A DNA stretch of 57,674 nucleotides, taken from positions 1 to 57,674 of IMG/VR virus record IMGVR_UViG_3300005913_000005. One strand, given 5' to 3'. Below, in pieces: positions 1-57,674 of the stretch. Below the pieces are notes generated by a model. It was not told where the DNA came from. It searched no databases and saw only the letters and a list, made by a program, of their open reading frames with translations. The position numbers were made by a program, and so were the translations under genes. The DNA comes from a virus. The number at the start of each line of letters is the position of its first letter. Position 1 is the stretch's first letter.

Positions 1-313
1 TTTCTGCTGGAAAGTCTTCCCAAAACTTTTTCGCTGTTGGAGTAACTTGTTGCAGACTGGTCCACGTATATGGAGCATTCAGTTCATCTTCATAACCATA
101 CTCTTTTGCTACTCTTGTTTTGTCTACACCTAATCCATGCAGACAACAACTTTCCCAACCGTTATGAGTTTCATCTTCTCTGTGCTCTACATAATGACCA
201 TTTACATTATCAAATTCTTTTGCGTCTAGATACTCCATAAAATTTATATCCAGTTCTAACCAAGGCAAACTGCCGTCTTTAAATTTATTAAAAATTTTGG
301 TTGCTGTATCCAT
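1..313 (-). CDS. Partial aspartyl/asparaginyl hydroxylase-like protein (N-terminal part)
   Basis: An open frame on the minus strand starts with ATG at 313 and runs off the left edge without a stop, giving about 104 residues. The visible part contains a conserved-looking HGWKS-type segment (here NGWESCCLHGLG, about residues 54-65) and an ending APYTWTSL...FWEDFPAE. This resembles the N-terminal half of marine phage and bacterial proteins annotated as aspartyl/asparaginyl beta-hydroxylase (2-oxoglutarate/Fe(II) oxygenase). The iron-binding HxD...H motif would lie beyond the window, so the catalytic assignment cannot be tested. The start lies one base after the stop of the methyltransferase-like gene, so it is the last visible member of the leftward operon. 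The family call is from memory of the pattern and is moderate at best. Confidence 0.55.
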   Translation of the reverse strand, partial: MDTATKIFNKFKDGSLPWLELDINFMEYLDAKEFDNVNGHYVEHREDETHNGWESCCLHGLGVDKTRVAKEYGYEDELNAPYTWTSLQQVTPTAKKFWEDFPAE

Positions 314-314
314 G

Positions 315-920
315 TTATTTCTTGTGCCCTATAATCATAAACCTGTTATATTTTTCTGTAGACAATGAAGCACTTGAATCAACAACAAGTCCACAGTCTT
401 TTTTAAATTCTTCCAGAGTCTTTTTACAATTCACATGTTCTTCACAGTCAAAGAAATCGTTGCTTTGTAAAACAATTCTTTTATTGTTTGGCAATTTATC
501 CAACCATTCAGTGTACTGTGTTGGTGTCATATGTTCACACACAGTATTAATAATTAGATTGTGCTTGTTATAATCTTTATACGTCAACATGTCTGACGTA
601 ATTGCTTGAAATCTTCCTTGTATTTCATAATCTTTATTCATTGTGTTTGCTACTTGTTCGCATTCACTGTCTATATCCATACTAACGATTCGAGTGATAT
701 CTAATTCACTATTAAATAATAATGTTGCTAACACACCGTTCCAACCGCCACATAATAAAATGTTGTAAGGAAGTGTTTGTTGATGTTTTTCCAAGTAATC
801 TATTAACCAAACTTTACTGTTGATTTGACCTTTCCAAAAACTTTCCAATGTACGATGTGTATCATCAGACTGTCTAATTGCATCCATCCAAAACATCACA
901 TCTGTAATATTAACTTTCAA
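315..920 (-). CDS. SAM-dependent methyltransferase-like protein
   Basis: A 201-residue protein. Around residues 52-60 (ILLCGGWNGVLATLL) there is a glycine-containing loop after a beta strand, followed by an acidic strand end (RIVSMDIDSECEQVA), the layout of a class I Rossmann methyltransferase (motif I and the acidic ribose-binding residue). A later segment NLIINTVCEHM resembles motif IV. The substrate is unknown. It overlaps the upstream radical SAM gene by 11 bases and is followed one base later by the hydroxylase-like gene, so translational coupling is likely. Similar small methyltransferases accompany radical SAM and glycosyltransferase genes in marine T4-like phages. It could alternatively be a degenerate non-catalytic relative. 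Confidence 0.6.
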   Translation of the reverse strand: MKVNITDVMFWMDAIRQSDDTHRTLESFWKGQINSKVWLIDYLEKHQQTLPYNILLCGGWNGVLATLLFNSELDITRIVSMDIDSECEQVANTMNKDYEIQGRFQAITSDMLTYKDYNKHNLIINTVCEHMTPTQYTEWLDKLPNNKRIVLQSNDFFDCEEHVNCKKTLEEFKKDCGLVVDSSASLSTEKYNRFMIIGHKK

Positions 921-1896
921 ATTGAGCTCCTAGTTTATCAAAAGATCCACACTGTTTGCCACATTCTTGTAATGGTGTGTGACCCCATGTTTGTTCTATC
1001 TTGTCAAAGTGTCCATTTTCAAAGATTTCTTTTAAACTGTTTTTATTTAGATTTGGAAACTCGCCAATTCTTGTCATATAATCTATTCTGCTTTCTTGCA
1101 TAGGCGGAATCCATTCCATGTCTAACCAACAACATGGCGAAACATTACCACAAGCACTCACATACAACTGACTATTTTTCACTGCTTTACACACAATGGT
1201 AGGAGTGGTTTCTTTTTGTGATTTTTCAATTAGCGGAATCATACTGGTACTTTTTTGTGTGGGTTCTAATTTGTGTAAAGGTTTACCTTCCTCGTCTATA
1301 ACTTGTAGATAATCATTTTTAAATCTAGAAGTATGTTTTGATGAAAACATTTTAAATCCTAAATCTTTACTCATTTGTTCTGCTTGTTCAACTTGATGTT
1401 CGTTGTGCTTAAACACCAACATATGCCATTTGGCAAATCCACCTGCACCAATAAATGCTTTGGCATTTTCAATGATTTTATTAAAATCTGTAGATATACG
1501 ATACAAGTGATTGGTGTCTTCCAACCCATCTAATCCAAAAGTTACTTTTACTTTTTCATGTGCTAATTTCTTCCACCATTCAGTGTCTCTAGCACTGCCA
1601 TTTGTGTGCATGGCAAGTCTTATAGAAGGATTTGTTTTACGTAGATGTTTGTATATTTCTAATGTGTCTTTACTTACAATAGGATCTCCTAAATTACCAC
1701 ACATAAACATACTGTCTATTTGTTTAATAAAGTCCTCAGAAAACCATTTTTTAAATGTATCCAGTGTTATTTCATCAAGATGTATAAAAGGATTCAGCGG
1801 TCCTCCTTGTATTCTTCTAGGACACATTGGACATTTGGCTTGACACTTACTAGTAATTTCTAAATGAACATCTTTTATGTCTGTTAGTTTATACAT
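910..1896 (-). CDS. Radical SAM protein with SPASM-like C-terminal cysteines
   Basis: A 328-residue protein. The radical SAM 4Fe-4S motif CxxxCxxC is seen as Cys18, Cys22, Cys25 (KCQAKCPMCPRR). The C-terminal third holds further cysteines (CKAVKNSQLYVSACG...SPCCW and ECGKQCGSFDKLG), the pattern of a SPASM or twitch domain binding an auxiliary cluster. Such enzymes cleave S-adenosylmethionine to a 5'-deoxyadenosyl radical and commonly modify peptides or sugars. The target here cannot be read from the sequence. It overlaps the second radical SAM gene by 8 bases and sits between it and a methyltransferase-like gene. It is not closely recognisable as a haem-pathway radical SAM enzyme (HemN, NirJ, AhbC/D). 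Confidence 0.85.
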   Translation of the reverse strand: MYKLTDIKDVHLEITSKCQAKCPMCPRRIQGGPLNPFIHLDEITLDTFKKWFSEDFIKQIDSMFMCGNLGDPIVSKDTLEIYKHLRKTNPSIRLAMHTNGSARDTEWWKKLAHEKVKVTFGLDGLEDTNHLYRISTDFNKIIENAKAFIGAGGFAKWHMLVFKHNEHQVEQAEQMSKDLGFKMFSSKHTSRFKNDYLQVIDEEGKPLHKLEPTQKSTSMIPLIEKSQKETTPTIVCKAVKNSQLYVSACGNVSPCCWLDMEWIPPMQESRIDYMTRIGEFPNLNKNSLKEIFENGHFDKIEQTWGHTPLQECGKQCGSFDKLGAQFES

Positions 1897-2977
1897 TTGT
1901 TCTTTCTTTTTTAAATTGCTTAGATTGTTTTCTACTAATTTCTATTATTTCTTCATCCACTTGAATCTGTTCTAAAAAGTCTTTTTTTCTGTGCTTAGGT
2001 ATTTTGCTATCAGCAGAACTTACACAGGTTGGTGTAATACATTTTTTTGCTTGTTTAAACAGATTAAATCCTTCATCAATAGTGCCCAACGGCTCATCAT
2101 GACAACTGTATGCTCTTTTTACTTCTCCACCTGGCTCTCTTATGATACAACTTTGATATCCAGCATTGCAAGTCCAATCTTTAAATTTATTAAAGTCAAA
2201 TGCATTAAATCTTTCTGCTTGATCCAGGTGATAAACATTATTCTTAAAATCCATCATAGTTATTTGTTGTATCGATGACCCATCATGTTTTTTTAAAGGA
2301 AACCCTTGTTGCATTAATTTGATTTGTTCTTCTGAATAACCACTAACAATTTCACTAGCAGATTCATTACTTTGAGGTTTCAATGTTACATTTATTCCAC
2401 GTTGATTAAATCTTTCACATCTTTCATACAATTCGTTAAACAATTCAGGAACCATTACTTGATTAATTGTAGTATGTACTCCATTCTCTTGTAGCATTAA
2501 TAACTTATCACCAAATGTCTTCTCATCAGCAAATTCATGATGATAACTTGCTGTAATACTTCTACGCACAAGAGATTCTGTTGCTGTTAACCAAACTTTC
2601 CACCATTTCATTCCAGGAGAACAATTTGTTGTCATGTGTATACTTTGGTATTTTGCTCTGTCATTATTAGCATAATGTCCAATCAAAGGTAAAAATCTTT
2701 TGTATGCTGTTGGTTCTCCTCCTGAAAAACTAAAATGAAAACTGTTAAACCCGTTTGCCTTGGCTTGTCTTTTAATCTCAGTTATTGTATTTTTGTAAAC
2801 TTCAAGTGGTCGGTGATCCAGTTGTTTACTATGAGCATAAGGCCAACAATATGAACAATTATAATTACAAAATCTACCTAAGATCCAACTCACATTGAAT
2901 AAGTCCTTAGTCATCATGGTACTTTGTCCAACGTGTGTTATATTTTCAAAAGGTATTCTAGTAGTATTCACTGACAC
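1889..2977 (-). CDS. Radical SAM protein
   Basis: A 362-residue protein. The cluster motif is Cys37-x3-Cys41-x2-Cys44 (CNYNCSYCWP), followed by the SAM-binding SGGEP motif near residue 87 (FHFSFSGGEPTAYK). C-terminal cysteines (TCNAGYQSCIIREPGGEV...YSCHDE...KKCITPTC) suggest an auxiliary cluster domain. It overlaps the GT-like gene upstream by 20 bases. With the adjacent 328-aa radical SAM protein it forms a pair of divergent relatives in one operon. The substrate is unknown; sugar or surface-polymer modification is suggested only by the flanking glycosyltransferase-like genes. Confidence 0.87.
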   Translation of the reverse strand: MSVNTTRIPFENITHVGQSTMMTKDLFNVSWILGRFCNYNCSYCWPYAHSKQLDHRPLEVYKNTITEIKRQAKANGFNSFHFSFSGGEPTAYKRFLPLIGHYANNDRAKYQSIHMTTNCSPGMKWWKVWLTATESLVRRSITASYHHEFADEKTFGDKLLMLQENGVHTTINQVMVPELFNELYERCERFNQRGINVTLKPQSNESASEIVSGYSEEQIKLMQQGFPLKKHDGSSIQQITMMDFKNNVYHLDQAERFNAFDFNKFKDWTCNAGYQSCIIREPGGEVKRAYSCHDEPLGTIDEGFNLFKQAKKCITPTCVSSADSKIPKHRKKDFLEQIQVDEEIIEISRKQSKQFKKERTNV

Positions 2978-3647
2978 TGCAAGTCTCCTTAAATTGTTGT
3001 TTTAACCAATCAAAATCATTTATAAGATTCAGTTTGTCTTTGTGTTCTATTCCAAACTTTCTACCTTGTTTTGCACCTTCAATAGCAAAGTCTCCATAAG
3101 GTCTATTCGCACCTTTGCTACACCAAATGTTTAGCCTGTGCTCTGTTTCATCGTTCTCTTGTCTATCTATTACTTTAGAACTTAACTTAACACATTCTCT
3201 AAAAGCAGATTTCCAAGCACTAAATGGGTCTGAATTAAAACCTGTTATGTTTGATACTTGCTTTATTGCTTTAAAATTATTTGATATACTGGTTGTCATG
3301 TCTGTTGTGTTTGTGTTCATTTCTAATGTTAATTGCTTTGGCAATAATTTTACTCCACCGTATCCGTATTGTAAATCATTAATAGGATTACGACTTTGCC
3401 AAACATGAACTGTTTCTAAATTGTACTCATTTACTTGATAATCAAAATTAAAATCTTCTACTATCTGAGCATCAGCATCAACTACCCAAAACATCTTTGT
3501 GACAGATACTTTTGCCGCTTCAATATGTGCTTGATGGATGCCTTTAACTCCTTGTACTCGTTGAGCAATAGGAAACCGTTCACACAATGTTTTATAATTG
3601 TGATCCGCCAATGCTTCATTGTAACTTATAAACACAATATCGTACAT
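2958..3647 (-). CDS. Glycosyltransferase-like protein (GT-A type, DxD)
   Basis: A 229-residue protein beginning MYDIVFISYNEALAD, with an RVQGVKGIHQAH segment (about 30-42) and a DADAQI acidic motif near residue 57 that fits the metal/nucleotide-sugar DxD motif of GT-A glycosyltransferases. It is a shorter paralogue of the next gene upstream, which has RVHGVKGFDTAH and DADTQI in the same places, so the pair looks like a tandem duplication. The gene is preceded by a one-base TAATG overlap with that paralogue. Likely role (inference): sugar transfer onto a surface or virion component. Sugar donor and acceptor are unknown. Confidence 0.6.
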   Translation of the reverse strand: MYDIVFISYNEALADHNYKTLCERFPIAQRVQGVKGIHQAHIEAAKVSVTKMFWVVDADAQIVEDFNFDYQVNEYNLETVHVWQSRNPINDLQYGYGGVKLLPKQLTLEMNTNTTDMTTSISNNFKAIKQVSNITGFNSDPFSAWKSAFRECVKLSSKVIDRQENDETEHRLNIWCSKGANRPYGDFAIEGAKQGRKFGIEHKDKLNLINDFDWLKQQFKETCSVSEYY

Positions 3648-4555
3648 TAAATTGTTTTCCTCATTATTCTTGGAGTGTTAAGGTATACTTTCTTAAAAAA
3701 TTTACTTTGTTCCACAGTTAATGGTTCAATAGGTAATTCGATATCGTGCTCAGCAGTAATCTTTTTGCCTAGTTCGATACTGTCTTGATAAAAATTAACT
3801 TTAACATCATCATGAAGTTCAAACTTCCAATACTTTTCAAAATATCTATATTCGTTTGCTTGACTGAAATCCCAATCTGTACACATTGTGAGATAGCAAC
3901 CTGTTCTTGCTCCATGAATAGCATGAATACCATAAGGATTATCCATACCCACTGTCATCCATACCAGTAATCTTTGATAGTTTTGCCACCACAAGTCTTT
4001 TGGTGCTTGTCGCACATTTTTATCCAAACTCATTTTAACACCTTCTCTGAATCCGGCTCTCCAGGATTGATATGCAGATCCATCTATGTAACTGGTTGAA
4101 TAATTTTCATTAAACTGATAGTAATTTGGAAAATGACAAAATTCTATTACATTTTTGTTTGTGCTATCTGCTTCACCATCATGATTCTCGTGTGTCTTCA
4201 TATTTTTTACAAAATCTTTTGTCCAACATTTTAAACTGCCGTTGCCGTATCTTAATCCATTAAGATCAATATTTCCACACCAACTAAATTGATAGGTATT
4301 GTCTAGTCCTAACGAATTTAAATCAACTATCACATTCAAAAAACTGTCATGTATTTGTGTGTCAGCATCAACTGTGATAAATCTATCTGTTTCAGATATT
4401 TCTGCCGCTTTTTTATGTGCTGTGTCAAAGCCTTTAACACCGTGTACACGTTTTGCCCAGGGTATTTTTCTTTTTAAGTTAGCAAAATTCTTTTCAGCAT
4501 TGGGTTCATCAACACTTAAAAACACAAAATCCATATCAGATACCTTTAAAATCAT
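3647..4555 (-). CDS. Glycosyltransferase-like protein (GT-A type, DxD)
   Basis: A 302-residue protein, the longer member of the tandem pair. It shows FVFLSVDEPNAEKNF at the N terminus, RVHGVKGFDTAHKKAA (about 35-50) and ITVDADTQIHDSF (about 60-72) with a DxD-like acidic motif. A tryptophan-rich stretch WWQNYQRLLVW and NPYGIHAIHGARTG in the second half match the equivalent NRPYGDFAIEGAKQG of its neighbour, supporting common descent. The stop overlaps the start of the downstream paralogue, and its own start overlaps the upstream hypothetical gene by ATGA. Function is inferred from the fold-level pattern only. Confidence 0.6.
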   Translation of the reverse strand: MILKVSDMDFVFLSVDEPNAEKNFANLKRKIPWAKRVHGVKGFDTAHKKAAEISETDRFITVDADTQIHDSFLNVIVDLNSLGLDNTYQFSWCGNIDLNGLRYGNGSLKCWTKDFVKNMKTHENHDGEADSTNKNVIEFCHFPNYYQFNENYSTSYIDGSAYQSWRAGFREGVKMSLDKNVRQAPKDLWWQNYQRLLVWMTVGMDNPYGIHAIHGARTGCYLTMCTDWDFSQANEYRYFEKYWKFELHDDVKVNFYQDSIELGKKITAEHDIELPIEPLTVEQSKFFKKVYLNTPRIMRKTI

Positions 4556-5148
4556 TGTGCTACCTCATATGAATAATTGTAAATTTTTCTACAAAACAAT
4601 CTTGGTGTTTGATTAGATTTATGCTCAAATTGAATATCACCAGTAGTACACAACTGCTTTAAGTCTACATCAAAGGAATAATCAGGAACACTTGTATTGT
4701 GTTGTGGTGTAGTAAAAAATTTAAACACATTATTGTCTTGTTTTACTGTGTTTTGTATTATATTTTTTAAATCATCATCTATACTAACGTTCCATTTTTT
4801 ATTTTTCATATCCAGTTTGAATCTAACACATGAATCTTTATCATTTTTTATTATTTCGTAAACCACTTTGTTAGTATGGTTGTCTGTTTTTATATCAGTT
4901 TGCAGTTTGTTGTTTACTACATACCGCGATTCGACAACATATTCGGTGTCTTTGAATACTACTCTGTAATCTGATAGTTGCTTTGATCCGCTTTGAACCT
5001 GTGTTGCTAGTTCTTCTGTAATTTCTACACTGTGTCCTTGTTGTTGCACACTACACCCAAGCACTTCATTAGATTCTGGATTGAAATGAAAATAATATTT
5101 CACTGCAGGACGTATTACATCAAATTCTAGCGGCGGTCTTATGTTCAT
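4552..5148 (-). CDS. Hypothetical protein in the glycosyltransferase operon
   Basis: A 198-residue protein that I do not recognise. It has no obvious signal peptide or membrane segment, is rich in Lys, Asp and Asn, and its alternating pattern (VRFKLDMKNKKWNVSIDDDL) suggests a beta-rich fold. It overlaps the genes on both sides by four bases (ATGA), so it is translationally coupled to two glycosyltransferase-like genes and probably works in the same process or is a structural accessory. Start ATG at 5148 is set by the overlap with the upstream stop. Confidence 0.6.
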   Translation of the reverse strand: MNIRPPLEFDVIRPAVKYYFHFNPESNEVLGCSVQQQGHSVEITEELATQVQSGSKQLSDYRVVFKDTEYVVESRYVVNNKLQTDIKTDNHTNKVVYEIIKNDKDSCVRFKLDMKNKKWNVSIDDDLKNIIQNTVKQDNNVFKFFTTPQHNTSVPDYSFDVDLKQLCTTGDIQFEHKSNQTPRLFCRKIYNYSYEVAQ

Positions 5149-5966
5149 TGTAGTTGCTCCAGCATCTTGTCTGTTAAAAAATTATCTTCCACATAGTGAA
5201 ACAAACCGTGTTGTTTAATATTGCCTACAAATAATTCATTTTGTGAATTAAGATTGTAATCAATTTGTTCAGTCCACAACTTTAATTGACTTTGATAGTG
5301 TTGTATTTTGGGTTTCATATGAGTAAATGTTAAATTGTTATGTTTACTGAAAACTTTGTGTTGTATACCCAACAACTTAATTGCTATTGCAGTAGCAACA
5401 TCCATACTACACCAAGACTGTGTTTTATTTTTTGTGAAACGTTTGCTGTATTGTTCATAGTTTATCACTATATCTGTTAATAATTTAAAAAATACTTCGT
5501 TGTTTTTGCATTTTTTAAAATAATGAAATCCACAATACACATTAGGTAATGAATTTTCCACAAAGACTTTTCTATAATAATCACTTGTTACCCAATCATT
5601 TCTGTAAGTTTTTACTTTATTGGTATAATATAATTCATAGTTGCTTAACTGTTTCCACCAATGTTCTATGTTTTCCAACAACAGCATATCTACATCTATC
5701 ACAATAGATTGGTCAAATGGACTGGTATTATAAATTTTACATCTATTATTAACTTTCCAGTCACTGTCGACTGCTAGATCATCTCCGGGTATGTCTTTGA
5801 TTATATCAAAGTGCTTTTGATAGTTTTCAGGGACAACAATATCAGTGATCAAACACACTTGCTCGTTGGGCATAAATTTTTTAATGCTTAAACTACAAGC
5901 GACTGCTTGTTTAAGATAATCACAAACATCGTTCTTCTGTACAAATAATATAAAACCTCTATTCAT
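5145..5966 (-). CDS. Glycosyltransferase-like protein (GT8-like, DxD)
   Basis: A 273-residue protein. VCLITDIVVPENY at about 37-49 and SIVIDVDMLLLENIEHWW at about 90-107 carry the DxD (Asp-Val-Asp) motif expected of a metal-dependent GT-A glycosyltransferase. The later CGFHYFKK and MDVATAIAIKLLG segments are matched in the neighbouring 270-aa gene (ATVFYFKK, DFAFAVAIHMI), so these two are a second paralogous pair, distinct from the pair at 2958-4555. It overlaps the neighbour by 8 bases. Target and donor are unknown. Confidence 0.62.
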   Translation of the reverse strand: MNRGFILFVQKNDVCDYLKQAVACSLSIKKFMPNEQVCLITDIVVPENYQKHFDIIKDIPGDDLAVDSDWKVNNRCKIYNTSPFDQSIVIDVDMLLLENIEHWWKQLSNYELYYTNKVKTYRNDWVTSDYYRKVFVENSLPNVYCGFHYFKKCKNNEVFFKLLTDIVINYEQYSKRFTKNKTQSWCSMDVATAIAIKLLGIQHKVFSKHNNLTFTHMKPKIQHYQSQLKLWTEQIDYNLNSQNELFVGNIKQHGLFHYVEDNFLTDKMLEQLQ

Positions 5967-6771
5967 GTTGATCTATAATTTTATTCAATCCTATTTTGTT
6001 CATTATGTGTATGTTCATATCTTTTATTTGACATTTCGTTCCTCGTTCAAATGTAAAACTCCATTTATTATCCACGTACGAGTTTACCTTATCTTTGTCT
6101 GTGGTATAAAACAGTTTGCCTGGCAGTTGTTTGGGCCAATCGGTTTTATCAAAATTATTAATCATATGAATTGCCACAGCAAATGCAAAGTCGTTTCTGT
6201 AAATTGTGTTTATAATTTGATATTTGAACCTATAAAATTCCCATTCATTTTTTACATGATTAATTAATTCAAATAAAATTTTAGTTCTTTCAGTTTTCTT
6301 AAAATAAAACACTGTGGCCCAACACATTTCAATACCAGTATCGCTTATGTATTTCATTTCCTCAGTGTATCTGGATTCAAAGTCTATGTGTTGTGCTTTG
6401 TAATTAATTAAAAAGTCTTCCTTGCTGTCAAACACTTTGTTAAGATTGTTGTTTGCTACCACATAGTCTGTGTCCATCACAATGGTTTCATCATATGGTG
6501 TTAAAGAGTACGCATCGGGTCTTGAAGTGTTGTTCCAGAAATCTTCATAACGTTGTGTAGCATTATTGAATGTTTTAGTTTGAGTAGTGGTTGGCTTTTT
6601 TACCACAATCACATGATTAAAATTATTGTGATCTTCATTGAATTTGTCTGACGTAATCAAACACACTGGCAAATTTAGATGTTTCTTTATTTGTCCTGCA
6701 CAAAAATTAGCCTGTTTGACATAATCCACAGTGCTGTTGTTGTGTGCAAAAAGCAAAACTCCTTTGGTCAT
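5959..6771 (-). CDS. Glycosyltransferase-like protein (GT8-like, DxD)
   Basis: A 270-residue paralogue of the gene at 5145-5966. It begins MTKGVLLFAHNNSTVDYVKQA, matched by RGFILFVQKNDVCDYLKQA in the paralogue, and has PVCLITSDKF and ETIVMDTDYVVANNNL with a DTD acidic motif in the same order. It starts two bases after the stop of the 111-aa gene that opens the operon. Probable role (inference): transfer of sugars to a fibre or to the host envelope, given the neighbouring tail-fibre block. No membrane segments are visible. Confidence 0.62.
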   Translation of the reverse strand: MTKGVLLFAHNNSTVDYVKQANFCAGQIKKHLNLPVCLITSDKFNEDHNNFNHVIVVKKPTTTQTKTFNNATQRYEDFWNNTSRPDAYSLTPYDETIVMDTDYVVANNNLNKVFDSKEDFLINYKAQHIDFESRYTEEMKYISDTGIEMCWATVFYFKKTERTKILFELINHVKNEWEFYRFKYQIINTIYRNDFAFAVAIHMINNFDKTDWPKQLPGKLFYTTDKDKVNSYVDNKWSFTFERGTKCQIKDMNIHIMNKIGLNKIIDQHE

Positions 6772-6773
6772 GA

Positions 6774-7109
6774 TTAGATCTCACCTTTATCTTTCACCAA
6801 TTGATTGTATTCCACAAAGTACTGATTCAGATTACGTTGATACAAGTCAGTAATATTGTTGTGAAAGGAGTTGATGTCTGTGATTTTTACCGGAAGTTTG
6901 TAATCATCAAGAAAAATTGCTTCATTAGTTTTTTTGATGTTCATCAATGTTAAACAATAGTTGATTAGATTGAGATCAACAGTAAATTGATGTCCTTGAG
7001 TGTACAAGATATTATTCTCAAGACACTGTTCTTTTAACAGTTTTATTTGATTGTTGAACGTGCTTAGACGCTCTGCGTATTCCAAAGATTTTGATAAGGA
7101 TTCATCCAT
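6774..7109 (-). CDS. Small conserved-looking phage protein of unknown function
   Basis: A 111-residue protein with a helical N-terminal segment (LEYAERLSTFNNQIKLLKEQCLENN) followed by a short basic and hydrophobic core. The order FNNQIKLLKEQ...TVDLNLINYCLTL resembles small uncharacterised proteins beside fibre genes in marine T4-like phages, but I cannot name it. It is the first gene of the leftward operon. A consensus sigma70 promoter ends only about 12 bases upstream of the ATG and no Shine-Dalgarno is visible, so the message may be leaderless or have an extremely short leader. No alternative in-frame ATG exists until about residue 56. Confidence 0.6.
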   Translation of the reverse strand: MDESLSKSLEYAERLSTFNNQIKLLKEQCLENNILYTQGHQFTVDLNLINYCLTLMNIKKTNEAIFLDDYKLPVKITDINSFHNNITDLYQRNLNQYFVEYNQLVKDKGEI

Positions 7110-7121
7110 AATATTAAAAAT

Positions 7122-7150
7122 ATTATACTTGATTTTTGGATATAAGTCAA
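7122..7150 (-). promoter_or_regulatory. Sigma70-type promoter for the leftward glycosyltransferase/radical SAM operon
   Basis: On the minus strand TTGACT (7145-7150) is followed after 17 bases by TATAAT (7122-7127). The predicted start point lies about 7 bases downstream, nearly at the ATG at 7109. This points to host RNA polymerase use (early or continuous expression), unlike the flanking late virion genes. Confidence 0.75.
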
Positions 7151-7157
7151 CTATAGA

Positions 7158-8027
7158 TTAGAAATTATCGCCAGAACCACGCACAACTCCTGGTGCAGTA
7201 CCAATTACATCTGTGATTGCTGTTGCTGTGTAGAAGTTAGATGTTAAATTAGAAATATTTTCATCTGGATTACCACCTGATTCGTCTCTCCAAGTTACTG
7301 TGAATCGTATTTGAGTAGCACTTGATTGAATTACATCTACATAATAATCGTTTTGAGCATATGCTCCACCACCTGCATCAAAGTTTGATAATAGTCTTTG
7401 TGAGGATCCTGTTAATTCAAAATTTCCTACTGATGATCCATCCACTGTACCGTTTCCTGTATGCGTTGTTCCATGAGCACTAAATTTAAGATTTCCGCCC
7501 ATTACTGAATTCCAAGAACTACCTTTTGAACTAGAATCTGATGTGCTGGATGAAATTTGAATATATCCACCTGAGTTAAAATAATATCTTCTAGCGTCTG
7601 CAGATGTAAAATTTACGTTCACAATAAGAGTAATTGTTCCATTCCATGAACCTCTTGTGTTAGATAAAGCAGTTGCAACAACTTGTTGCGTTGAATCAAC
7701 TGTTAATCTATTTGTGCTGATTGTTGTCGCTAATGCTTCGTATTGATCCCAACCTGTGTAACTAACACCATCATTTTCTTTGATCAAGTCACCTTGATTG
7801 ACTGCTTGAATTACATTTGTTGATGGATTGCCACCAGTTTGGTGTTTGTATGCTTTTCTTAAATCTTCGTATGAGTTATTGATGTTTGTTGCGTTGATCA
7901 AATCGCCAACTTGCACAGACTGAGTTGTAAGTGTTTGTCCATAACCAGTGTCACCTGAACCATTTCCTAACACATTATCTATCTGTTGTCTTAAAGTGTT
8001 GAATCTATTTGCTGTTACTAAAGCCAT
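7158..8027 (-). CDS. Virion appendage / tail fibre-like structural protein
   Basis: A 289-residue protein. The N-terminal part (MALVTANRFNTLRQQIDNVLG, then QVGDLINATNINNSYEDLRKAY) resembles T4-like cyanophage and pelagiphage structural proteins. The rest is Ser/Thr/Gly/Asn-rich beta-type sequence typical of fibre or tip domains. It is the last gene of the late virion operon on this strand. A late-promoter-like AATAAATA lies about 21 bases upstream, inside the end of the previous gene. Exact position on the virion is unknown. Confidence 0.6.
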   Translation of the reverse strand: MALVTANRFNTLRQQIDNVLGNGSGDTGYGQTLTTQSVQVGDLINATNINNSYEDLRKAYKHQTGGNPSTNVIQAVNQGDLIKENDGVSYTGWDQYEALATTISTNRLTVDSTQQVVATALSNTRGSWNGTITLIVNVNFTSADARRYYFNSGGYIQISSSTSDSSSKGSSWNSVMGGNLKFSAHGTTHTGNGTVDGSSVGNFELTGSSQRLLSNFDAGGGAYAQNDYYVDVIQSSATQIRFTVTWRDESGGNPDENISNLTSNFYTATAITDVIGTAPGVVRGSGDNF

Positions 8028-8042
8028 TTATTTTTATTCCTA

Positions 8043-9521
8043 CTAACTATTTATTAGGCGTAGTGCTACCTCAACCAGTTTTGTGGATGTATCTGAATTT
8101 GATTCTAATGCAAAACCAACCAATTGTCCTTTTTTGGTTGTAGTACCTAAACCTAAATCTGCCGCATAAATTTTTTCACCTTTTTCAACTGCACCTGTAA
8201 CTTTAACTGGCACACGTCCAACAAAAGCAATTGCTTGTCCTTCAGCGTCTTTGTTCATTAAGAAACCAGGATTGCCTGATATAACTCCAAACACATTGCC
8301 ACCAAATGGACCACCATCAAAGAATGCTGTTGTTTCTGCGTCACCGCCAATTGCCATTACTGTTCCAACTTCGTATTCTTTATCTGTTGAGTAAATCTCA
8401 GCCAAGTCAGCATAAGAAGCCTGTGTTGCTCTACCATTGAACACACTGGCTGTAATTTCTCCTGATGCATCTCTCAATGCTGTGGTGTTGTTTACAGCAT
8501 TTGTAGAACCTAAATATGTTGTTGCACCAAAGTCTATACCTGAAGCACTGTCTGCCAACCCTTTAAAATAGTTTGCATGTACTTCGTACCACTTGTCTGT
8601 TACTATTCCTAAATTTTTATTACCAGTACCTGGAAGAATACCGTCTGCATTTACAAAAGCGATTTCATTAACAGTACCACTATCATTAACTTTTAAAGAA
8701 ATTTTACTGCCTATTTCATTGGCAATAGATCCTTCTGTACCATTCTCTATTGAAACTTTTAAATCATTTGAATCTCCAACAGTAAATCCTACATCACCAA
8801 ATCTTACAATACTAGAAAAAGCACTTGCACCTGATCTAATAAAATCTGAGGCTAAAAATCCACCCAATCTATCTGAGTTGGATGAAGTACCCCAATATCT
8901 ATGATCTGTAGATGTAACACCATTTGTCGTTGACTGTGTGTTTACTAACGTAATACCTTTTTTAACAACATCGAATCCAGTAATTGTGTTAGTTGGATCT
9001 GTTGGATCTATTGTGAATTCTGCTGAACTGAATAACATCACAGTATCATTATTAATTTTACCTTCAATAATGAGTTGGTTGGCATTTAAATTATCTCTAA
9101 TCTGTCTTGAAACAAATTGAGTAACTGTGCTACCTGTACCTTGTGGACCTACAAGAACAAAACTTGTTCCGTCCCACGCATACAATTGACTGTTTGCTGT
9201 GTCCCACCAAAAATCACCAGTGGTTAATCCTACTGGTGCAGTGGCACTGACTTCAGCACCGCCTGTTGTTCTGAATTTTGTTCCATCATAAAACTTTAAT
9301 TTACTTAAAGATGTATCAAACCATATTTGTCCACCCATAGGACGACTTGGTTGACTACCACTAGCAAAGTTTTCTAATAGGTGTAAAAAGTTTTCATTTT
9401 GGATTTCGCCGTATCCAGCATAATTTTTACCTATAAAACGTAGATTAGTTGTGTTGTCAATAGTACCGTCTTCTACAGTTGCTATCAGTGTTCCATCAAA
9501 TTTGTTAACAATATATGCCAT
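8043..9521 (-). CDS. Tail fibre-like protein with shared N-terminal module
   Basis: A 492-residue protein. Residues about 1-85 form a module shared with the next two upstream genes: GKNYAGYGEIQNENFLHLLENF, then PMGGQIWFDTS and LKFYDG. The same WWDTANSQLYAWDG pattern repeats around residues 108-121. The C-terminal 130 residues (ADLAEIYSTDKEYEVGTVMAI...VGRVPVKVTGAVEKGEKIYAA) resemble fibre C-terminal domains sometimes annotated as peptidase G2/intramolecular-chaperone-like, which trimerise or self-cleave; I see the pattern, not proof of cleavage. It probably helps form receptor-contacting fibres. A late-type GATAAATA lies about 20 bases upstream. Confidence 0.7.
   Translation of the reverse strand: MAYIVNKFDGTLIATVEDGTIDNTTNLRFIGKNYAGYGEIQNENFLHLLENFASGSQPSRPMGGQIWFDTSLSKLKFYDGTKFRTTGGAEVSATAPVGLTTGDFWWDTANSQLYAWDGTSFVLVGPQGTGSTVTQFVSRQIRDNLNANQLIIEGKINNDTVMLFSSAEFTIDPTDPTNTITGFDVVKKGITLVNTQSTTNGVTSTDHRYWGTSSNSDRLGGFLASDFIRSGASAFSSIVRFGDVGFTVGDSNDLKVSIENGTEGSIANEIGSKISLKVNDSGTVNEIAFVNADGILPGTGNKNLGIVTDKWYEVHANYFKGLADSASGIDFGATTYLGSTNAVNNTTALRDASGEITASVFNGRATQASYADLAEIYSTDKEYEVGTVMAIGGDAETTAFFDGGPFGGNVFGVISGNPGFLMNKDAEGQAIAFVGRVPVKVTGAVEKGEKIYAADLGLGTTTKKGQLVGFALESNSDTSTKLVEVALRLINS
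8048..8055 (-). promoter_or_regulatory. Late promoter-like element upstream of the 289-aa appendage gene
   Basis: AATAAATA on the minus strand, 21 bases before the ATG at 8027, lying in the last codons of the preceding fibre gene. Confidence 0.45.
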
Positions 9522-9539
9522 AATACCCTTTGTTTCTTA

Positions 9540-9547
9540 TATTTATC
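9540..9547 (-). promoter_or_regulatory. Late promoter-like element upstream of a fibre gene
   Basis: GATAAATA on the minus strand, about 19 bases upstream of the fibre ATG at 9521. One base from the T4 late consensus. Confidence 0.5.
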
Positions 9548-9551
9548 GTTC

Positions 9552-11759
9552 CTACGAAGTTAATGTTAGTGTTATTTCTCTATCAAATGTCCACGCACCG
9601 CCATTAACACCAAATTGTAATAATTTTCTTGTGGGAGCAAAAGTGATCGATCCTGTTACGTTTGATGCATTAGATAGCTCTTCTAACACCTGTTTGTTTG
9701 CGGCACCTACAACTGGAGTTCTTTCTACTGTACCAACTGTACAAGTAGCACTGCCCCACCCTGCCGCTGAAGTATCCAAATTGATTGTGAAACTCACAAA
9801 GTTTGGAGATTCTGCTGGAAATTCTGCCGCCTGTATTGTGTAATTGCCGTCGATGTTTGCTGACACACCGTTCACCACAGTTGTGCCTGTGATCACAACT
9901 GTTTGAGCACCTTCATAATAGTGCGAAGCAGTTGTGGTAATTTTGGTTGTTGTTCCTAAACTTGGGTTTTGTGCACCAAATTGAACACTTGAAATAGTTC
10001 TTTGTTGTACAGTAACAGTTTGATCCACTTGAGCATAATTTTTCAAAGTTGAAAAATCAATTGTTGGTATTGTGAATCCTCCACCTACACCATAATCAAC
10101 TGTTAACACTCTTGCCAAAGCACCGTCGCTTCTTGCAGGTATCACACTGTTAACAAATATACCTAATGGTGGTTCTGCAGAACCGCTTCCGTATCCTGCA
10201 ACAGGATATAATGTTTCTAATACTTCTCTTGTGTTAAGATAGTTGTTTCCCACTGCGTTTTGTGTAAATCCTGAAACATCTAGTTGTAAACTAATAATTG
10301 CAGATCCATCTGTGTATTCTTTTGTTGCTACATCCGAAGCATTAACTGGAGTCCCAACACCTGTAATTCTTTTGTTACTTAAAACTTCTATAGCCGCTGT
10401 GTCTGAACTTAATTTTAATGACTCTGTATTTTGACTGGTAATTGTTGATCCATTAATATTAACATCATCTACATTTAATTCTACTAAAGTTCCCAAAGAT
10501 GTTAATGATGATCCTAAAACCGAACCACCTAAGGCAGTTTCTGTTAACACAGTGTTTGTGTTTATTTTTAATCCTCTGCCAACAGCAAAATCAAGCCATT
10601 CCGAACTTGTCCAAGCATCTATGCCGTCTGCCCAGGCAAATGTTTTATCACCGTCTGTAGATTTTAAAGTTATTCCACCACCATTTGCTCCAGCATCGTT
10701 AGTTGTTGCACCTGTACTGGAAAGATTTAATTCTATGTTTTTGTCTTCAACTCTTAAAGTTACTGTGTCAACTGCTGTTTGTGTTCCGCCTATGGTTAAG
10801 TTTCCATCTATGATTGCATTTCCACCTACATGCAAAGTTGCTGTTGGAGATGCTTTATAAATCCCTACTGCTGAAGCAGAAGTATCTATTTTGAATGCTG
10901 AAACTTCAGCCGGTGTTCGTACTTTGATTTCTACATCTTGATTTGATAGTTGGTTTGCTATTGTGAATGCATTGTTAGTGAATTGTAGTTTTGTGTTCTG
11001 ATTTAGACCAACAGTTAAACCTGCATTGTTTTGAATTGTAAGAGCACCTGTGGTTGTGTCATCACTGTCTGAAACCAAATATTGATCTGCTGTACGAACA
11101 ACACCATTGCCGTCCACTAATGACTCAGCAATTGTGGCTGTGCCTTTGTATTTGTAATCTGTACCTACTGTGTTAAAACCTTTTACTATTGTTCCTGTTG
11201 GATTAGCAACAGTGACTAATTCAGCGATTCTAGATGCTACCGTTGGTGTAAAGTTTGAATTTGAATGAACGCCAACAATGTTACCACCTACAAACATTTT
11301 AATCACTGTTTGTGTAATATTTTGTGTGTCAAGCACACTTGCTACTTGATGACCTGATGTTCCTTGTGCTGTTGAATAATCAGGACCTACTAGTTGTAAT
11401 CTTGTGCCATCATAAAAATACAGTTGACTTGTTACACTGTTAATCCAAAGATCACCTGCAACCATGTTAGGTTGTGTCTCTGCAACTGTTGTTCCGCCCG
11501 ATGATGTAAATGATGATCCGTTATAAACTTTTAATCTATTCTCTGCTGTGTCAAACCAAAGTTGTCCTCTGATAGGATTGATAGGAGCAGATGTATTAGA
11601 AAAGTTTTCTAATAATTGTATAAAGTTTTCATTTAATACTTCACCAAAACCTGAATAGTTTCTTCCTATCAGTGTAAGATCACTGGAAGTGGTATCTAAT
11701 TGACCGTCAACTAAATCTACAAGTAAACTGCCGTCAGTTTTATTCAACCTATAACTCAT
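9552..11759 (-). CDS. Long tail fibre-like protein with shared N-terminal module
   Basis: A 735-residue fibre protein. The first 90 residues repeat the module of its neighbours (GRNYSGFGEVLNENFIQLLENF, RGQLWFDTAENRLKVYNG), with a second WINSVTSQLYFYDG copy. The middle has VGGNAIIDGNLTIGG followed by VEDKNIELN, a segment echoed by the incomplete gene at the right end of the window (GDLRIEGETTTVNT, AIEDNIIELN), suggesting related shaft domains. The remainder is beta-rich. The start overlaps the stop of the collar-domain fibre gene by one base (TAATG), implying coupled translation. Role: fibre shaft or adhesin (inference). Confidence 0.7.
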   Translation of the reverse strand: MSYRLNKTDGSLLVDLVDGQLDTTSSDLTLIGRNYSGFGEVLNENFIQLLENFSNTSAPINPIRGQLWFDTAENRLKVYNGSSFTSSGGTTVAETQPNMVAGDLWINSVTSQLYFYDGTRLQLVGPDYSTAQGTSGHQVASVLDTQNITQTVIKMFVGGNIVGVHSNSNFTPTVASRIAELVTVANPTGTIVKGFNTVGTDYKYKGTATIAESLVDGNGVVRTADQYLVSDSDDTTTGALTIQNNAGLTVGLNQNTKLQFTNNAFTIANQLSNQDVEIKVRTPAEVSAFKIDTSASAVGIYKASPTATLHVGGNAIIDGNLTIGGTQTAVDTVTLRVEDKNIELNLSSTGATTNDAGANGGGITLKSTDGDKTFAWADGIDAWTSSEWLDFAVGRGLKINTNTVLTETALGGSVLGSSLTSLGTLVELNVDDVNINGSTITSQNTESLKLSSDTAAIEVLSNKRITGVGTPVNASDVATKEYTDGSAIISLQLDVSGFTQNAVGNNYLNTREVLETLYPVAGYGSGSAEPPLGIFVNSVIPARSDGALARVLTVDYGVGGGFTIPTIDFSTLKNYAQVDQTVTVQQRTISSVQFGAQNPSLGTTTKITTTASHYYEGAQTVVITGTTVVNGVSANIDGNYTIQAAEFPAESPNFVSFTINLDTSAAGWGSATCTVGTVERTPVVGAANKQVLEELSNASNVTGSITFAPTRKLLQFGVNGGAWTFDREITLTLTS

Positions 11760-13789
11760 TATGCTCCTCCAGTATAAATGATGTAGTTTAATGTTAAGTA
11801 TGGATTCATCACATCCATTGCTTGTCCTATTGTTCCGTCTATGCCACCTGAGTTTGGTAATTGTTGAGCACCGTTGGCATTTGATAAATCTGGTCCGCTT
11901 GTTGTGGTTACTTCTGGATCTGTAGAAGCACCTGCAATGTTTCTACCTGCAAAGAATTGATCTCCATTGTCTGCTTTTAAATCGTGTTCGTGATTTGGAA
12001 GATTTTCTTTTGCAATAGTTTTTGTTTCATTACCAGCACCTAAACCTAATCCGTCTGCTACCGGCGATGTCACTCTGTCTGCTGATCCTTGTCCCAATCC
12101 AGGATTGCTCATGTTGTCTTTACCTAGTGGGAATCTACCACGCATGTCTGGCAATTTAAATGTTGCTGAACTGCTTGGAGTTCCATATTGAGTTCCTATT
12201 GTTTGAAACAATTGATTATAAACTGATCTTTGTAATTCAGCACCATCACAAAACAACCAATTTGTAGGAGCAGTTGCTCCAGCATAAGGCATCATTGATG
12301 CTACTGGTGGTGTTGGTATTGCGTTAGTGATTGCTCCAACAGTTGTTTTGTAAATTCCTGTTGTGCCTGATGTTCTGTTAATGATAACTTCATCTCCAAC
12401 ATTGCTGGTAGTTGTTAATGTTTGGTTACCTATGAATGAATTGCTTATACTTGTTGTAAAAGTTTTTGTTGTTCCACCAGTTTGTCCGTCAAACGAAACA
12501 TCTACTGCTGTAACATCACCTGCCAATCTAAATGTTGTTGCTTGAGCAAGTTTATCAGCAGAAGTGGCACTTGTGGCATTTCCTGTGATACTGCTGGTTA
12601 CAACACTGCCTGCTTGTATTTGGTTGGCGTAAACTGTGTTGTATCTGTTTGTGGTTGATCCAATGTTGTAAGTTAAATTTTGAGAAGGTAAAACTGATTG
12701 TGCTGTGATATCACCAGCAAACGTTCCTGATCCACCTATGTTTGCACTGAGAGCCACACCCAACCCACCTTTAGAAACAATTGCTCCTGAACTTATATTG
12801 ATTGATGGTGACGTGCTGTTTGACACTATTGTGCCTGATGATAAAATATTTCCTGTAACATCTAATGCTTCATTTGGATTTGTGTTGTTAATACCAACTT
12901 GTTGTTGTGAACTTATTCTCATCACTGTTGATACTGAACCGCCACTGTTTAGTCTAAAGTCTATTTCTTCGTCTTGTGTTCCTAATTGAATTATGCCTGC
13001 TTGATTTTCCACAAACATTTTGAATGTTCCGGCGGCACCAACTTCTATACCTTGGTCTGTTTTAATTTTAATAGGAAAGTCAGTTAATGACGTTGTGTCT
13101 GATCTTAAAAAATTTCCTGCGGCAACTGTGGTGTTACCAACCACTAATGATTCTGCTTTTTCAGATGTACCATATAATTTGTTTACGTCTGCACCAAAGT
13201 TTGTTGCACTTAGATTTACTCCTGGATTTAGTTGTGAAAATCCTGGAATAGTAATTTTAGGCGTGAATGAATTTTTTGAAATAATGGCAACTGTTTGTGC
13301 TTCAACTTCAAGTTTCACAATGCTGTATGATAAATCGTCTGTGCCTGTTACTGATATAGGAGTTGCACCTGTTGTCAGTCCTTGACTGTATTGCGGACCA
13401 ATTAAAATCCAACCCGAACCAGTGAACAAATATAATTGTTGAGCATTTGTGTCTACCCATAAATCTCCTGAAATACTTTCAGATGCACTTGGTTGGTTGA
13501 TTGCTTTTTTCAATCCACCTGATGCTACCCAATTTGCTCCATCATACACTTTAAGTTGATTTACACCTGCGGCGTTATCAAACCAAAGTTGTCCTTCAAT
13601 AGGTCTTAATGGTGCTGTGCTGTTAGCAAAATTTTCTAGTAATTGTAAAAAGTTTTCCGATATAACTGTTCCGTAAGAAGTAGTATTTTTTCCTGGAAAA
13701 TTAACACTGGTCTGATTGTTTACAGTGTTATCTTCTATAGTGATAGTACCTTTGTTTATAGCATCGGTAAAACTTATATTGTATGCCAT
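11759..13789 (-). CDS. Tail fibre protein with phage Tail Collar domain
   Basis: A 676-residue protein. The N-terminal module (GKNTTSYGTVISENFLQLLENF, EGQLWFDNAAGVNQLKVYDG) is shared with the two downstream fibre genes. The C terminus carries a Tail Collar (microcystin-dependent protein) domain: MMPYAGATAPTNWLFCDGAE, then FQTIGTQYGT, FKLPDMRGRFPLG and ENLPNHEHD, in family order at about residues 500-610. Such domains form trimeric fibre collars or receptor-binding tips. It heads a run of three related fibre genes, probably from duplication followed by tip diversification. Confidence 0.85.
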   Translation of the reverse strand: MAYNISFTDAINKGTITIEDNTVNNQTSVNFPGKNTTSYGTVISENFLQLLENFANSTAPLRPIEGQLWFDNAAGVNQLKVYDGANWVASGGLKKAINQPSASESISGDLWVDTNAQQLYLFTGSGWILIGPQYSQGLTTGATPISVTGTDDLSYSIVKLEVEAQTVAIISKNSFTPKITIPGFSQLNPGVNLSATNFGADVNKLYGTSEKAESLVVGNTTVAAGNFLRSDTTSLTDFPIKIKTDQGIEVGAAGTFKMFVENQAGIIQLGTQDEEIDFRLNSGGSVSTVMRISSQQQVGINNTNPNEALDVTGNILSSGTIVSNSTSPSINISSGAIVSKGGLGVALSANIGGSGTFAGDITAQSVLPSQNLTYNIGSTTNRYNTVYANQIQAGSVVTSSITGNATSATSADKLAQATTFRLAGDVTAVDVSFDGQTGGTTKTFTTSISNSFIGNQTLTTTSNVGDEVIINRTSGTTGIYKTTVGAITNAIPTPPVASMMPYAGATAPTNWLFCDGAELQRSVYNQLFQTIGTQYGTPSSSATFKLPDMRGRFPLGKDNMSNPGLGQGSADRVTSPVADGLGLGAGNETKTIAKENLPNHEHDLKADNGDQFFAGRNIAGASTDPEVTTTSGPDLSNANGAQQLPNSGGIDGTIGQAMDVMNPYLTLNYIIYTGGA

Positions 13790-13792
13790 TTA

Positions 13793-14404
13793 TTATCCTT
13801 CGTTAAACCCTGTTAAACTTTGAACTCTAACTGTGTAATCAATCTGAATCAATCTGTTTAAACTTTTTTGTACTGGATGAAAAATTACGTGTGTTAGTAA
13901 TTTGCCTGTACCGTTGGGTGAATAACTTACTAATCCTAGTTCATCAAACACATATAAACTGTCTGAAACACTTGCAGTGTCAACAGCATCTTGTCCATTT
14001 GGTTCACCATAGTCTAACAAACAAGTTACAACAACGTCTGTGTAATTTGTTCCATTGATATGTCTTGTTTCTATTTTGTTTCTTTGTGGATCTAGGTTTG
14101 AAACTGATCTGTCGTCAACAATTTTTGTGTATGTTTGGTTGTACAGTGTAGCATTTGTACCTGTACTGTTTGGAGTAAGATATGTGATGATACCTGTTGG
14201 GTCAACACTTGTTCCACCGTTTCCAAACGACATTGAATTTATGAATCCTTGCCCCTGATTAGCAACACTTTCTGCCAAAGCAACACTCATATTCTCATAA
14301 TGAATTGCATTGCGTTTATCAACGAAAATCTTGTCTGATTCAGGATCATGTATTTTGATGTGTCCTTGTATTAGTACACCACTGTTCTCTTTAATTTTGC
14401 TCAT
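13793..14404 (-). CDS. Virion structural protein, 203 aa
   Basis: Starts MSKIKENSGVLIQGHIKIHDPES, with NAIHYENMSVALAESVANQG and INSMSFGNGGTSVDPTG. This arrangement occurs in baseplate-proximal structural proteins of T4-like marine phages. The second half (TDVVVTCLLDYGEPN, LFDELGLVS, LLTHVIFHPVQKSLNR) is beta-rich. It lies between the giant virion protein and the fibre genes, so a role in attaching fibres to the baseplate is reasonable but inferred. A GGAG Shine-Dalgarno precedes the ATG and an AATAAATA late motif lies just upstream, overlapping the end of the giant gene. Confidence 0.6.
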   Translation of the reverse strand: MSKIKENSGVLIQGHIKIHDPESDKIFVDKRNAIHYENMSVALAESVANQGQGFINSMSFGNGGTSVDPTGIITYLTPNSTGTNATLYNQTYTKIVDDRSVSNLDPQRNKIETRHINGTNYTDVVVTCLLDYGEPNGQDAVDTASVSDSLYVFDELGLVSYSPNGTGKLLTHVIFHPVQKSLNRLIQIDYTVRVQSLTGFNEG

Positions 14405-14425
14405 TTTTACTCCGTTCTACCATTG

Positions 14426-14433
14426 TATTTATT
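14426..14433 (-). promoter_or_regulatory. Late promoter-like element upstream of the 203-aa virion gene
   Basis: AATAAATA followed by C on the minus strand, 22 bases before the ATG at 14404. It overlaps the stop codon of the giant gene, so the fibre block may be transcribed independently of it. Confidence 0.5.
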
Positions 14434-17400
14434 GCGGCACAGCCACTTCCTTTTGACGTATGAATCTTGCGATGTCATTTTCCGTCTGACTCAGTGGATC
14501 TGCTCCTGTTTGCCATATTTTACCTTGTTTTCTTACCAGCAAAATTTGGGCATTTTCGGCTGGTGTGTTAGTGAAAGTGATTACAGCAGTTGTACCTGAT
14601 ACACTAAAGTCTGCAGGCACTGTGCTATCTGCTTCTGGGCTGTCTTGCCCTAATGCAGGATCATATACACTGATACTATTTTTTCTCATTCTCTTACCAC
14701 CCACAAATAGTTCGAATTGGTTAACTGATGCTGGTGTAAAACCTATGTTAAGAGTGTTGTTTACTACATCTGCACCTGTATATGTTTCAGATATGAAAGA
14801 ATCTTGGTATGGTACATTTTGGAAAGCACTCTGATCGTACACATCAGTGTTGGCATGATGCACTTCTGCTATACCAGTACCAAATGTTCCACGTCTTAGT
14901 TGTTCTAGAGTGTTACCATCTTTTTTGTAGTACTCAATTCTTTCGCCATCTATGAAGACAATACCCGGCAGTTGTGAAGCCACACTAGGTTCTGTGATTC
15001 CAACACCGTCTATCAGCACAATTTTTTGATCATTCCATAATAAATTTTGTGCCAACGTGTACTGTTTGTCATCACCGATACGTTTGAAGTGAGTTCTGTT
15101 CATGATATCTTTAAATTGTCTGTAAGCAAACTTGCCTACAAAACTTGGAGCAGTGAAATGAATCACATCTATTTCGTCATTCTGCGACAACGTTCTGTTA
15201 ATTTTTAAATACATTTGATTGTTAGACACTGTGTAGTCCACACTAGGTGCTAACCATTCGCCATTTAAACACACCCAAACATATTGAGCATCAACAGCCG
15301 GTCTGTTTAGTTTTACAACACCATTTGTTAATTGATTGTATTGATAATAATCATCTGTGTTAACTGTGACTGTTAATTTTGCCACAACATCATATTGTGT
15401 TCTGTCAATGTCTTGCACATCGTGTTTACTAAATTGGTAAACAGTGATTGTGCTTAAATCTGTTGGAGCAGTTGTAAATGTAATCAGTCCACTGTCGTTC
15501 ACACTGTATTCTCCGTTTTCAATATACACATCCAACGTATCATCTGCAACACCCACACCGCCAGTTAATGTAATACTCGAATTACCTGGATTCCATCTGT
15601 ATTGACTGGACGTAAGTTCAACTTTATTTAGGTATGCTCTAACCTCTGAAGCATTAATTGTGCCTGGTAATACTTGCCAATTTTTAAATTCATATTCTCT
15701 TAATACACTCACAGTAAATTTTCTGTGGAATCCACTTCTTAAAACATCATTGTTAACTTTCACAATCACATTGTTTGTGAAAGGTGTTTGTGTGAAAGGT
15801 GTTTGATTCATTTGATATGTTGCTGTACTTCCGTCACCTGTAAAAGTGTCTTGAGTAACTTCGCTGAAAGATTGTGAAGCACTCTCATACACCACTATGT
15901 TGATATAACTGTCTGATGTGGGAGCGGAATTAAATCTAATTGCCACTCTGTTAGGAACAGCATAAGAAGAATCTGTTTCAATTACAGAATATGTAGCATC
16001 TTCGCCATTTACTTTTACAAAGGTTTGTATATTTCCTGCTTTGAATTTTGCTCTAGTTACATATTCAACTGTACTTCCGTCACCTGTGAATGCATCAACG
16101 TCAAGTATAGACTCTCCATTGTTACCCATTGTGATAAAGTTAATCTTATCACCCAGTGCTGGTGTTTGATTCAGGTTGATGTATTTGTCTTGGTAATTAA
16201 TTGTGAATTGATTTGTGTTGTACAAAATATTGTTAACACTTAAAAATATTGCTGTGTTACTTTGTGGTGAGTCCACAAAGTTAAATTCAGTTGTTGCACC
16301 GTCACCAATATAATTGTAACTGTTAATTTTACTACCCGAACTCTGACCTCTATCATACACTTGAATATCTAAAGTATCTAAAACTTGACCAGGTACAAAT
16401 TCTTCAGGACCTTTAGCAGAAGTTTCTGTTACAAATCCGTCACCATCAACATTTATGTCTTCTGCATTTATACCTTGTGCTGTTGAGTATGCCAAATCTC
16501 CACCTTTAATTAAAGTATCAACTATGGTTGGATCTGGTAAAAATGCTCCATCACTGGTAGATTTTCTTACAATAATTGTATCACCATTATCTGTTTCTAA
16601 CATACTGATATCAACAGTTTTTGTAGATCCGTCACCTTGTAGTGAATTCATTTGTGCTAAAATATTTGTAGGTGCACCAATATCAAATGCAGGATCATCC
16701 ACTCTTTGACCATTTTGATAAATGTGATATTCAATACCTGATGTTAGAGTGTTTGCTAGATTCAATGTTAATGTACTACCATCTAGATAGAATACTTCAT
16801 CTTCATAACTTTCATCAAATGTGTCCCATTCGCCTTGCAGATAAGGTTCATTGCCCCAACCTGAATTATTTTCAAATCCAATACTTCTCACTTCAACTCC
16901 ACCGTAATCTATACCATCAATCACCTGTGCTAATTCTTTTCCAGGCATTCCTGATGTTGGTTGATACAATGCAAACCTATCGGCAGTGTTTAACACATCT
17001 TCATTTATTTTGTAACTAATTGAAATTGTAGATAAATTTACTGGCGGTAAAACAAATTGAATATATCCTGTTTGTCTTGTATATGTTTTTGTTGTGTCTG
17101 TTTCATTTTTGTATACAAATGTGCTTTTCAATTGTTTTTTGCCTGCTACAAGAACAGTAATTGTGTTTGTGCGTAGATCCATTGGCCATTTTAATTTAAA
17201 TTTCAATTGACTGTTGTTACCTGTGAATGTTTCTGTTCTTTGTAAACTGGTAACGAACGTATCACCTGTGTTTCTGTCAAATTTTATTCCAATGTGAGTT
17301 GTACGAGGTAAACTTTCACCCAACACAGCACTTGCTTTGGCTAGAGTACCTGTTGTTGAACCACTTAATGTTACTGTTGGAGAAGAAATATATCCTGATC

Positions 17401-20400
17401 CACTGTTTGTAACATTTATTCTGTATACCACACCATTTTTAATATATGCTGTACCAGTTGCACCAGTTCCGCCACCACCTGTAATTTCAACAGCAGGAGG
17501 ATTAGTATAAGCAGTTCCACCATTGGCAATATTGATTGCTGTGATTTTGTAACCTATGTTGTCTTTCCAATTTTTATCTGGATATGTAGTGATGTTGTCT
17601 GCACCCACCAACTGATCGTTGTTGATTGTGACCTTAGATGGAGTTATTACACCATTGATATATTTTGGTGCATAATCAAAATCAGTTATTACAGAGTTTG
17701 TTAGTTCTGTTTTCTCATACGAACTGACATATTCTCTAATCTTAGATTTATATGGTTTAATTTCTTGTACATAATCTTCGTAATTTGATAGATTATCATT
17801 TTTAAATGTAATTTTCTGTTCTAATTGTCCAACATTGTGTTGAGCCTTAATAAAACTTGTTTTAAACACAAAATCATTCAATTTGTTTTCTGATAAAGCA
17901 TACTGAATACCAGCAAAGTACATTTTATTATACTCTATTGCTAATTCTTCTACAAATATTTTGTCTCTGATTGTCTCTAATATTACACGTGTTTCCTCGA
18001 TTGGTTGTCTGTCATACAGTTGAACATCGAAACTGTTTGAATCAAAACCTATGTTGCCACTGTACGCATACAAGTTATCCGAAAATTGAATTGTTCCATT
18101 TTGTCTTCCCACTGTTTGATAGTTCACCGTGTAATCAACATCTATTTGGTCATCAATTTTTTTCAACAGTAACCAACCACCAGATCCAATAGTTTCAATT
18201 TTTATAATTTGTCCTATACTGTCATCTAATGCATTTATTTCATAACTTTGTGATATCAAATGATCAATAGCAGTAATTTGACTGTAATCTGTTTCATACC
18301 AATCAGCATAACTCCAATACAGATTTACATTGAATGCTTGTATTTTTGTTTTCTGCCAACCATCGCCACTGTTGTAATCATATATTGCCCATTTTCCATC
18401 TACTGTACTGTCAGCAGTGACTAACGCACTAAATGTTCTTACTTTTATTGTTGCATCTTCTTTGTAATTACTACCTGCTTGTAAAATTTTAGCACTGTTG
18501 ATCGATCCATTAACATCGATTGTTAAACCTATCACAGCACCTTCACCTGTAATGCTTTTTATTTTGTACGTTGGTATTGATTTGTAACCTTTACCAGCAT
18601 CTGTTATTACAACATTAGAAATTTTTCCGTTTGTAACTGTGATGTTTAATGATGCAGGTTTAACTGATCCTACTCCTACAAAATTTAATTCATTTTCAGT
18701 GTCAACAGTTGTGTCAAATACTCCTGTGTTAATAGTTGGTGCTGGATCTGATTTTATTAAATTACTGATGTCAATTTCATCAACAACCAGTTTTGTTTTT
18801 AAAGAAGTATTAACTCTTTCAATTGTTTGTTTAAGTGCTTCTTGTTTATTAGCAAACCAACTCTGTCTTGGAGTTTGTAATGTACCATATTTTAATTTGT
18901 CACTTAAATTAGGGTCTGGTACAGGATTAGATTTTGAATCATATCCAATTAAACTGTCAAACCACACTGTTTCTATGTCTTTAGGCAGTATACTTGTAGC
19001 AGAACCTTGTGTTAGTAAAGCATATTCTTTATGAACATTATTTTTACTAGCAATCGTGTTCAATCTGAAACTAATAATTGTGTCATTACCTTGAATAAAT
19101 GAATCACAGTTTACAAGAGCAAATTTATTTTTGCCAAACACTGTTACATATTTGTAACCTTGAGCTCTTGGATCTTTAATTAAGTTTTCAACAGCATTGG
19201 CGCTTAATGTTCTTGTTTCTATTTCTGGTGTTGTTGTTTTGCTCTTAACCCAATAAAAATATCTATTAGATAACACTCCAGCAATTTTATCATAAACTTT
19301 TTTAATTACAAAGTCTGTTGTATTTTCAACTGTTCCTGTAATGCCTAATGCACTTCCTTCATTAGATTGACTAATAGTATTATATTGTGTAGGAGTGTAA
19401 GGTGAATTGATCCATTCGTGTACATCAATACTAGCACCTACAAATAATTTATTCCAATATGAATTATTAAAAATTATGTTGCTTTGATATGGATAATAAT
19501 ATGTTGCTTTGCTGATGTTCCACCATAATTTTCCTACCTGAGTATCATCCCAGTGATTGGTTGTATCCATTGTTCCTACTGCTGTAGAACTGTTGTACAC
19601 AGCCGGGTCATAATTTGTTTTGTATGAAATTTCAGATTCTGCTGGTCCAGGAATTTTTCCAAATATTGGATCAACGTAATCTAATGTTGTTAATAATTTG
19701 TTTGTCGATTTACTGTAAAGGAAAACTCCTTGTATTTTTGATAAGTCTGGTTGATCGATCCCTTCACTGCTTTGATGTATACTAGTCCAATTGAATTCCG
19801 TAGGTGATTTTCTAAAGTCTACCAATGTGCCCATTTGACTGTTGGCTAATTGTAGTTTAGGCAGTCCAACATAAACGTGATTGTTGTTGACCAACAAGTT
19901 CGTTCCAAATTGTTCTAAAGTGTCGTTGATGTAAGTGAATTTTTCACCATATAGTAATGTGTTTTCAAATTTTTGATACAGATGAATTGAACCCACATCT
20001 GATTGTATTTCAACAAATTTGGTCATTGTACCATCAAATACTGTTTGTCCATTATCAATAAGTGTCGATAATTGTTGATCGCCTTTTAATGACGTTACTG
20101 CTAGTACATCTCCACTAAACGACAGAGTATTTCCAAATTGTTCCGAAGTTTCTTTGCTTGGACTTACTAGTGTTTGATTTAATGTGTACTGTCCAGAATC
20201 GTTGTTAACTTTTTTGTAAACATATACTGATCCCATGTCTATGTCAACAACATCTTTCAACGGACTTCCAACAGCGATCAACTCACCGTCTCCTGATATG
20301 CTTATATCTGAACCAAAGTCAATTATTGGAGCAGAATCATCTGCAGGTGTTATTGTTTGTTTGTATGAATAGTGTCCGTCGCTTTGTCTGTACACAACAA

Positions 20401-23400
20401 CATTTTGACCATCATCGCTGTACTTGTTGGTTAACACAATGTTAATACCATTTGTATCAACGTCAAATGTGTTTGCAAATTTAATCAAGTTGTTTTGATT
20501 TAGAGTTGAATCACCTTGTAATTCAATACCACTGTCATTAGGTACATATCCTAAAAAGTCTGTGTGTGTATCTTGTAAATCCCATAAACTTAATTGCCAA
20601 GAATTTGCACTGATGTTTGTTTTTGCTTTGTATAACTGATTGCTAAACACAACTAATTCATCTTTTAGGTAATCAGTTTGATCATCAAACACGCCCATAT
20701 AATATTGATCAACACCCAGACGCCAATTTTTTGTAGCACTGTAATCTACAAAATAAATTTTTCCTGGTAAACTAGAAGTTCCATTACCTTCAGCACCAAT
20801 AAATGCTGTTGTAACATTTCCAACATCACGTAATTGAATTTTACTTCCTAACCTTAAACCACTTTGAGTGTCAGGCACAGTGTATGCTGAATTGTATTCG
20901 AACAGACCTTTTGTGTTCTTTTTGTAAATTAAAAATGCACCTTGATTGGTGTAAACACTCTGAACACCTTCCCCAATTGGAATATTGTATGTTTGGACCC
21001 AATCTCTGTTTTGGCTTCCTGGTATGTTAGCACTTTGATTGATTCCTGGTACATTTTCAAATTCGTCCCATATCCAGTACTCCATATCGTTAACTGTGTA
21101 GAAGTCAGGATTTCCAGATGCTGTAATAGATGATGTATGTTGGAAAACTAAAATGTCTCCGTCTGCATTTCCTGATTGAACTGTTTGTTCAATAGATCCT
21201 ATAGTTCTGTTTACACCTCCGCCTATTCTAGTGATAGTTGATGGTGCACTGGCATTAGATCCTAAACTGAACTGTTTGTTGTTTGAATTATTAAAGTAAA
21301 TTCTTATTTTTTCTAATCCTATAAACTGAACAAACGTAACATCTGCCTGTGCTTGAGTGTTAGGATCATATATTTGATGCACTCCTGCTGATGGGAAATA
21401 ATAATTTGCATTGTTGTCTGGCTGTGAATCTACATCAACATAACCTTCCCATATGTCTACTACTTCTTTAAGTCCATTTGTGTCGTCACTGTCAATATTC
21501 AATCCGGCAAAATCAAAAGCGCCTGAATCAACATTATTAAACCAAACACTTACGTAGTTGGTTGAATTGCTGGAATTTAATGTGCTGTCATGAGCTATGT
21601 CGTAACCTGTTCTTACAAACCATTTATTGCTTAAAATTGCTTGAGGACTTGGATTAGTGACCCATGTGTTTGATCCTGCGTCAATGTAATACTCTTGATA
21701 ATATGTTCCAATTCCAAATTGTGCTTTTACCAATGGTGCTTGAGGTGTCGTTGGAGCAATAGGTTGTTCCATTGAACTGAAAAATCTATTAGTGTCTCTA
21801 ACTTCATTTAATACTTTTATGTCTTGAATTACAATGTTGGTTGTAACATCTGATCCTGCATTTGTGGTTACATTAGCACCTATGTTTATTTTCCACCAAC
21901 CACCAAGGTAATCGTAGTCTTCTGAATTCACTCTTGAATACACTCCTATAGGCAATATATCCAAAGTTAAACTTCCGCTTTCAGCAAATACACCACTCAC
22001 ATCTTTAAGATATATTATAGATTTTGCGGCAACTTTTCTCACATACACCACAGTACCTTGTGCTGTGTCTGTGTTTAATAAATTTCCTACAACAGGATCT
22101 GTTAATGTGTTTGATACTTCTAAAATTTCGTCAATCTTTTCTTGAATAGGCATATCAGCACCGCTGAAAATATTGTTTTTAATTGTTGGAGAGTCAACTC
22201 CATTAAAAGGTTGATTCGCCACTTTAGCATAATTGTTTCTGTCTATTGGATAATCACTACTGAAATCAACATAATCTAATATCAGTCTGTCACCTATTTT
22301 AGTTGCTGTGTACTGTTCTGTGGATGCTCTTACCAGTATATGATCTGTTGTTTGATTTAGGAATACACTGTCGCCTATCAATAAACTTGTTGTTTGGAAT
22401 CCCACGTTCTCTTTGTAAAAAGCAGATGAATCAAATGTTGAGAATAAATCCTGTGCTATTGCACCTTCCACTTGATTGGTTGCTCTCCAAAGTTGTTGTT
22501 TGTACTGAACTATGTTTCCAACATTGTAATTAGAACTTGTACTGTACACTCCTTTGTACTCAGTTTTTAAATTACTGGCATCAGGTGCACCTATTACTAC
22601 AAAATTTCCATCTGGAGAAATGTCAACTGCTTTACCAAAACTACTGTCTGGTCCAAACAGATCGATATTTGTTAACAATGGATCAGTTGTTGGTGCTTCA
22701 ATAATTTGTACTAATATTAATGATCCGCTCTCAGAACCTCTTGTGAATACATAAATTTTTCCATCTTCATCTGATGGTTGACTGACCAATACTGTTGAGT
22801 TTTGTTTGTTTGCGGCTATCACTGTGCCAAAACTTTGATCTCCTGATATGCTTGTGGAACTTAATTCATTGTGTTTTTTAAACACAAATTTATTGTTAAC
22901 AATTTTCCATTTACCGTCATCTGATTCGTTAATCCAAAATTTTTCATTATCTTTAAGACCTTGATCATTTATTCTTGTGTTGACGTCATTTATAGAATTT
23001 AATCTTGATTCAGTGAATCGTTTAATAAAGCCTACAGCAGATTCAATTGAAGCAAATCCTTCCACGTCTTCACATTGAATTGATGTTATTCCTACAAACG
23101 TAGATTTGAAAACATAATCTGTACCATTAGCATTTACTACAAATATTTCACCAACTGCTATGTCTGGATTATTCAATGTGTTTACTGAAATAACACTTCC
23201 GTCTTTGATAATCGACACAATTTGTTGATCTGTGTTGCTGTATCTTAAAACACTCCAAATACCTTTGTTGTTACCAATCCACACATACTGTCCTTCATCT
23301 AGAGTTGCTACACTTGTTGAAGTTAATAAGTCATCATACTGTGCCAGTGTTAATGAAATATCTATCGGATTTACAGGACCTGCAGTTTTGATAAATGTGT

Positions 23401-26400
23401 TTTTGTCATACTTCACAGGAAATGGTGTGTGTTGATAATCTTTAGGTGCTAGATAAGTCTGTCCCGATTGTATTCTGTAAACCAAATCAGTTGCTGTTGC
23501 TGGTTGATCATTTGTTAGTAAAATAGGTTGAGGATTTAATCTAACTTGAGTTTCATCTAGACTGTATTCTACTTCGTCAAAGGTGTCCACTGCTCCGTAT
23601 TGTCCTTTACGGATTGCCCACTCTTCAAAAAATTCTAAACTTTCTTTGTCGGCACTTGCTAGTGCATCAAACAATTTGGTAAGAGCATTCGCTGTTCCTT
23701 TTTCTTTAATATATCCTTGATAAAATTTATATTGGCTGACTTCATCGTTAATAATATTACTTAGGTATTCTCTAGGTTGATAACCAATTAAATGTTGAGC
23801 AAGTTTTTGTTGTTGTCTATCAAAGTTATCTGTGTCTAAATCATAGAAATCAGCAAATTGATTTGTTTGATAATCAAGGTTTGATAACAAACTGCTTTCT
23901 GGTTTGTTGTCTAATTTACGCCAATTGTTATCATTAAATTCTGTTGTTCCTTTTAATTTTGTGTTTGCTGTGTAATAGAATTGTTTATGTTTTACCACAT
24001 CACTCATTGAGTAATCGGTGTAAGGTTCCCAAAGTACAACTTTTGCTTCATCAAACACAAATCCTGGAATGTTTAAACTACCATCCCATTCTGTAACATA
24101 TCCTAACATTTTAATTCTATCCTGCTTGTACCCACTTGCTGGATCATAAATTAAATCGTTAAATGATGTTGTGTTATCTATTAAACATACATGTTCTTTT
24201 TGTACAAGTGGAACTTTAGCAAAGTATATTCCATTTATTGTGTTCTTTGTGAACAATTCAAACGTGTTTGATTTCCTAACAATTCGTAAATTTACTCTAT
24301 CCAGTTTATTACCATCTTCTTTTAACACACCATAAGAGTAGTAATTTTCTATAACATTATCAGTTGTAGCATATTGTGATGTAACAACTATTTTTTTGCT
24401 GGCAGGACTTAAACTGATTACTGCACCTTCGTCCCAGTTTTGTGTTGTCCAAAATAAAAATTCTTTAGCACTTAATTGCCAGTTAGCAACCAATTGTGTT
24501 GTTGGATCATATTGATCAAATTCAAAACCTTTGGCTTTAAGATATGATTCATATCCCAGTATCACATCAACAACTGTTTGAATATCATCAAACACTGTTC
24601 CGTATGCAACAGACTGAACTGTATCTATTAAAAAAGTTTTTCTTAAAACAGCAGATGCACCGCCTTCAGATGGTAATTCTACTAACTTGATAAACTTTGA
24701 ATCATCAAAGTTTGCAGTTGAAATATGTGTTTCATCAGTAGCATAAAAATTGTCTGCATATTTTACATAAGACCCACTGTCATATCTTTTGTTTTCACTC
24801 CAATTAACAAATGAAGAACTAATTCCTCCCACTGTTATTACTGGATCACTAGTTTGTTCAAATGGAGAATGGTATCTAATGTAAGGATCATTTTTATCAT
24901 ATCCTTTTAAACTGAAGCCACTTGCTAACTTTTCAATAATTAATCCACTGTAGGTCAAAATTTCTACTGGTGTAGACACATTGTAAATCAGTTGATAGTT
25001 TTCTTCTGGTACAAATAGTGTTGTTGAATTTAACGGAGTTTTACTGTCTAATAACAGTTTAAATTTGTCTTTGTTGCTGTATCCTCTTACTTTAAAGCCT
25101 ATTTGTGTTTGTAATCCAGCAAACTGTTTTTTGTAATCTGCATAGTTTGTTGTTTGAGAATTTTCAACTATTTCATAAACATAGTTTAATAATCCAGCAG
25201 TCAATGTTACTGTGCTGTCATCAACACTGCTCGGCCAGATAATATCTGTAGGTCTTATAGCAGTTGATGAATTGTACACAATCTGTCCACTAGCATTTCT
25301 AGTAATTTTATTTGTGTCTAATCCTATACCTATTGCTTTGTTTGGTTGATGTAAAATATAACTTTTTAAAAGTGCAAACGGATAATGCACACTTCTTCTC
25401 CATGTGTTTTCTATAGGAGAATAATCACCAAACTTAAATTTGTCTTTGGTAAGTTGTAATACTTGTCCTCTAGCATATGCACTATCATACGGACTTCTGA
25501 TGTTGCCTTCGCTGTCCACTGGGATATTGTTTGTTAAACCGGGTCTTTTGTATTTGTTTTTGATTACAATTTTTTTATTAGGTTCTCTTACAATACCTTT
25601 CTCTAAATCTTGCCACAAAATTAAATTGTCTTTTGTGTACGGTGCTGGACCATAAACAGTTTCCCACCATGTAGGTTCTTGAGAATATCCAAGCATTTCC
25701 CATGGAGCAATATTTGGTCTGTCGGTGTCGTAAGCATGAGTGTACACACCTCTCCAGAATCCTAACAAGTTTTCATTTTGAGGAGAAACCATATTGCCGT
25801 AATTCCAAGTCAAACTGTTTTCTTGTGTGTGATAAGTGTTTGCTGTATAATCTTCGTTGCCTGTAAATGTTAACCAGTCATTGAAATCGCCCAATAATGT
25901 TTTATTAATTGATTCAAATGTAAATTTATTTGTGCTGTATGCTCTTGGCACAAAAGATTTAATACCAAACAATTCATCATCGTATGTTGTTTTAATATTG
26001 TTAAAAATTCTTCTCTCCATTTCCAATATAGCATCATCTCTAAAGTCATTGAATGCAACTATGATACTTCCGTCATGCCCTTGAATAACGTTCACTGGAG
26101 TAATTGCTGTTGTGTCTGAATAAATTTTAGGAGTGTATTTTGGATATAGTCCTAATTTGGTTGGTGTTGCTGGAATGTGTGATCCGTTAGTTGTTTCAAA
26201 CTCGTTAACCACAATGATATCATCTAGTGCAACTGTTTTCGTAACTTGAACAAATCCGTCAACAAATACATAATCAACACCATGCACTAACTGTGTATCG
26301 TTGTGATACACGTACACTGCTTTAGTTGATAATGCTGTTAAATTAAAGTCATTAGACAGTGCAAAAAATTTATTATCTATATCTAAAACTGTGTGTCTAG

Positions 26401-29104
26401 TGGTTTTGAATGCACCAATACCCAGCATGTCTGTTTGGAAATACGGTAATGAATTATTATTGTCTCTGTTGAGTTTAATTAAAATTTTATCAACCACTTG
26501 ACTAGGAGTTCCGTCAAATCCTAAATCGTCCATAGCACTAATAAATGATCTTTTGAATTTAAAGTAATCGTTTTGACTTCTAGTGATTGCTGAAATTAAG
26601 TTTACATCTTTGTTGTTTAACAAGTACGAAGCCAACACCATTGGTCCACTGTGTTGTAAAAATTTTCTACCGTATTGTGTTGCATTTGGGAAGTCTCTTA
26701 AATTGCTAAATCCCGGAGTTACACCTTGAATGTCTTTTAATTCATTAGTAATCGATTTAACATGATCAGTTACTTGCCCAACTGTGAATTTTGTTGTTTT
26801 TGCATTGAGTGGGTTGGATTGTAAGTTTGTTGGAAATTCATAATGACCATTACTGTTTTTAGGTGTTGCACTGCTTGTTCTAATTACAACTATATCATTA
26901 ACTGTTAAATCAGTAGTGAAATTAACATATGCTTCATTATTGATTCTTAAAATTGACCAGTCAGTATTTTCAATTTTTTTAACATTATTAACAAATACAT
27001 TCAGGTTTAGATCATTTAAATCGCCACTCTTTTTGTAAACGTCAATGGCAAAATCATTTTTCTGATTGTTAGATGCAACATACTGTCTATTAACTTTTTG
27101 AAAACTGTCAGTGGGTGCTTTGGTCCAACCATTTACTGTTGTAAAGTTGCCACTAGCATTGTATTTTTTCAAAAATGCTGTTTCAGAAGTTAAAGTTCCG
27201 TTGATATTTTGTGATTGATATGTGTAATTTTTGTTTAATAAATCAAAATCAAAAACAATATCTCCAATGTTTTCTACATTTGAATAAGTTAATGCAAATC
27301 CTAATTCAGTATCCACTGTGCCTGTACCTTCAACATAAGTGAATATTTTGTTACCCATAAACGAACTGTTAGGATACACAATACTGTCAGTGAAACTTAC
27401 GCCATTGCTATCAAACAAATCAAACAAAGGAGTTTGATTAACTTTATTTTTTACTTGTGCTGATTTCCATGTTGTTCCATTGTAATAAAACCATTTTCCT
27501 TGATTCGCATTTCCGTCAGTGGCCAAAATAGTTTCTCCTTGTGATGGAGAAGCATTTGCACTTTCAACCAAACTGATTTGAGTCGTAACTGTGGTTCCTT
27601 CAGTAAACTTAATAAATTTAACTTCAAATATTCTGTCTTTAACAAGAGGATCTGGATCAGCAGTAAACAACACCTTCATTCCATTTGTTAATGCAATGCC
27701 GTCAATGAAAAAACCTTGAGATCCTTCAACATCACTCATTACATCTGTTGTAACTGTGTCTATAAGATCAATATTTTCTTTCTTTTTAAAACCAAAATCA
27801 TATAGTTTGATGCCTGCTTCAAATTCAATGATAGGTCTTCGTGCTCTTGTGGCTTGATCAATGTTTGCAATTTGTCCGTTTGCTTTGGCACTTTCTTCTA
27901 TAACAGATTTATGAATCCATCTATTGGATCTACTCCAAGGATTTCTGTCTGGAGATGCTCTGTTTATAACAATGTAATCTTTATCAACAGCATACGATGT
28001 GGCTGTTCCAAATCCCACAGTGTCAAAGTTTTTTGAATCAAATGGAATTGGTGTTACATCAGTGAAAGCACTCTTTACTTCTAGTTCTTGTGCATTTATC
28101 AATTGAATTGCGTCACCCACACCTTCAACAAAATAATCTTTTTCAGCATATTCCACAGGTGTAACTGTGCCAGCAAAATTTATTTTCATACCATTTGATA
28201 ATGCTACTCCATCAGCAGTGGTGTAATTTTTTTTGCCTAATACTTCATTAGCAATATCTATTGTTGAATTTTCTTCAATGTCGTGTATTTGGATCAATCC
28301 CCAAGCATTAATATCGTTATCACTTCCGTAATATAGTTTTTCTGGTGCAGATTCTTTCACTTCAAAAGTTATAATTCCTTTTTCAACACTTTGCACATCG
28401 ATACCATCAGTAACATTGTACGAAGCATCTAGTATTCTTTGTGTTCTTATAACAAAAGGCAATCCTTCTGCATCAATATCAAACTTGTATGTTTGACCTT
28501 TGTATAATTTTAGTGTTGGGTTTGCTGTAAGCCCATTGGGCGTAAAGATGTAAGCATAGTTGTCTGATTGATCAGACTTTGTTACTGAGTATGTGCTAAT
28601 AACATTTCGCTGTTGTCCCGATATTGTAACTGTGGATGCACCATAAGGCATCCAAAAATATTCTCTGTAATTTACAAATTTGTCCCAATCGATTCTTGGT
28701 GACCAAGCATAATATTCTTGAGCATTAAGAACACTGTGATCAGAAACATCACCATTTAAATTTTGTATTTGATTAACAAAGTCTATGTAGTCTGAATAAA
28801 AGTTTACATTACCTAAATCGTCTTGTTGCACTATGCTGGGTTCAAATTTGTAATTTTCTCTATCAGCAGTTACTTCAGGCACATACAAATCAGATGCTTT
28901 GTAGGCATCTGTAATCTTACGTCCATAGTAAGCATTTAATTTTTCTAATGTTCCTTGAGATATTAGTTGGTCAACTGTGCTGTGTAAAAATTTGTTGTTG
29001 ACTGGAGTTCTAAAATACTTAGGTAAAAATTCTGAAGATTCTCTTTTACCGTCATCCTTGCCTGCAGGCAAACTGAAGTCTTTTTGATTGTTGTCGTATG
29101 CCAT
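14429..29104 (-). CDS. Giant virion structural protein (4,891 aa), probable baseplate/tail protein
   Basis: A single uninterrupted frame of 14.7 kb, about a quarter of the window. The N terminus (SSEFLPKYFRTPVN, then STVDQLISQGTLEKLNAYYG) matches the opening of very large structural proteins I associate with marine T4-like phages. FG-GAP/beta-propeller-like repeats occur near residues 2088-2165 (SSFGKAVDISPDGNFVVIGAP) and 2928-3070 (IDFGSDISISGDGELIAVGSP; QFGNTLSFSGDVLAV). Glycine-rich repeats lie near 3860 (GGTAYTNPPAVEITGGGGTG). A late segment near 4720-4760 (PGIVFIDGERIEYY...LRRGTFGTG) resembles a domain found in other phage appendage proteins. It sits immediately downstream of gp6 with a one-base overlap, where T4 has gp7-gp10, and no gp7, gp8 or gp10 is visible, so it may replace them (inference). 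Confidence 0.8.
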   Translation of the reverse strand: MAYDNNQKDFSLPAGKDDGKRESSEFLPKYFRTPVNNKFLHSTVDQLISQGTLEKLNAYYGRKITDAYKASDLYVPEVTADRENYKFEPSIVQQDDLGNVNFYSDYIDFVNQIQNLNGDVSDHSVLNAQEYYAWSPRIDWDKFVNYREYFWMPYGASTVTISGQQRNVISTYSVTKSDQSDNYAYIFTPNGLTANPTLKLYKGQTYKFDIDAEGLPFVIRTQRILDASYNVTDGIDVQSVEKGIITFEVKESAPEKLYYGSDNDINAWGLIQIHDIEENSTIDIANEVLGKKNYTTADGVALSNGMKINFAGTVTPVEYAEKDYFVEGVGDAIQLINAQELEVKSAFTDVTPIPFDSKNFDTVGFGTATSYAVDKDYIVINRASPDRNPWSRSNRWIHKSVIEESAKANGQIANIDQATRARRPIIEFEAGIKLYDFGFKKKENIDLIDTVTTDVMSDVEGSQGFFIDGIALTNGMKVLFTADPDPLVKDRIFEVKFIKFTEGTTVTTQISLVESANASPSQGETILATDGNANQGKWFYYNGTTWKSAQVKNKVNQTPLFDLFDSNGVSFTDSIVYPNSSFMGNKIFTYVEGTGTVDTELGFALTYSNVENIGDIVFDFDLLNKNYTYQSQNINGTLTSETAFLKKYNASGNFTTVNGWTKAPTDSFQKVNRQYVASNNQKNDFAIDVYKKSGDLNDLNLNVFVNNVKKIENTDWSILRINNEAYVNFTTDLTVNDIVVIRTSSATPKNSNGHYEFPTNLQSNPLNAKTTKFTVGQVTDHVKSITNELKDIQGVTPGFSNLRDFPNATQYGRKFLQHSGPMVLASYLLNNKDVNLISAITRSQNDYFKFKRSFISAMDDLGFDGTPSQVVDKILIKLNRDNNNSLPYFQTDMLGIGAFKTTRHTVLDIDNKFFALSNDFNLTALSTKAVYVYHNDTQLVHGVDYVFVDGFVQVTKTVALDDIIVVNEFETTNGSHIPATPTKLGLYPKYTPKIYSDTTAITPVNVIQGHDGSIIVAFNDFRDDAILEMERRIFNNIKTTYDDELFGIKSFVPRAYSTNKFTFESINKTLLGDFNDWLTFTGNEDYTANTYHTQENSLTWNYGNMVSPQNENLLGFWRGVYTHAYDTDRPNIAPWEMLGYSQEPTWWETVYGPAPYTKDNLILWQDLEKGIVREPNKKIVIKNKYKRPGLTNNIPVDSEGNIRSPYDSAYARGQVLQLTKDKFKFGDYSPIENTWRRSVHYPFALLKSYILHQPNKAIGIGLDTNKITRNASGQIVYNSSTAIRPTDIIWPSSVDDSTVTLTAGLLNYVYEIVENSQTTNYADYKKQFAGLQTQIGFKVRGYSNKDKFKLLLDSKTPLNSTTLFVPEENYQLIYNVSTPVEILTYSGLIIEKLASGFSLKGYDKNDPYIRYHSPFEQTSDPVITVGGISSSFVNWSENKRYDSGSYVKYADNFYATDETHISTANFDDSKFIKLVELPSEGGASAVLRKTFLIDTVQSVAYGTVFDDIQTVVDVILGYESYLKAKGFEFDQYDPTTQLVANWQLSAKEFLFWTTQNWDEGAVISLSPASKKIVVTSQYATTDNVIENYYSYGVLKEDGNKLDRVNLRIVRKSNTFELFTKNTINGIYFAKVPLVQKEHVCLIDNTTSFNDLIYDPASGYKQDRIKMLGYVTEWDGSLNIPGFVFDEAKVVLWEPYTDYSMSDVVKHKQFYYTANTKLKGTTEFNDNNWRKLDNKPESSLLSNLDYQTNQFADFYDLDTDNFDRQQQKLAQHLIGYQPREYLSNIINDEVSQYKFYQGYIKEKGTANALTKLFDALASADKESLEFFEEWAIRKGQYGAVDTFDEVEYSLDETQVRLNPQPILLTNDQPATATDLVYRIQSGQTYLAPKDYQHTPFPVKYDKNTFIKTAGPVNPIDISLTLAQYDDLLTSTSVATLDEGQYVWIGNNKGIWSVLRYSNTDQQIVSIIKDGSVISVNTLNNPDIAVGEIFVVNANGTDYVFKSTFVGITSIQCEDVEGFASIESAVGFIKRFTESRLNSINDVNTRINDQGLKDNEKFWINESDDGKWKIVNNKFVFKKHNELSSTSISGDQSFGTVIAANKQNSTVLVSQPSDEDGKIYVFTRGSESGSLILVQIIEAPTTDPLLTNIDLFGPDSSFGKAVDISPDGNFVVIGAPDASNLKTEYKGVYSTSSNYNVGNIVQYKQQLWRATNQVEGAIAQDLFSTFDSSAFYKENVGFQTTSLLIGDSVFLNQTTDHILVRASTEQYTATKIGDRLILDYVDFSSDYPIDRNNYAKVANQPFNGVDSPTIKNNIFSGADMPIQEKIDEILEVSNTLTDPVVGNLLNTDTAQGTVVYVRKVAAKSIIYLKDVSGVFAESGSLTLDILPIGVYSRVNSEDYDYLGGWWKINIGANVTTNAGSDVTTNIVIQDIKVLNEVRDTNRFFSSMEQPIAPTTPQAPLVKAQFGIGTYYQEYYIDAGSNTWVTNPSPQAILSNKWFVRTGYDIAHDSTLNSSNSTNYVSVWFNNVDSGAFDFAGLNIDSDDTNGLKEVVDIWEGYVDVDSQPDNNANYYFPSAGVHQIYDPNTQAQADVTFVQFIGLEKIRIYFNNSNNKQFSLGSNASAPSTITRIGGGVNRTIGSIEQTVQSGNADGDILVFQHTSSITASGNPDFYTVNDMEYWIWDEFENVPGINQSANIPGSQNRDWVQTYNIPIGEGVQSVYTNQGAFLIYKKNTKGLFEYNSAYTVPDTQSGLRLGSKIQLRDVGNVTTAFIGAEGNGTSSLPGKIYFVDYSATKNWRLGVDQYYMGVFDDQTDYLKDELVVFSNQLYKAKTNISANSWQLSLWDLQDTHTDFLGYVPNDSGIELQGDSTLNQNNLIKFANTFDVDTNGINIVLTNKYSDDGQNVVVYRQSDGHYSYKQTITPADDSAPIIDFGSDISISGDGELIAVGSPLKDVVDIDMGSVYVYKKVNNDSGQYTLNQTLVSPSKETSEQFGNTLSFSGDVLAVTSLKGDQQLSTLIDNGQTVFDGTMTKFVEIQSDVGSIHLYQKFENTLLYGEKFTYINDTLEQFGTNLLVNNNHVYVGLPKLQLANSQMGTLVDFRKSPTEFNWTSIHQSSEGIDQPDLSKIQGVFLYSKSTNKLLTTLDYVDPIFGKIPGPAESEISYKTNYDPAVYNSSTAVGTMDTTNHWDDTQVGKLWWNISKATYYYPYQSNIIFNNSYWNKLFVGASIDVHEWINSPYTPTQYNTISQSNEGSALGITGTVENTTDFVIKKVYDKIAGVLSNRYFYWVKSKTTTPEIETRTLSANAVENLIKDPRAQGYKYVTVFGKNKFALVNCDSFIQGNDTIISFRLNTIASKNNVHKEYALLTQGSATSILPKDIETVWFDSLIGYDSKSNPVPDPNLSDKLKYGTLQTPRQSWFANKQEALKQTIERVNTSLKTKLVVDEIDISNLIKSDPAPTINTGVFDTTVDTENELNFVGVGSVKPASLNITVTNGKISNVVITDAGKGYKSIPTYKIKSITGEGAVIGLTIDVNGSINSAKILQAGSNYKEDATIKVRTFSALVTADSTVDGKWAIYDYNSGDGWQKTKIQAFNVNLYWSYADWYETDYSQITAIDHLISQSYEINALDDSIGQIIKIETIGSGGWLLLKKIDDQIDVDYTVNYQTVGRQNGTIQFSDNLYAYSGNIGFDSNSFDVQLYDRQPIEETRVILETIRDKIFVEELAIEYNKMYFAGIQYALSENKLNDFVFKTSFIKAQHNVGQLEQKITFKNDNLSNYEDYVQEIKPYKSKIREYVSSYEKTELTNSVITDFDYAPKYINGVITPSKVTINNDQLVGADNITTYPDKNWKDNIGYKITAINIANGGTAYTNPPAVEITGGGGTGATGTAYIKNGVVYRINVTNSGSGYISSPTVTLSGSTTGTLAKASAVLGESLPRTTHIGIKFDRNTGDTFVTSLQRTETFTGNNSQLKFKLKWPMDLRTNTITVLVAGKKQLKSTFVYKNETDTTKTYTRQTGYIQFVLPPVNLSTISISYKINEDVLNTADRFALYQPTSGMPGKELAQVIDGIDYGGVEVRSIGFENNSGWGNEPYLQGEWDTFDESYEDEVFYLDGSTLTLNLANTLTSGIEYHIYQNGQRVDDPAFDIGAPTNILAQMNSLQGDGSTKTVDISMLETDNGDTIIVRKSTSDGAFLPDPTIVDTLIKGGDLAYSTAQGINAEDINVDGDGFVTETSAKGPEEFVPGQVLDTLDIQVYDRGQSSGSKINSYNYIGDGATTEFNFVDSPQSNTAIFLSVNNILYNTNQFTINYQDKYINLNQTPALGDKINFITMGNNGESILDVDAFTGDGSTVEYVTRAKFKAGNIQTFVKVNGEDATYSVIETDSSYAVPNRVAIRFNSAPTSDSYINIVVYESASQSFSEVTQDTFTGDGSTATYQMNQTPFTQTPFTNNVIVKVNNDVLRSGFHRKFTVSVLREYEFKNWQVLPGTINASEVRAYLNKVELTSSQYRWNPGNSSITLTGGVGVADDTLDVYIENGEYSVNDSGLITFTTAPTDLSTITVYQFSKHDVQDIDRTQYDVVAKLTVTVNTDDYYQYNQLTNGVVKLNRPAVDAQYVWVCLNGEWLAPSVDYTVSNNQMYLKINRTLSQNDEIDVIHFTAPSFVGKFAYRQFKDIMNRTHFKRIGDDKQYTLAQNLLWNDQKIVLIDGVGITEPSVASQLPGIVFIDGERIEYYKKDGNTLEQLRRGTFGTGIAEVHHANTDVYDQSAFQNVPYQDSFISETYTGADVVNNTLNIGFTPASVNQFELFVGGKRMRKNSISVYDPALGQDSPEADSTVPADFSVSGTTAVITFTNTPAENAQILLVRKQGKIWQTGADPLSQTENDIARFIRQKEVAVPQ

Positions 29105-32100
29105 TAATATCCACTTCCCCCACTAGAGCCTCCTGAGCTGGTAGGTAATGTTCCACTTAATGTGCTAACTGTTGATGAACTTGTTGCGATGTTTCCGTCT
29201 GCTTTAAGTTTAGAGGCTGTTACAGCATCTATTATTTCAACATCAGAAACTTTTGCGCCACTAATAAAAATTTCATCATTTTCTGATTTAATTTCAAACA
29301 GACTTCCAAATGCTTTTGAACCTTCTTTAGGCACAATAACAAATGTTGCTATGTCTGGTGCTAATTCGTTCATCACATATGTGCTTAATTCTGAGAAATA
29401 AAATGTATCACCAAATTCCCAATTTTCTAAAGCAAAGAATTGATTTATTGCTGTGATAACTCGACTTTTAATATCACTATCATTAGTAACTTGACTGGAA
29501 TTTTTAACAATTTTAAATGTTGCTTGTAAACTTGTGTCGGATTGTGATCCAAATAATATTTTGTATTTTACCGGATGATACACAATTGTGTCACTGATTG
29601 ATTTAATTTTTGCTAACGGTGTATTAAAGTTTGTGTACAACGAATCACTGCTGGGTAATAGTGGTTTAGTTGCTGTTGCTCCTGCTAACCATAATCTAAA
29701 ATTGATATCATATGTTCTTGTTAAAATATACATATCCATTATGTTAGATGAACTGGGATCTAATCTTGTGTTACCGTCCACTGTGTGAACGTATTGAAAC
29801 TTAACACCGTCTCTTCCAATGTGTGCAACATAATTTGTTACAGTTGCAGTGGTGTTGGTTGTTGTGTTAACCTGTTTAAAACTGTTGCTGTCTATCAAGT
29901 ACACAATTGAATTGTTTGGATAATCTCCAATAGTACCCACCGATGTTTGTCTAACATAAATGTTTTCTGTGCCTGCACTAACGTATTGATACTGTTGTGT
30001 TCCATCGCTATCATTTATTAATTTTTGGAAAACATATTTTGTAGTTGGATTAGTAGCAGGATCAACCACAAGATCAAAAGCATTTGGATTGTCCACGATG
30101 CCATCTTGATCAGAATCAAATTGAGTAAGTTCTATTTTAGCACTGTCTACATATCCGCTTAAAGATCTGTACTCAGTAGACACAGCAAAATTGATATCGT
30201 TGTTGAACGCATTGTTACTGTCTGGTTTTGTATTCACTGACATCACACTCACTTTGTCTTGAAGTGTTGTTCCTGTTTTGGCATTGAAATTTCTATCAGC
30301 ACTGTCATAAAAGAATCTTACTTCTTTTTTGCTTTCAAACACATATCTTAAACCTCTGTACGAGATTGTGTAAGTAGCACCGTTGTTGATACATTTGATT
30401 AACCAACTTGAATCTAGTTGCTGATTTGATTCATCGCCTGTTTTACCAATGCTGAAATCTCCATACACATTTAAATTGTTTTCATCAACAACCATCCATT
30501 TTCTTGTTTGTACGTCATAACGTATTCCAAAATTGTTATAAGCAAAAGCCTGGTCAATAATAACTGTTTTAACATCATCAGAAAATTGTTTTGCAAATTT
30601 AGGTAATATTTCACTAACAATAGCACCTGTAGGAATAACATCGTTGAATTTAATTGCTCCTGCTCCTGCTGTGGTATTGGTTGTGCCATCATTGTACACA
30701 CTAACAACTGATGTCCAAATGTATTCTTTTGATCCTGGATGATCTGCGGCTCCACTCATTAATGAATTGTCTTCCATAAAATGCTTGCCTGTTGGTGCAA
30801 TAAATTTAATCATAGCACCTGGTTCGATATATTTCAACTGACTTGCTGTGTATGTGCCAACTTGATAATCTAAGACGTTCACAGCATCTAATAATTTACC
30901 TGTGGATTCATTTGTAGCAGTTGTAACTTGTTGCCAAACTGGAATTAAATCAGTTAGTAATATTTTAGAAAATTTTTCTATGTAGTAGTTTCTAGTTTGA
31001 TTTTTAGATAACAACGGTTCTAATTGATTTATAATTACGCCTTCAATGTCTGTTTGTGTTGAAAAACTAAACGAGTCAACATTTTCAGTTTCTTCTTTGT
31101 ATATTATGCCATCAGCACCAAACACATTTGTGTTGCTGTATTTTCCTGTGGCATCTATTAAATCATAATATCTTGATATTCCGCTTGAAGTTCTATTTGT
31201 TGCTTTTACTTTAATAATTTCTTGATTAGTTCCTAGTGGTGCAATTTGATAATCTTCACCGGTGATCATTCTGTTTTGTGTGTAGTATGTTGCTGGAGCA
31301 TTTAATCTGATGGAGTTGTTGGTTTCAGATGTTGTTGCATTATCTATTGTGTATTGCAATCCAAATGTTAATGTTAAAACTTCTATTTGATTGTTTGATG
31401 AAACATACTGTACATCCACTTGAATGTTTTGCATATCAGCAGGAGTAATTCTAATATTTTGATTTTTACTTCTTCTGTAGTATACTTTAAAATTACCTTG
31501 CGGTAAATTTCCAAATATTCCATCTGCAAATTTAAGACTGATTGAATCATCTGCGTCACTCAACACTGTGTAAATATTTCTTAAATCTTTTGCTGTTGAA
31601 TTGTATATAACATTGTTACCCGTTACAGCATCAACTTTTGTCCATTCTGTACTTTCTAATCCTGTGTCAGTGTCCAATTGATATAACCAAACATCTGTGT
31701 TGTTTACATTGCTGGATTCAATTGCAACTGATTGATTGTTTGATGGTACATCGATTGTGAAGTCACCATTGTCAAGTACACCTTGTCTAAAGTGTGCAAA
31801 AAATCCTGTGTTGTTACTTGCATTTCCTTTGCCATCATCTCTGTGAAGCACACTGAATTTTCTTCCTGTTAGTGGTGTTTCTTCTACAATAGAACCATTG
31901 TCGAAAGAAGTTGAAACAACTTCAAATGGTAAATTTTGTCCATTTGCTGTTTTGTTAAAAGCATACACAGGCACTTCTGTGCTGTTGGCATTGATTCTGT
32001 ATTGGCTGGTTGGGATTGAATCTATGTTTTCTAATTTTACTGGATTGCCAAATTTTTCATTTTCTGCCAATGAAGCATTTAACACTTTTGTAAATTGTTC

Positions 32101-32559
32101 ATTCCAGTTTGTGTTGCCGGCATCATTCCAACTGACTGTTTGTCCGCTTAAATTTAAATTATTACTGTCCACAACATTTTCAGTTGTGCTGACACTTACA
32201 ACTTTCATCAAGCCATTTGCACATTGATTTCTTGTTGGATTGTAACTGATTAATCTTGCTAATCTTAATATCGAATCTCGTCTGTCTGCTGTTTCTAGAA
32301 AATTCTCTCTGGCATTCAAGTCTGTTCTGAAAGCCAAATTTTGTCCTAGATATGAAATCAAATCTATCAGTGCCAAGTACTCAGATGATTCAATATAATC
32401 GTTGAAATCTTCTGGATAATTCTGTCTGATGTACTGGATCATTGTTCTGCGAATGGTATCAAAATCGTAACTTTTGAATTCCGCATTTTTGTAAGACTGA
32501 TATACTCTTTTCCAGTCTTCTGCCAGCAATAATCTGTTTTGTCTATCTGTGGATGACAT
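29104..32559 (-). CDS. gp6: Baseplate wedge protein gp6
   Basis: A 1,151-residue protein. Residues about 35-105 (FDTIRRTMIQYIRQNYPEDFNDY, LALIDLISYLGQNLAFRTDLNARENFLETADRR) carry the conserved N-terminal signature of T4-like gp6, the wedge protein that forms the inner baseplate ring. LRLARLISYNPTRN follows in family order. The C-terminal half holds the ITAINQFFALENWEFGDTFYFSEL segment typical of gp6/J-like baseplate proteins. It is longer than T4 gp6 (660 aa), as in other marine T4-like phages, and ends in a Gly/Ser-rich tail. It stands between gp25 and the giant protein. A late-type AATAAATA lies 22 bases upstream. Confidence 0.92.
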   Translation of the reverse strand: MSSTDRQNRLLLAEDWKRVYQSYKNAEFKSYDFDTIRRTMIQYIRQNYPEDFNDYIESSEYLALIDLISYLGQNLAFRTDLNARENFLETADRRDSILRLARLISYNPTRNQCANGLMKVVSVSTTENVVDSNNLNLSGQTVSWNDAGNTNWNEQFTKVLNASLAENEKFGNPVKLENIDSIPTSQYRINANSTEVPVYAFNKTANGQNLPFEVVSTSFDNGSIVEETPLTGRKFSVLHRDDGKGNASNNTGFFAHFRQGVLDNGDFTIDVPSNNQSVAIESSNVNNTDVWLYQLDTDTGLESTEWTKVDAVTGNNVIYNSTAKDLRNIYTVLSDADDSISLKFADGIFGNLPQGNFKVYYRRSKNQNIRITPADMQNIQVDVQYVSSNNQIEVLTLTFGLQYTIDNATTSETNNSIRLNAPATYYTQNRMITGEDYQIAPLGTNQEIIKVKATNRTSSGISRYYDLIDATGKYSNTNVFGADGIIYKEETENVDSFSFSTQTDIEGVIINQLEPLLSKNQTRNYYIEKFSKILLTDLIPVWQQVTTATNESTGKLLDAVNVLDYQVGTYTASQLKYIEPGAMIKFIAPTGKHFMEDNSLMSGAADHPGSKEYIWTSVVSVYNDGTTNTTAGAGAIKFNDVIPTGAIVSEILPKFAKQFSDDVKTVIIDQAFAYNNFGIRYDVQTRKWMVVDENNLNVYGDFSIGKTGDESNQQLDSSWLIKCINNGATYTISYRGLRYVFESKKEVRFFYDSADRNFNAKTGTTLQDKVSVMSVNTKPDSNNAFNNDINFAVSTEYRSLSGYVDSAKIELTQFDSDQDGIVDNPNAFDLVVDPATNPTTKYVFQKLINDSDGTQQYQYVSAGTENIYVRQTSVGTIGDYPNNSIVYLIDSNSFKQVNTTTNTTATVTNYVAHIGRDGVKFQYVHTVDGNTRLDPSSSNIMDMYILTRTYDINFRLWLAGATATKPLLPSSDSLYTNFNTPLAKIKSISDTIVYHPVKYKILFGSQSDTSLQATFKIVKNSSQVTNDSDIKSRVITAINQFFALENWEFGDTFYFSELSTYVMNELAPDIATFVIVPKEGSKAFGSLFEIKSENDEIFISGAKVSDVEIIDAVTASKLKADGNIATSSSTVSTLSGTLPTSSGGSSGGSGY

Positions 32560-32580
32560 TGGTTTCCTTTGTTATAATAT

Positions 32581-32588
32581 TATTTATT
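32581..32588 (-). promoter_or_regulatory. Late promoter-like element upstream of gp6
   Basis: AATAAATA on the minus strand, 22 bases before the gp6 ATG at 32559, in the short gap after gp25. Confidence 0.5.
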
Positions 32589-32608
32589 TGTTTGCATAAA
32601 CAGAGCAC

Positions 32609-33049
32609 TTAATTCAGTAACCCATTATTTTCGTCAAATGTCAATCTTAATTTTTCTGACACATTATATTTGATGTATGTTAGTTCAACTTCTATCTGTA
32701 ACCCCGATTCAAATGGTGTTACAATCACTGTGTCCGCTGTTATTCTGGGATCAGTGTCGATTATTTTGATGATATCCTCTTTAATTGCTTCTTCTAGATC
32801 CGGTGTTAAAGGATCGTGTATTATGTCCCATATGATTGTGCCAAACTCTGGATTTTCAAGTTTCTCACCTTGTGATATATGGAAATGATTCAATAAATCC
32901 TGTTTGATTAATCCTATATCATTTAAACTGAATGTGGTGTTGTCTGGATTCACTGTACTCAACCCTCTGTACATTCTTTGTGTAGCAGGTGTCTTGGCTG
33001 TTTGAGCAGATGTAACTGTGACTTCTTTGTATAATTTTTTGTGTGCCAT
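32609..33049 (-). CDS. gp25: Baseplate wedge protein gp25 (lysozyme-like fold)
   Basis: A 146-residue protein matching the gp25/W baseplate family. DIGLIKQDLLNHFHISQGEKLENPEFGTIIWD is the core, followed by DPLTPDLEEAIKEDIIKIIDTDPRI and a VELTYIKYNVSEKLRL strand pair. gp25 binds gp6 and gp53 in the wedge core and is part of the sheath-initiation region. It lies directly upstream of gp6, with the PAAR tip gene upstream of it, the usual baseplate order. Length is normal for the family (T4: 132 aa). Confidence 0.93.
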   Translation of the reverse strand: MAHKKLYKEVTVTSAQTAKTPATQRMYRGLSTVNPDNTTFSLNDIGLIKQDLLNHFHISQGEKLENPEFGTIIWDIIHDPLTPDLEEAIKEDIIKIIDTDPRITADTVIVTPFESGLQIEVELTYIKYNVSEKLRLTFDENNGLLN

Positions 33050-33057
33050 AATGATAT

Positions 33058-33381
33058 TTAACCTTGTGGAAATGTCTTATTGCTTGCCGTGACAATTTTG
33101 GCTTTGTAGGGAGCGCCATCGTCAATCTGATCTCCCAGCCTTGCCACAAATTGAGCCTTGTGTCCTATCAACACCTTGGAAGTAGCAGTCACAATGTAAG
33201 CGATGTGACCACAATCTGTTTCCACTTCATCTCCCAGTGTTGCCGCCAGTCTATTGCCATCACACACCACTTTGCTGGATCCTGTGATGATGGTGCCTCC
33301 TGTGGCTAGCGGCACAAAATGACTGGGATGATAACAAGTACCATCTGTTCTGTCACCAATTCTTGCTATTCCCCTTGCCAT
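33058..33381 (-). CDS. PAAR-repeat tail tip protein
   Basis: A 107-residue protein. MARGIARIGDRTDGTC, then GGTIITGSSKVVCDGNRLAATLGDEVETDC and GHKAQFVARLGDQIDD are PAAR-type repeats that fold into a small cone sharpening the membrane-piercing spike. The conserved Cys and His residues would bind a metal ion at the tip. It is adjacent to the gp5-like hub/needle gene, its expected binding partner, separated from it by a 245-aa gene. The role is the same as T4 gp5.4. Confidence 0.93.
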   Translation of the reverse strand: MARGIARIGDRTDGTCYHPSHFVPLATGGTIITGSSKVVCDGNRLAATLGDEVETDCGHIAYIVTATSKVLIGHKAQFVARLGDQIDDGAPYKAKIVTASNKTFPQG

Positions 33382-33382
33382 T

Positions 33383-34120
33383 CTATAATCCTCCCAGTGC
33401 TGAAGTGATTGATGCCTTCATTGAGTTTGCGGCTTCTGTGATTGCTCCTTGATTGGCTTCAAATGCCTCACCTGCTTGAGCGGCTGTATCTTTGGCTTGA
33501 TCTAACAGAGCATTCACTTGTGGTTCTAAACTGGGAATTGTTTTTGTCTCCAATTGAGTTTTAATTGCGTCCAGTTGTGGAGCCACTCCTTCTGCTATAC
33601 CTGACAGTTGATTTTCTACACCTTTACATCCTCCTGCTGAAATTGTCTGCACAGCAACGTTGAGTTGAGGTTTAAGTGCTTCTACAGAAGAAGCCATGTC
33701 AGTCACAGCAGACCCCATCTCGGCAGAAAGATTTTCTCCCACACTGCCAAATGAACTCATGGCATCATTTATGGCTTGAACATTGTTGGACATGATTTGT
33801 CTTTGATCATCGTCTAAGTTCTGAGGTGTAATTGCATTACCGCCAAAGTCTGTTGGAATTAAAGAATCTGCTTGTTCTAACAATGGTCCTAAATCAGCAA
33901 TCGCTGTCTGCATCAGTCCTGCGTTGGCTGTGAGTTTTGGAATGTTGGCTTGTATTTGAAGTTCTGCTTCTTTGGCTTTGGCTATGGCGTCCCCACCAAC
34001 ACTGGCTCCTAGTGTGCCCATCACATCACAGGCTTCTCCTCCCACTTTGGTTAGATCACCTGCAGATGCCTGCATACCGGATAAACTATCTGTGACAGAT
34101 GATGGAATACTAAATGACAT
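33383..34120 (-). CDS. Helical virion/baseplate protein of unknown function
   Basis: A 245-residue protein dominated by Ala, Gln, Ser and Leu in long helical stretches (AKAKEAELQIQANIPKLTANAGLMQTAIADL; KTQLETKTIPSLEPQVNALLDQAKDTAAQ). It looks like a coiled coil or rod. There is no signal peptide or membrane segment. It lies between the PAAR tip and the gp5-like hub gene with only 1-11 bases on either side, so it is probably a hub-associated or injected protein. I do not recognise a family. Confidence 0.65.
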   Translation of the reverse strand: MSFSIPSSVTDSLSGMQASAGDLTKVGGEACDVMGTLGASVGGDAIAKAKEAELQIQANIPKLTANAGLMQTAIADLGPLLEQADSLIPTDFGGNAITPQNLDDDQRQIMSNNVQAINDAMSSFGSVGENLSAEMGSAVTDMASSVEALKPQLNVAVQTISAGGCKGVENQLSGIAEGVAPQLDAIKTQLETKTIPSLEPQVNALLDQAKDTAAQAGEAFEANQGAITEAANSMKASITSALGGL

Positions 34121-34131
34121 ATCAATCTCCT

Positions 34132-35619
34132 CTATGTTCTCGCATTTTTAAATGTGTCAGGAATATTGTTTGGTTCTTTCACAGACACTTGTTCAATTGT
34201 GGTTCTATCTGTTTTTGCCGTAGAAACTGCTTGTGGATCATAATTTTCATGATGACTCCATGGTTCGTGCTGAGGCACTCTCTTCATGATATTACCGTAA
34301 CTTTCACCTGGATTTTCATGAGTACTCAAAGGTGTAGGAGGAGTTTCAACAGCAAAGCCGTTGTTTAGATTTATCACTCCACCAGTATCTTGATTGATAT
34401 TTCCTGTGGCATAATGATTGGTTGTTCCCACCGACACAGTTTGTAAATTAGCAACTGTGATTGTTTGATTGGTTCCCACTGTCACTGTGTGACTGCCTAG
34501 AGATTCTTCTGTGATACTGCTTCTTGCTTTAAGATTTATACTGCGTCCTGCCTCCACATTCACATCTCTGTCTGCTTTGAAATTAAAATCTGTTTGAGAG
34601 TGAATGCTCACACTGTCTTGGGCAAAGAAATCTATCTTGCCGTTGGCAGTCATTTCAATCCATGCTGTGCCATTGGCATTGGCAATGTACACAAGGTCTT
34701 CTGAATTGTGCAACAACAGTTGATGTCCTGTTCTTGTTCTTATTCTAAACAGTTCATTGTGAGGAGTATTTTTATCACCCTCAATCACATCATCACCAAT
34801 TTCAATATTGGTGTATTCCATTGGACCATCTTTGGCTTTTGTTTTTCTAATAAATTTGTCATCACCATCATCCATCACAAATGATGTTCCACCTGTTCTA
34901 GCAGTTGCTATGGGTTGATTTTGTGTGAAAACTTTGTCTATGGGTCCTGGCGTGTTTATTCCAAACACACTTGAAGGCACTTCACGTCTAGCACTAGATG
35001 TGGTTAGTCCTCTGATTTCATCTGAAATCAATCCTTGATTGTCCAACACTGCTTTGAACAGTCTGTTGATTGGTTTTTTGATCTGTAAAGGTTTGTCCGC
35101 AGGCTTATCTGCAAATTTTAATTTGTTGTGTTCGCCCACAGGCATTTTTTTGCCTCTGATGTCTGCATCTGCAGAATCTTCTTGATGTTCGGAATCTGTG
35201 GTGTCTGTGTTTGACATGGCAGGTGTTGAGCCTGGGATCATCACATTCATTAATTCTTGTGGAATGCAACCAATCCAGTATGCTCTGTTGATGTTGCCTT
35301 CTATAAACACAACCATCACTGTGTTGCCCACATCAGGTGGCACAAACCACATGCCGTAACTCTGTTGACTGTCTCTGGCGTCTTTGTTTTTGTTCAGTCC
35401 TGCCACATTGGTTGTGCCATAAAATGGACTGAGATATTTTGCTGTGATGAATTGTCCTGTGGTTGTGGCATTGCCTGAATCCAGTGTTTTGACCAATTCA
35501 ACTTCAATGGCTCCACTGTATTTGGGATCCAACACATTTCTCACAATGGCTTCAAAAGGTCCTGGATTTGATTTAGGATCTATTGAGTGTGATTTTCGTG
35601 TGTTTAAATTTTTTGCCAT
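34132..35619 (-). CDS. gp5: Baseplate hub / cell-puncturing needle protein (gp5-like)
   Basis: A 495-residue protein. Residues about 18-130 form the OB-fold domain of gp5/VgrG-type spikes (FEAIVRNVLDPKYSGAIEVEL, GMWFVPPDVGNTVMVVFIEGN, AYWIGCIPQE). After a linker come GHQLLLHNSEDLVYIANANG and repeated short strands (DVNVEAGRSINLKAR, HTVTVGTNQTITVANLQTV), the pattern of a triple-stranded beta-helix needle. The lysozyme domain that T4 gp5 carries between these parts is not recognisable, so this looks like a non-enzymatic spike. Its stop overlaps nothing, and its start overlaps the 802-aa gene by one base. Confidence 0.85.
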   Translation of the reverse strand: MAKNLNTRKSHSIDPKSNPGPFEAIVRNVLDPKYSGAIEVELVKTLDSGNATTTGQFITAKYLSPFYGTTNVAGLNKNKDARDSQQSYGMWFVPPDVGNTVMVVFIEGNINRAYWIGCIPQELMNVMIPGSTPAMSNTDTTDSEHQEDSADADIRGKKMPVGEHNKLKFADKPADKPLQIKKPINRLFKAVLDNQGLISDEIRGLTTSSARREVPSSVFGINTPGPIDKVFTQNQPIATARTGGTSFVMDDGDDKFIRKTKAKDGPMEYTNIEIGDDVIEGDKNTPHNELFRIRTRTGHQLLLHNSEDLVYIANANGTAWIEMTANGKIDFFAQDSVSIHSQTDFNFKADRDVNVEAGRSINLKARSSITEESLGSHTVTVGTNQTITVANLQTVSVGTTNHYATGNINQDTGGVINLNNGFAVETPPTPLSTHENPGESYGNIMKRVPQHEPWSHHENYDPQAVSTAKTDRTTIEQVSVKEPNNIPDTFKNART

Positions 35620-38027
35620 TATGATGATCCTTCTGTGTTAGTTAATTTCTTTGGTGTTTTTAATTGTGCTTTATCTGTAACCATTATAATTGATTTCTTG
35701 TTGCCTGCACCTTCCACAGCATCCAATGTCATGTTGTGTTGTCTGTTTATTCTCAATGTTTGCTCAAATTTACCTTGTCGGAAACTGCTCACGATTGTTT
35801 GAACTTGGAATATGCCGCTGAATTCACCCAATCTGATTGTTTGTCCTGCTCCGTTTTTGTATGCACCACCTTGAGGGAAAATGAAATTATCCCCACCTGG
35901 TTGATAATCAATTGGTGTCTGGAAATTCATTTCTATAAAACAAGCAGTATCTTGATAATTTATTTCTCCCCTGCCGTTGCCGTTGTTTTTATCACTTTTA
36001 GATGTAGGAGCATATGGTCTAGGATCCACAAAAAATCTTATGGGTTCATCTGAATTCATCATTCCTGTTGCTGGTATGAAATAAGGATCTCCGATTATCT
36101 GTAGATCCATTTGCATCAAATCAGTTGTTCCACCATTGATAATTCTATCATTCATGGTTCTAGCAATTTTTAATTCTGCACTTTCATTTTCTGTTCCCTC
36201 ACCGCTGGTTCCTTTTTGTGCTTTTATCATTCTAGATGCCAGGCCACTTGGGTTATCGTTTGCCGCTTCTGTTAATTTTCCTTGTTGTTGACTTGTTGCT
36301 AGTGAACTTTTTTCTATGCTTTTGTTTCCTCCAGCAGATGAAGTGGACGAACTTTTGTTCAAATTTTGAGGAGCACTATTGTAAAAAGCAAAATTGTAGT
36401 CCAATTGGAAATCTAATATATCTTTATTCAATCCAGTGTAAAGATAATTGTAACCTTTTACAATGTTTTGTCTAACCACAGTGTAACCTGATGGCATGGA
36501 TGAATCGTCATCAAATATAGTGTCAGGTACCTGATAAGGCACTATGCTGAAAACATTTAATCTAGGATGGTGTTTTGTTTTAAGTTTGAAAAAGGCATCT
36601 TGCAGTTGAAAACATTTAGTTCTGACCCTAAACCAAGGGTGCTTGCCTGGTTGTTTGTTTAGCATCTCATCAGGATTTTTTGTTAAATTCTTAGCATATT
36701 CACTCAACAGTATCACCGTTTCAATTATGTCTGTAATACGTGTGTTTTTTTTAAAACTCAAAGTCATTGCTTTAAGATTTAAAGTGATGCCATCTCTGGT
36801 GAATGTTTTTTTGCGTTTGTCATATTTTTCTTCAAAATCAGGAAATTTCTTACCCATCATAGCCATGTTGTTTTCATTGATGGCCATTTTTGATGCTCCA
36901 ATGACATTGCCTAAAAAAAATGCATTTGATCCTTCACCCTCTGTTTGAAACACTCTCACACCTTGCCCACTTGTACCGGTGTATTCATTGGTCGCTCGCA
37001 CATTTTTTCCCAGCAGTGTTTCAACAACTATATCTCTTTTTTCAGTGTTAAAGACGTAATCACCTCGTTCACCTGTACCATTATCAGAAACTATGGCCCT
37101 ATCTTTCAAAACCATTTTTCTCTCTGCTTCTGTGTATTCAATTTCAGAGTTCTCAGGAAAATATATCACAAAGTCATCTGTAGGCACTGTGGCAAGTTGT
37201 TCTTTCTTCTTGGCTTTTTTGTCAAGTTCTGCACCTTTAAAATTTAATTGTCCCATTAAACTGTCATCGCCTACCTGCATCATTTCGTAAACAGTTTTTC
37301 CTGACAGTGTGATGTCAGTGTTTATTTGGTTATTCACATCCATTGTTGGAGTTTCTGTCCAAGGTGCGGCAGTGCATTCATACACAGCACCTGCTTGGCT
37401 GGCTCTTATTGCCGCCTTTGTCATTTGAACAGGCATAACTTTACGTAGATTGTTATTTCTAAAGATTTTGCCGTTTGCATCTGTACCAACAAAATCCACA
37501 ATTAAGGCATACGGTGCTTGAGTAAATTCAACATTGCCATCGTCTGATGCTTTGCCGGCTTGTATTTGCATGGTCTGTAAAAATAAACCAATACTGAAAG
37601 GTTCCGTCACTGTGAAAGAAATTTCTGACCTTTGTACGTGTTTGGTTTTTGGATTGGGCGAAATGAAAGATTTTATTTCAACATTGTCTATAAAGTATTC
37701 AAGACTGACTCCTGCTTGTTTGTAAAAAGTAACTTCTTTTGTATTGCCTTTACCAGCGGAATGTGCCAAAGGATAAAGAGGCATTCTGTTATAAAGTATG
37801 TTGGGAAAGTTTACTTCTTCCAGTGTCAGTGCCGCCAGTGTGAATACAGCATTGTATGATTCATAGTCATGCAAAGGATTAGGTATTAGGTCTCTTATAA
37901 ATTCTTTTACCCGAATGTTGGATTTTTTTCCTTCGTTAGGTGCTTCCGCATTTACTTTGGTTCTTTTGGTGTAATCTCCATAATCATCATAACCTGTTGC
38001 TGGTATATAAACTGTTGCATTTCCCAT
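35619..38027 (-). CDS. Baseplate hub-like structural protein, 802 aa
   Basis: Starts MGNATVYIPATGYDDYGDYT. The N-terminal third (ESYNAVFTLAALTLEEVNFP; RSEISFTVTEPFSIGLFLQTM) and C-terminal part (DTACFIEMNFQTPIDYQPGG; FSGIFQVQTIVSSFRQGKFEQTLRI) are features of conserved virion proteins encoded beside gp5 in T4-like marine phages. By position it could serve as the gp27-type hub that holds the gp5 needle, but I cannot show homology. A central Ser/Gly/Asn-rich stretch (about 575-620) looks disordered. It is coupled to gp5 by a one-base overlap and follows gp53 by two bases. Confidence 0.6.
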   Translation of the reverse strand: MGNATVYIPATGYDDYGDYTKRTKVNAEAPNEGKKSNIRVKEFIRDLIPNPLHDYESYNAVFTLAALTLEEVNFPNILYNRMPLYPLAHSAGKGNTKEVTFYKQAGVSLEYFIDNVEIKSFISPNPKTKHVQRSEISFTVTEPFSIGLFLQTMQIQAGKASDDGNVEFTQAPYALIVDFVGTDANGKIFRNNNLRKVMPVQMTKAAIRASQAGAVYECTAAPWTETPTMDVNNQINTDITLSGKTVYEMMQVGDDSLMGQLNFKGAELDKKAKKKEQLATVPTDDFVIYFPENSEIEYTEAERKMVLKDRAIVSDNGTGERGDYVFNTEKRDIVVETLLGKNVRATNEYTGTSGQGVRVFQTEGEGSNAFFLGNVIGASKMAINENNMAMMGKKFPDFEEKYDKRKKTFTRDGITLNLKAMTLSFKKNTRITDIIETVILLSEYAKNLTKNPDEMLNKQPGKHPWFRVRTKCFQLQDAFFKLKTKHHPRLNVFSIVPYQVPDTIFDDDSSMPSGYTVVRQNIVKGYNYLYTGLNKDILDFQLDYNFAFYNSAPQNLNKSSSTSSAGGNKSIEKSSLATSQQQGKLTEAANDNPSGLASRMIKAQKGTSGEGTENESAELKIARTMNDRIINGGTTDLMQMDLQIIGDPYFIPATGMMNSDEPIRFFVDPRPYAPTSKSDKNNGNGRGEINYQDTACFIEMNFQTPIDYQPGGDNFIFPQGGAYKNGAGQTIRLGEFSGIFQVQTIVSSFRQGKFEQTLRINRQHNMTLDAVEGAGNKKSIIMVTDKAQLKTPKKLTNTEGSS

Positions 38028-38028
38028 G

Positions 38029-38331
38029 CTAAACTCCTAGTGTATCTTCGAGAGCAGATCCTTGTGGAATATAAATTTCTAAGCCTGGAATAAGATCGTA
38101 AACTGGATCAGAAATTTTGTCCATGTTGCGTTGAGCAAACACCCACCATAGTTTTTCGTTGCCGTAAAGATCATAAGCCAACAAGTCTGGTCTATGATTG
38201 TATTGTGGTTCCACTGTGTACAACACATCGTCCGGTTTTGCCGGCACTGGACGTATTGTCAGAATGTCGAGATATTGATTATCAACAATCCTTGTAGATG
38301 CATATGGACTTGAGCTTGTAAAGAATCCCAT
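38029..38331 (-). CDS. gp53: Baseplate wedge protein gp53
   Basis: A 100-residue protein with the gp53 pattern: NQYLDILTIRPVPAKPDD, VEPQYNHRPDLLAYDLYGNEKLWWVFAQRN and LIPGLEIYIPQ, ending in a LysM-like turn. gp53 ties neighbouring wedges together through gp6 and gp25, both encoded in this block. It is shorter than T4 gp53 (196 aa) but similar to marine phage versions. The start is fixed by a one-base overlap with the stop of the upstream gp48/54-like gene. Confidence 0.85.
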   Translation of the reverse strand: MGFFTSSSPYASTRIVDNQYLDILTIRPVPAKPDDVLYTVEPQYNHRPDLLAYDLYGNEKLWWVFAQRNMDKISDPVYDLIPGLEIYIPQGSALEDTLGV

Positions 38332-39266
38332 TAAATAAATCCACTTCCTTTTGTTCCGCCATTTTTAACAAAATCTTTAAGATCAAATTGTGCTTGTTTT
38401 GTTCTGCTGTATTGTGGTACAACACCCACAGTGATCATACTTTCTGTTGGTGCCCAAGCATAGGTTCCGCCAGTTGAGGCAACTGCATCCATACTCTCAG
38501 AATCACCGCCATAATTATTAACTGCCTGTTCACCTTCTGTTAATTTTGTGCTGATGTAATCAACATCTTCTTTTAAATCAAATTGAAAGTCTGTGATAAT
38601 CACAGGAACATCTTTGAAAGTGAAATCTCCGTATCCGTTTAAACGTACCACTGGGGGTGGAGCACCTCTGTTTGGTGATTGACCATAATGCATTTTTGTG
38701 ATTGATCTCAGATAATGCACAGCCGCTACCCAATATCTTGCGTCCTGTTCAGTCTGCACATAGAAGTGTGCTGTGATTGTTAGTTGATTCACACGTGAAT
38801 TTTCGTAAGCATAAAATGGATAGTTGGTGTGTACCGGTTGCATTGGATTCCAGTTGGCTGAGTGTGATGCTAATATTGTTGGAGTATAAGGAAAAACTAA
38901 TTTGTTGCCTGTGGCTTTTAAAGGATCCAACAGTGTTTTTTGTCCTGCTATCATATCTTTAATACTCTGCGGCATCGACAAACTCACACGCCAATCTTGA
39001 TCACCGTTTCCTGTGTCACCGTTTGTTTTCATTGTGATCGCAGGCGCAGATTTATCATATTTAAACTCACCGTTAACGAGTTTTGAAATGGGACCTTTTG
39101 CAATTCTTTTGGCCTTACCAAACGCAAAACTGGATATTGAGTCTAATGTTTTTCCTGCTGTGCTGATTGCTGTATCAAAAAATCCAGACACATTTTTCTG
39201 TACGGCTTGACCTACGTCTTTTAGACTGTTTACGATCTTTGGTATGTTTTTGTTGTATTCGTCCAT
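38331..39266 (-). CDS. Baseplate tail-tube initiator/cap protein (gp48/gp54-like)
   Basis: A 311-residue protein. A Lys/Ala-rich N-terminal part (about 1-75) is followed by SLSMPQSIKDM, LVFPYTPTILASHSANWNPMQPVHTNYPFYAYENS and ITAHFYVQTEQDARYWVAAVHYLRSITKM. The last two segments are the tube-like domain seen in baseplate proteins that nucleate the tail tube. Length fits gp54 (320 aa in T4) or gp48 (364 aa), and I cannot decide between them. It heads the leftward baseplate operon, with a late-promoter-like AATAAATA 17-24 bases upstream. Confidence 0.7.
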   Translation of the reverse strand: MDEYNKNIPKIVNSLKDVGQAVQKNVSGFFDTAISTAGKTLDSISSFAFGKAKRIAKGPISKLVNGEFKYDKSAPAITMKTNGDTGNGDQDWRVSLSMPQSIKDMIAGQKTLLDPLKATGNKLVFPYTPTILASHSANWNPMQPVHTNYPFYAYENSRVNQLTITAHFYVQTEQDARYWVAAVHYLRSITKMHYGQSPNRGAPPPVVRLNGYGDFTFKDVPVIITDFQFDLKEDVDYISTKLTEGEQAVNNYGGDSESMDAVASTGGTYAWAPTESMITVGVVPQYSRTKQAQFDLKDFVKNGGTKGSGFI

Positions 39267-39282
39267 TTTATATCCTTACATT

Positions 39283-39290
39283 TATTTATT
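39283..39290 (-). promoter_or_regulatory. Late promoter-like element for the baseplate operon
   Basis: On the minus strand the sequence reads AATAAATA, one base from the T4 late -10 consensus TATAAATA, 17-24 bases upstream of the first baseplate gene. It touches the -35 box of the divergent gp55 promoter, so early rightward and late leftward transcription start back to back. Confidence 0.5.
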
Positions 39291-39317
39291 GACAAAATTA
39301 ACTGAGTAGTTTATAAT
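39289..39317 (+). promoter_or_regulatory. Sigma70-type promoter of gp55
   Basis: TTGACA (39289-39294), a 17-base spacer and TATAAT (39312-39317) form a perfect consensus. The predicted start near 39324 leaves a 20-base leader with an AAGGA ribosome site before the ATG at 39344. Confidence 0.88.
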
Positions 39318-39343
39318 GAAGAGATATATAACAAGGAATATTA

Positions 39344-40183
39344 ATGAAAAAAGTCAATTACCTAAACAACAAAGACATTTTGTCGGAGATTCACAAATCT
39401 AAGGCATCGTTTTGCAGTTTTGTGGACGATGCATACAACGAATACAACATGATTGTGAAAGGCGTGGATGCAATAAACATTAGAACTATTGCTGAAGCAA
39501 AAAGAAATAAAGCCAAAAAATTAACACAACAAGACTACGAAAGACGTAAAAAACTGGATCCAAAGACTAAATTAGGCGATTGTCAAATAGATTATAGAAA
39601 AATCGATAAAGATGATGTTGTGTTTAGAGTGATGTCATTTGAGCATGTGCCAGACGAACCTGGTAGAAAAAAGAACCCAAAGACAGTGGCAGATCACAAA
39701 ACCAAAGTGAACTTTCCACCATTCCAGCATTGGAAGTATGACAAAAAAGGCAACCTAATATGTGTGGGCAAAAGTCATTGGCAGGGTGGAATGGAAAACG
39801 GCAAATTCGATAAAGACACTGGCAGAGCCACAAATGAACTGGCAAGAATGTGGATGAAACTGTGTGAACGTTATGGCACCAGAGGTAATGTGAGAGGTTA
39901 CACTTATAATGACGAAATGCAAGGACAAGCCATACTGCAATTGGCTCAGATTGGTTTACAGTTTGATGAATCAAAATCAGACAATCCGTTTGCTTACTAC
40001 ACAGCGGCAGTTACAAACTCATTTGTTAGAATTATTAATATCGAAAAACGTAATCAAAACATAAGAGATGATATTTTGGAAATTAACAACATGATGCCCA
40101 GTATGAGTAGACAGACTTCGGGCGATACGGGTGCACCAAAATCAGCGGCAAAAACCAAAGTTAGCAAAAAAACAAAAAAGTAG
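39344..40183 (+). CDS. gp55: Late-transcription sigma factor gp55
   Basis: A 279-residue protein. Residues about 165-250 (ATNELARMWMKLCERYG, YTYNDEMQGQAILQLAQIGLQFDESKSDNPFAYYTAAV, FVRIINIEKRNQNIRDDILE) are the conserved sigma2-like region of T4-family gp55. It directs host RNA polymerase to late promoters, recognising only the TATAAATA-type -10 box. The Lys-rich C-terminal tail (SAAKTKVSKKTKK) may be the clamp-binding end used for activation by gp45 in T4. It has its own consensus sigma70 promoter, as expected for a gene needed before late genes. It is longer than T4 gp55 (185 aa), with an extended N-terminal part, as in marine relatives. Confidence 0.93.
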   Translation: MKKVNYLNNKDILSEIHKSKASFCSFVDDAYNEYNMIVKGVDAINIRTIAEAKRNKAKKLTQQDYERRKKLDPKTKLGDCQIDYRKIDKDDVVFRVMSFEHVPDEPGRKKNPKTVADHKTKVNFPPFQHWKYDKKGNLICVGKSHWQGGMENGKFDKDTGRATNELARMWMKLCERYGTRGNVRGYTYNDEMQGQAILQLAQIGLQFDESKSDNPFAYYTAAVTNSFVRIINIEKRNQNIRDDILEINNMMPSMSRQTSGDTGAPKSAAKTKVSKKTKK

Positions 40184-40212
40184 TTGACAAATACAACACT
40201 TTCGTGTATTCT
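40184..40212 (+). promoter_or_regulatory. Sigma70-type promoter of gp47-gp46
   Basis: TTGACA at 40184-40189, immediately after the gp55 stop, is followed by 17 bases and TATTCT (40207-40212). The TAGGAG ribosome site at 40222-40227 follows about ten bases after the expected start point. Confidence 0.78.
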
Positions 40213-40233
40213 TAAGAAAAGTAGGAGATTATT

Positions 40234-41253
40234 TTGTTCAAAAAATTAGCAGTTTTCACCGATATTCATTTCGGATTGAAATCCAATTCTAAATTACACA
40301 ACGATGACTGTGAGGAATTCGTTGATTGGTATATCGAGTTAGCAAAAAAACACGGATGTGAAACAGGATTATTTTGTGGTGACTGGCATCACAACAGAAA
40401 CAGTGTGAACATAACCACTATGGATGCTTCCATAAGATGTTTAGAAAAATTAGGAAAAGCATTTGATAACTTTTATTTTTTTCCAGGCAATCATGATTTA
40501 TATTACAAAGACAGCAGAGATATACAATCTGTAGAATTTGGCAGATTTATTCCAGGAATTACCATGGTTAACAAAATTACAAAAATAGGTGACACTATAT
40601 TAGTGCCGTGGTTAATAGACAATGAATGGAAAAAAGTTGGCAACATGGAATGCAAATATATGTTTGGTCACTTTGAATTACCCAACTTCTTTATGAACGC
40701 AATGGTGGAAATGCCTGACACAGGAGAGTTACGAGCGAGCGATTTCAAAAAACAAGAGTATGTGTTCTCTGGACACTTTCATAAAAGACAGGTCAAAAAC
40801 AATATTCATTATTTGGGCAATCCTTTTCCACACAATTATGCAGATGTCGATGACGATGACCGAGGCATGATGATATTAGAACATGGCACAGAGCCTGTTT
40901 ATTTCAACTGGGATAATTGTCCCAAGTACAGAAATGTAAAATTAAGCACACTGTTGGACAAAACCAAAGAAATTATGAAAAAGAAGATGCATCTACGAGT
41001 TACATTAGACATAGACATCAGTTTTGAAGAAGCCAGTTATATCAAAGAGACTTTTATGAAGGAATATAATTGTAGAGAAATGACATTAATCCCAAGCAAA
41101 CAAGAAGAAGAAATAAACACAGAACTTGATATCACAAAATTTGAAAGTGTGGATCAAATTGTCTCTAAAGAAATTGAAACAATTGAGTCTGATGCATTTG
41201 ATAAATCTGTTTTGCTTAAAATATATAGAGATTTAAACAATGATACTGATTAA
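40234..41253 (+). CDS. gp47: Recombination endonuclease subunit gp47 (Mre11-like)
   Basis: A 339-residue metallophosphoesterase with all Mre11 motifs in order: DIHFG (9-13), GDWHHNRN (about 50-57), GNHDLYY (about 87-93) and GHFHKRQ (about 179-185), which bind the two metal ions. With gp46 it forms the Mre11/Rad50-type nuclease that resects DNA ends for recombination-dependent replication and host DNA breakdown. The start codon is TTG at 40234, chosen because TAGGAG lies 6 bases upstream and homologues begin at this point (MFKKLAVFTDIHFG). It overlaps the start of gp46 by 14 bases, so the subunits are translated together. Confidence 0.95.
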   Translation: MFKKLAVFTDIHFGLKSNSKLHNDDCEEFVDWYIELAKKHGCETGLFCGDWHHNRNSVNITTMDASIRCLEKLGKAFDNFYFFPGNHDLYYKDSRDIQSVEFGRFIPGITMVNKITKIGDTILVPWLIDNEWKKVGNMECKYMFGHFELPNFFMNAMVEMPDTGELRASDFKKQEYVFSGHFHKRQVKNNIHYLGNPFPHNYADVDDDDRGMMILEHGTEPVYFNWDNCPKYRNVKLSTLLDKTKEIMKKKMHLRVTLDIDISFEEASYIKETFMKEYNCREMTLIPSKQEEEINTELDITKFESVDQIVSKEIETIESDAFDKSVLLKIYRDLNNDTD

Positions 41254-43024
41254 AACACTTACTGTAAAAAACTTTATGAGTGTGGGTAATCAAACCCAAG
41301 CAATAGACTTTCAACAAAAATTGTTAACATTGGTGTTGGGTGAAAACTTAGACATGGGAGGTGATGATGCAGGGTCACGTAATGGTACAGGTAAAACCAC
41401 CATTGTTAATGCACTGAGTTACGCATTGTATGGTGAAGCACTTACCAAGATACGTAAAGACAACCTAGTGAACAAAACCAACGGCAAGGCTATGTTGGTC
41501 ACAATAGCATTTGAAAAAGATGGTGTAAATTACAGAGTGGAGCGTGGAAGAAAACCTAATGTAATGAAATATTACATAGACGATCAAGAGCAAGAATTAT
41601 CAGATGTCAGTCAAGGCGATTCACGTAAAACACAAGAAGACCTAAACAGAATGATTGGAATGAATCCAAAAATGTTCAAACACATTGTGGCTTTGAACAC
41701 ATACACTCAACCTTTTTTAAGTTTACACAACAATGAACAACAAGAAATAATTGAACAACTATTAGGAATTCAGTTGTTGTCTGAGAAAGCAGACATCTTA
41801 AAAACACACATCAAACGTTCAAAAGAAGACATAGCACTGGAAACAGCACGTTTAGAAGGTTTAAAAATTAGCAATGAAAAAGTAGAAGAGACAATTCACA
41901 GTTTAAACAACAAAAGCAGTGCTTGGCAAAATCAGAACACCACAGACATAGAAAAATTAGAAAAAAACTTAAAAGAGTTAGAAAGTGTAGACATTGATAA
42001 AGAATTAGAAACACATCAAAAACTTGAAGATTGGACAAAACTGAACGATGTGTTAAGACAATTGCAAAAAGACAGAGCTGGTTTGGAATCGACCATCGAA
42101 CAAGCAGATAAGACAGCAAAAAAATTATATGATGATCTAGAAAAACTTAATCACAAAGCCACTTGTTATGCTTGTGGTCAGGATCTGCCTCAAGATAAAA
42201 TAGAACAAATGCAGAAAACTTTGGAAGAAGAATATGGAGAATCCAACAGTTATGTGATGGAATTAGCACAACAATTGGAACAAACTGTAAAAGACATCGA
42301 AGCAGTGGGCGATTTGGATCAAAGACCCGACACATACTATGATACCATAAAAGAAGTATATGATCACAGACAATATGTGGAATCAATCAACACAGCACTT
42401 GTTAACAAAAAAGAAGATGCTAATCCATATCTAGATCAAATAGATGAATTAAAAAATCAAGCAGTACAAAAAATAGATTGGGACACAGCAAATACACTGC
42501 AAAAATTAAAAGAACATCAAGAATTTTTACACAAACTGTTAACAAACAAAGATTCCTTCATAAGGAAAAAAATAATTGATCAAAACTTAACCTTTTTGAA
42601 CAACAGGTTAACTCACTACTTGGATCAATTGGGTCTTCCACACTTGGTCACATTTAAAAATGATTTAAGTGTGGAGATCACTCAACTGGGACAAGAACTA
42701 GACTTTGACAATCTGAGTAGAGGTGAAAGAAATAGATTAATTTTAGGTTTAAGTTTTGCTTTTAGAGATGTATGGGAAAACTTGTATCAAAAAATTAACT
42801 TGTTGTTTTTAGATGAATTGATAGATTCTGGTATGGATTCAGCAGGAGTTGAAAGCAGTTTGGCTATTCTAAAAAAAATGAGCAGAGAATCAGGCAAAAA
42901 CATATTTTTGATATCTCATAAAGATGAATTAATGGGCAGAGTGAACAACGTGCTTAGAGTTGTTAAAGAAAACGGCTTCACAGCATATGCCAACGATGTG
43001 GAAACAAATGACCATTCAAGATGA
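41240..43024 (+). CDS. gp46: Recombination endonuclease subunit gp46 (Rad50-like ATPase)
   Basis: A 594-residue SMC-family ATPase. The Walker A motif is GSRNGTGKTT near residues 46-55, the Q-loop region is NTYTQPFLSL, the ABC signature is LSRGERNRL (about 495-503) and Walker B is LLFLDELIDSGMD (about 528-540), with the D-loop and an ISHKDEL switch histidine after it. Between them lie two coiled-coil arms joined by a zinc hook CxxC (CYACGQDLP, near residue 309). Length is near T4 gp46 (560 aa). It works with gp47, encoded just upstream. The stop overlaps the next small gene. Confidence 0.95.
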   Translation: MILIKTLTVKNFMSVGNQTQAIDFQQKLLTLVLGENLDMGGDDAGSRNGTGKTTIVNALSYALYGEALTKIRKDNLVNKTNGKAMLVTIAFEKDGVNYRVERGRKPNVMKYYIDDQEQELSDVSQGDSRKTQEDLNRMIGMNPKMFKHIVALNTYTQPFLSLHNNEQQEIIEQLLGIQLLSEKADILKTHIKRSKEDIALETARLEGLKISNEKVEETIHSLNNKSSAWQNQNTTDIEKLEKNLKELESVDIDKELETHQKLEDWTKLNDVLRQLQKDRAGLESTIEQADKTAKKLYDDLEKLNHKATCYACGQDLPQDKIEQMQKTLEEEYGESNSYVMELAQQLEQTVKDIEAVGDLDQRPDTYYDTIKEVYDHRQYVESINTALVNKKEDANPYLDQIDELKNQAVQKIDWDTANTLQKLKEHQEFLHKLLTNKDSFIRKKIIDQNLTFLNNRLTHYLDQLGLPHLVTFKNDLSVEITQLGQELDFDNLSRGERNRLILGLSFAFRDVWENLYQKINLLFLDELIDSGMDSAGVESSLAILKKMSRESGKNIFLISHKDELMGRVNNVLRVVKENGFTAYANDVETNDHSR

Positions 43025-43226
43025 TACTCACGACAAACTGACCCAAGCATACATGGCGTATTTTAAAGCAAACGAGTTGTTTGCCAAGAGGCAAAGCCTT
43101 GCCACAAAAGTTGCCGCTAGATTGGCACTGGCAGAAATTAGAATTTTGGCACGTCTTAGACGTAAAGAGCTAGAAGAACAATATAAAGTGTCCAAGATCC
43201 ACAAACAGCAACAGCGAAAAAAATAA
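43008..43226 (+). CDS. Small basic protein overlapping gp46
   Basis: A 72-residue, largely helical, Arg/Lys/Ala-rich protein (KANELFAKRQSLATKVAARLALAEIRILARLRRKELEEQ...). I chose the ATG at 43008, which overlaps the gp46 stop by 17 bases. An earlier in-frame start at 42960 would add 16 residues encoded inside gp46 and has no better ribosome site. Similar short proteins follow gp46 in marine T4-like phages, but the function is unknown. Its charge suggests binding to nucleic acid or to the gp46/47 complex, which is inference. Confidence 0.6.
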   Translation: MTIQDDTHDKLTQAYMAYFKANELFAKRQSLATKVAARLALAEIRILARLRRKELEEQYKVSKIHKQQQRKK

Positions 43227-43243
43227 TCAGTAAGTATGTCCAT

Positions 43244-43678
43244 ATGCCATGGACTTATCAGGGTAAACCCATTCAAACATTGCCGGAAGACTGTGAAGGA
43301 TTTGTGTATTTGATCACAAACACAACCAATGGTAAACGGTATGTGGGTAAAAAATTAGCAAAATTCAAGAAGACACGTCCGCCACTTAAAGGCAGGATAA
43401 ACAAACGTAGAAGCAAAGTTGAATCTGACTGGAAAGAATATTGGGGTTCCTCAGATCATCTGAATGCTGACGTGGCAGAATTAGGCGAAGACAAGTTTAC
43501 AAGAGAAATATTGTACATTTGCAAAACTAGAGGCGTAATGAGTTATCTCGAAGCTCGGGAACAATTCGAAAGACGAGTATTAGAATCCGACGAATACTAC
43601 AACGGTATCATCAATGTAAGAGTTGGTGGTTCAAGAATCCTAAAAGAAGAACTTAAAAATTACAACAAGGCAATATAG
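43244..43678 (+). CDS. GIY-YIG endonuclease-like protein
   Basis: A 144-residue protein. GFVYLITNTTNGKRYVGKKL (19-38) contains the VYLIT and YVGKK strands equivalent to GIY and YIG, followed by the basic KKTRPPLKGRINKRRSKVESDWKEYWGS segment and a late EAREQFE that would supply the metal-binding glutamate. Free-standing GIY-YIG nucleases in T4 (Seg) act as homing enzymes, but closely similar proteins recur beside gp46 in marine T4-like phages, which may mean a domesticated role in recombination or DNA processing. There is no additional DNA-binding domain. It is followed directly by an approximately 360-nt structured non-coding stretch. Confidence 0.85.
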   Translation: MPWTYQGKPIQTLPEDCEGFVYLITNTTNGKRYVGKKLAKFKKTRPPLKGRINKRRSKVESDWKEYWGSSDHLNADVAELGEDKFTREILYICKTRGVMSYLEAREQFERRVLESDEYYNGIINVRVGGSRILKEELKNYNKAI

Positions 43679-44040
43679 CAACACAACTGATCGTAGATCC
43701 AGGAAATGCATTTGAAACATAATGGTGAATCCTGAGTTGCAAGGAAAGTGCTTACTAAAGGCATAAAAGAAGATGCTCTGTGAAAAAGATACAACATCAC
43801 AACTGCTCACTTTGTTTGTGAAGGGTGCCGCAGTTGACCGTGACTGATGAAGTCTGGAATAGGGAGTTGACGGGTTACCGCTTCCGCACAAAAGTTCCTC
43901 TCACAAAATGGCAGGCTAGTCTCGCATGATGTCTACATACTTTTCCCGTTACTGGGTGAAGTATGGATCAACTGTCTGCATGATGACAACATAACTTCGT
44001 TATGTAATTGCTTAAATGCTTGAGCACAAGCGAAAAGCAG
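43679..44040. ncRNA. Candidate structured non-coding RNA (unknown class, strand unsettled)
   Basis: No gene can be read here, and the base composition is clearly richer in G+C than the surroundings. Helices found by eye (plus-strand numbering): 43678-43682 with 43736-43740; CAGGA 43700-43704 with 43730-43734; CAACTGC 43800-43806 with GCAGTTG 43830-43836, enclosing TCAC/GTGA (43807-43810 with 43818-43821); CCGT 43838-43841 with ACGG 43870-43873, enclosing GACT/AGTC; 43911-43920 with 43971-43979 (nine pairs and a bulge), enclosing CATACTT/AAGTATG (43936-43942 with 43959-43965) and CCC/GGG; and ACATAA/TTATGT (43989-44005). A near-repeat GTCT(C)GCATGATG occurs at 43919 and 43975. The conserved parts of tmRNA, RNase P RNA, group I introns and tRNAs were not found. 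Both strands can fold. Confidence 0.55.
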
Positions 44041-44057
44041 AACGACGTGAGTCGTTC
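44040..44057. terminator. Hairpin terminator between convergent genes
   Basis: GAACGAC-GTGA-GTCGTTC is a perfect 7-bp stem with a four-base loop, starting at the very end of the HemD-like gene. On the minus strand it is followed by TGCTTTT, so it most likely ends hemD transcription; on the plus strand the following TTAAA is a weaker tail. Confidence 0.6.
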
Positions 44058-44627
44058 TTAAACATTAGGATCAAATGATTCACAATCCAACCACACACTG
44101 ACATCTGGTTCCGCTGACGCAACGTGTTTCAACTTGGTGTGACTCCAGTTTCTAATCTCTAATTCTTTTAATACTGATTCCGAATACACATGAACAACAT
44201 CTGGTTCCAATTTCAATATCTGTTTGATGGCTGAAGGATCTGGTTTCGATTCGTAAGTCTGTATGGCAGTAACTTCTGGTATGGCACGAAAATCTCTGGC
44301 GTACTTGTCTCCGTGGAGCCAAGTGAGTGGGCCTGTGTTTTTGGAACGCAGTTTTAAATCGTTGGCTGTGTGTCGCCAATGAATATTATTTTCTGCGAAG
44401 CCCGCCGCCACAAGGCGGTTATAAGTCTTGGATCCCACCGCATACACTTTTTGTTCCAACAGTTCTGACAGACTGTGTGCATAATGATTGATGGCTTCGA
44501 TGTGGGTGATGATCAGTGCTTGTGCATCTGCAGGAGAGTGTTCAACGGTGGCAGTTTTAAGACAGGGAATCCAGAGGTCGTCTTCATCCAGCTCTTGGGG
44601 TCGCACAATTTGTGTGTAAATTTGCAT
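44058..44627 (-). CDS. hemD: Uroporphyrinogen-III synthase-like protein (HemD family)
   Basis: A 189-residue protein with the HemD domain order: ALIITHIEAINHY (37-49, the 'TSANAV' position), KVYAVGSKTYNRLVAAGF (60-77, the hallmark AVG..T...L...GF), LTWLHGDKYARDF (100-112, the 'GxxxRxxL' position), TYESKP (123-128) and PDVVHVYSESVLKEL (141-155, the 'TSPSxV' position). The family closes and inverts ring D of hydroxymethylbilane to give uroporphyrinogen III, the precursor of haem, sirohaem and cobalamin. It is shorter than usual (about 240-260 aa), and HemD is known to be very divergent, so activity is uncertain. No Shine-Dalgarno is evident; a CTAAATAAT late-like motif lies at 44634-44642. A hemB homologue lies 10 kb away in this window. 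Confidence 0.75.
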   Translation of the reverse strand: MQIYTQIVRPQELDEDDLWIPCLKTATVEHSPADAQALIITHIEAINHYAHSLSELLEQKVYAVGSKTYNRLVAAGFAENNIHWRHTANDLKLRSKNTGPLTWLHGDKYARDFRAIPEVTAIQTYESKPDPSAIKQILKLEPDVVHVYSESVLKELEIRNWSHTKLKHVASAEPDVSVWLDCESFDPNV

Positions 44628-44730
44628 ATGTGAATTATTTAGAACGACTGTGTCATTGATTAAATGGTGCTATTTGGTTTTAGACACCGTGTGTGTGTAT
44701 TTTTTTATACTTTATATAGTGTGTGATGTG

Positions 44731-44958
44731 TTAAAAGAACGGTTGTCCTGTTTTTTTGGCAGTGTCTAGGTTTTCTTTGATCACGCCGCCCATCACTTCT
44801 CTATCTTCATGGCAGGTGGCATACATTTCATCTAGTGTAATCGATCCACGCATGAACCATGCCAATTTGAATAGATCAGATTTGAAATTTTTGATTTCGC
44901 CTTCCATATCTGTTGTGAGTTTGATAATGTCAGAACTCGGCAGTGTTGCGATCTTTAT
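44731..44958 (-). CDS. gp51: gp51-like baseplate hub assembly protein, probably made by -1 frameshift from gp26
   Basis: A 75-codon frame directly after gp26, in the -1 register, with no ATG, GTG or TTG at its head. It would have to start at ATA (44956-44958, overlapping the gp26 stop as ATAA), at the internal ATG 17 codons later, or be reached by frameshifting on the slippery run at 44961-44970. Its core (SDLFKLAWFMRGSITLDEMYATCHEDREVMGGVIKENL) and final GQPFF resemble the short gp51-type proteins that follow gp26 in marine T4-like phages; in T4 genes 26 and 51 are adjacent and both act in hub assembly. No other gene reads this stretch. The upstream in-frame limit is a TGA within the last codons of gp26. 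Confidence 0.68.
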   Translation of the reverse strand: MKIATLPSSDIIKLTTDMEGEIKNFKSDLFKLAWFMRGSITLDEMYATCHEDREVMGGVIKENLDTAKKTGQPFF

Positions 44959-45821
44959 ACGAAAAAATTTGCTGAATCAAATGCTATAGGTATTGTGTAT
45001 TCGGCAGGTGCTCCGTTCTTAATTTCTTCTTCTGTGGAAGTTGCTTTTTGAGGTTTTAATTGAAATGCTTCTCTATTTTTTTCTAAATGCTCCATAATGG
45101 AACTGAAAAATTGTTTGTCAGTATTATCCAAAAACTCTGCGATTTGTTTTATATCTGATACAGTCTCGCCATCCACAGTGATTGATGCTATTGTGTTAGC
45201 CACCATGCCTATACTTAAATTGGTTAATTTTTTAAAAGTTTTTTGGAACTGTGCTATTTTTTCCTCATCATTCATTTCTGTATCATCCACAATCTTTTGA
45301 ATTCTTTGCTGTTCGAATGTTTGAATTGCACTATGAGTGAACTCTTTGTAGGTTAAAGGTTTTGTTTTTACTTCCATGTTTTGGTAAAAAAATGTATCAT
45401 TGTATTGTGCTGACAAGATTGAAGACAAACTATCCTGTAAATTTAATACTAAGTCTTTTTCAATTGATGTGCCTGGCACTTTGATTGCCACAGTCATGCT
45501 GGTTCCGTATGTGGCCATTCTGATAGTCATCAATGCCGCATCGCAATCTATCGAAGGCATTTCCCATGCATTCTTAATTGATGGTATACAACTCTGTATC
45601 ACTGATACTGTTGCTTCGCCATTCAGCAAAGCGTCTGGAGTTTTTAACAACAGTTCGTCTTTGGCTGTCATAGGATACACAGCAACTTCTCCTGATTCAG
45701 GAACTTGAATAGATCCTTCAGAATAGAATTTATAACCACTTGGCAATTTTACAAACTGCTTGGGCTGTCTGTAATACTTCTTTAAAGGATTTACATTCTG
45801 TCCTGGTTGTGAATCTGTCAT
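44955..45821 (-). CDS. gp26: Baseplate hub/assembly protein gp26
   Basis: A 288-residue protein from the ATG at 45821. I prefer this to the ATG at 45833 because GGAG (45829-45832), which lies inside the longer reading, sits 7 bases upstream of it. VKLPSGYKFYSEGSIQVPESGEVAVYPMTAKDELLLKTPDALLNGEATVSVIQSCIP (about 25-80) is the conserved gp26 region of T4-like phages. MPSIDCDAALMTIRMATYG follows in family order, then a helical C-terminal half. gp26 acts in hub assembly and may be a tail-assembly chaperone; here it lies back to back with the tape-measure-like gene. It ends at slippery heptamers leading into a gp51-like frame. Confidence 0.85.
   Translation of the reverse strand: MTDSQPGQNVNPLKKYYRQPKQFVKLPSGYKFYSEGSIQVPESGEVAVYPMTAKDELLLKTPDALLNGEATVSVIQSCIPSIKNAWEMPSIDCDAALMTIRMATYGTSMTVAIKVPGTSIEKDLVLNLQDSLSSILSAQYNDTFFYQNMEVKTKPLTYKEFTHSAIQTFEQQRIQKIVDDTEMNDEEKIAQFQKTFKKLTNLSIGMVANTIASITVDGETVSDIKQIAEFLDNTDKQFFSSIMEHLEKNREAFQLKPQKATSTEEEIKNGAPAEYTIPIAFDSANFFV
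44961..44970 (-). other. Candidate programmed -1 ribosomal frameshift site
   Basis: Reading the minus strand in the gp26 frame, gcA AAT TTT TTC GTA TAA contains two overlapping slippery heptamers of the X XXY YYZ form: A AAT TTT (44964-44970) and T TTT TTC (44961-44967), two to four codons before the gp26 stop. A -1 slip leads into the gp51-like frame and would yield a fusion of about 363 residues (from the start at 45821). A weak GAGTT/AACTC hairpin follows downstream; no strong pseudoknot is evident by eye. Confidence 0.55.
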
Positions 45822-45873
45822 TTTGTTCTCCATAAATACTAAAAAACTTAAATTATGTTATTCTTAATATACA

Positions 45874-45882
45874 CATATTTAG
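45874..45882 (-). promoter_or_regulatory. Late promoter-like element for gp26
   Basis: CTAAATATG on the minus strand, of the cyanophage late CTAAATA type, about 50 bases upstream of the gp26 start in the divergent gap. The opposite direction has ATTAAATAC at 45916-45924, 28 bases before the tape-measure-like gene. Both are short AT-rich matches and so tentative. Confidence 0.4.
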
Positions 45883-45951
45883 TAATGATAGATAAGTGCG
45901 TACTTAATGATTGGCATTAAATACAAGTAACAAGGATTTTGGTATTACATA

Positions 45952-48102
45952 ATGGCAATGACGATTGAAGAACTTTTAGAAAAAACAGATGGCAATGGGG
46001 GAATTGCCAGCGAAGACACTGCCAAAAAAATACTGAAGGCTTTGGGTGGGTCTGGCGGCGGTAGCAGTAACAGTGGTGCTCAACGTGAGTTCACAGAAGA
46101 AACCAAGAAAACCAGCAAATCAGTTGTTGTATTCAAAAAAGTTTTAGGTGCGGCAGGAGCCGGCTTTGAATCATTAACCAAAGGTGCAGACGGATTGGTT
46201 GGTGGATTTGGTGTTCTATCACAAAGCACCACAGGATTAAACAAAGTATTTTTACAATTCACAGCCGACCTAGCGGCAAGAGTATTTGAAAACGTTGACA
46301 CTTTCAGAAACTTGGCAGAGATAGGAGCCAACACAACACAAACAGTCAGCGATTTCAGACGTATAGCAGGCGACGCCGGAATAGACATGACAAGATTAGC
46401 CCAGGCATTAATGAGTGCCAACACATCACTTGCTGGTTTTGGCGGTAGTGCAAACGAAGGTGCAAGAAGATTCAACACAATAATGACATCACTATTACAG
46501 AGTGATTTCAGAAAAACAATCGCAGGTCTTGGATTTTCTATGGAAGACATCACAGAAGGCTTTGCTGATTATCTAGACTTACAGACTACTCTGGGTAGAT
46601 CTCAATCAATGAGTAATTCACAGTTGGTTGCAGGCTCGCAAGAATATCTATTGAGATTGGACCAATTGTCAAGATTGACTGGATTGCAAAGAGATCAAGT
46701 GAAAGATGAATTACAAGCAGTGGCAGATGCTAGAGAGTTGCGTTTGATTTCAAACAGTGAAATAGAAGCAACCATGGTAAGGGTCAAAGCGGCGGCACCA
46801 GAAATGGTGAGTGCTGTTACAGGATTGTTAGCAAAAGGATTTCCAGAAGGTGGAGAACAAGTTGGTATATTTGCTGTGGAAGGTGTACGTGAAGCAGTGT
46901 CGGCATTGAGAGATGGTGTGCCTGGCGCAAGTGATCAGTTCATTCAAGCACTGGCACGTAACGGTGAAAGCATTGCCAACATGGACGCAGGTCAGAAAAA
47001 ATTAATTGCTACTCAACTAGGTGTGGGCAATGAATTTTTCAATGTTGCGGCAGATTCTGTAAAATTTAGAAAATTCTTAGGACAAAGTACAAGTGCCATC
47101 ATAGCAGAACAAGAAGCAAGAGCGGCAAGCACTAAAGGTGCAAAACAATTTCAGAATGCCAGTGAAAACTTGCGTTCAAAATTTCAAAAATTATTGACTC
47201 CATTCCAACAAGGAGTTGATATTATTATAGGTGGCTTGGCAAGCATAATTGGTCCTAAATCTTTTATTGCAACCACATTAAATGATTTAGGAACGAAATT
47301 TAACGATTGGTTCGATGAGTTGTCAACAACTGGCAAAGTGGCAATGGGAGGACTATACATTGCGGTAGGTCTAGCGGCGGCGGCATTGACTGCATTTGCC
47401 GCCAAGAAAGCCGTCACAGGAGTTTCAAGTTATCTAACAGGAGGCGGACCGGGAGGTGGAACGAAATCTATTTTAGGAAAAACTGGTGCAGGCGGTGGAG
47501 GTTTACTAGCCGGCATGGGTGGCGGATTAAAAGGATTAGCAAGTGGTTTGACAGCAATGGCAAATCCAGCGACTCTACTAGGTGCGGCGAATTTAGGATT
47601 GGCAATCACGGCAATAGGAGCAGGTGTTGCCGCGGCAACTTTCTTAATGGGCGGAGCATTAACAAAGTTTGCTGATGGATTAAAAAGTGTAGGTGAAGTG
47701 GATGGCGGTAATTTAGTACAGGTTGCCAAAGGCACTTTGGCTCTGTCAGGCGCAATGGTTGCCATGGGAGCAGGCAGTGCCGTCGGTACTGTTGGTGGCT
47801 TTATGAGCAGGATTTTCGGTGGAGGATCAGAAAACTTTGCCAAAAACTTGAATAAAACACTAGATGAGCTTGACAAAAGCAAAATAGACATGTATGCTAA
47901 CAGTATAGAAAATTTAGGAACGGCAATGACAAGTTTAAGAAGTGGAATGATGGGAACAACAACAGCATCCGCATCCACAACAGGAGATAAATTGGATCAG
48001 TTAAATAACACTATGGAACAAATTTTGATGGCAATGAGTGATAACAATCGTTACAGCAGAATAACATCTCAAGCAACAACAGAAATGACAGATACAGTAT
48101 AA
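45952..48102 (+). CDS. Tail tape measure-like protein
   Basis: A 716-residue Ala/Gly-rich protein. The N terminus is acidic and disordered. Long amphipathic helices (about 45-400) are followed by hydrophobic Gly/Ala segments (GLYIAVGLAAAALTAFAA near 465-485; GLAITAIGAGVAAATFLMGG near 545-565; LALSGAMVAMGAGSAVG near 595-612), which is the make-up of tape measure proteins that span the tail tube and later enter the cell membrane. It is slightly longer than T4 gp29 (590 aa). The position next to gp26/gp51, the presumed tail chaperones, supports this. An AAGGA site lies about 15 bases before the ATG, a rather long spacing. Alternative: another injected virion protein. Confidence 0.6.
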   Translation: MAMTIEELLEKTDGNGGIASEDTAKKILKALGGSGGGSSNSGAQREFTEETKKTSKSVVVFKKVLGAAGAGFESLTKGADGLVGGFGVLSQSTTGLNKVFLQFTADLAARVFENVDTFRNLAEIGANTTQTVSDFRRIAGDAGIDMTRLAQALMSANTSLAGFGGSANEGARRFNTIMTSLLQSDFRKTIAGLGFSMEDITEGFADYLDLQTTLGRSQSMSNSQLVAGSQEYLLRLDQLSRLTGLQRDQVKDELQAVADARELRLISNSEIEATMVRVKAAAPEMVSAVTGLLAKGFPEGGEQVGIFAVEGVREAVSALRDGVPGASDQFIQALARNGESIANMDAGQKKLIATQLGVGNEFFNVAADSVKFRKFLGQSTSAIIAEQEARAASTKGAKQFQNASENLRSKFQKLLTPFQQGVDIIIGGLASIIGPKSFIATTLNDLGTKFNDWFDELSTTGKVAMGGLYIAVGLAAAALTAFAAKKAVTGVSSYLTGGGPGGGTKSILGKTGAGGGGLLAGMGGGLKGLASGLTAMANPATLLGAANLGLAITAIGAGVAAATFLMGGALTKFADGLKSVGEVDGGNLVQVAKGTLALSGAMVAMGAGSAVGTVGGFMSRIFGGGSENFAKNLNKTLDELDKSKIDMYANSIENLGTAMTSLRSGMMGTTTASASTTGDKLDQLNNTMEQILMAMSDNNRYSRITSQATTEMTDTV

Positions 48103-49820
48103 TGAGTTGGAAAAAATATTTTACAGAAGTGCCACTCGGTAATGGTACAAGCGGAATGAATTCACCATTGGGTGGAAAAGGTGGAACGGCTGGACCAGCC
48201 AAAACAAATTACTCATCATTTCTTCCAGATGTTTACAGCGGTGCACCTAACAGAGTTGAACGTTACGGACAATACAATGTGATGGATATGGATTCAGAAG
48301 TGAATGCCGCATTGGATATCCTAGCAGAATTTTGCACACAAAACAACACACAAAACAACACACCTTTTAAATTTGAATACAATCAGAAAGCAACCAACAC
48401 AGAAATACAAATCATAGAACAATATCTGCACCAATGGTGCAAAATGAACGATTTTTCTAAACGTGTGTTTAAGATCCTGCGTAATGTGTTCAAGTATGGT
48501 GATGCATTTTTTATTAGAGATCCAGAAACAAAGAAAATGTTTCATGTTGATCCATCAAAAGTAACTAAAATAATTGTAAACGAAAGCACAGGTAAAATTC
48601 CTGAGCAATATGTTATAAAAGATATTAACTTTAATTTTAAAAATCTTGTGGCAACAACACCTCATCAGACAACAGGCAATGTAACAGGTGGCGGCTCAGG
48701 ATATTTGACTGGCGGAGTAAGAGGAGCAACTGGCGGAAGTGTGAATCAAGACTCTCCAGGAACAAGATTTGGCACAGGACAAAGAGAAATTTCTGTTGAT
48801 GCAGAACACGTTGTGCATTTAAGTTTATCAGAAGGACTGGACAACAACTATCCATTTGGTAATTCACTGTTGGAGAGTATTTTTAAAGTTTACAAACAAA
48901 AAGAATTATTAGAAGACGCAATCATAATCTACAGAGTACAAAGAGCACCTGAAAGAAGAGTGTTTTACATCGATGTAGGTAATATGCCAAGTCATTTGGC
49001 AATGCAATTTGTGGAACGAGTTAAGACTGAAATCCATCAAAGACGTATTCCTTCATCCACAGGTGGTGGAGCAAATGTTGTGGACTCTGCATACAATCCA
49101 CTATCGATTAATGAAGACTATTTCTTTCCGCAAACAGCAGAAGGAAGAGGATCTAAAGTAGAAACATTACCGGGTGGTACAAACCTAGGAGAAATTGATG
49201 ACTTGAAATACTTCACAAACAAATTGTTAAGAGGTTTAAGAATTCCCAGTTCATATTTGCCAACAGGTGCAGATGATTCTCAAAGCAGTTTCAACGATGG
49301 TAGAGTGGGAACAGCATACATTCAAGAATTAAGATTTAACAAATACTGTGAAAGACTACAAAATTTAGTATCAGACGAATTCAATCAAGAGTTTAAACGG
49401 TATCTATTAGAAAAAGGTGTGAATATTGATATAGCAATGTTTGATATCAAGTTTCAGCCGCCAATGAACTTTGCTTCTTACAGACAAGCAGAAGTAGACA
49501 ACAACAGAATTTCCACATACTCACAAATAGCAACAGTGCCGTTTGTAAGCAAACGTTATGCTCTGTCAAGATTCTTAGGATTATCCCCAGAAGAGATGGC
49601 AGAAAACGAAAGAATGTGGAGAGAAGAAAATGATGAAACTATGTCAGGTAAACCAACCACTTCAGCAACTGAATTAAGAAGTGCAGGAGTCAGCACAGCA
49701 GGTATACAAGCAGATTTAGATGCGGCAGAGCCAACAGAAGATCCAACTGCTCCAGGAGAAGAGGAAGCACCATCGCCAGCAGGAGCACCAGGTGGCGGAA
49801 CACCAACTTCCAACACATAG
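48102..49820 (+). CDS. gp20: Portal vertex protein gp20
   Basis: A 572-residue protein. VYSGAPNRVERYGQYNVMDMDSEVNAALDILAEF (about 43-78), VFKYGDAFFIRDPETKKMFHVDP (about 126-150) and the central LPGGTNLGEIDDLKYFTNKLLRGLRIPSSYLP (about 363-394) are gp20 signatures. The twelve-subunit portal is the DNA gate and the site where prohead assembly starts. The start overlaps the upstream stop (TAATG). The C terminus has an acidic Pro/Gly/Ala-rich tail (about 525-572), probably disordered. It leads the head operon in T4 order: portal, core, protease, scaffold, capsid. Confidence 0.95.
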   Translation: MSWKKYFTEVPLGNGTSGMNSPLGGKGGTAGPAKTNYSSFLPDVYSGAPNRVERYGQYNVMDMDSEVNAALDILAEFCTQNNTQNNTPFKFEYNQKATNTEIQIIEQYLHQWCKMNDFSKRVFKILRNVFKYGDAFFIRDPETKKMFHVDPSKVTKIIVNESTGKIPEQYVIKDINFNFKNLVATTPHQTTGNVTGGGSGYLTGGVRGATGGSVNQDSPGTRFGTGQREISVDAEHVVHLSLSEGLDNNYPFGNSLLESIFKVYKQKELLEDAIIIYRVQRAPERRVFYIDVGNMPSHLAMQFVERVKTEIHQRRIPSSTGGGANVVDSAYNPLSINEDYFFPQTAEGRGSKVETLPGGTNLGEIDDLKYFTNKLLRGLRIPSSYLPTGADDSQSSFNDGRVGTAYIQELRFNKYCERLQNLVSDEFNQEFKRYLLEKGVNIDIAMFDIKFQPPMNFASYRQAEVDNNRISTYSQIATVPFVSKRYALSRFLGLSPEEMAENERMWREENDETMSGKPTTSATELRSAGVSTAGIQADLDAAEPTEDPTAPGEEEAPSPAGAPGGGTPTSNT

Positions 49821-49821
49821 G

Positions 49822-49829
49822 TATAAATA
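49822..49829 (+). promoter_or_regulatory. TATAAATA late promoter-like element after the portal gene
   Basis: An exact match to the T4 late consensus, TATAAATA, immediately after the portal stop. Initiation would be expected about 10 bases downstream, at or past the ATG of the 77-aa gene, so it may serve that gene as a leaderless message or only the genes further on. Could be chance in AT-rich DNA. Confidence 0.45.
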
Positions 49830-49834
49830 ATTTT

Positions 49835-50068
49835 ATGATATTACGTGAACTTTTTTATTACGATCAAATCACAACAGAGCCTGGAGAGCAGAAACAGTAT
49901 GATGCTTCAGAAGACCAGTCTGTGATGTCATTGGGTGACACACGTAAAACTAGACTTTCGTTGAAACAGATCAACAAAGCAAGAAAAGCCGGAGAATTCC
50001 ACAAAGAAGAACAAGAAAAAGAGTTGGAATTTGTGAGGCAGATGTACGCCAACCAACCGGAAATGTAA
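49835..50068 (+). CDS. Small conserved protein after the portal gene
   Basis: A 77-residue protein: MILRELFYYDQI, then LGDTRKTRLSLKQINKARKAGEFHKEEQEKELEFVRQMY. The DTRKTRLSLKQIN core recurs in small genes directly behind the portal in marine T4-like phages, which suggests a head-assembly or prohead-core role, though none is proven. It is highly charged and helical, has no membrane segment, and is separated from the next gene by three bases. Confidence 0.7.
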   Translation: MILRELFYYDQITTEPGEQKQYDASEDQSVMSLGDTRKTRLSLKQINKARKAGEFHKEEQEKELEFVRQMYANQPEM

Positions 50069-50071
50069 TAA

Positions 50072-50659
50072 ATGTCTATTGCTTTTGTATTAGGCAATGG
50101 TCTCAGTCGTAAACCAATTCCTTTAGACCCTTTACAACAATTTGGCAAAGTATATGCCTGCAATGCTGTTTATAGAACATACACTCCCAACTATCTAGTG
50201 GCAGTGGATGCCAAAATGATCAATGAAATCTGCACAGCAGGTGCTCAGTTGAAAATTCCTGTGTGGACCAATCCAAACAGAGCATATAAAAAGTATCCAG
50301 GGTTAAACTTTTTTGAACCCAGTCTAGGATGGTCATCTGGACCCACAGCACTGTGGTTGGCATCTAAAAACATGCATCCATTGATATTTTTATTGGGTTT
50401 CGACTTCACAGGCACCAGTGAAGGCAAGTTGAACAACATATTTGGCGACACACCCAACTACAAAAAGAATGCAGACACTGCCACATACCACGGCAATTGG
50501 AACAGACAAACCAGCATTATCCTACAGAAAAATCCACTAAAGAGATATATACGAGTAGTACCAGAAGGCACTAGTGTGTTTGAGGCCAAAGACCTTAAGA
50601 AGTTCACAAATTATAGTGAAATCACAGTGCAAGAATTTAAAAGACGCTTTCATTTGTAG
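50072..50659 (+). CDS. DUF115/MptE-like Rossmann protein
   Basis: A 195-residue protein beginning MSIAFVLGNGLSRKPIPLDPL, a glycine-rich strand-turn typical of nucleotide-binding folds, then ACNAVYRTYTPNYLVAVDAKMINE and FLLGFDFTGTSEGKLNNIFG. This order (GNGxSR...VAVD...LLGFDF) is like DUF115/6-hydroxymethylpterin pyrophosphokinase-like domains found in sugar and flagellin modification proteins and in several marine phages. Its substrate is unknown. It is inserted between the portal and prohead-core genes, an unusual place for an enzyme, and could be a passenger gene or act on the capsid. Confidence 0.55.
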   Translation: MSIAFVLGNGLSRKPIPLDPLQQFGKVYACNAVYRTYTPNYLVAVDAKMINEICTAGAQLKIPVWTNPNRAYKKYPGLNFFEPSLGWSSGPTALWLASKNMHPLIFLLGFDFTGTSEGKLNNIFGDTPNYKKNADTATYHGNWNRQTSIILQKNPLKRYIRVVPEGTSVFEAKDLKKFTNYSEITVQEFKRRFHL

Positions 50660-50739
50660 AATCTGCGTCAAACAAGTCCATATCGGACCATTATCTACCC
50701 GTTTTTATACCTATTTGTTAAATAATACATGACAGTCTT

Positions 50740-50760
50740 ACCATAGACAATGTCTATGGT
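50740..50760. repeat. 21-base inverted repeat upstream of the prohead-core gene
   Basis: ACCATAGACA-A-TGTCTATGGT is a perfect 10-base inverted repeat around one base, 28 bases before the ATG at 50789. As RNA it gives a strong hairpin with no U tract. A TTAAATAATAC late-like motif precedes it at 50719-50729. It may be an RNA-processing/stability hairpin or a protein-binding palindrome. Confidence 0.7.
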
Positions 50761-50788
50761 TACCATTAACAGTTAATAGGAGAAAACA

Positions 50789-51733
50789 ATGTCAGATAAA
50801 AGTAAATTCGAGCAAATGCTTGAAAAATTAGTCGCTGACGATAGAACAGCGGCAGAAGAAATTTTCCATGATATCGTTGTGGAAAAATCAAGATCAATCT
50901 ATGAAGGTCTTTTAGAAAATGATATCAAAGATATCGAAGTAGAAGAAACTTCAAAAGAAGACGAATCTAAAAAAGATGACGACGCAGTTGACGAAGCATC
51001 AAAAGATGAGTCTAAAGAAGATGATGCAGTTGATGAAGCATCAAAAGATGAAGAAACAACAGACGAATCTTTATTAGATATCGAAAACACAGAAATTGCA
51101 CCAGTAGAAGCACACGGTGGAGACGCAACAGACGATATGGTTGCTGACATCGGAATGCCAGCACCTACAGGTGATGAAGATAACGGCGACGACTCTGAAA
51201 AAGGTGAAGAAGAAATCGAAGACAGAGTAGTTGACCTAGAAGATGCTATTGATGACCTTAAAGCCGAATTTGAAAAAATGATGGGCGATGAGGACAAAAG
51301 CGACGACGCAGAAGGCGACGACGCAGAAGACAACGGCGAAGAAAAAGAAGACGAAGCCTTTGTAGATCAATCAGCAGAAGGTGAAACTGCAATCGCAGTT
51401 GCTCCTGAACTTGGTGAACAACCAGCAGTAGAAACAGCAGTGCCAAAAACAGCAAGTGAAGAAATTAGAGAATATGTGAACAAAGTAGGCGTAACGCATA
51501 CAGATGGTTCAGATAACTCTAAATCACCAGTTGCTGGCAAAAATGATATGGGCGGAACGGCTTCTAACATCGCTAAAGGCGGTGAGGAAACAGGTGGTAA
51601 AGCACCTGCTCCAAAAGAAGACAACGCAGGTAACATTAATGTACCAGGCGCTAAAGCGAAACCTGTTGCGGCACCAAAGGCCAAGACTAGCACAGAAGAT
51701 GATACTTCTGCAAAGTCGATAATTGGCAGTTAA
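50789..51733 (+). CDS. Prohead core protein, acidic (gp67-like)
   Basis: A 314-residue, extremely acidic protein. The N terminus KFEQMLEKLVADDRTAAEEIFHDIVVEKSRSIYEGLL resembles the opening of prohead core proteins in cyanophage-type T4 relatives. The centre has two imperfect copies of DDAVDEASKDE and long Asp/Glu runs, and the C terminus is Gly/Ala/Pro/Lys-rich. It lies directly before the prohead protease, as gene 67/68 does in T4. Such core proteins fill the prohead with the scaffold and are degraded by gp21. A well-spaced TAGGAG precedes the ATG. Confidence 0.7.
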   Translation: MSDKSKFEQMLEKLVADDRTAAEEIFHDIVVEKSRSIYEGLLENDIKDIEVEETSKEDESKKDDDAVDEASKDESKEDDAVDEASKDEETTDESLLDIENTEIAPVEAHGGDATDDMVADIGMPAPTGDEDNGDDSEKGEEEIEDRVVDLEDAIDDLKAEFEKMMGDEDKSDDAEGDDAEDNGEEKEDEAFVDQSAEGETAIAVAPELGEQPAVETAVPKTASEEIREYVNKVGVTHTDGSDNSKSPVAGKNDMGGTASNIAKGGEETGGKAPAPKEDNAGNINVPGAKAKPVAAPKAKTSTEDDTSAKSIIGS

Positions 51734-51755
51734 TAAGGTAGTATAAGGAAAACGG

Positions 51756-52379
51756 ATGTTATCATTACGTGAGACGCTGACTTTTGACCAGGCGGGAATA
51801 GTCGTTGAGACTAAGGACGAACACAACGGTAAATCCCTTTACATGAAGGGAATCTGCATTCAGGGAGGTGTTAAAAACGCCAACCAGAGAGTGTATCCTG
51901 TTAACGAAATCCAGAGGGCTGTCAGCACACTTAACGATCAAGTCACTGGTGGATACTCGGTGTTGGGCGAAGTGGATCATCCTGAAGGACTTAATATTAA
52001 CCTTGACCGTGTCAGCCACATGGTAAATGAAATGTGGATGGACGGACCAAACGGATACGGAAAATTAAAAGTGTTACCGACTCCTATGGGACAACTAGTT
52101 AAAACAATGCTGGAAAGCGGAGTTAAACTTGGTGTGTCCAGTAGGGGTTCCGGTAATGTTAAAGAAGACGGATCCGGACATGTATCAGATTTTGAAATCA
52201 TCACAGTAGATATCGTTGCACAACCATCGGCACCGGGAGCATATCCTGAGCCAATATACGAGCATCTAATGAACACAAAGGGTGGTTTAAAAGCATTTAA
52301 CTCAGCAAGGGACACAAAGGCACAAAAATATCTAAAAGAACAACTAATAAACATAATTGGAAAACTCCAATCTAAATAG
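51756..52379 (+). CDS. gp21: Prohead protease gp21
   Basis: A 207-residue serine protease of the T4 prohead/herpes assemblin fold. GEVDHPE contains the catalytic His75, and LGVSSRGSG the nucleophile Ser at 128/129, followed by DFEIITVDIVAQPSAPGA. It cleaves the scaffold and core proteins and the capsid N terminus during head maturation. Length equals T4 gp21 (212 aa). It lies between the core and scaffold genes. The start is supported by AAGGA about 8 bases upstream. Confidence 0.95.
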   Translation: MLSLRETLTFDQAGIVVETKDEHNGKSLYMKGICIQGGVKNANQRVYPVNEIQRAVSTLNDQVTGGYSVLGEVDHPEGLNINLDRVSHMVNEMWMDGPNGYGKLKVLPTPMGQLVKTMLESGVKLGVSSRGSGNVKEDGSGHVSDFEIITVDIVAQPSAPGAYPEPIYEHLMNTKGGLKAFNSARDTKAQKYLKEQLINIIGKLQSK

Positions 52380-52389
52380 GAGAAAAAGA

Positions 52390-53478
52390 ATGTTAGAAGC
52401 ACTGAAATCACTTTTTGAAAATAACGGTATTTCCGAAGAGATCAGAGCAGAAATAGAATCCGCATGGAACCAGAAAGTTGAAGAAAACAAACTTTCTGCC
52501 ACTGCTGATCTTCGTAAAGAATTTGCAGAGAAGTATGAACACGACAAAGCAAATTTAACAGACGCTGTTGATAAAATGGTATCTGAAAGACTCGAAGCAG
52601 AAATGGCAGAGTTCGCAGACGACAAGAAAGCACTTGCTGAAGAGAGAGTTAAGTATGCTACTCAAATCGGTGAACACGCAGAAAAGTTAAAATCGTTTGT
52701 TTTTGAAAAACTTAAAGGCGAAGTTGCTGAACTATACGCAGACCAAAAAGTTATGGCAGAAAATTTTGTCAAACTTGAGGAATTTGTGGTAGAAGCTCTG
52801 TCTAAAGAAATTGCAGAATTTCAAAAAGACAAACAAGACGTTGCTGAAACAAAAGTACGTCTTATCAGAGAAGCAAAAGCACATTTTGAAAAAGTTAGAA
52901 GTAACTTTGTGAAAAAAGGTGCTAGTAAAGTGTCAGAAATAGTGAGCAAAACTCTTAAGTCAGAGATCAGTTCATTAAAAGAAGACATTGAAGCGGCTCG
53001 CAAAAACGACTTTGGTCGCAGACTGTTTGAATCTTATCAACAAGAATATTCACAATCGTTCTTGAATGAAAAAAGTGAAACAGCAAAACTTATGAAGGTA
53101 GTGGACATTTCGAAACTACAGGCAGAAGAAGCGATGAAGACTGTCAATGAGAAGCAAAAAGTAATTGAAGCAAAAGAATTAGAAATTGCTACAATTAAAG
53201 AAGCGGCAGAGAGAAGTAACGTAATCAATGAGTTAACACACCCATTGAACACAGAACAAAAAGAAATAATGAACAATCTACTGGAGAGTGTGCAGACGGG
53301 TGCTTTACGAAAGCAATTCGAAAAGTACATACCATCTGTTCTAAACGGTAGGACTCCAGCGAAAAAACAGGCTATAAATGAAGGCACAGAAGTAACAGGC
53401 GATAAACAAATTAACATTGTAAACAGCAGTCAATTCAATAGCAACATCGTTGATATTAGAAGACTTGCTGGTATATAA
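52390..53478 (+). CDS. gp22: Prohead scaffold protein gp22
   Basis: A 362-residue, almost wholly helical, Lys/Glu-rich protein (MLEALKSLFENNGISEEIRAEIESAW, EFAEKYEHDKANLTDAVDKMVSERLEAEM...), as expected of gp22, the main internal scaffold around which the capsid forms. The C-terminal part (INELTHPLNTEQKEIMNNLLESVQTGALRKQFEKYIPSVLNG) is the conserved end. I start it at the ATG at 52390, preceded by AGGAG; a TTG at 52357 would extend it by 11 codons inside gp21. It is removed by gp21 during maturation (T4 knowledge). Confidence 0.92.
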   Translation: MLEALKSLFENNGISEEIRAEIESAWNQKVEENKLSATADLRKEFAEKYEHDKANLTDAVDKMVSERLEAEMAEFADDKKALAEERVKYATQIGEHAEKLKSFVFEKLKGEVAELYADQKVMAENFVKLEEFVVEALSKEIAEFQKDKQDVAETKVRLIREAKAHFEKVRSNFVKKGASKVSEIVSKTLKSEISSLKEDIEAARKNDFGRRLFESYQQEYSQSFLNEKSETAKLMKVVDISKLQAEEAMKTVNEKQKVIEAKELEIATIKEAAERSNVINELTHPLNTEQKEIMNNLLESVQTGALRKQFEKYIPSVLNGRTPAKKQAINEGTEVTGDKQINIVNSSQFNSNIVDIRRLAGI

Positions 53479-53499
53479 AAAACAAAGGAGAAAAACACA

Positions 53500-54672
53500 A
53501 TGTCAGAACTAACAGAAACTCGCTGGCAGGATACAAAGAGTGCGTTACTAGAAGGCCTAACTGGAAATAAAAAAGCAGTTATGGCTACAACTTTGGAAAA
53601 TACTAGACAGTATCTTTCAGAGTCGGCAACAGCAGGTGCTACATCTGCCGGTAACGTTGCAACTCTAAACAGAGTGATCCTACCCGTGATCAGAAGGGTT
53701 ATGCCTACTGTAATTGCTAACGAATTGGTTGGAGTACAACCAATGACTGGCCCAGTTGGACAAATCCACACACTAAGAGTAAGATATGCAGAAGCGGCAA
53801 CATCAGGCGGCGGACTAGCGGCAGGGGCTGAAGCATTATCACCATTTGCAATTGCACAAGGTTATTCAGGTAACGATGTAGCAGATCCAAATGGTAATGC
53901 AGACGCAACAGCCACTAAAGAAGGAAGTGGTGGTAGAGCAATGTCAATCCAAATCTTGAAACAAACTGTTGAAGCAAAAAGCAGAAAGTTACAAGCAAGA
54001 TGGACATTTGAATCTGCTCAAGACGCACAAGCTCAACAAGGTATTGATGTAGAGGCTGAAATCATGGCGGCATTAGCACAAGAAATTACTGCTGAAATCG
54101 ACCAAGAAGTCATCAACTCATTAAGAGCTTTAGCGGCTGATGAAGAAACATTTAACCAAGCGGCTGTATCAGGAACTGCAACTTTTGTAGGCGATGAACA
54201 TGCGGCATTGGCTGTGTTAATCAACAGAACAGCAAATAAAATTGCACAAAGAACAAGAAGAGGCGCAGGAAACTGGGCTGTGGTATCACCACAGGCTTTA
54301 ACTGTACTTCAATCTGCAACAACTTCAGCGTTCGCAAGAACAACTGAAGGTTCTTTTGAAGCACCAACTAACCAAAAGATGGTTGGAACTTTAAACAGTG
54401 CAATGAAAGTATATGTTGACACATATGCGGCAGACGATACGTCTGTATTGGTAGGATACAAAGGCTCATCTGAAGCAGATGCGGCGGCGTTCTATTGCCC
54501 ATACATTCCGTTAATGTCTAGCGGTGTTGTGCTTGACCCATCAACTTTTGAACCAGTTGTTTCTTTCATGACTAGATATGGTTATGTAGAGTTAAACAAC
54601 ACAGCATCTTCACTAGGAAATGCTGGGGACTATGTTGGTAAAGTTACTATGTCAAACATTTCGTTTGCATAA
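53500..54672 (+). CDS. gp23: Major capsid protein gp23
   Basis: A 390-residue protein. LNRVILPVIRRVMPTVIANELVGVQPMTGPVGQIHTLRVRYA (about 57-98) is the conserved gp23 signature, and the C-terminal SGVVLDPSTFEPVVSFMTRYGYVELNN is equally typical. It is shorter than T4 gp23 (521 aa), like other marine versions. Two gp21-type (L/I)xE sites are visible near the N terminus, LLE16-18 and LSE39-41; the latter, just before the Ala/Thr-rich stretch, is the more likely cleavage point (inference). A GGAG ribosome site precedes the ATG and a strong terminator follows 24 bases after the stop, as suits the most abundant virion protein. Confidence 0.97.
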   Translation: MSELTETRWQDTKSALLEGLTGNKKAVMATTLENTRQYLSESATAGATSAGNVATLNRVILPVIRRVMPTVIANELVGVQPMTGPVGQIHTLRVRYAEAATSGGGLAAGAEALSPFAIAQGYSGNDVADPNGNADATATKEGSGGRAMSIQILKQTVEAKSRKLQARWTFESAQDAQAQQGIDVEAEIMAALAQEITAEIDQEVINSLRALAADEETFNQAAVSGTATFVGDEHAALAVLINRTANKIAQRTRRGAGNWAVVSPQALTVLQSATTSAFARTTEGSFEAPTNQKMVGTLNSAMKVYVDTYAADDTSVLVGYKGSSEADAAAFYCPYIPLMSSGVVLDPSTFEPVVSFMTRYGYVELNNTASSLGNAGDYVGKVTMSNISFA

Positions 54673-54695
54673 TCAACAGTAAACACTTACATATT

Positions 54696-54720
54696 AAAGG
54701 GGGCTTCGGCCCCCTTTTTT
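54696..54720 (+). terminator. Strong intrinsic terminator after the capsid gene
   Basis: AAAGGGGGC-TTCG-GCCCCC followed by six T. A GC-pure stem with a UUCG tetraloop and U tract is the textbook form, and it separates the late head operon from the following sigma70-driven operon. Confidence 0.96.
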
Positions 54721-54740
54721 ATTGACTGAATGTTCAGGAC

Positions 54741-54769
54741 TTGACTTTTATACCAAAATGTAGTATAAT
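54741..54769 (+). promoter_or_regulatory. Sigma70-type promoter of the lipoprotein-hemB operon
   Basis: TTGACT (54741-54746), a 17-base spacer and a perfect TATAAT (54764-54769), 20 bases after the capsid terminator. The expected start point near 54776 precedes an AAGGA ribosome site and the ATG at 54798. Confidence 0.88.
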
Positions 54770-54797
54770 TAACGAGGAAACACTAACAAGGACTAAA

Positions 54798-55001
54798 ATG
54801 AAAAGTATTGCAATAATAATATTATCTTTCTTCATAGTATCTGCTTGTTCTATTAAAGAACCAAGACTATCATTTGGAAAAAAATGTTCAATGACTGATG
54901 ACAACATCACTTATTCGTATGTTTGGATCTATGATAAAAACACTGGTCTGCCAGCAGACGAAGAACAGTGTGCGGCACTTCCTAAAAAAGAAGAGAAGTA
55001 A
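54798..55001 (+). CDS. Small predicted lipoprotein
   Basis: A 67-residue protein from the ATG at 54798; an upstream in-frame start would lie inside the promoter. MKSIAIIILSFFIVSAC is a lipoprotein signal peptide: a Lys-containing n-region, a hydrophobic core and the lipobox V-S-A-Cys17. The mature 51-residue part (SIKEPRLSFGKKCSM...VWIYDKNTGLPADEEQC) has two more cysteines that could form a disulphide. It would be anchored in the host envelope after signal peptidase II cleavage. It is the first gene of the operon with hemB, only 4 bases before it. Possible roles are superinfection exclusion, an envelope change or a spanin-like part; none is demonstrable. Confidence 0.78.
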   Translation: MKSIAIIILSFFIVSACSIKEPRLSFGKKCSMTDDNITYSYVWIYDKNTGLPADEEQCAALPKKEEK

Positions 55002-55005
55002 TCAG

Positions 55006-55809
55006 ATGGACTTAATCCAGCCATTGTTTGTCAACGAAAAAGGCAGAACAGAAACGGCTGGATTAGGTGCTGATAACAGCAGTTGGTCCGAATCCTTAAT
55101 AGAAGACAGAATTCAAAAAGACATAGACAAAGGTGTAGACAGTTTCTTGCTGTTCATAACACCAGAACATAAATCTTGGACTCCTGATTGGAGTTTTAAT
55201 CAAAGAATTGTAAATCAAATAAAAACAAAATTTCCCAACATACAACTGATTGTGGATGTGTGCTTGTGTGCCTCTTTACCAGATGGGCATTGTAGAGTGA
55301 TGGACAAACCAGACACCAGTGAAGCACTGTTGATTGATTTGGGTAAGAAATTAAAATCTGCAGGTGCAGACATATTGGCTCCTTCAGACATGGGAGAACG
55401 CACAGTTCAAAATTTAAAATCAGAAACTCACAGTGAAGTGATGGCATATGTAAAATACCGCAGTGTGTTTTACAGTTCTTTTAGAGATCTAGCAGACAGC
55501 ACACCCACCACCAGCAGAACATACCAACTGCCTGTTGACAATGATTGGGGCATGATTGCCACAGCCAATCAATACAAAAAACAAAAAGCAGATTACTTGT
55601 TGCTGAAACCAGGACAACACAGTTTACATAATTTAAGCATGATAAATGCAGGATCTTACATTCCGGTTGGAGTGTATCAAGTGGGAGATGAATACAAAGG
55701 ATTGCCCACACTGCAACACCAGATTGAAATATCCAAAGTGTATAAATCAGCAGGTGCAAAATTTTTAGTAACATACGGAGCCAGAGACTTGATTGGTCAA
55801 TTGGATTGA
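55006..55809 (+). CDS. hemB: Porphobilinogen synthase-like protein (delta-aminolevulinate dehydratase, HemB)
   Basis: A 267-residue protein with HemB motifs in order: LIQPLFV at the N terminus; IVDVCLCASLPDGHC (82-96) with Cys86, Cys88 and Cys96 at the three zinc-ligand positions; AGADILAPSDMGERTV (about 122-137); AYVKYRSVFYSSFR (147-160) with Lys150; DYLLLKPG (196-203) with Lys201; YQVGDEY and KFLVTYGARDL near the end. Lys150 and Lys201 match the two Schiff-base lysines, so catalysis looks possible. The reaction joins two 5-aminolevulinates into porphobilinogen. The usual N-terminal arm of about 50 residues, which mediates octamer formation, is missing, and the substrate-binding Ser of 'VSGEY' is Gly here. 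The start at 55006 replaces a longer reading that would overlap the lipoprotein gene. Family: strong; activity: inferred. Confidence 0.88.
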   Translation: MDLIQPLFVNEKGRTETAGLGADNSSWSESLIEDRIQKDIDKGVDSFLLFITPEHKSWTPDWSFNQRIVNQIKTKFPNIQLIVDVCLCASLPDGHCRVMDKPDTSEALLIDLGKKLKSAGADILAPSDMGERTVQNLKSETHSEVMAYVKYRSVFYSSFRDLADSTPTTSRTYQLPVDNDWGMIATANQYKKQKADYLLLKPGQHSLHNLSMINAGSYIPVGVYQVGDEYKGLPTLQHQIEISKVYKSAGAKFLVTYGARDLIGQLD

Positions 55810-55810
55810 T

Positions 55811-56083
55811 ATGGAACACGAAAAAATATTATTAGAATTCAAAGAATACATGGACAGACTGCAAGTATGGAAGACCAGTCATGGCATATTCATCAACGAT
55901 ATCAAAAAATTAGAAAACACTCTGAACAAAATGTATGATGAATACACCACTATTTTGATAGATTACCGTAGAACCAAGAAAGATAGATACCTAGAAGAAG
56001 CCAGTTCTGTGCTCATAGAAGCCATCGATCTAGCAAAAAAATTCTCAAAAGTAGAACTGATAGCATCACTCAGCAAACGATAA
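55811..56083 (+). CDS. Small coiled-coil protein
   Basis: A 90-residue, highly charged helical protein (LLEFKEYMDRLQVWKTSHG, KKLENTLNKMYDEYTTILIDYRRTKKDRYLEEASSVLIEAIDLAKKF). I start it at the ATG at 55811, one base after the hemB stop; a TTG at 55793 would overlap hemB. It is probably co-translated with hemB. No family is recognised. The end overlaps the GATAAATA late-like motif of the next gene. Confidence 0.65.
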   Translation: MEHEKILLEFKEYMDRLQVWKTSHGIFINDIKKLENTLNKMYDEYTTILIDYRRTKKDRYLEEASSVLIEAIDLAKKFSKVELIASLSKR

Positions 56084-56086
56084 ATA
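56079..56086 (+). promoter_or_regulatory. Late promoter-like element for the FCCH-domain virion gene
   Basis: GATAAATA followed by C, one base from TATAAATA, 89 bases before the ATG at 56175. It leaves a long leader containing two hairpins. Confidence 0.5.
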
Positions 56087-56109
56087 CTTCTATAAACAAT
56101 TGTTTTGGG

Positions 56110-56146
56110 CCAGTTTCGGCTGGACTTATGGGGAATCAACCCCGTA
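56110..56146 (+). promoter_or_regulatory. Two hairpins in the leader of the 210-aa virion gene
   Basis: CCAG-TTTCGG-CTGG (56110-56123) and TATGGGG-AATCAA-CCCCGTA (56127-56146, one wobble pair) lie in the leader, with AGGAG at 56163-56167 before the ATG. They could stabilise the message or set translation; no riboswitch class is recognised. Confidence 0.5.
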
Positions 56147-56174
56147 GACCTAGAACGTCAACAGGAGAAACAAA

Positions 56175-56807
56175 ATGGGAAGACCAATTAACAAAAAACA
56201 CATTGGTGATGGAGCAGGTAAACTTCAAGTAACTGCGGTTAAATTCGCGGCAGGTGGAGAAATTACTACTGAATCACATATTGTGTCACAAAGATCAACA
56301 AACAAATTTATTGTAACTGATGGATCAAAAACAGAAACTTGTACACTTGTAAACAAGTCAATCGGTGGTGTAGGTGCTGGTGCTTTAGGCGCAGGCGAAT
56401 TTTGCATTAACGTAACTGACAGTGACGGTGTTACAAAACAAGTTACTAAACTGTACAACAGAAAAATGCAACTTGAAGGCGCAACTAGACACGTATGGAC
56501 TAGAGATGCTGACGGTTTATCTGATGCAGTTGAAAAAGTTATTTCAGGTGCAACACAGGCAGATCCATGTGTTATCACAGCAACTGGACACGGCTTCAGC
56601 AACGGAGATAAAGTATCTATCCGTGGCGTAGTTGGCATGGTTGAGCTTAACCTTGAAACTGCATACACAGTAGCAAACAAAGCAACTAACACATTCGAAT
56701 TAACAGGAATTGATAGTATAGGCTTTACTGCATACGGTAGTGCTGGTGTGGCAACTAAAGCGGCAGTAGGCGCAGGCAACATTGTTGTTGACGCTCAAGC
56801 AACTTAA
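56175..56807 (+). CDS. Virion structural protein with FCCH-like domain
   Basis: A 210-residue protein, Gly/Ala/Thr-rich and beta-type. The C-terminal region PCVITATGHGFSNGDKVSIRGVVGMVELN...YTVANKATNTFELTGIDS (about 131-185) is the small phage domain often annotated as 'ubiquitin-activating E1 FCCH-like', common in phage decoration and fibre proteins; it has nothing to do with ubiquitin. It is probably a capsid decoration or neck/appendage protein. It has its own late-type promoter motif, a structured leader and a terminator, so it is a single-gene, perhaps highly expressed unit. Confidence 0.65.
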   Translation: MGRPINKKHIGDGAGKLQVTAVKFAAGGEITTESHIVSQRSTNKFIVTDGSKTETCTLVNKSIGGVGAGALGAGEFCINVTDSDGVTKQVTKLYNRKMQLEGATRHVWTRDADGLSDAVEKVISGATQADPCVITATGHGFSNGDKVSIRGVVGMVELNLETAYTVANKATNTFELTGIDSIGFTAYGSAGVATKAAVGAGNIVVDAQAT

Positions 56808-56819
56808 GATAGAATACAG

Positions 56820-56845
56820 TTTAGGGAGTGGCAACACTCCCTAAA
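56820..56845 (+). terminator. Hairpin terminator after the FCCH-domain gene
   Basis: TTTAGGGAGTG-GCAA-CACTCCCTAAA is an 11-bp perfect stem with a GNRA loop followed by TTAT. The U tract is short, but the stem position just after the stop fits termination or 3' stabilisation. Confidence 0.75.
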
Positions 56846-56856
56846 TTATAAAAACT

Positions 56857-57674
56857 ATGGCAAAAACAGTTTATTTAGAATCGGGTAGTTACAAAATTAA
56901 GGTAGCAGATGCCAGCAACGAAATCACGTTGGAGTCTGCACTTACTAGAGTTACTGGTGACTTGCGTATCGAAGGCGAAACAACAACAGTAAACACAACA
57001 AATTTAGCAATCGAAGACAACATAATTGAACTTAACAAAAACGAAGCAGGTGCAGGTGTTGGAGAAGGCACAGCAGGTGTTAGAGTAGACAGAGGATCAC
57101 TCACTGGTGTGCAAATGATTTATGATGAATCTATTGCATGGAATAATCCAAGCACACAGACAGTGTCACAAGGACCAAACTTACAAGGACCTGGTTATGG
57201 TTCATACAAAATTTCTTCAGCAGACGGAAATGATATACTGGCATTAAGAGTTGCCAACATCAACAACAACAATGCAATTTATTTTGAGCCAGGCGGAACA
57301 GGCACATTGAGATTAGGTGCCAGTATTGCTCCAGCAAATTATATCAGCAGAATGAATGACGACAACGATATTCCAAACAAAAAATATGTTGACGACGAAA
57401 TCAATGCTGTTGTGATTGGTGCGGCGTTTCCAAGAATTGTTGATGGTGACACAGAAGTTAAAATCACAGACAACAGTTCATCAGGCAACACATCAAAAAT
57501 TGAAATCAAAATTGATAACACTTTGGTTGGACTATGGGAACCCACTAGATTTGAATTATATCAACAAACAACAGATATTGGCAGTATCAGAATTGAAGGC
57601 GACAAGATCAGCAGTCTTAATTCCAATGAAGATTTAGAATTGGTAGCACCAGGAACAGGGTCTGTAAGGGCAAA
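56857..57674 (+). CDS. Partial fibre-like virion protein (open at the right edge)
   Basis: An open frame from the ATG at 56857 runs to the window end without a stop (at least 272 residues). The early segment TRVTGDLRIEGETTTVNTTNLAIEDNIIELNKNEAG is a shaft-type repeat also found in the 735-aa fibre at 9552-11759 (IDGNLTIGGTQTAVDTVTLRVEDKNIELN). The rest is Gly/Asn/Ser-rich with DDNDIPNKKYVDDEINAV, a typical fibre linker. It is probably a tail fibre or neck-whisker-like protein. The C-terminal tip is outside the window. Confidence 0.7.
   Translation, partial: MAKTVYLESGSYKIKVADASNEITLESALTRVTGDLRIEGETTTVNTTNLAIEDNIIELNKNEAGAGVGEGTAGVRVDRGSLTGVQMIYDESIAWNNPSTQTVSQGPNLQGPGYGSYKISSADGNDILALRVANINNNNAIYFEPGGTGTLRLGASIAPANYISRMNDDNDIPNKKYVDDEINAVVIGAAFPRIVDGDTEVKITDNSSSGNTSKIEIKIDNTLVGLWEPTRFELYQQTTDIGSIRIEGDKISSLNSNEDLELVAPGTGSVRA

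Follow-up and report, generated by a model that had tools for sequence, protein, structure and literature searches.

A marine phage contig of 57,674 nt (positions 1 to 57,674 of IMG/VR record IMGVR_UViG_3300005913_000005; hereafter, the window) encodes on its plus strand an armless homologue of HemB, the porphobilinogen synthase (PBGS) of the ALAD family, in a frame of 267 aa with the ATG at position 55006 and the stop at 55809. HemB is an early enzyme in the synthesis of haem and vitamin B12. That the product is a genuine ALAD/HemB-family protein is confirmed by the searches described below and, judging from its sequence and setting, the gene quite probably specifies a functional-type PBGS and acts as an auxiliary metabolic gene of a large T4-like aquatic phage. 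The protein is not an isolated oddity; it is one member of a viral clade.

The Pfam family ALAD (PF00490) was matched with an E-value of 2e-40 (139 bits, cut-off 24.6), residues 2–262 of the window HemB being aligned to positions 26–314 of the profile, that is, to nearly the whole catalytic domain. The two best NCBIfam models were both for porphobilinogen synthase (E = 3e-36 and 5e-28), each scoring well short of its equivalog cut-off. The score against the NCBIfam PBGS equivalog, 125 bits, lies below the cut-off of 297 bits, and the protein is therefore filed in a divergent clade of the ALAD family, with its function deduced from residues and context. A phmmer search of the PDB retrieved 24 distinct chain sequences, every one of them a PBGS; the viral HemB profile again gave 24 matches, with E-values down to 1e-43. 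The cellular enzymes (HemB/ALAD, PF00490; for example, Escherichia coli 1B4E, human 1E51 and Pseudomonas aeruginosa 1W5P) have the TIM-barrel ALAD fold in common with it: all of the top 50 Foldseek matches in the PDB to an AF2 model of the window protein (small alignment; mean pLDDT 62, pTM 0.69, low confidence around the active-site lid) were PBGS structures, at a probability of 1.00 and a TMq of ~0.7. The original prediction, made from the sequence alone, had assigned the frame to this family, and both the ALAD profile match and the PBGS-type fold on which it had staked that assignment were found.

The screen of viral contigs for hemB next to gp23 that it had suggested recovered dozens of relatives in IMG/VR, 40–100% identical to the window copy and in most cases flanked by gp23 and a small ORF. 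Their best cellular (bacterial) matches are at most about 32%, and typically about 30%, identical. An unrooted tree was built from 51 distinct viral HemBs and the 29 cellular ones closest to the viral profile. A single branch (SH-aLRT 100, stem length >1) divides all the viral sequences from the cellular ones, so that in the proposed phylogeny the viral HemBs stand apart. They are also shorter (263–284 versus 323–350 aa). All 51 viral sequences keep both lysines, the three cysteines, Asp128, Arg160, Arg171, Gln174 and Tyr257 (window numbering); zinc-type cysteines at the positions of Cys86, Cys88 and Cys96 occur in every viral sequence, versus 14 of the 29 cellular ones.

Alignment with the P. 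aeruginosa PBGS shows that Lys150 and Lys201 of the window protein correspond to the Schiff-base lysines K205 and K260, and Cys86, Cys88 and Cys96 to the metal positions 129, 131 and 139. The A-site residues Arg160, Arg171 and Gln174 and the P-site Tyr257 are retained as well, and this whole set (two Schiff-base lysines, A-site Arg/Arg/Gln, P-site Tyr and the zinc Cys3 site) is shared by cellular PBGS and viral HemBs. The main weak point of the window copy is Gly227, which occupies the position of the P-site serine present in 50 of the 51 viral and in all 29 cellular HemBs. The earlier statement that the catalytic residues are kept was thus correct for the lysines and cysteines, and extends to the A site and Tyr257, but it had missed this substitution. 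Because Gly227 replaces the P-site serine, there is less certainty about the activity of the window copy itself than about that of its relatives. One may suppose that the clade is enzymatic while the window protein, degenerating, is inactive or much reduced in activity; the glycine, found in identical contigs of one population, points that way. We consider this unlikely. The dN/dS values of the window hemB relative to its relatives (0.15–0.23) are similar to those of other close pairs (0.05–0.17), the frame is free of stops and frameshifts, and all other key residues are retained, including Tyr257, the other P-site carboxylate ligand. Judged by these ratios, the window's HemB subclade is under purifying selection.

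The N-terminal arm is missing, as had been noted at the outset: three residues precede the LIQP block in the window protein and one to three precede the LIxP block in all viral HemBs, versus 27–50 in the 29 cellular ones. An apparent further in-frame start at 54898, from which part of the arm would be regained, was discarded, since it overlaps the lipoprotein-like ORF that precedes hemB and since several relatives have a stop in frame just upstream. An arm-restoring start was also excluded in the L048–L055 group, where the ATG follows the promoter by only 35 nt, too short a distance for an arm. Going by this promoter pattern, the transcript is expected to begin close to the ATG, which would fix the start codon and make the arm truly absent there. 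Since the arm is wrapped around the adjacent subunit in the octamer of cellular enzymes, the armless protein is probably a smaller oligomer, and it would then be free of assembly-linked control.

The same phage encodes, on the minus strand (44058–44627), a protein of 189 aa that, from its modelled fold and profile matches, looks like a HemD-like (uroporphyrinogen-III synthase-like, U3S) protein. A Pfam scan of the window matched HEM4 (PF02602) at this position (E = 3e-5) with 23.7 bits, below the gathering score of 27.5; 24 of the 27 members of the HemD-like family matched HEM4 at E-values up to 0.01 (best 1.7e-5), and three NCBIfam U3S models agreed weakly. It is shorter than usual U3S (HemD) proteins and had no match by sequence in the PDB, whereas over its whole length the fold of a medium-confidence model matched U3S: the only PDB matches under 1e-3 were 3MW8, 3P9Z and 3RE1 (probability 1.00, TMq 0.44–0.49). 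PHROGs contain no profile for either the viral HemB or the HemD-like protein. When contigs were searched with the family alignment, the HemD-like gene was found in every syntenic hemB-carrying contig for which coverage of the region was confirmed, including two of the freshwater group, but in none of the 11 hemB-free relatives. It is also present, at 38% identity, in a more distant phage with hemF-hemB.

Additional genes of the haem pathway are found in related phages. The order hemF-hemC-hemE-hemB is present in L325–L336 and was checked with Pfam in L326 and L333/G044; the coordinates of this four-gene operon are L326:2257–5852 and, for L333/G044, L411:4655–8181. G044 further encodes AlaS (L411:15840–17042; E = 6e-132 to Rhodobacter AlaS), a haem oxygenase (L409:13964–14506) as well as NrdA/NrdB, a ligase and baseplate proteins, all of T4-like type, and may be the phage with the fullest haem pathway observed so far. 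On another contig with T4-like helicase and primase, genes for OMP decarboxylase, hemF, hemB and haem oxygenase are adjacent or overlapping (L056:6564–9372), with overlaps of a few bases between the tetrapyrrole genes. Clusters of hemE-hemF-hemC are carried by L393 (1774–4267, Pfam-checked), L394, L395, L399 and L400. Some phages with such clusters share the gene order of the window in its 39–46 kb region, the cluster being located between the counterparts of the window genes at 41240 and 43244; hemB was not found on their partial contigs. A 134-kb contig with hemB and a HemD-like gene (G001) also encodes an alternative oxidase (L419:9913–10524; PF01786, 1.3e-80). Alternative oxidase is a haem-free terminal oxidase.

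The company of these genes bears on a different role for the armless protein, in which it would co-assemble with the host HemB or sequester 5-aminolevulinate (ALA) and so lower host haem synthesis. Such a decoy or dominant-negative protein would be in keeping with the missing arm of all viral copies and with the lost P-site serine of the window copy; moreover, HemC, HemE and HemF of the phage's own were not found in the window's group, whose contigs are all partial and in which HemL, an AlaS-type protein and haem oxygenase were likewise looked for and not found. However, a decoy has no need of the catalytic and metal residues, including both lysines, that are kept in 51 of 51 viral sequences, and elsewhere members of the clade are encoded in operons with working-type downstream enzymes. 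Mixed oligomers are, in addition, unlikely at only ~30% identity to cellular HemB. An inhibitory role therefore seems improbable to us, and an active enzyme remains the preferred reading.

The window contig belongs to a T4-like phage, as judged by Pfam and PHROG profile matches to genes for the portal, head protease, gp23 and baseplate hub. The upstream neighbour of hemB is gp23, encoding the major capsid protein (53500–54672, plus strand; PF07068, 1.3e-99). Its closest counterparts among isolates, 64–69% identical, are from the T4-like jumbo phages (Sinorhizobium phage Phosso, Vibrio phage 2.275.O, GAP32 and PA5oct), in which the order of head genes is similar. No gene annotated as hemB was seen beside gp23 in Phosso, 2.275.O and GAP32, and tblastn with HemB gave no match in any of the four. 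The capsid gene is followed by a strong intrinsic terminator (54696–54717, plus strand; GGGGGCTTCGGCCCCCTTTTTT), an element also present in most close relatives, which separates it from the hemB unit. Downstream of the terminator there is a sigma70-type promoter, TTGACT-17-TATAAT (54741–54769, plus strand), which by pattern agrees with the consensus at 11 of 12 positions and is the best of eight promoter-like sites of the region; most close relatives have one at a similar position (11–12 of 12). The predicted promoter thus stands, with one amendment: it precedes a 67-aa lipoprotein-like ORF (54798–55001, plus strand), and hemB is therefore the second gene of the unit. The 67-aa ORF had no match in Pfam or PHROG, and in several relatives its place is taken by small ORFs of 65–75 aa.

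Directly 3' of hemB lies an ORF of 90 aa (55811–56083, plus strand; DUF6664 at 0.004, weak and under the cut-off). It follows hemB in those syntenic loci that reach so far, was not found in most hemB-free gp23 relatives, and might be a partner of HemB. The gene at 56175–56807 encodes a tail-like protein (E1_FCCH domain, 3e-11) that varies between otherwise close relatives (28–100% identity). Elsewhere in the window, the minus strand carries genes for two adjoining radical SAM proteins, one with SPASM (910–2977), and a single ORF of 4891 aa (14429–29104) that probably encodes a giant structural or tail-related protein. G044 also has radical SAM-like genes similar to this pair, as does G001 close to its end; an ORF of 4890 aa, of a similar kind to the 4891-aa one, is likewise present in G001 (L418).

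The predicted location of hemB beside gp23 in a phage recurs across relatives. That this position is fixed over a broad phage group, and that hemB diverges faster than the adjoining head proteins (41% identity versus 77–78% for gp23 in the freshwater group), might suggest that a TIM-barrel protein was repurposed as a component of the head or virion. We regard this as very unlikely: a terminator and a separate promoter lie between gp23 and hemB, the active-site residues are conserved, and hemB is missing from most gp23 relatives, including 11 of their larger contigs. In some other phages, moreover, HemBs of the viral clade are encoded at a distance from the head genes, either close to replication genes or within haem operons. 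Host contamination or misassembly, in which a bacterial hemB came to lie inside a viral contig, can practically be dismissed: such errors occur, and a few 'phage' database matches are host-like fragments, but recurring synteny (the order gp23, hemB, small ORF is repeated in dozens of independent contigs) and phylogeny (the proteins group solely with other viral ones and share no more than about 32% identity with any bacterial match found) rule it out for the window. The HemB matches to 'phage' records in INPHARED were set aside as apparent host DNA: they include short records lacking annotation and an Acinetobacter record with an ordinary hemB, and in OR844993 the matches of HemC and HemB type are separated by about 1.7 kb, as in a bacterial hem cluster.

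Our literature search covered open-access papers and turned up no report of phage HemB, HemC, HemD, HemE or HemF, which falls short of proof that none exists. The one paper found (Wegner et al. 2024, PMC11480375) describes a phage 5-aminolevulinate synthase gene (valaS) occurring with hemO and pcyA/X, and hemB, hemC and hemD do not occur in its main text. In E. coli, the phage AlaS was able to complement an ALA auxotroph, and the authors proposed that phages sustain the haem supply for respiration (PMC11480375). Like viral hemB, valaS is a tetrapyrrole gene of aquatic phages, marine and freshwater, whose viral sequences stand apart from the bacterial ones; it was found together with hemO (PMC11480375), and G044 of the HemB clade holds both AlaS and HemO. 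HemB differs from it in acting at a later step, and the window phage in belonging to a jumbo-related T4-like group with fixed gp23–hemB synteny.

Taken together, the clade-wide conservation of residues, the promoter and terminator and the hem-gene partners suggest that the gene is probably an auxiliary gene of tetrapyrrole synthesis, as originally proposed. If so, the sigma70 promoter behind the capsid terminator would allow the host RNA polymerase to transcribe hemB independently of the late capsid genes, presumably early in infection. The residues present are consistent with the condensation of two molecules of 5-aminolevulinate to porphobilinogen, in which Lys201 would act at the P site and Lys150 at the A site, and the three cysteines would bind zinc. 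The HemD-like protein would act two steps after HemB, the host HemC filling the step between, and the two phage proteins may maintain the supply of uroporphyrinogen III during infection, and through it the synthesis of haem, sirohaem or cobalamin. By analogy, HemB and HemD placed around the host HemC may fit the logic of sustained haem supply advanced for the phage AlaS (PMC11480375). A broader proposal, which we put forward tentatively as a serious possibility short of a probable one, is that aquatic T4-like phages jointly hold nearly the whole haem trunk (AlaS, HemB, HemC, HemD-like, HemE and HemF, plus haem oxygenase), with subsets in each lineage, and that their HemB is a viral-only, armless, active and sub-octameric form which escapes the assembly-based control of PBGS.

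Phage tetrapyrrole genes are already known as a kind; what appears to be new is the armless viral HemB clade, together with phage operons that cover the mid-pathway steps. Among the phage tetrapyrrole genes known so far, haem oxygenase with the bilin reductases constitutes the exit end. The phage AlaS stands at the entry end (PMC11480375). The middle is filled by HemB and the HemD-like protein described here, and by HemC, HemE and HemF in relatives; with mid-pathway genes present, phages may drive the route from ALA to the haem precursor. Aquatic phages thus appear to take over far more of the host haem pathway than was known before, and the part that haem supply plays when marine bacteria are infected becomes directly testable. 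The armless HemB clade, in turn, is a natural experiment on why cellular PBGS has an arm and an octamer.
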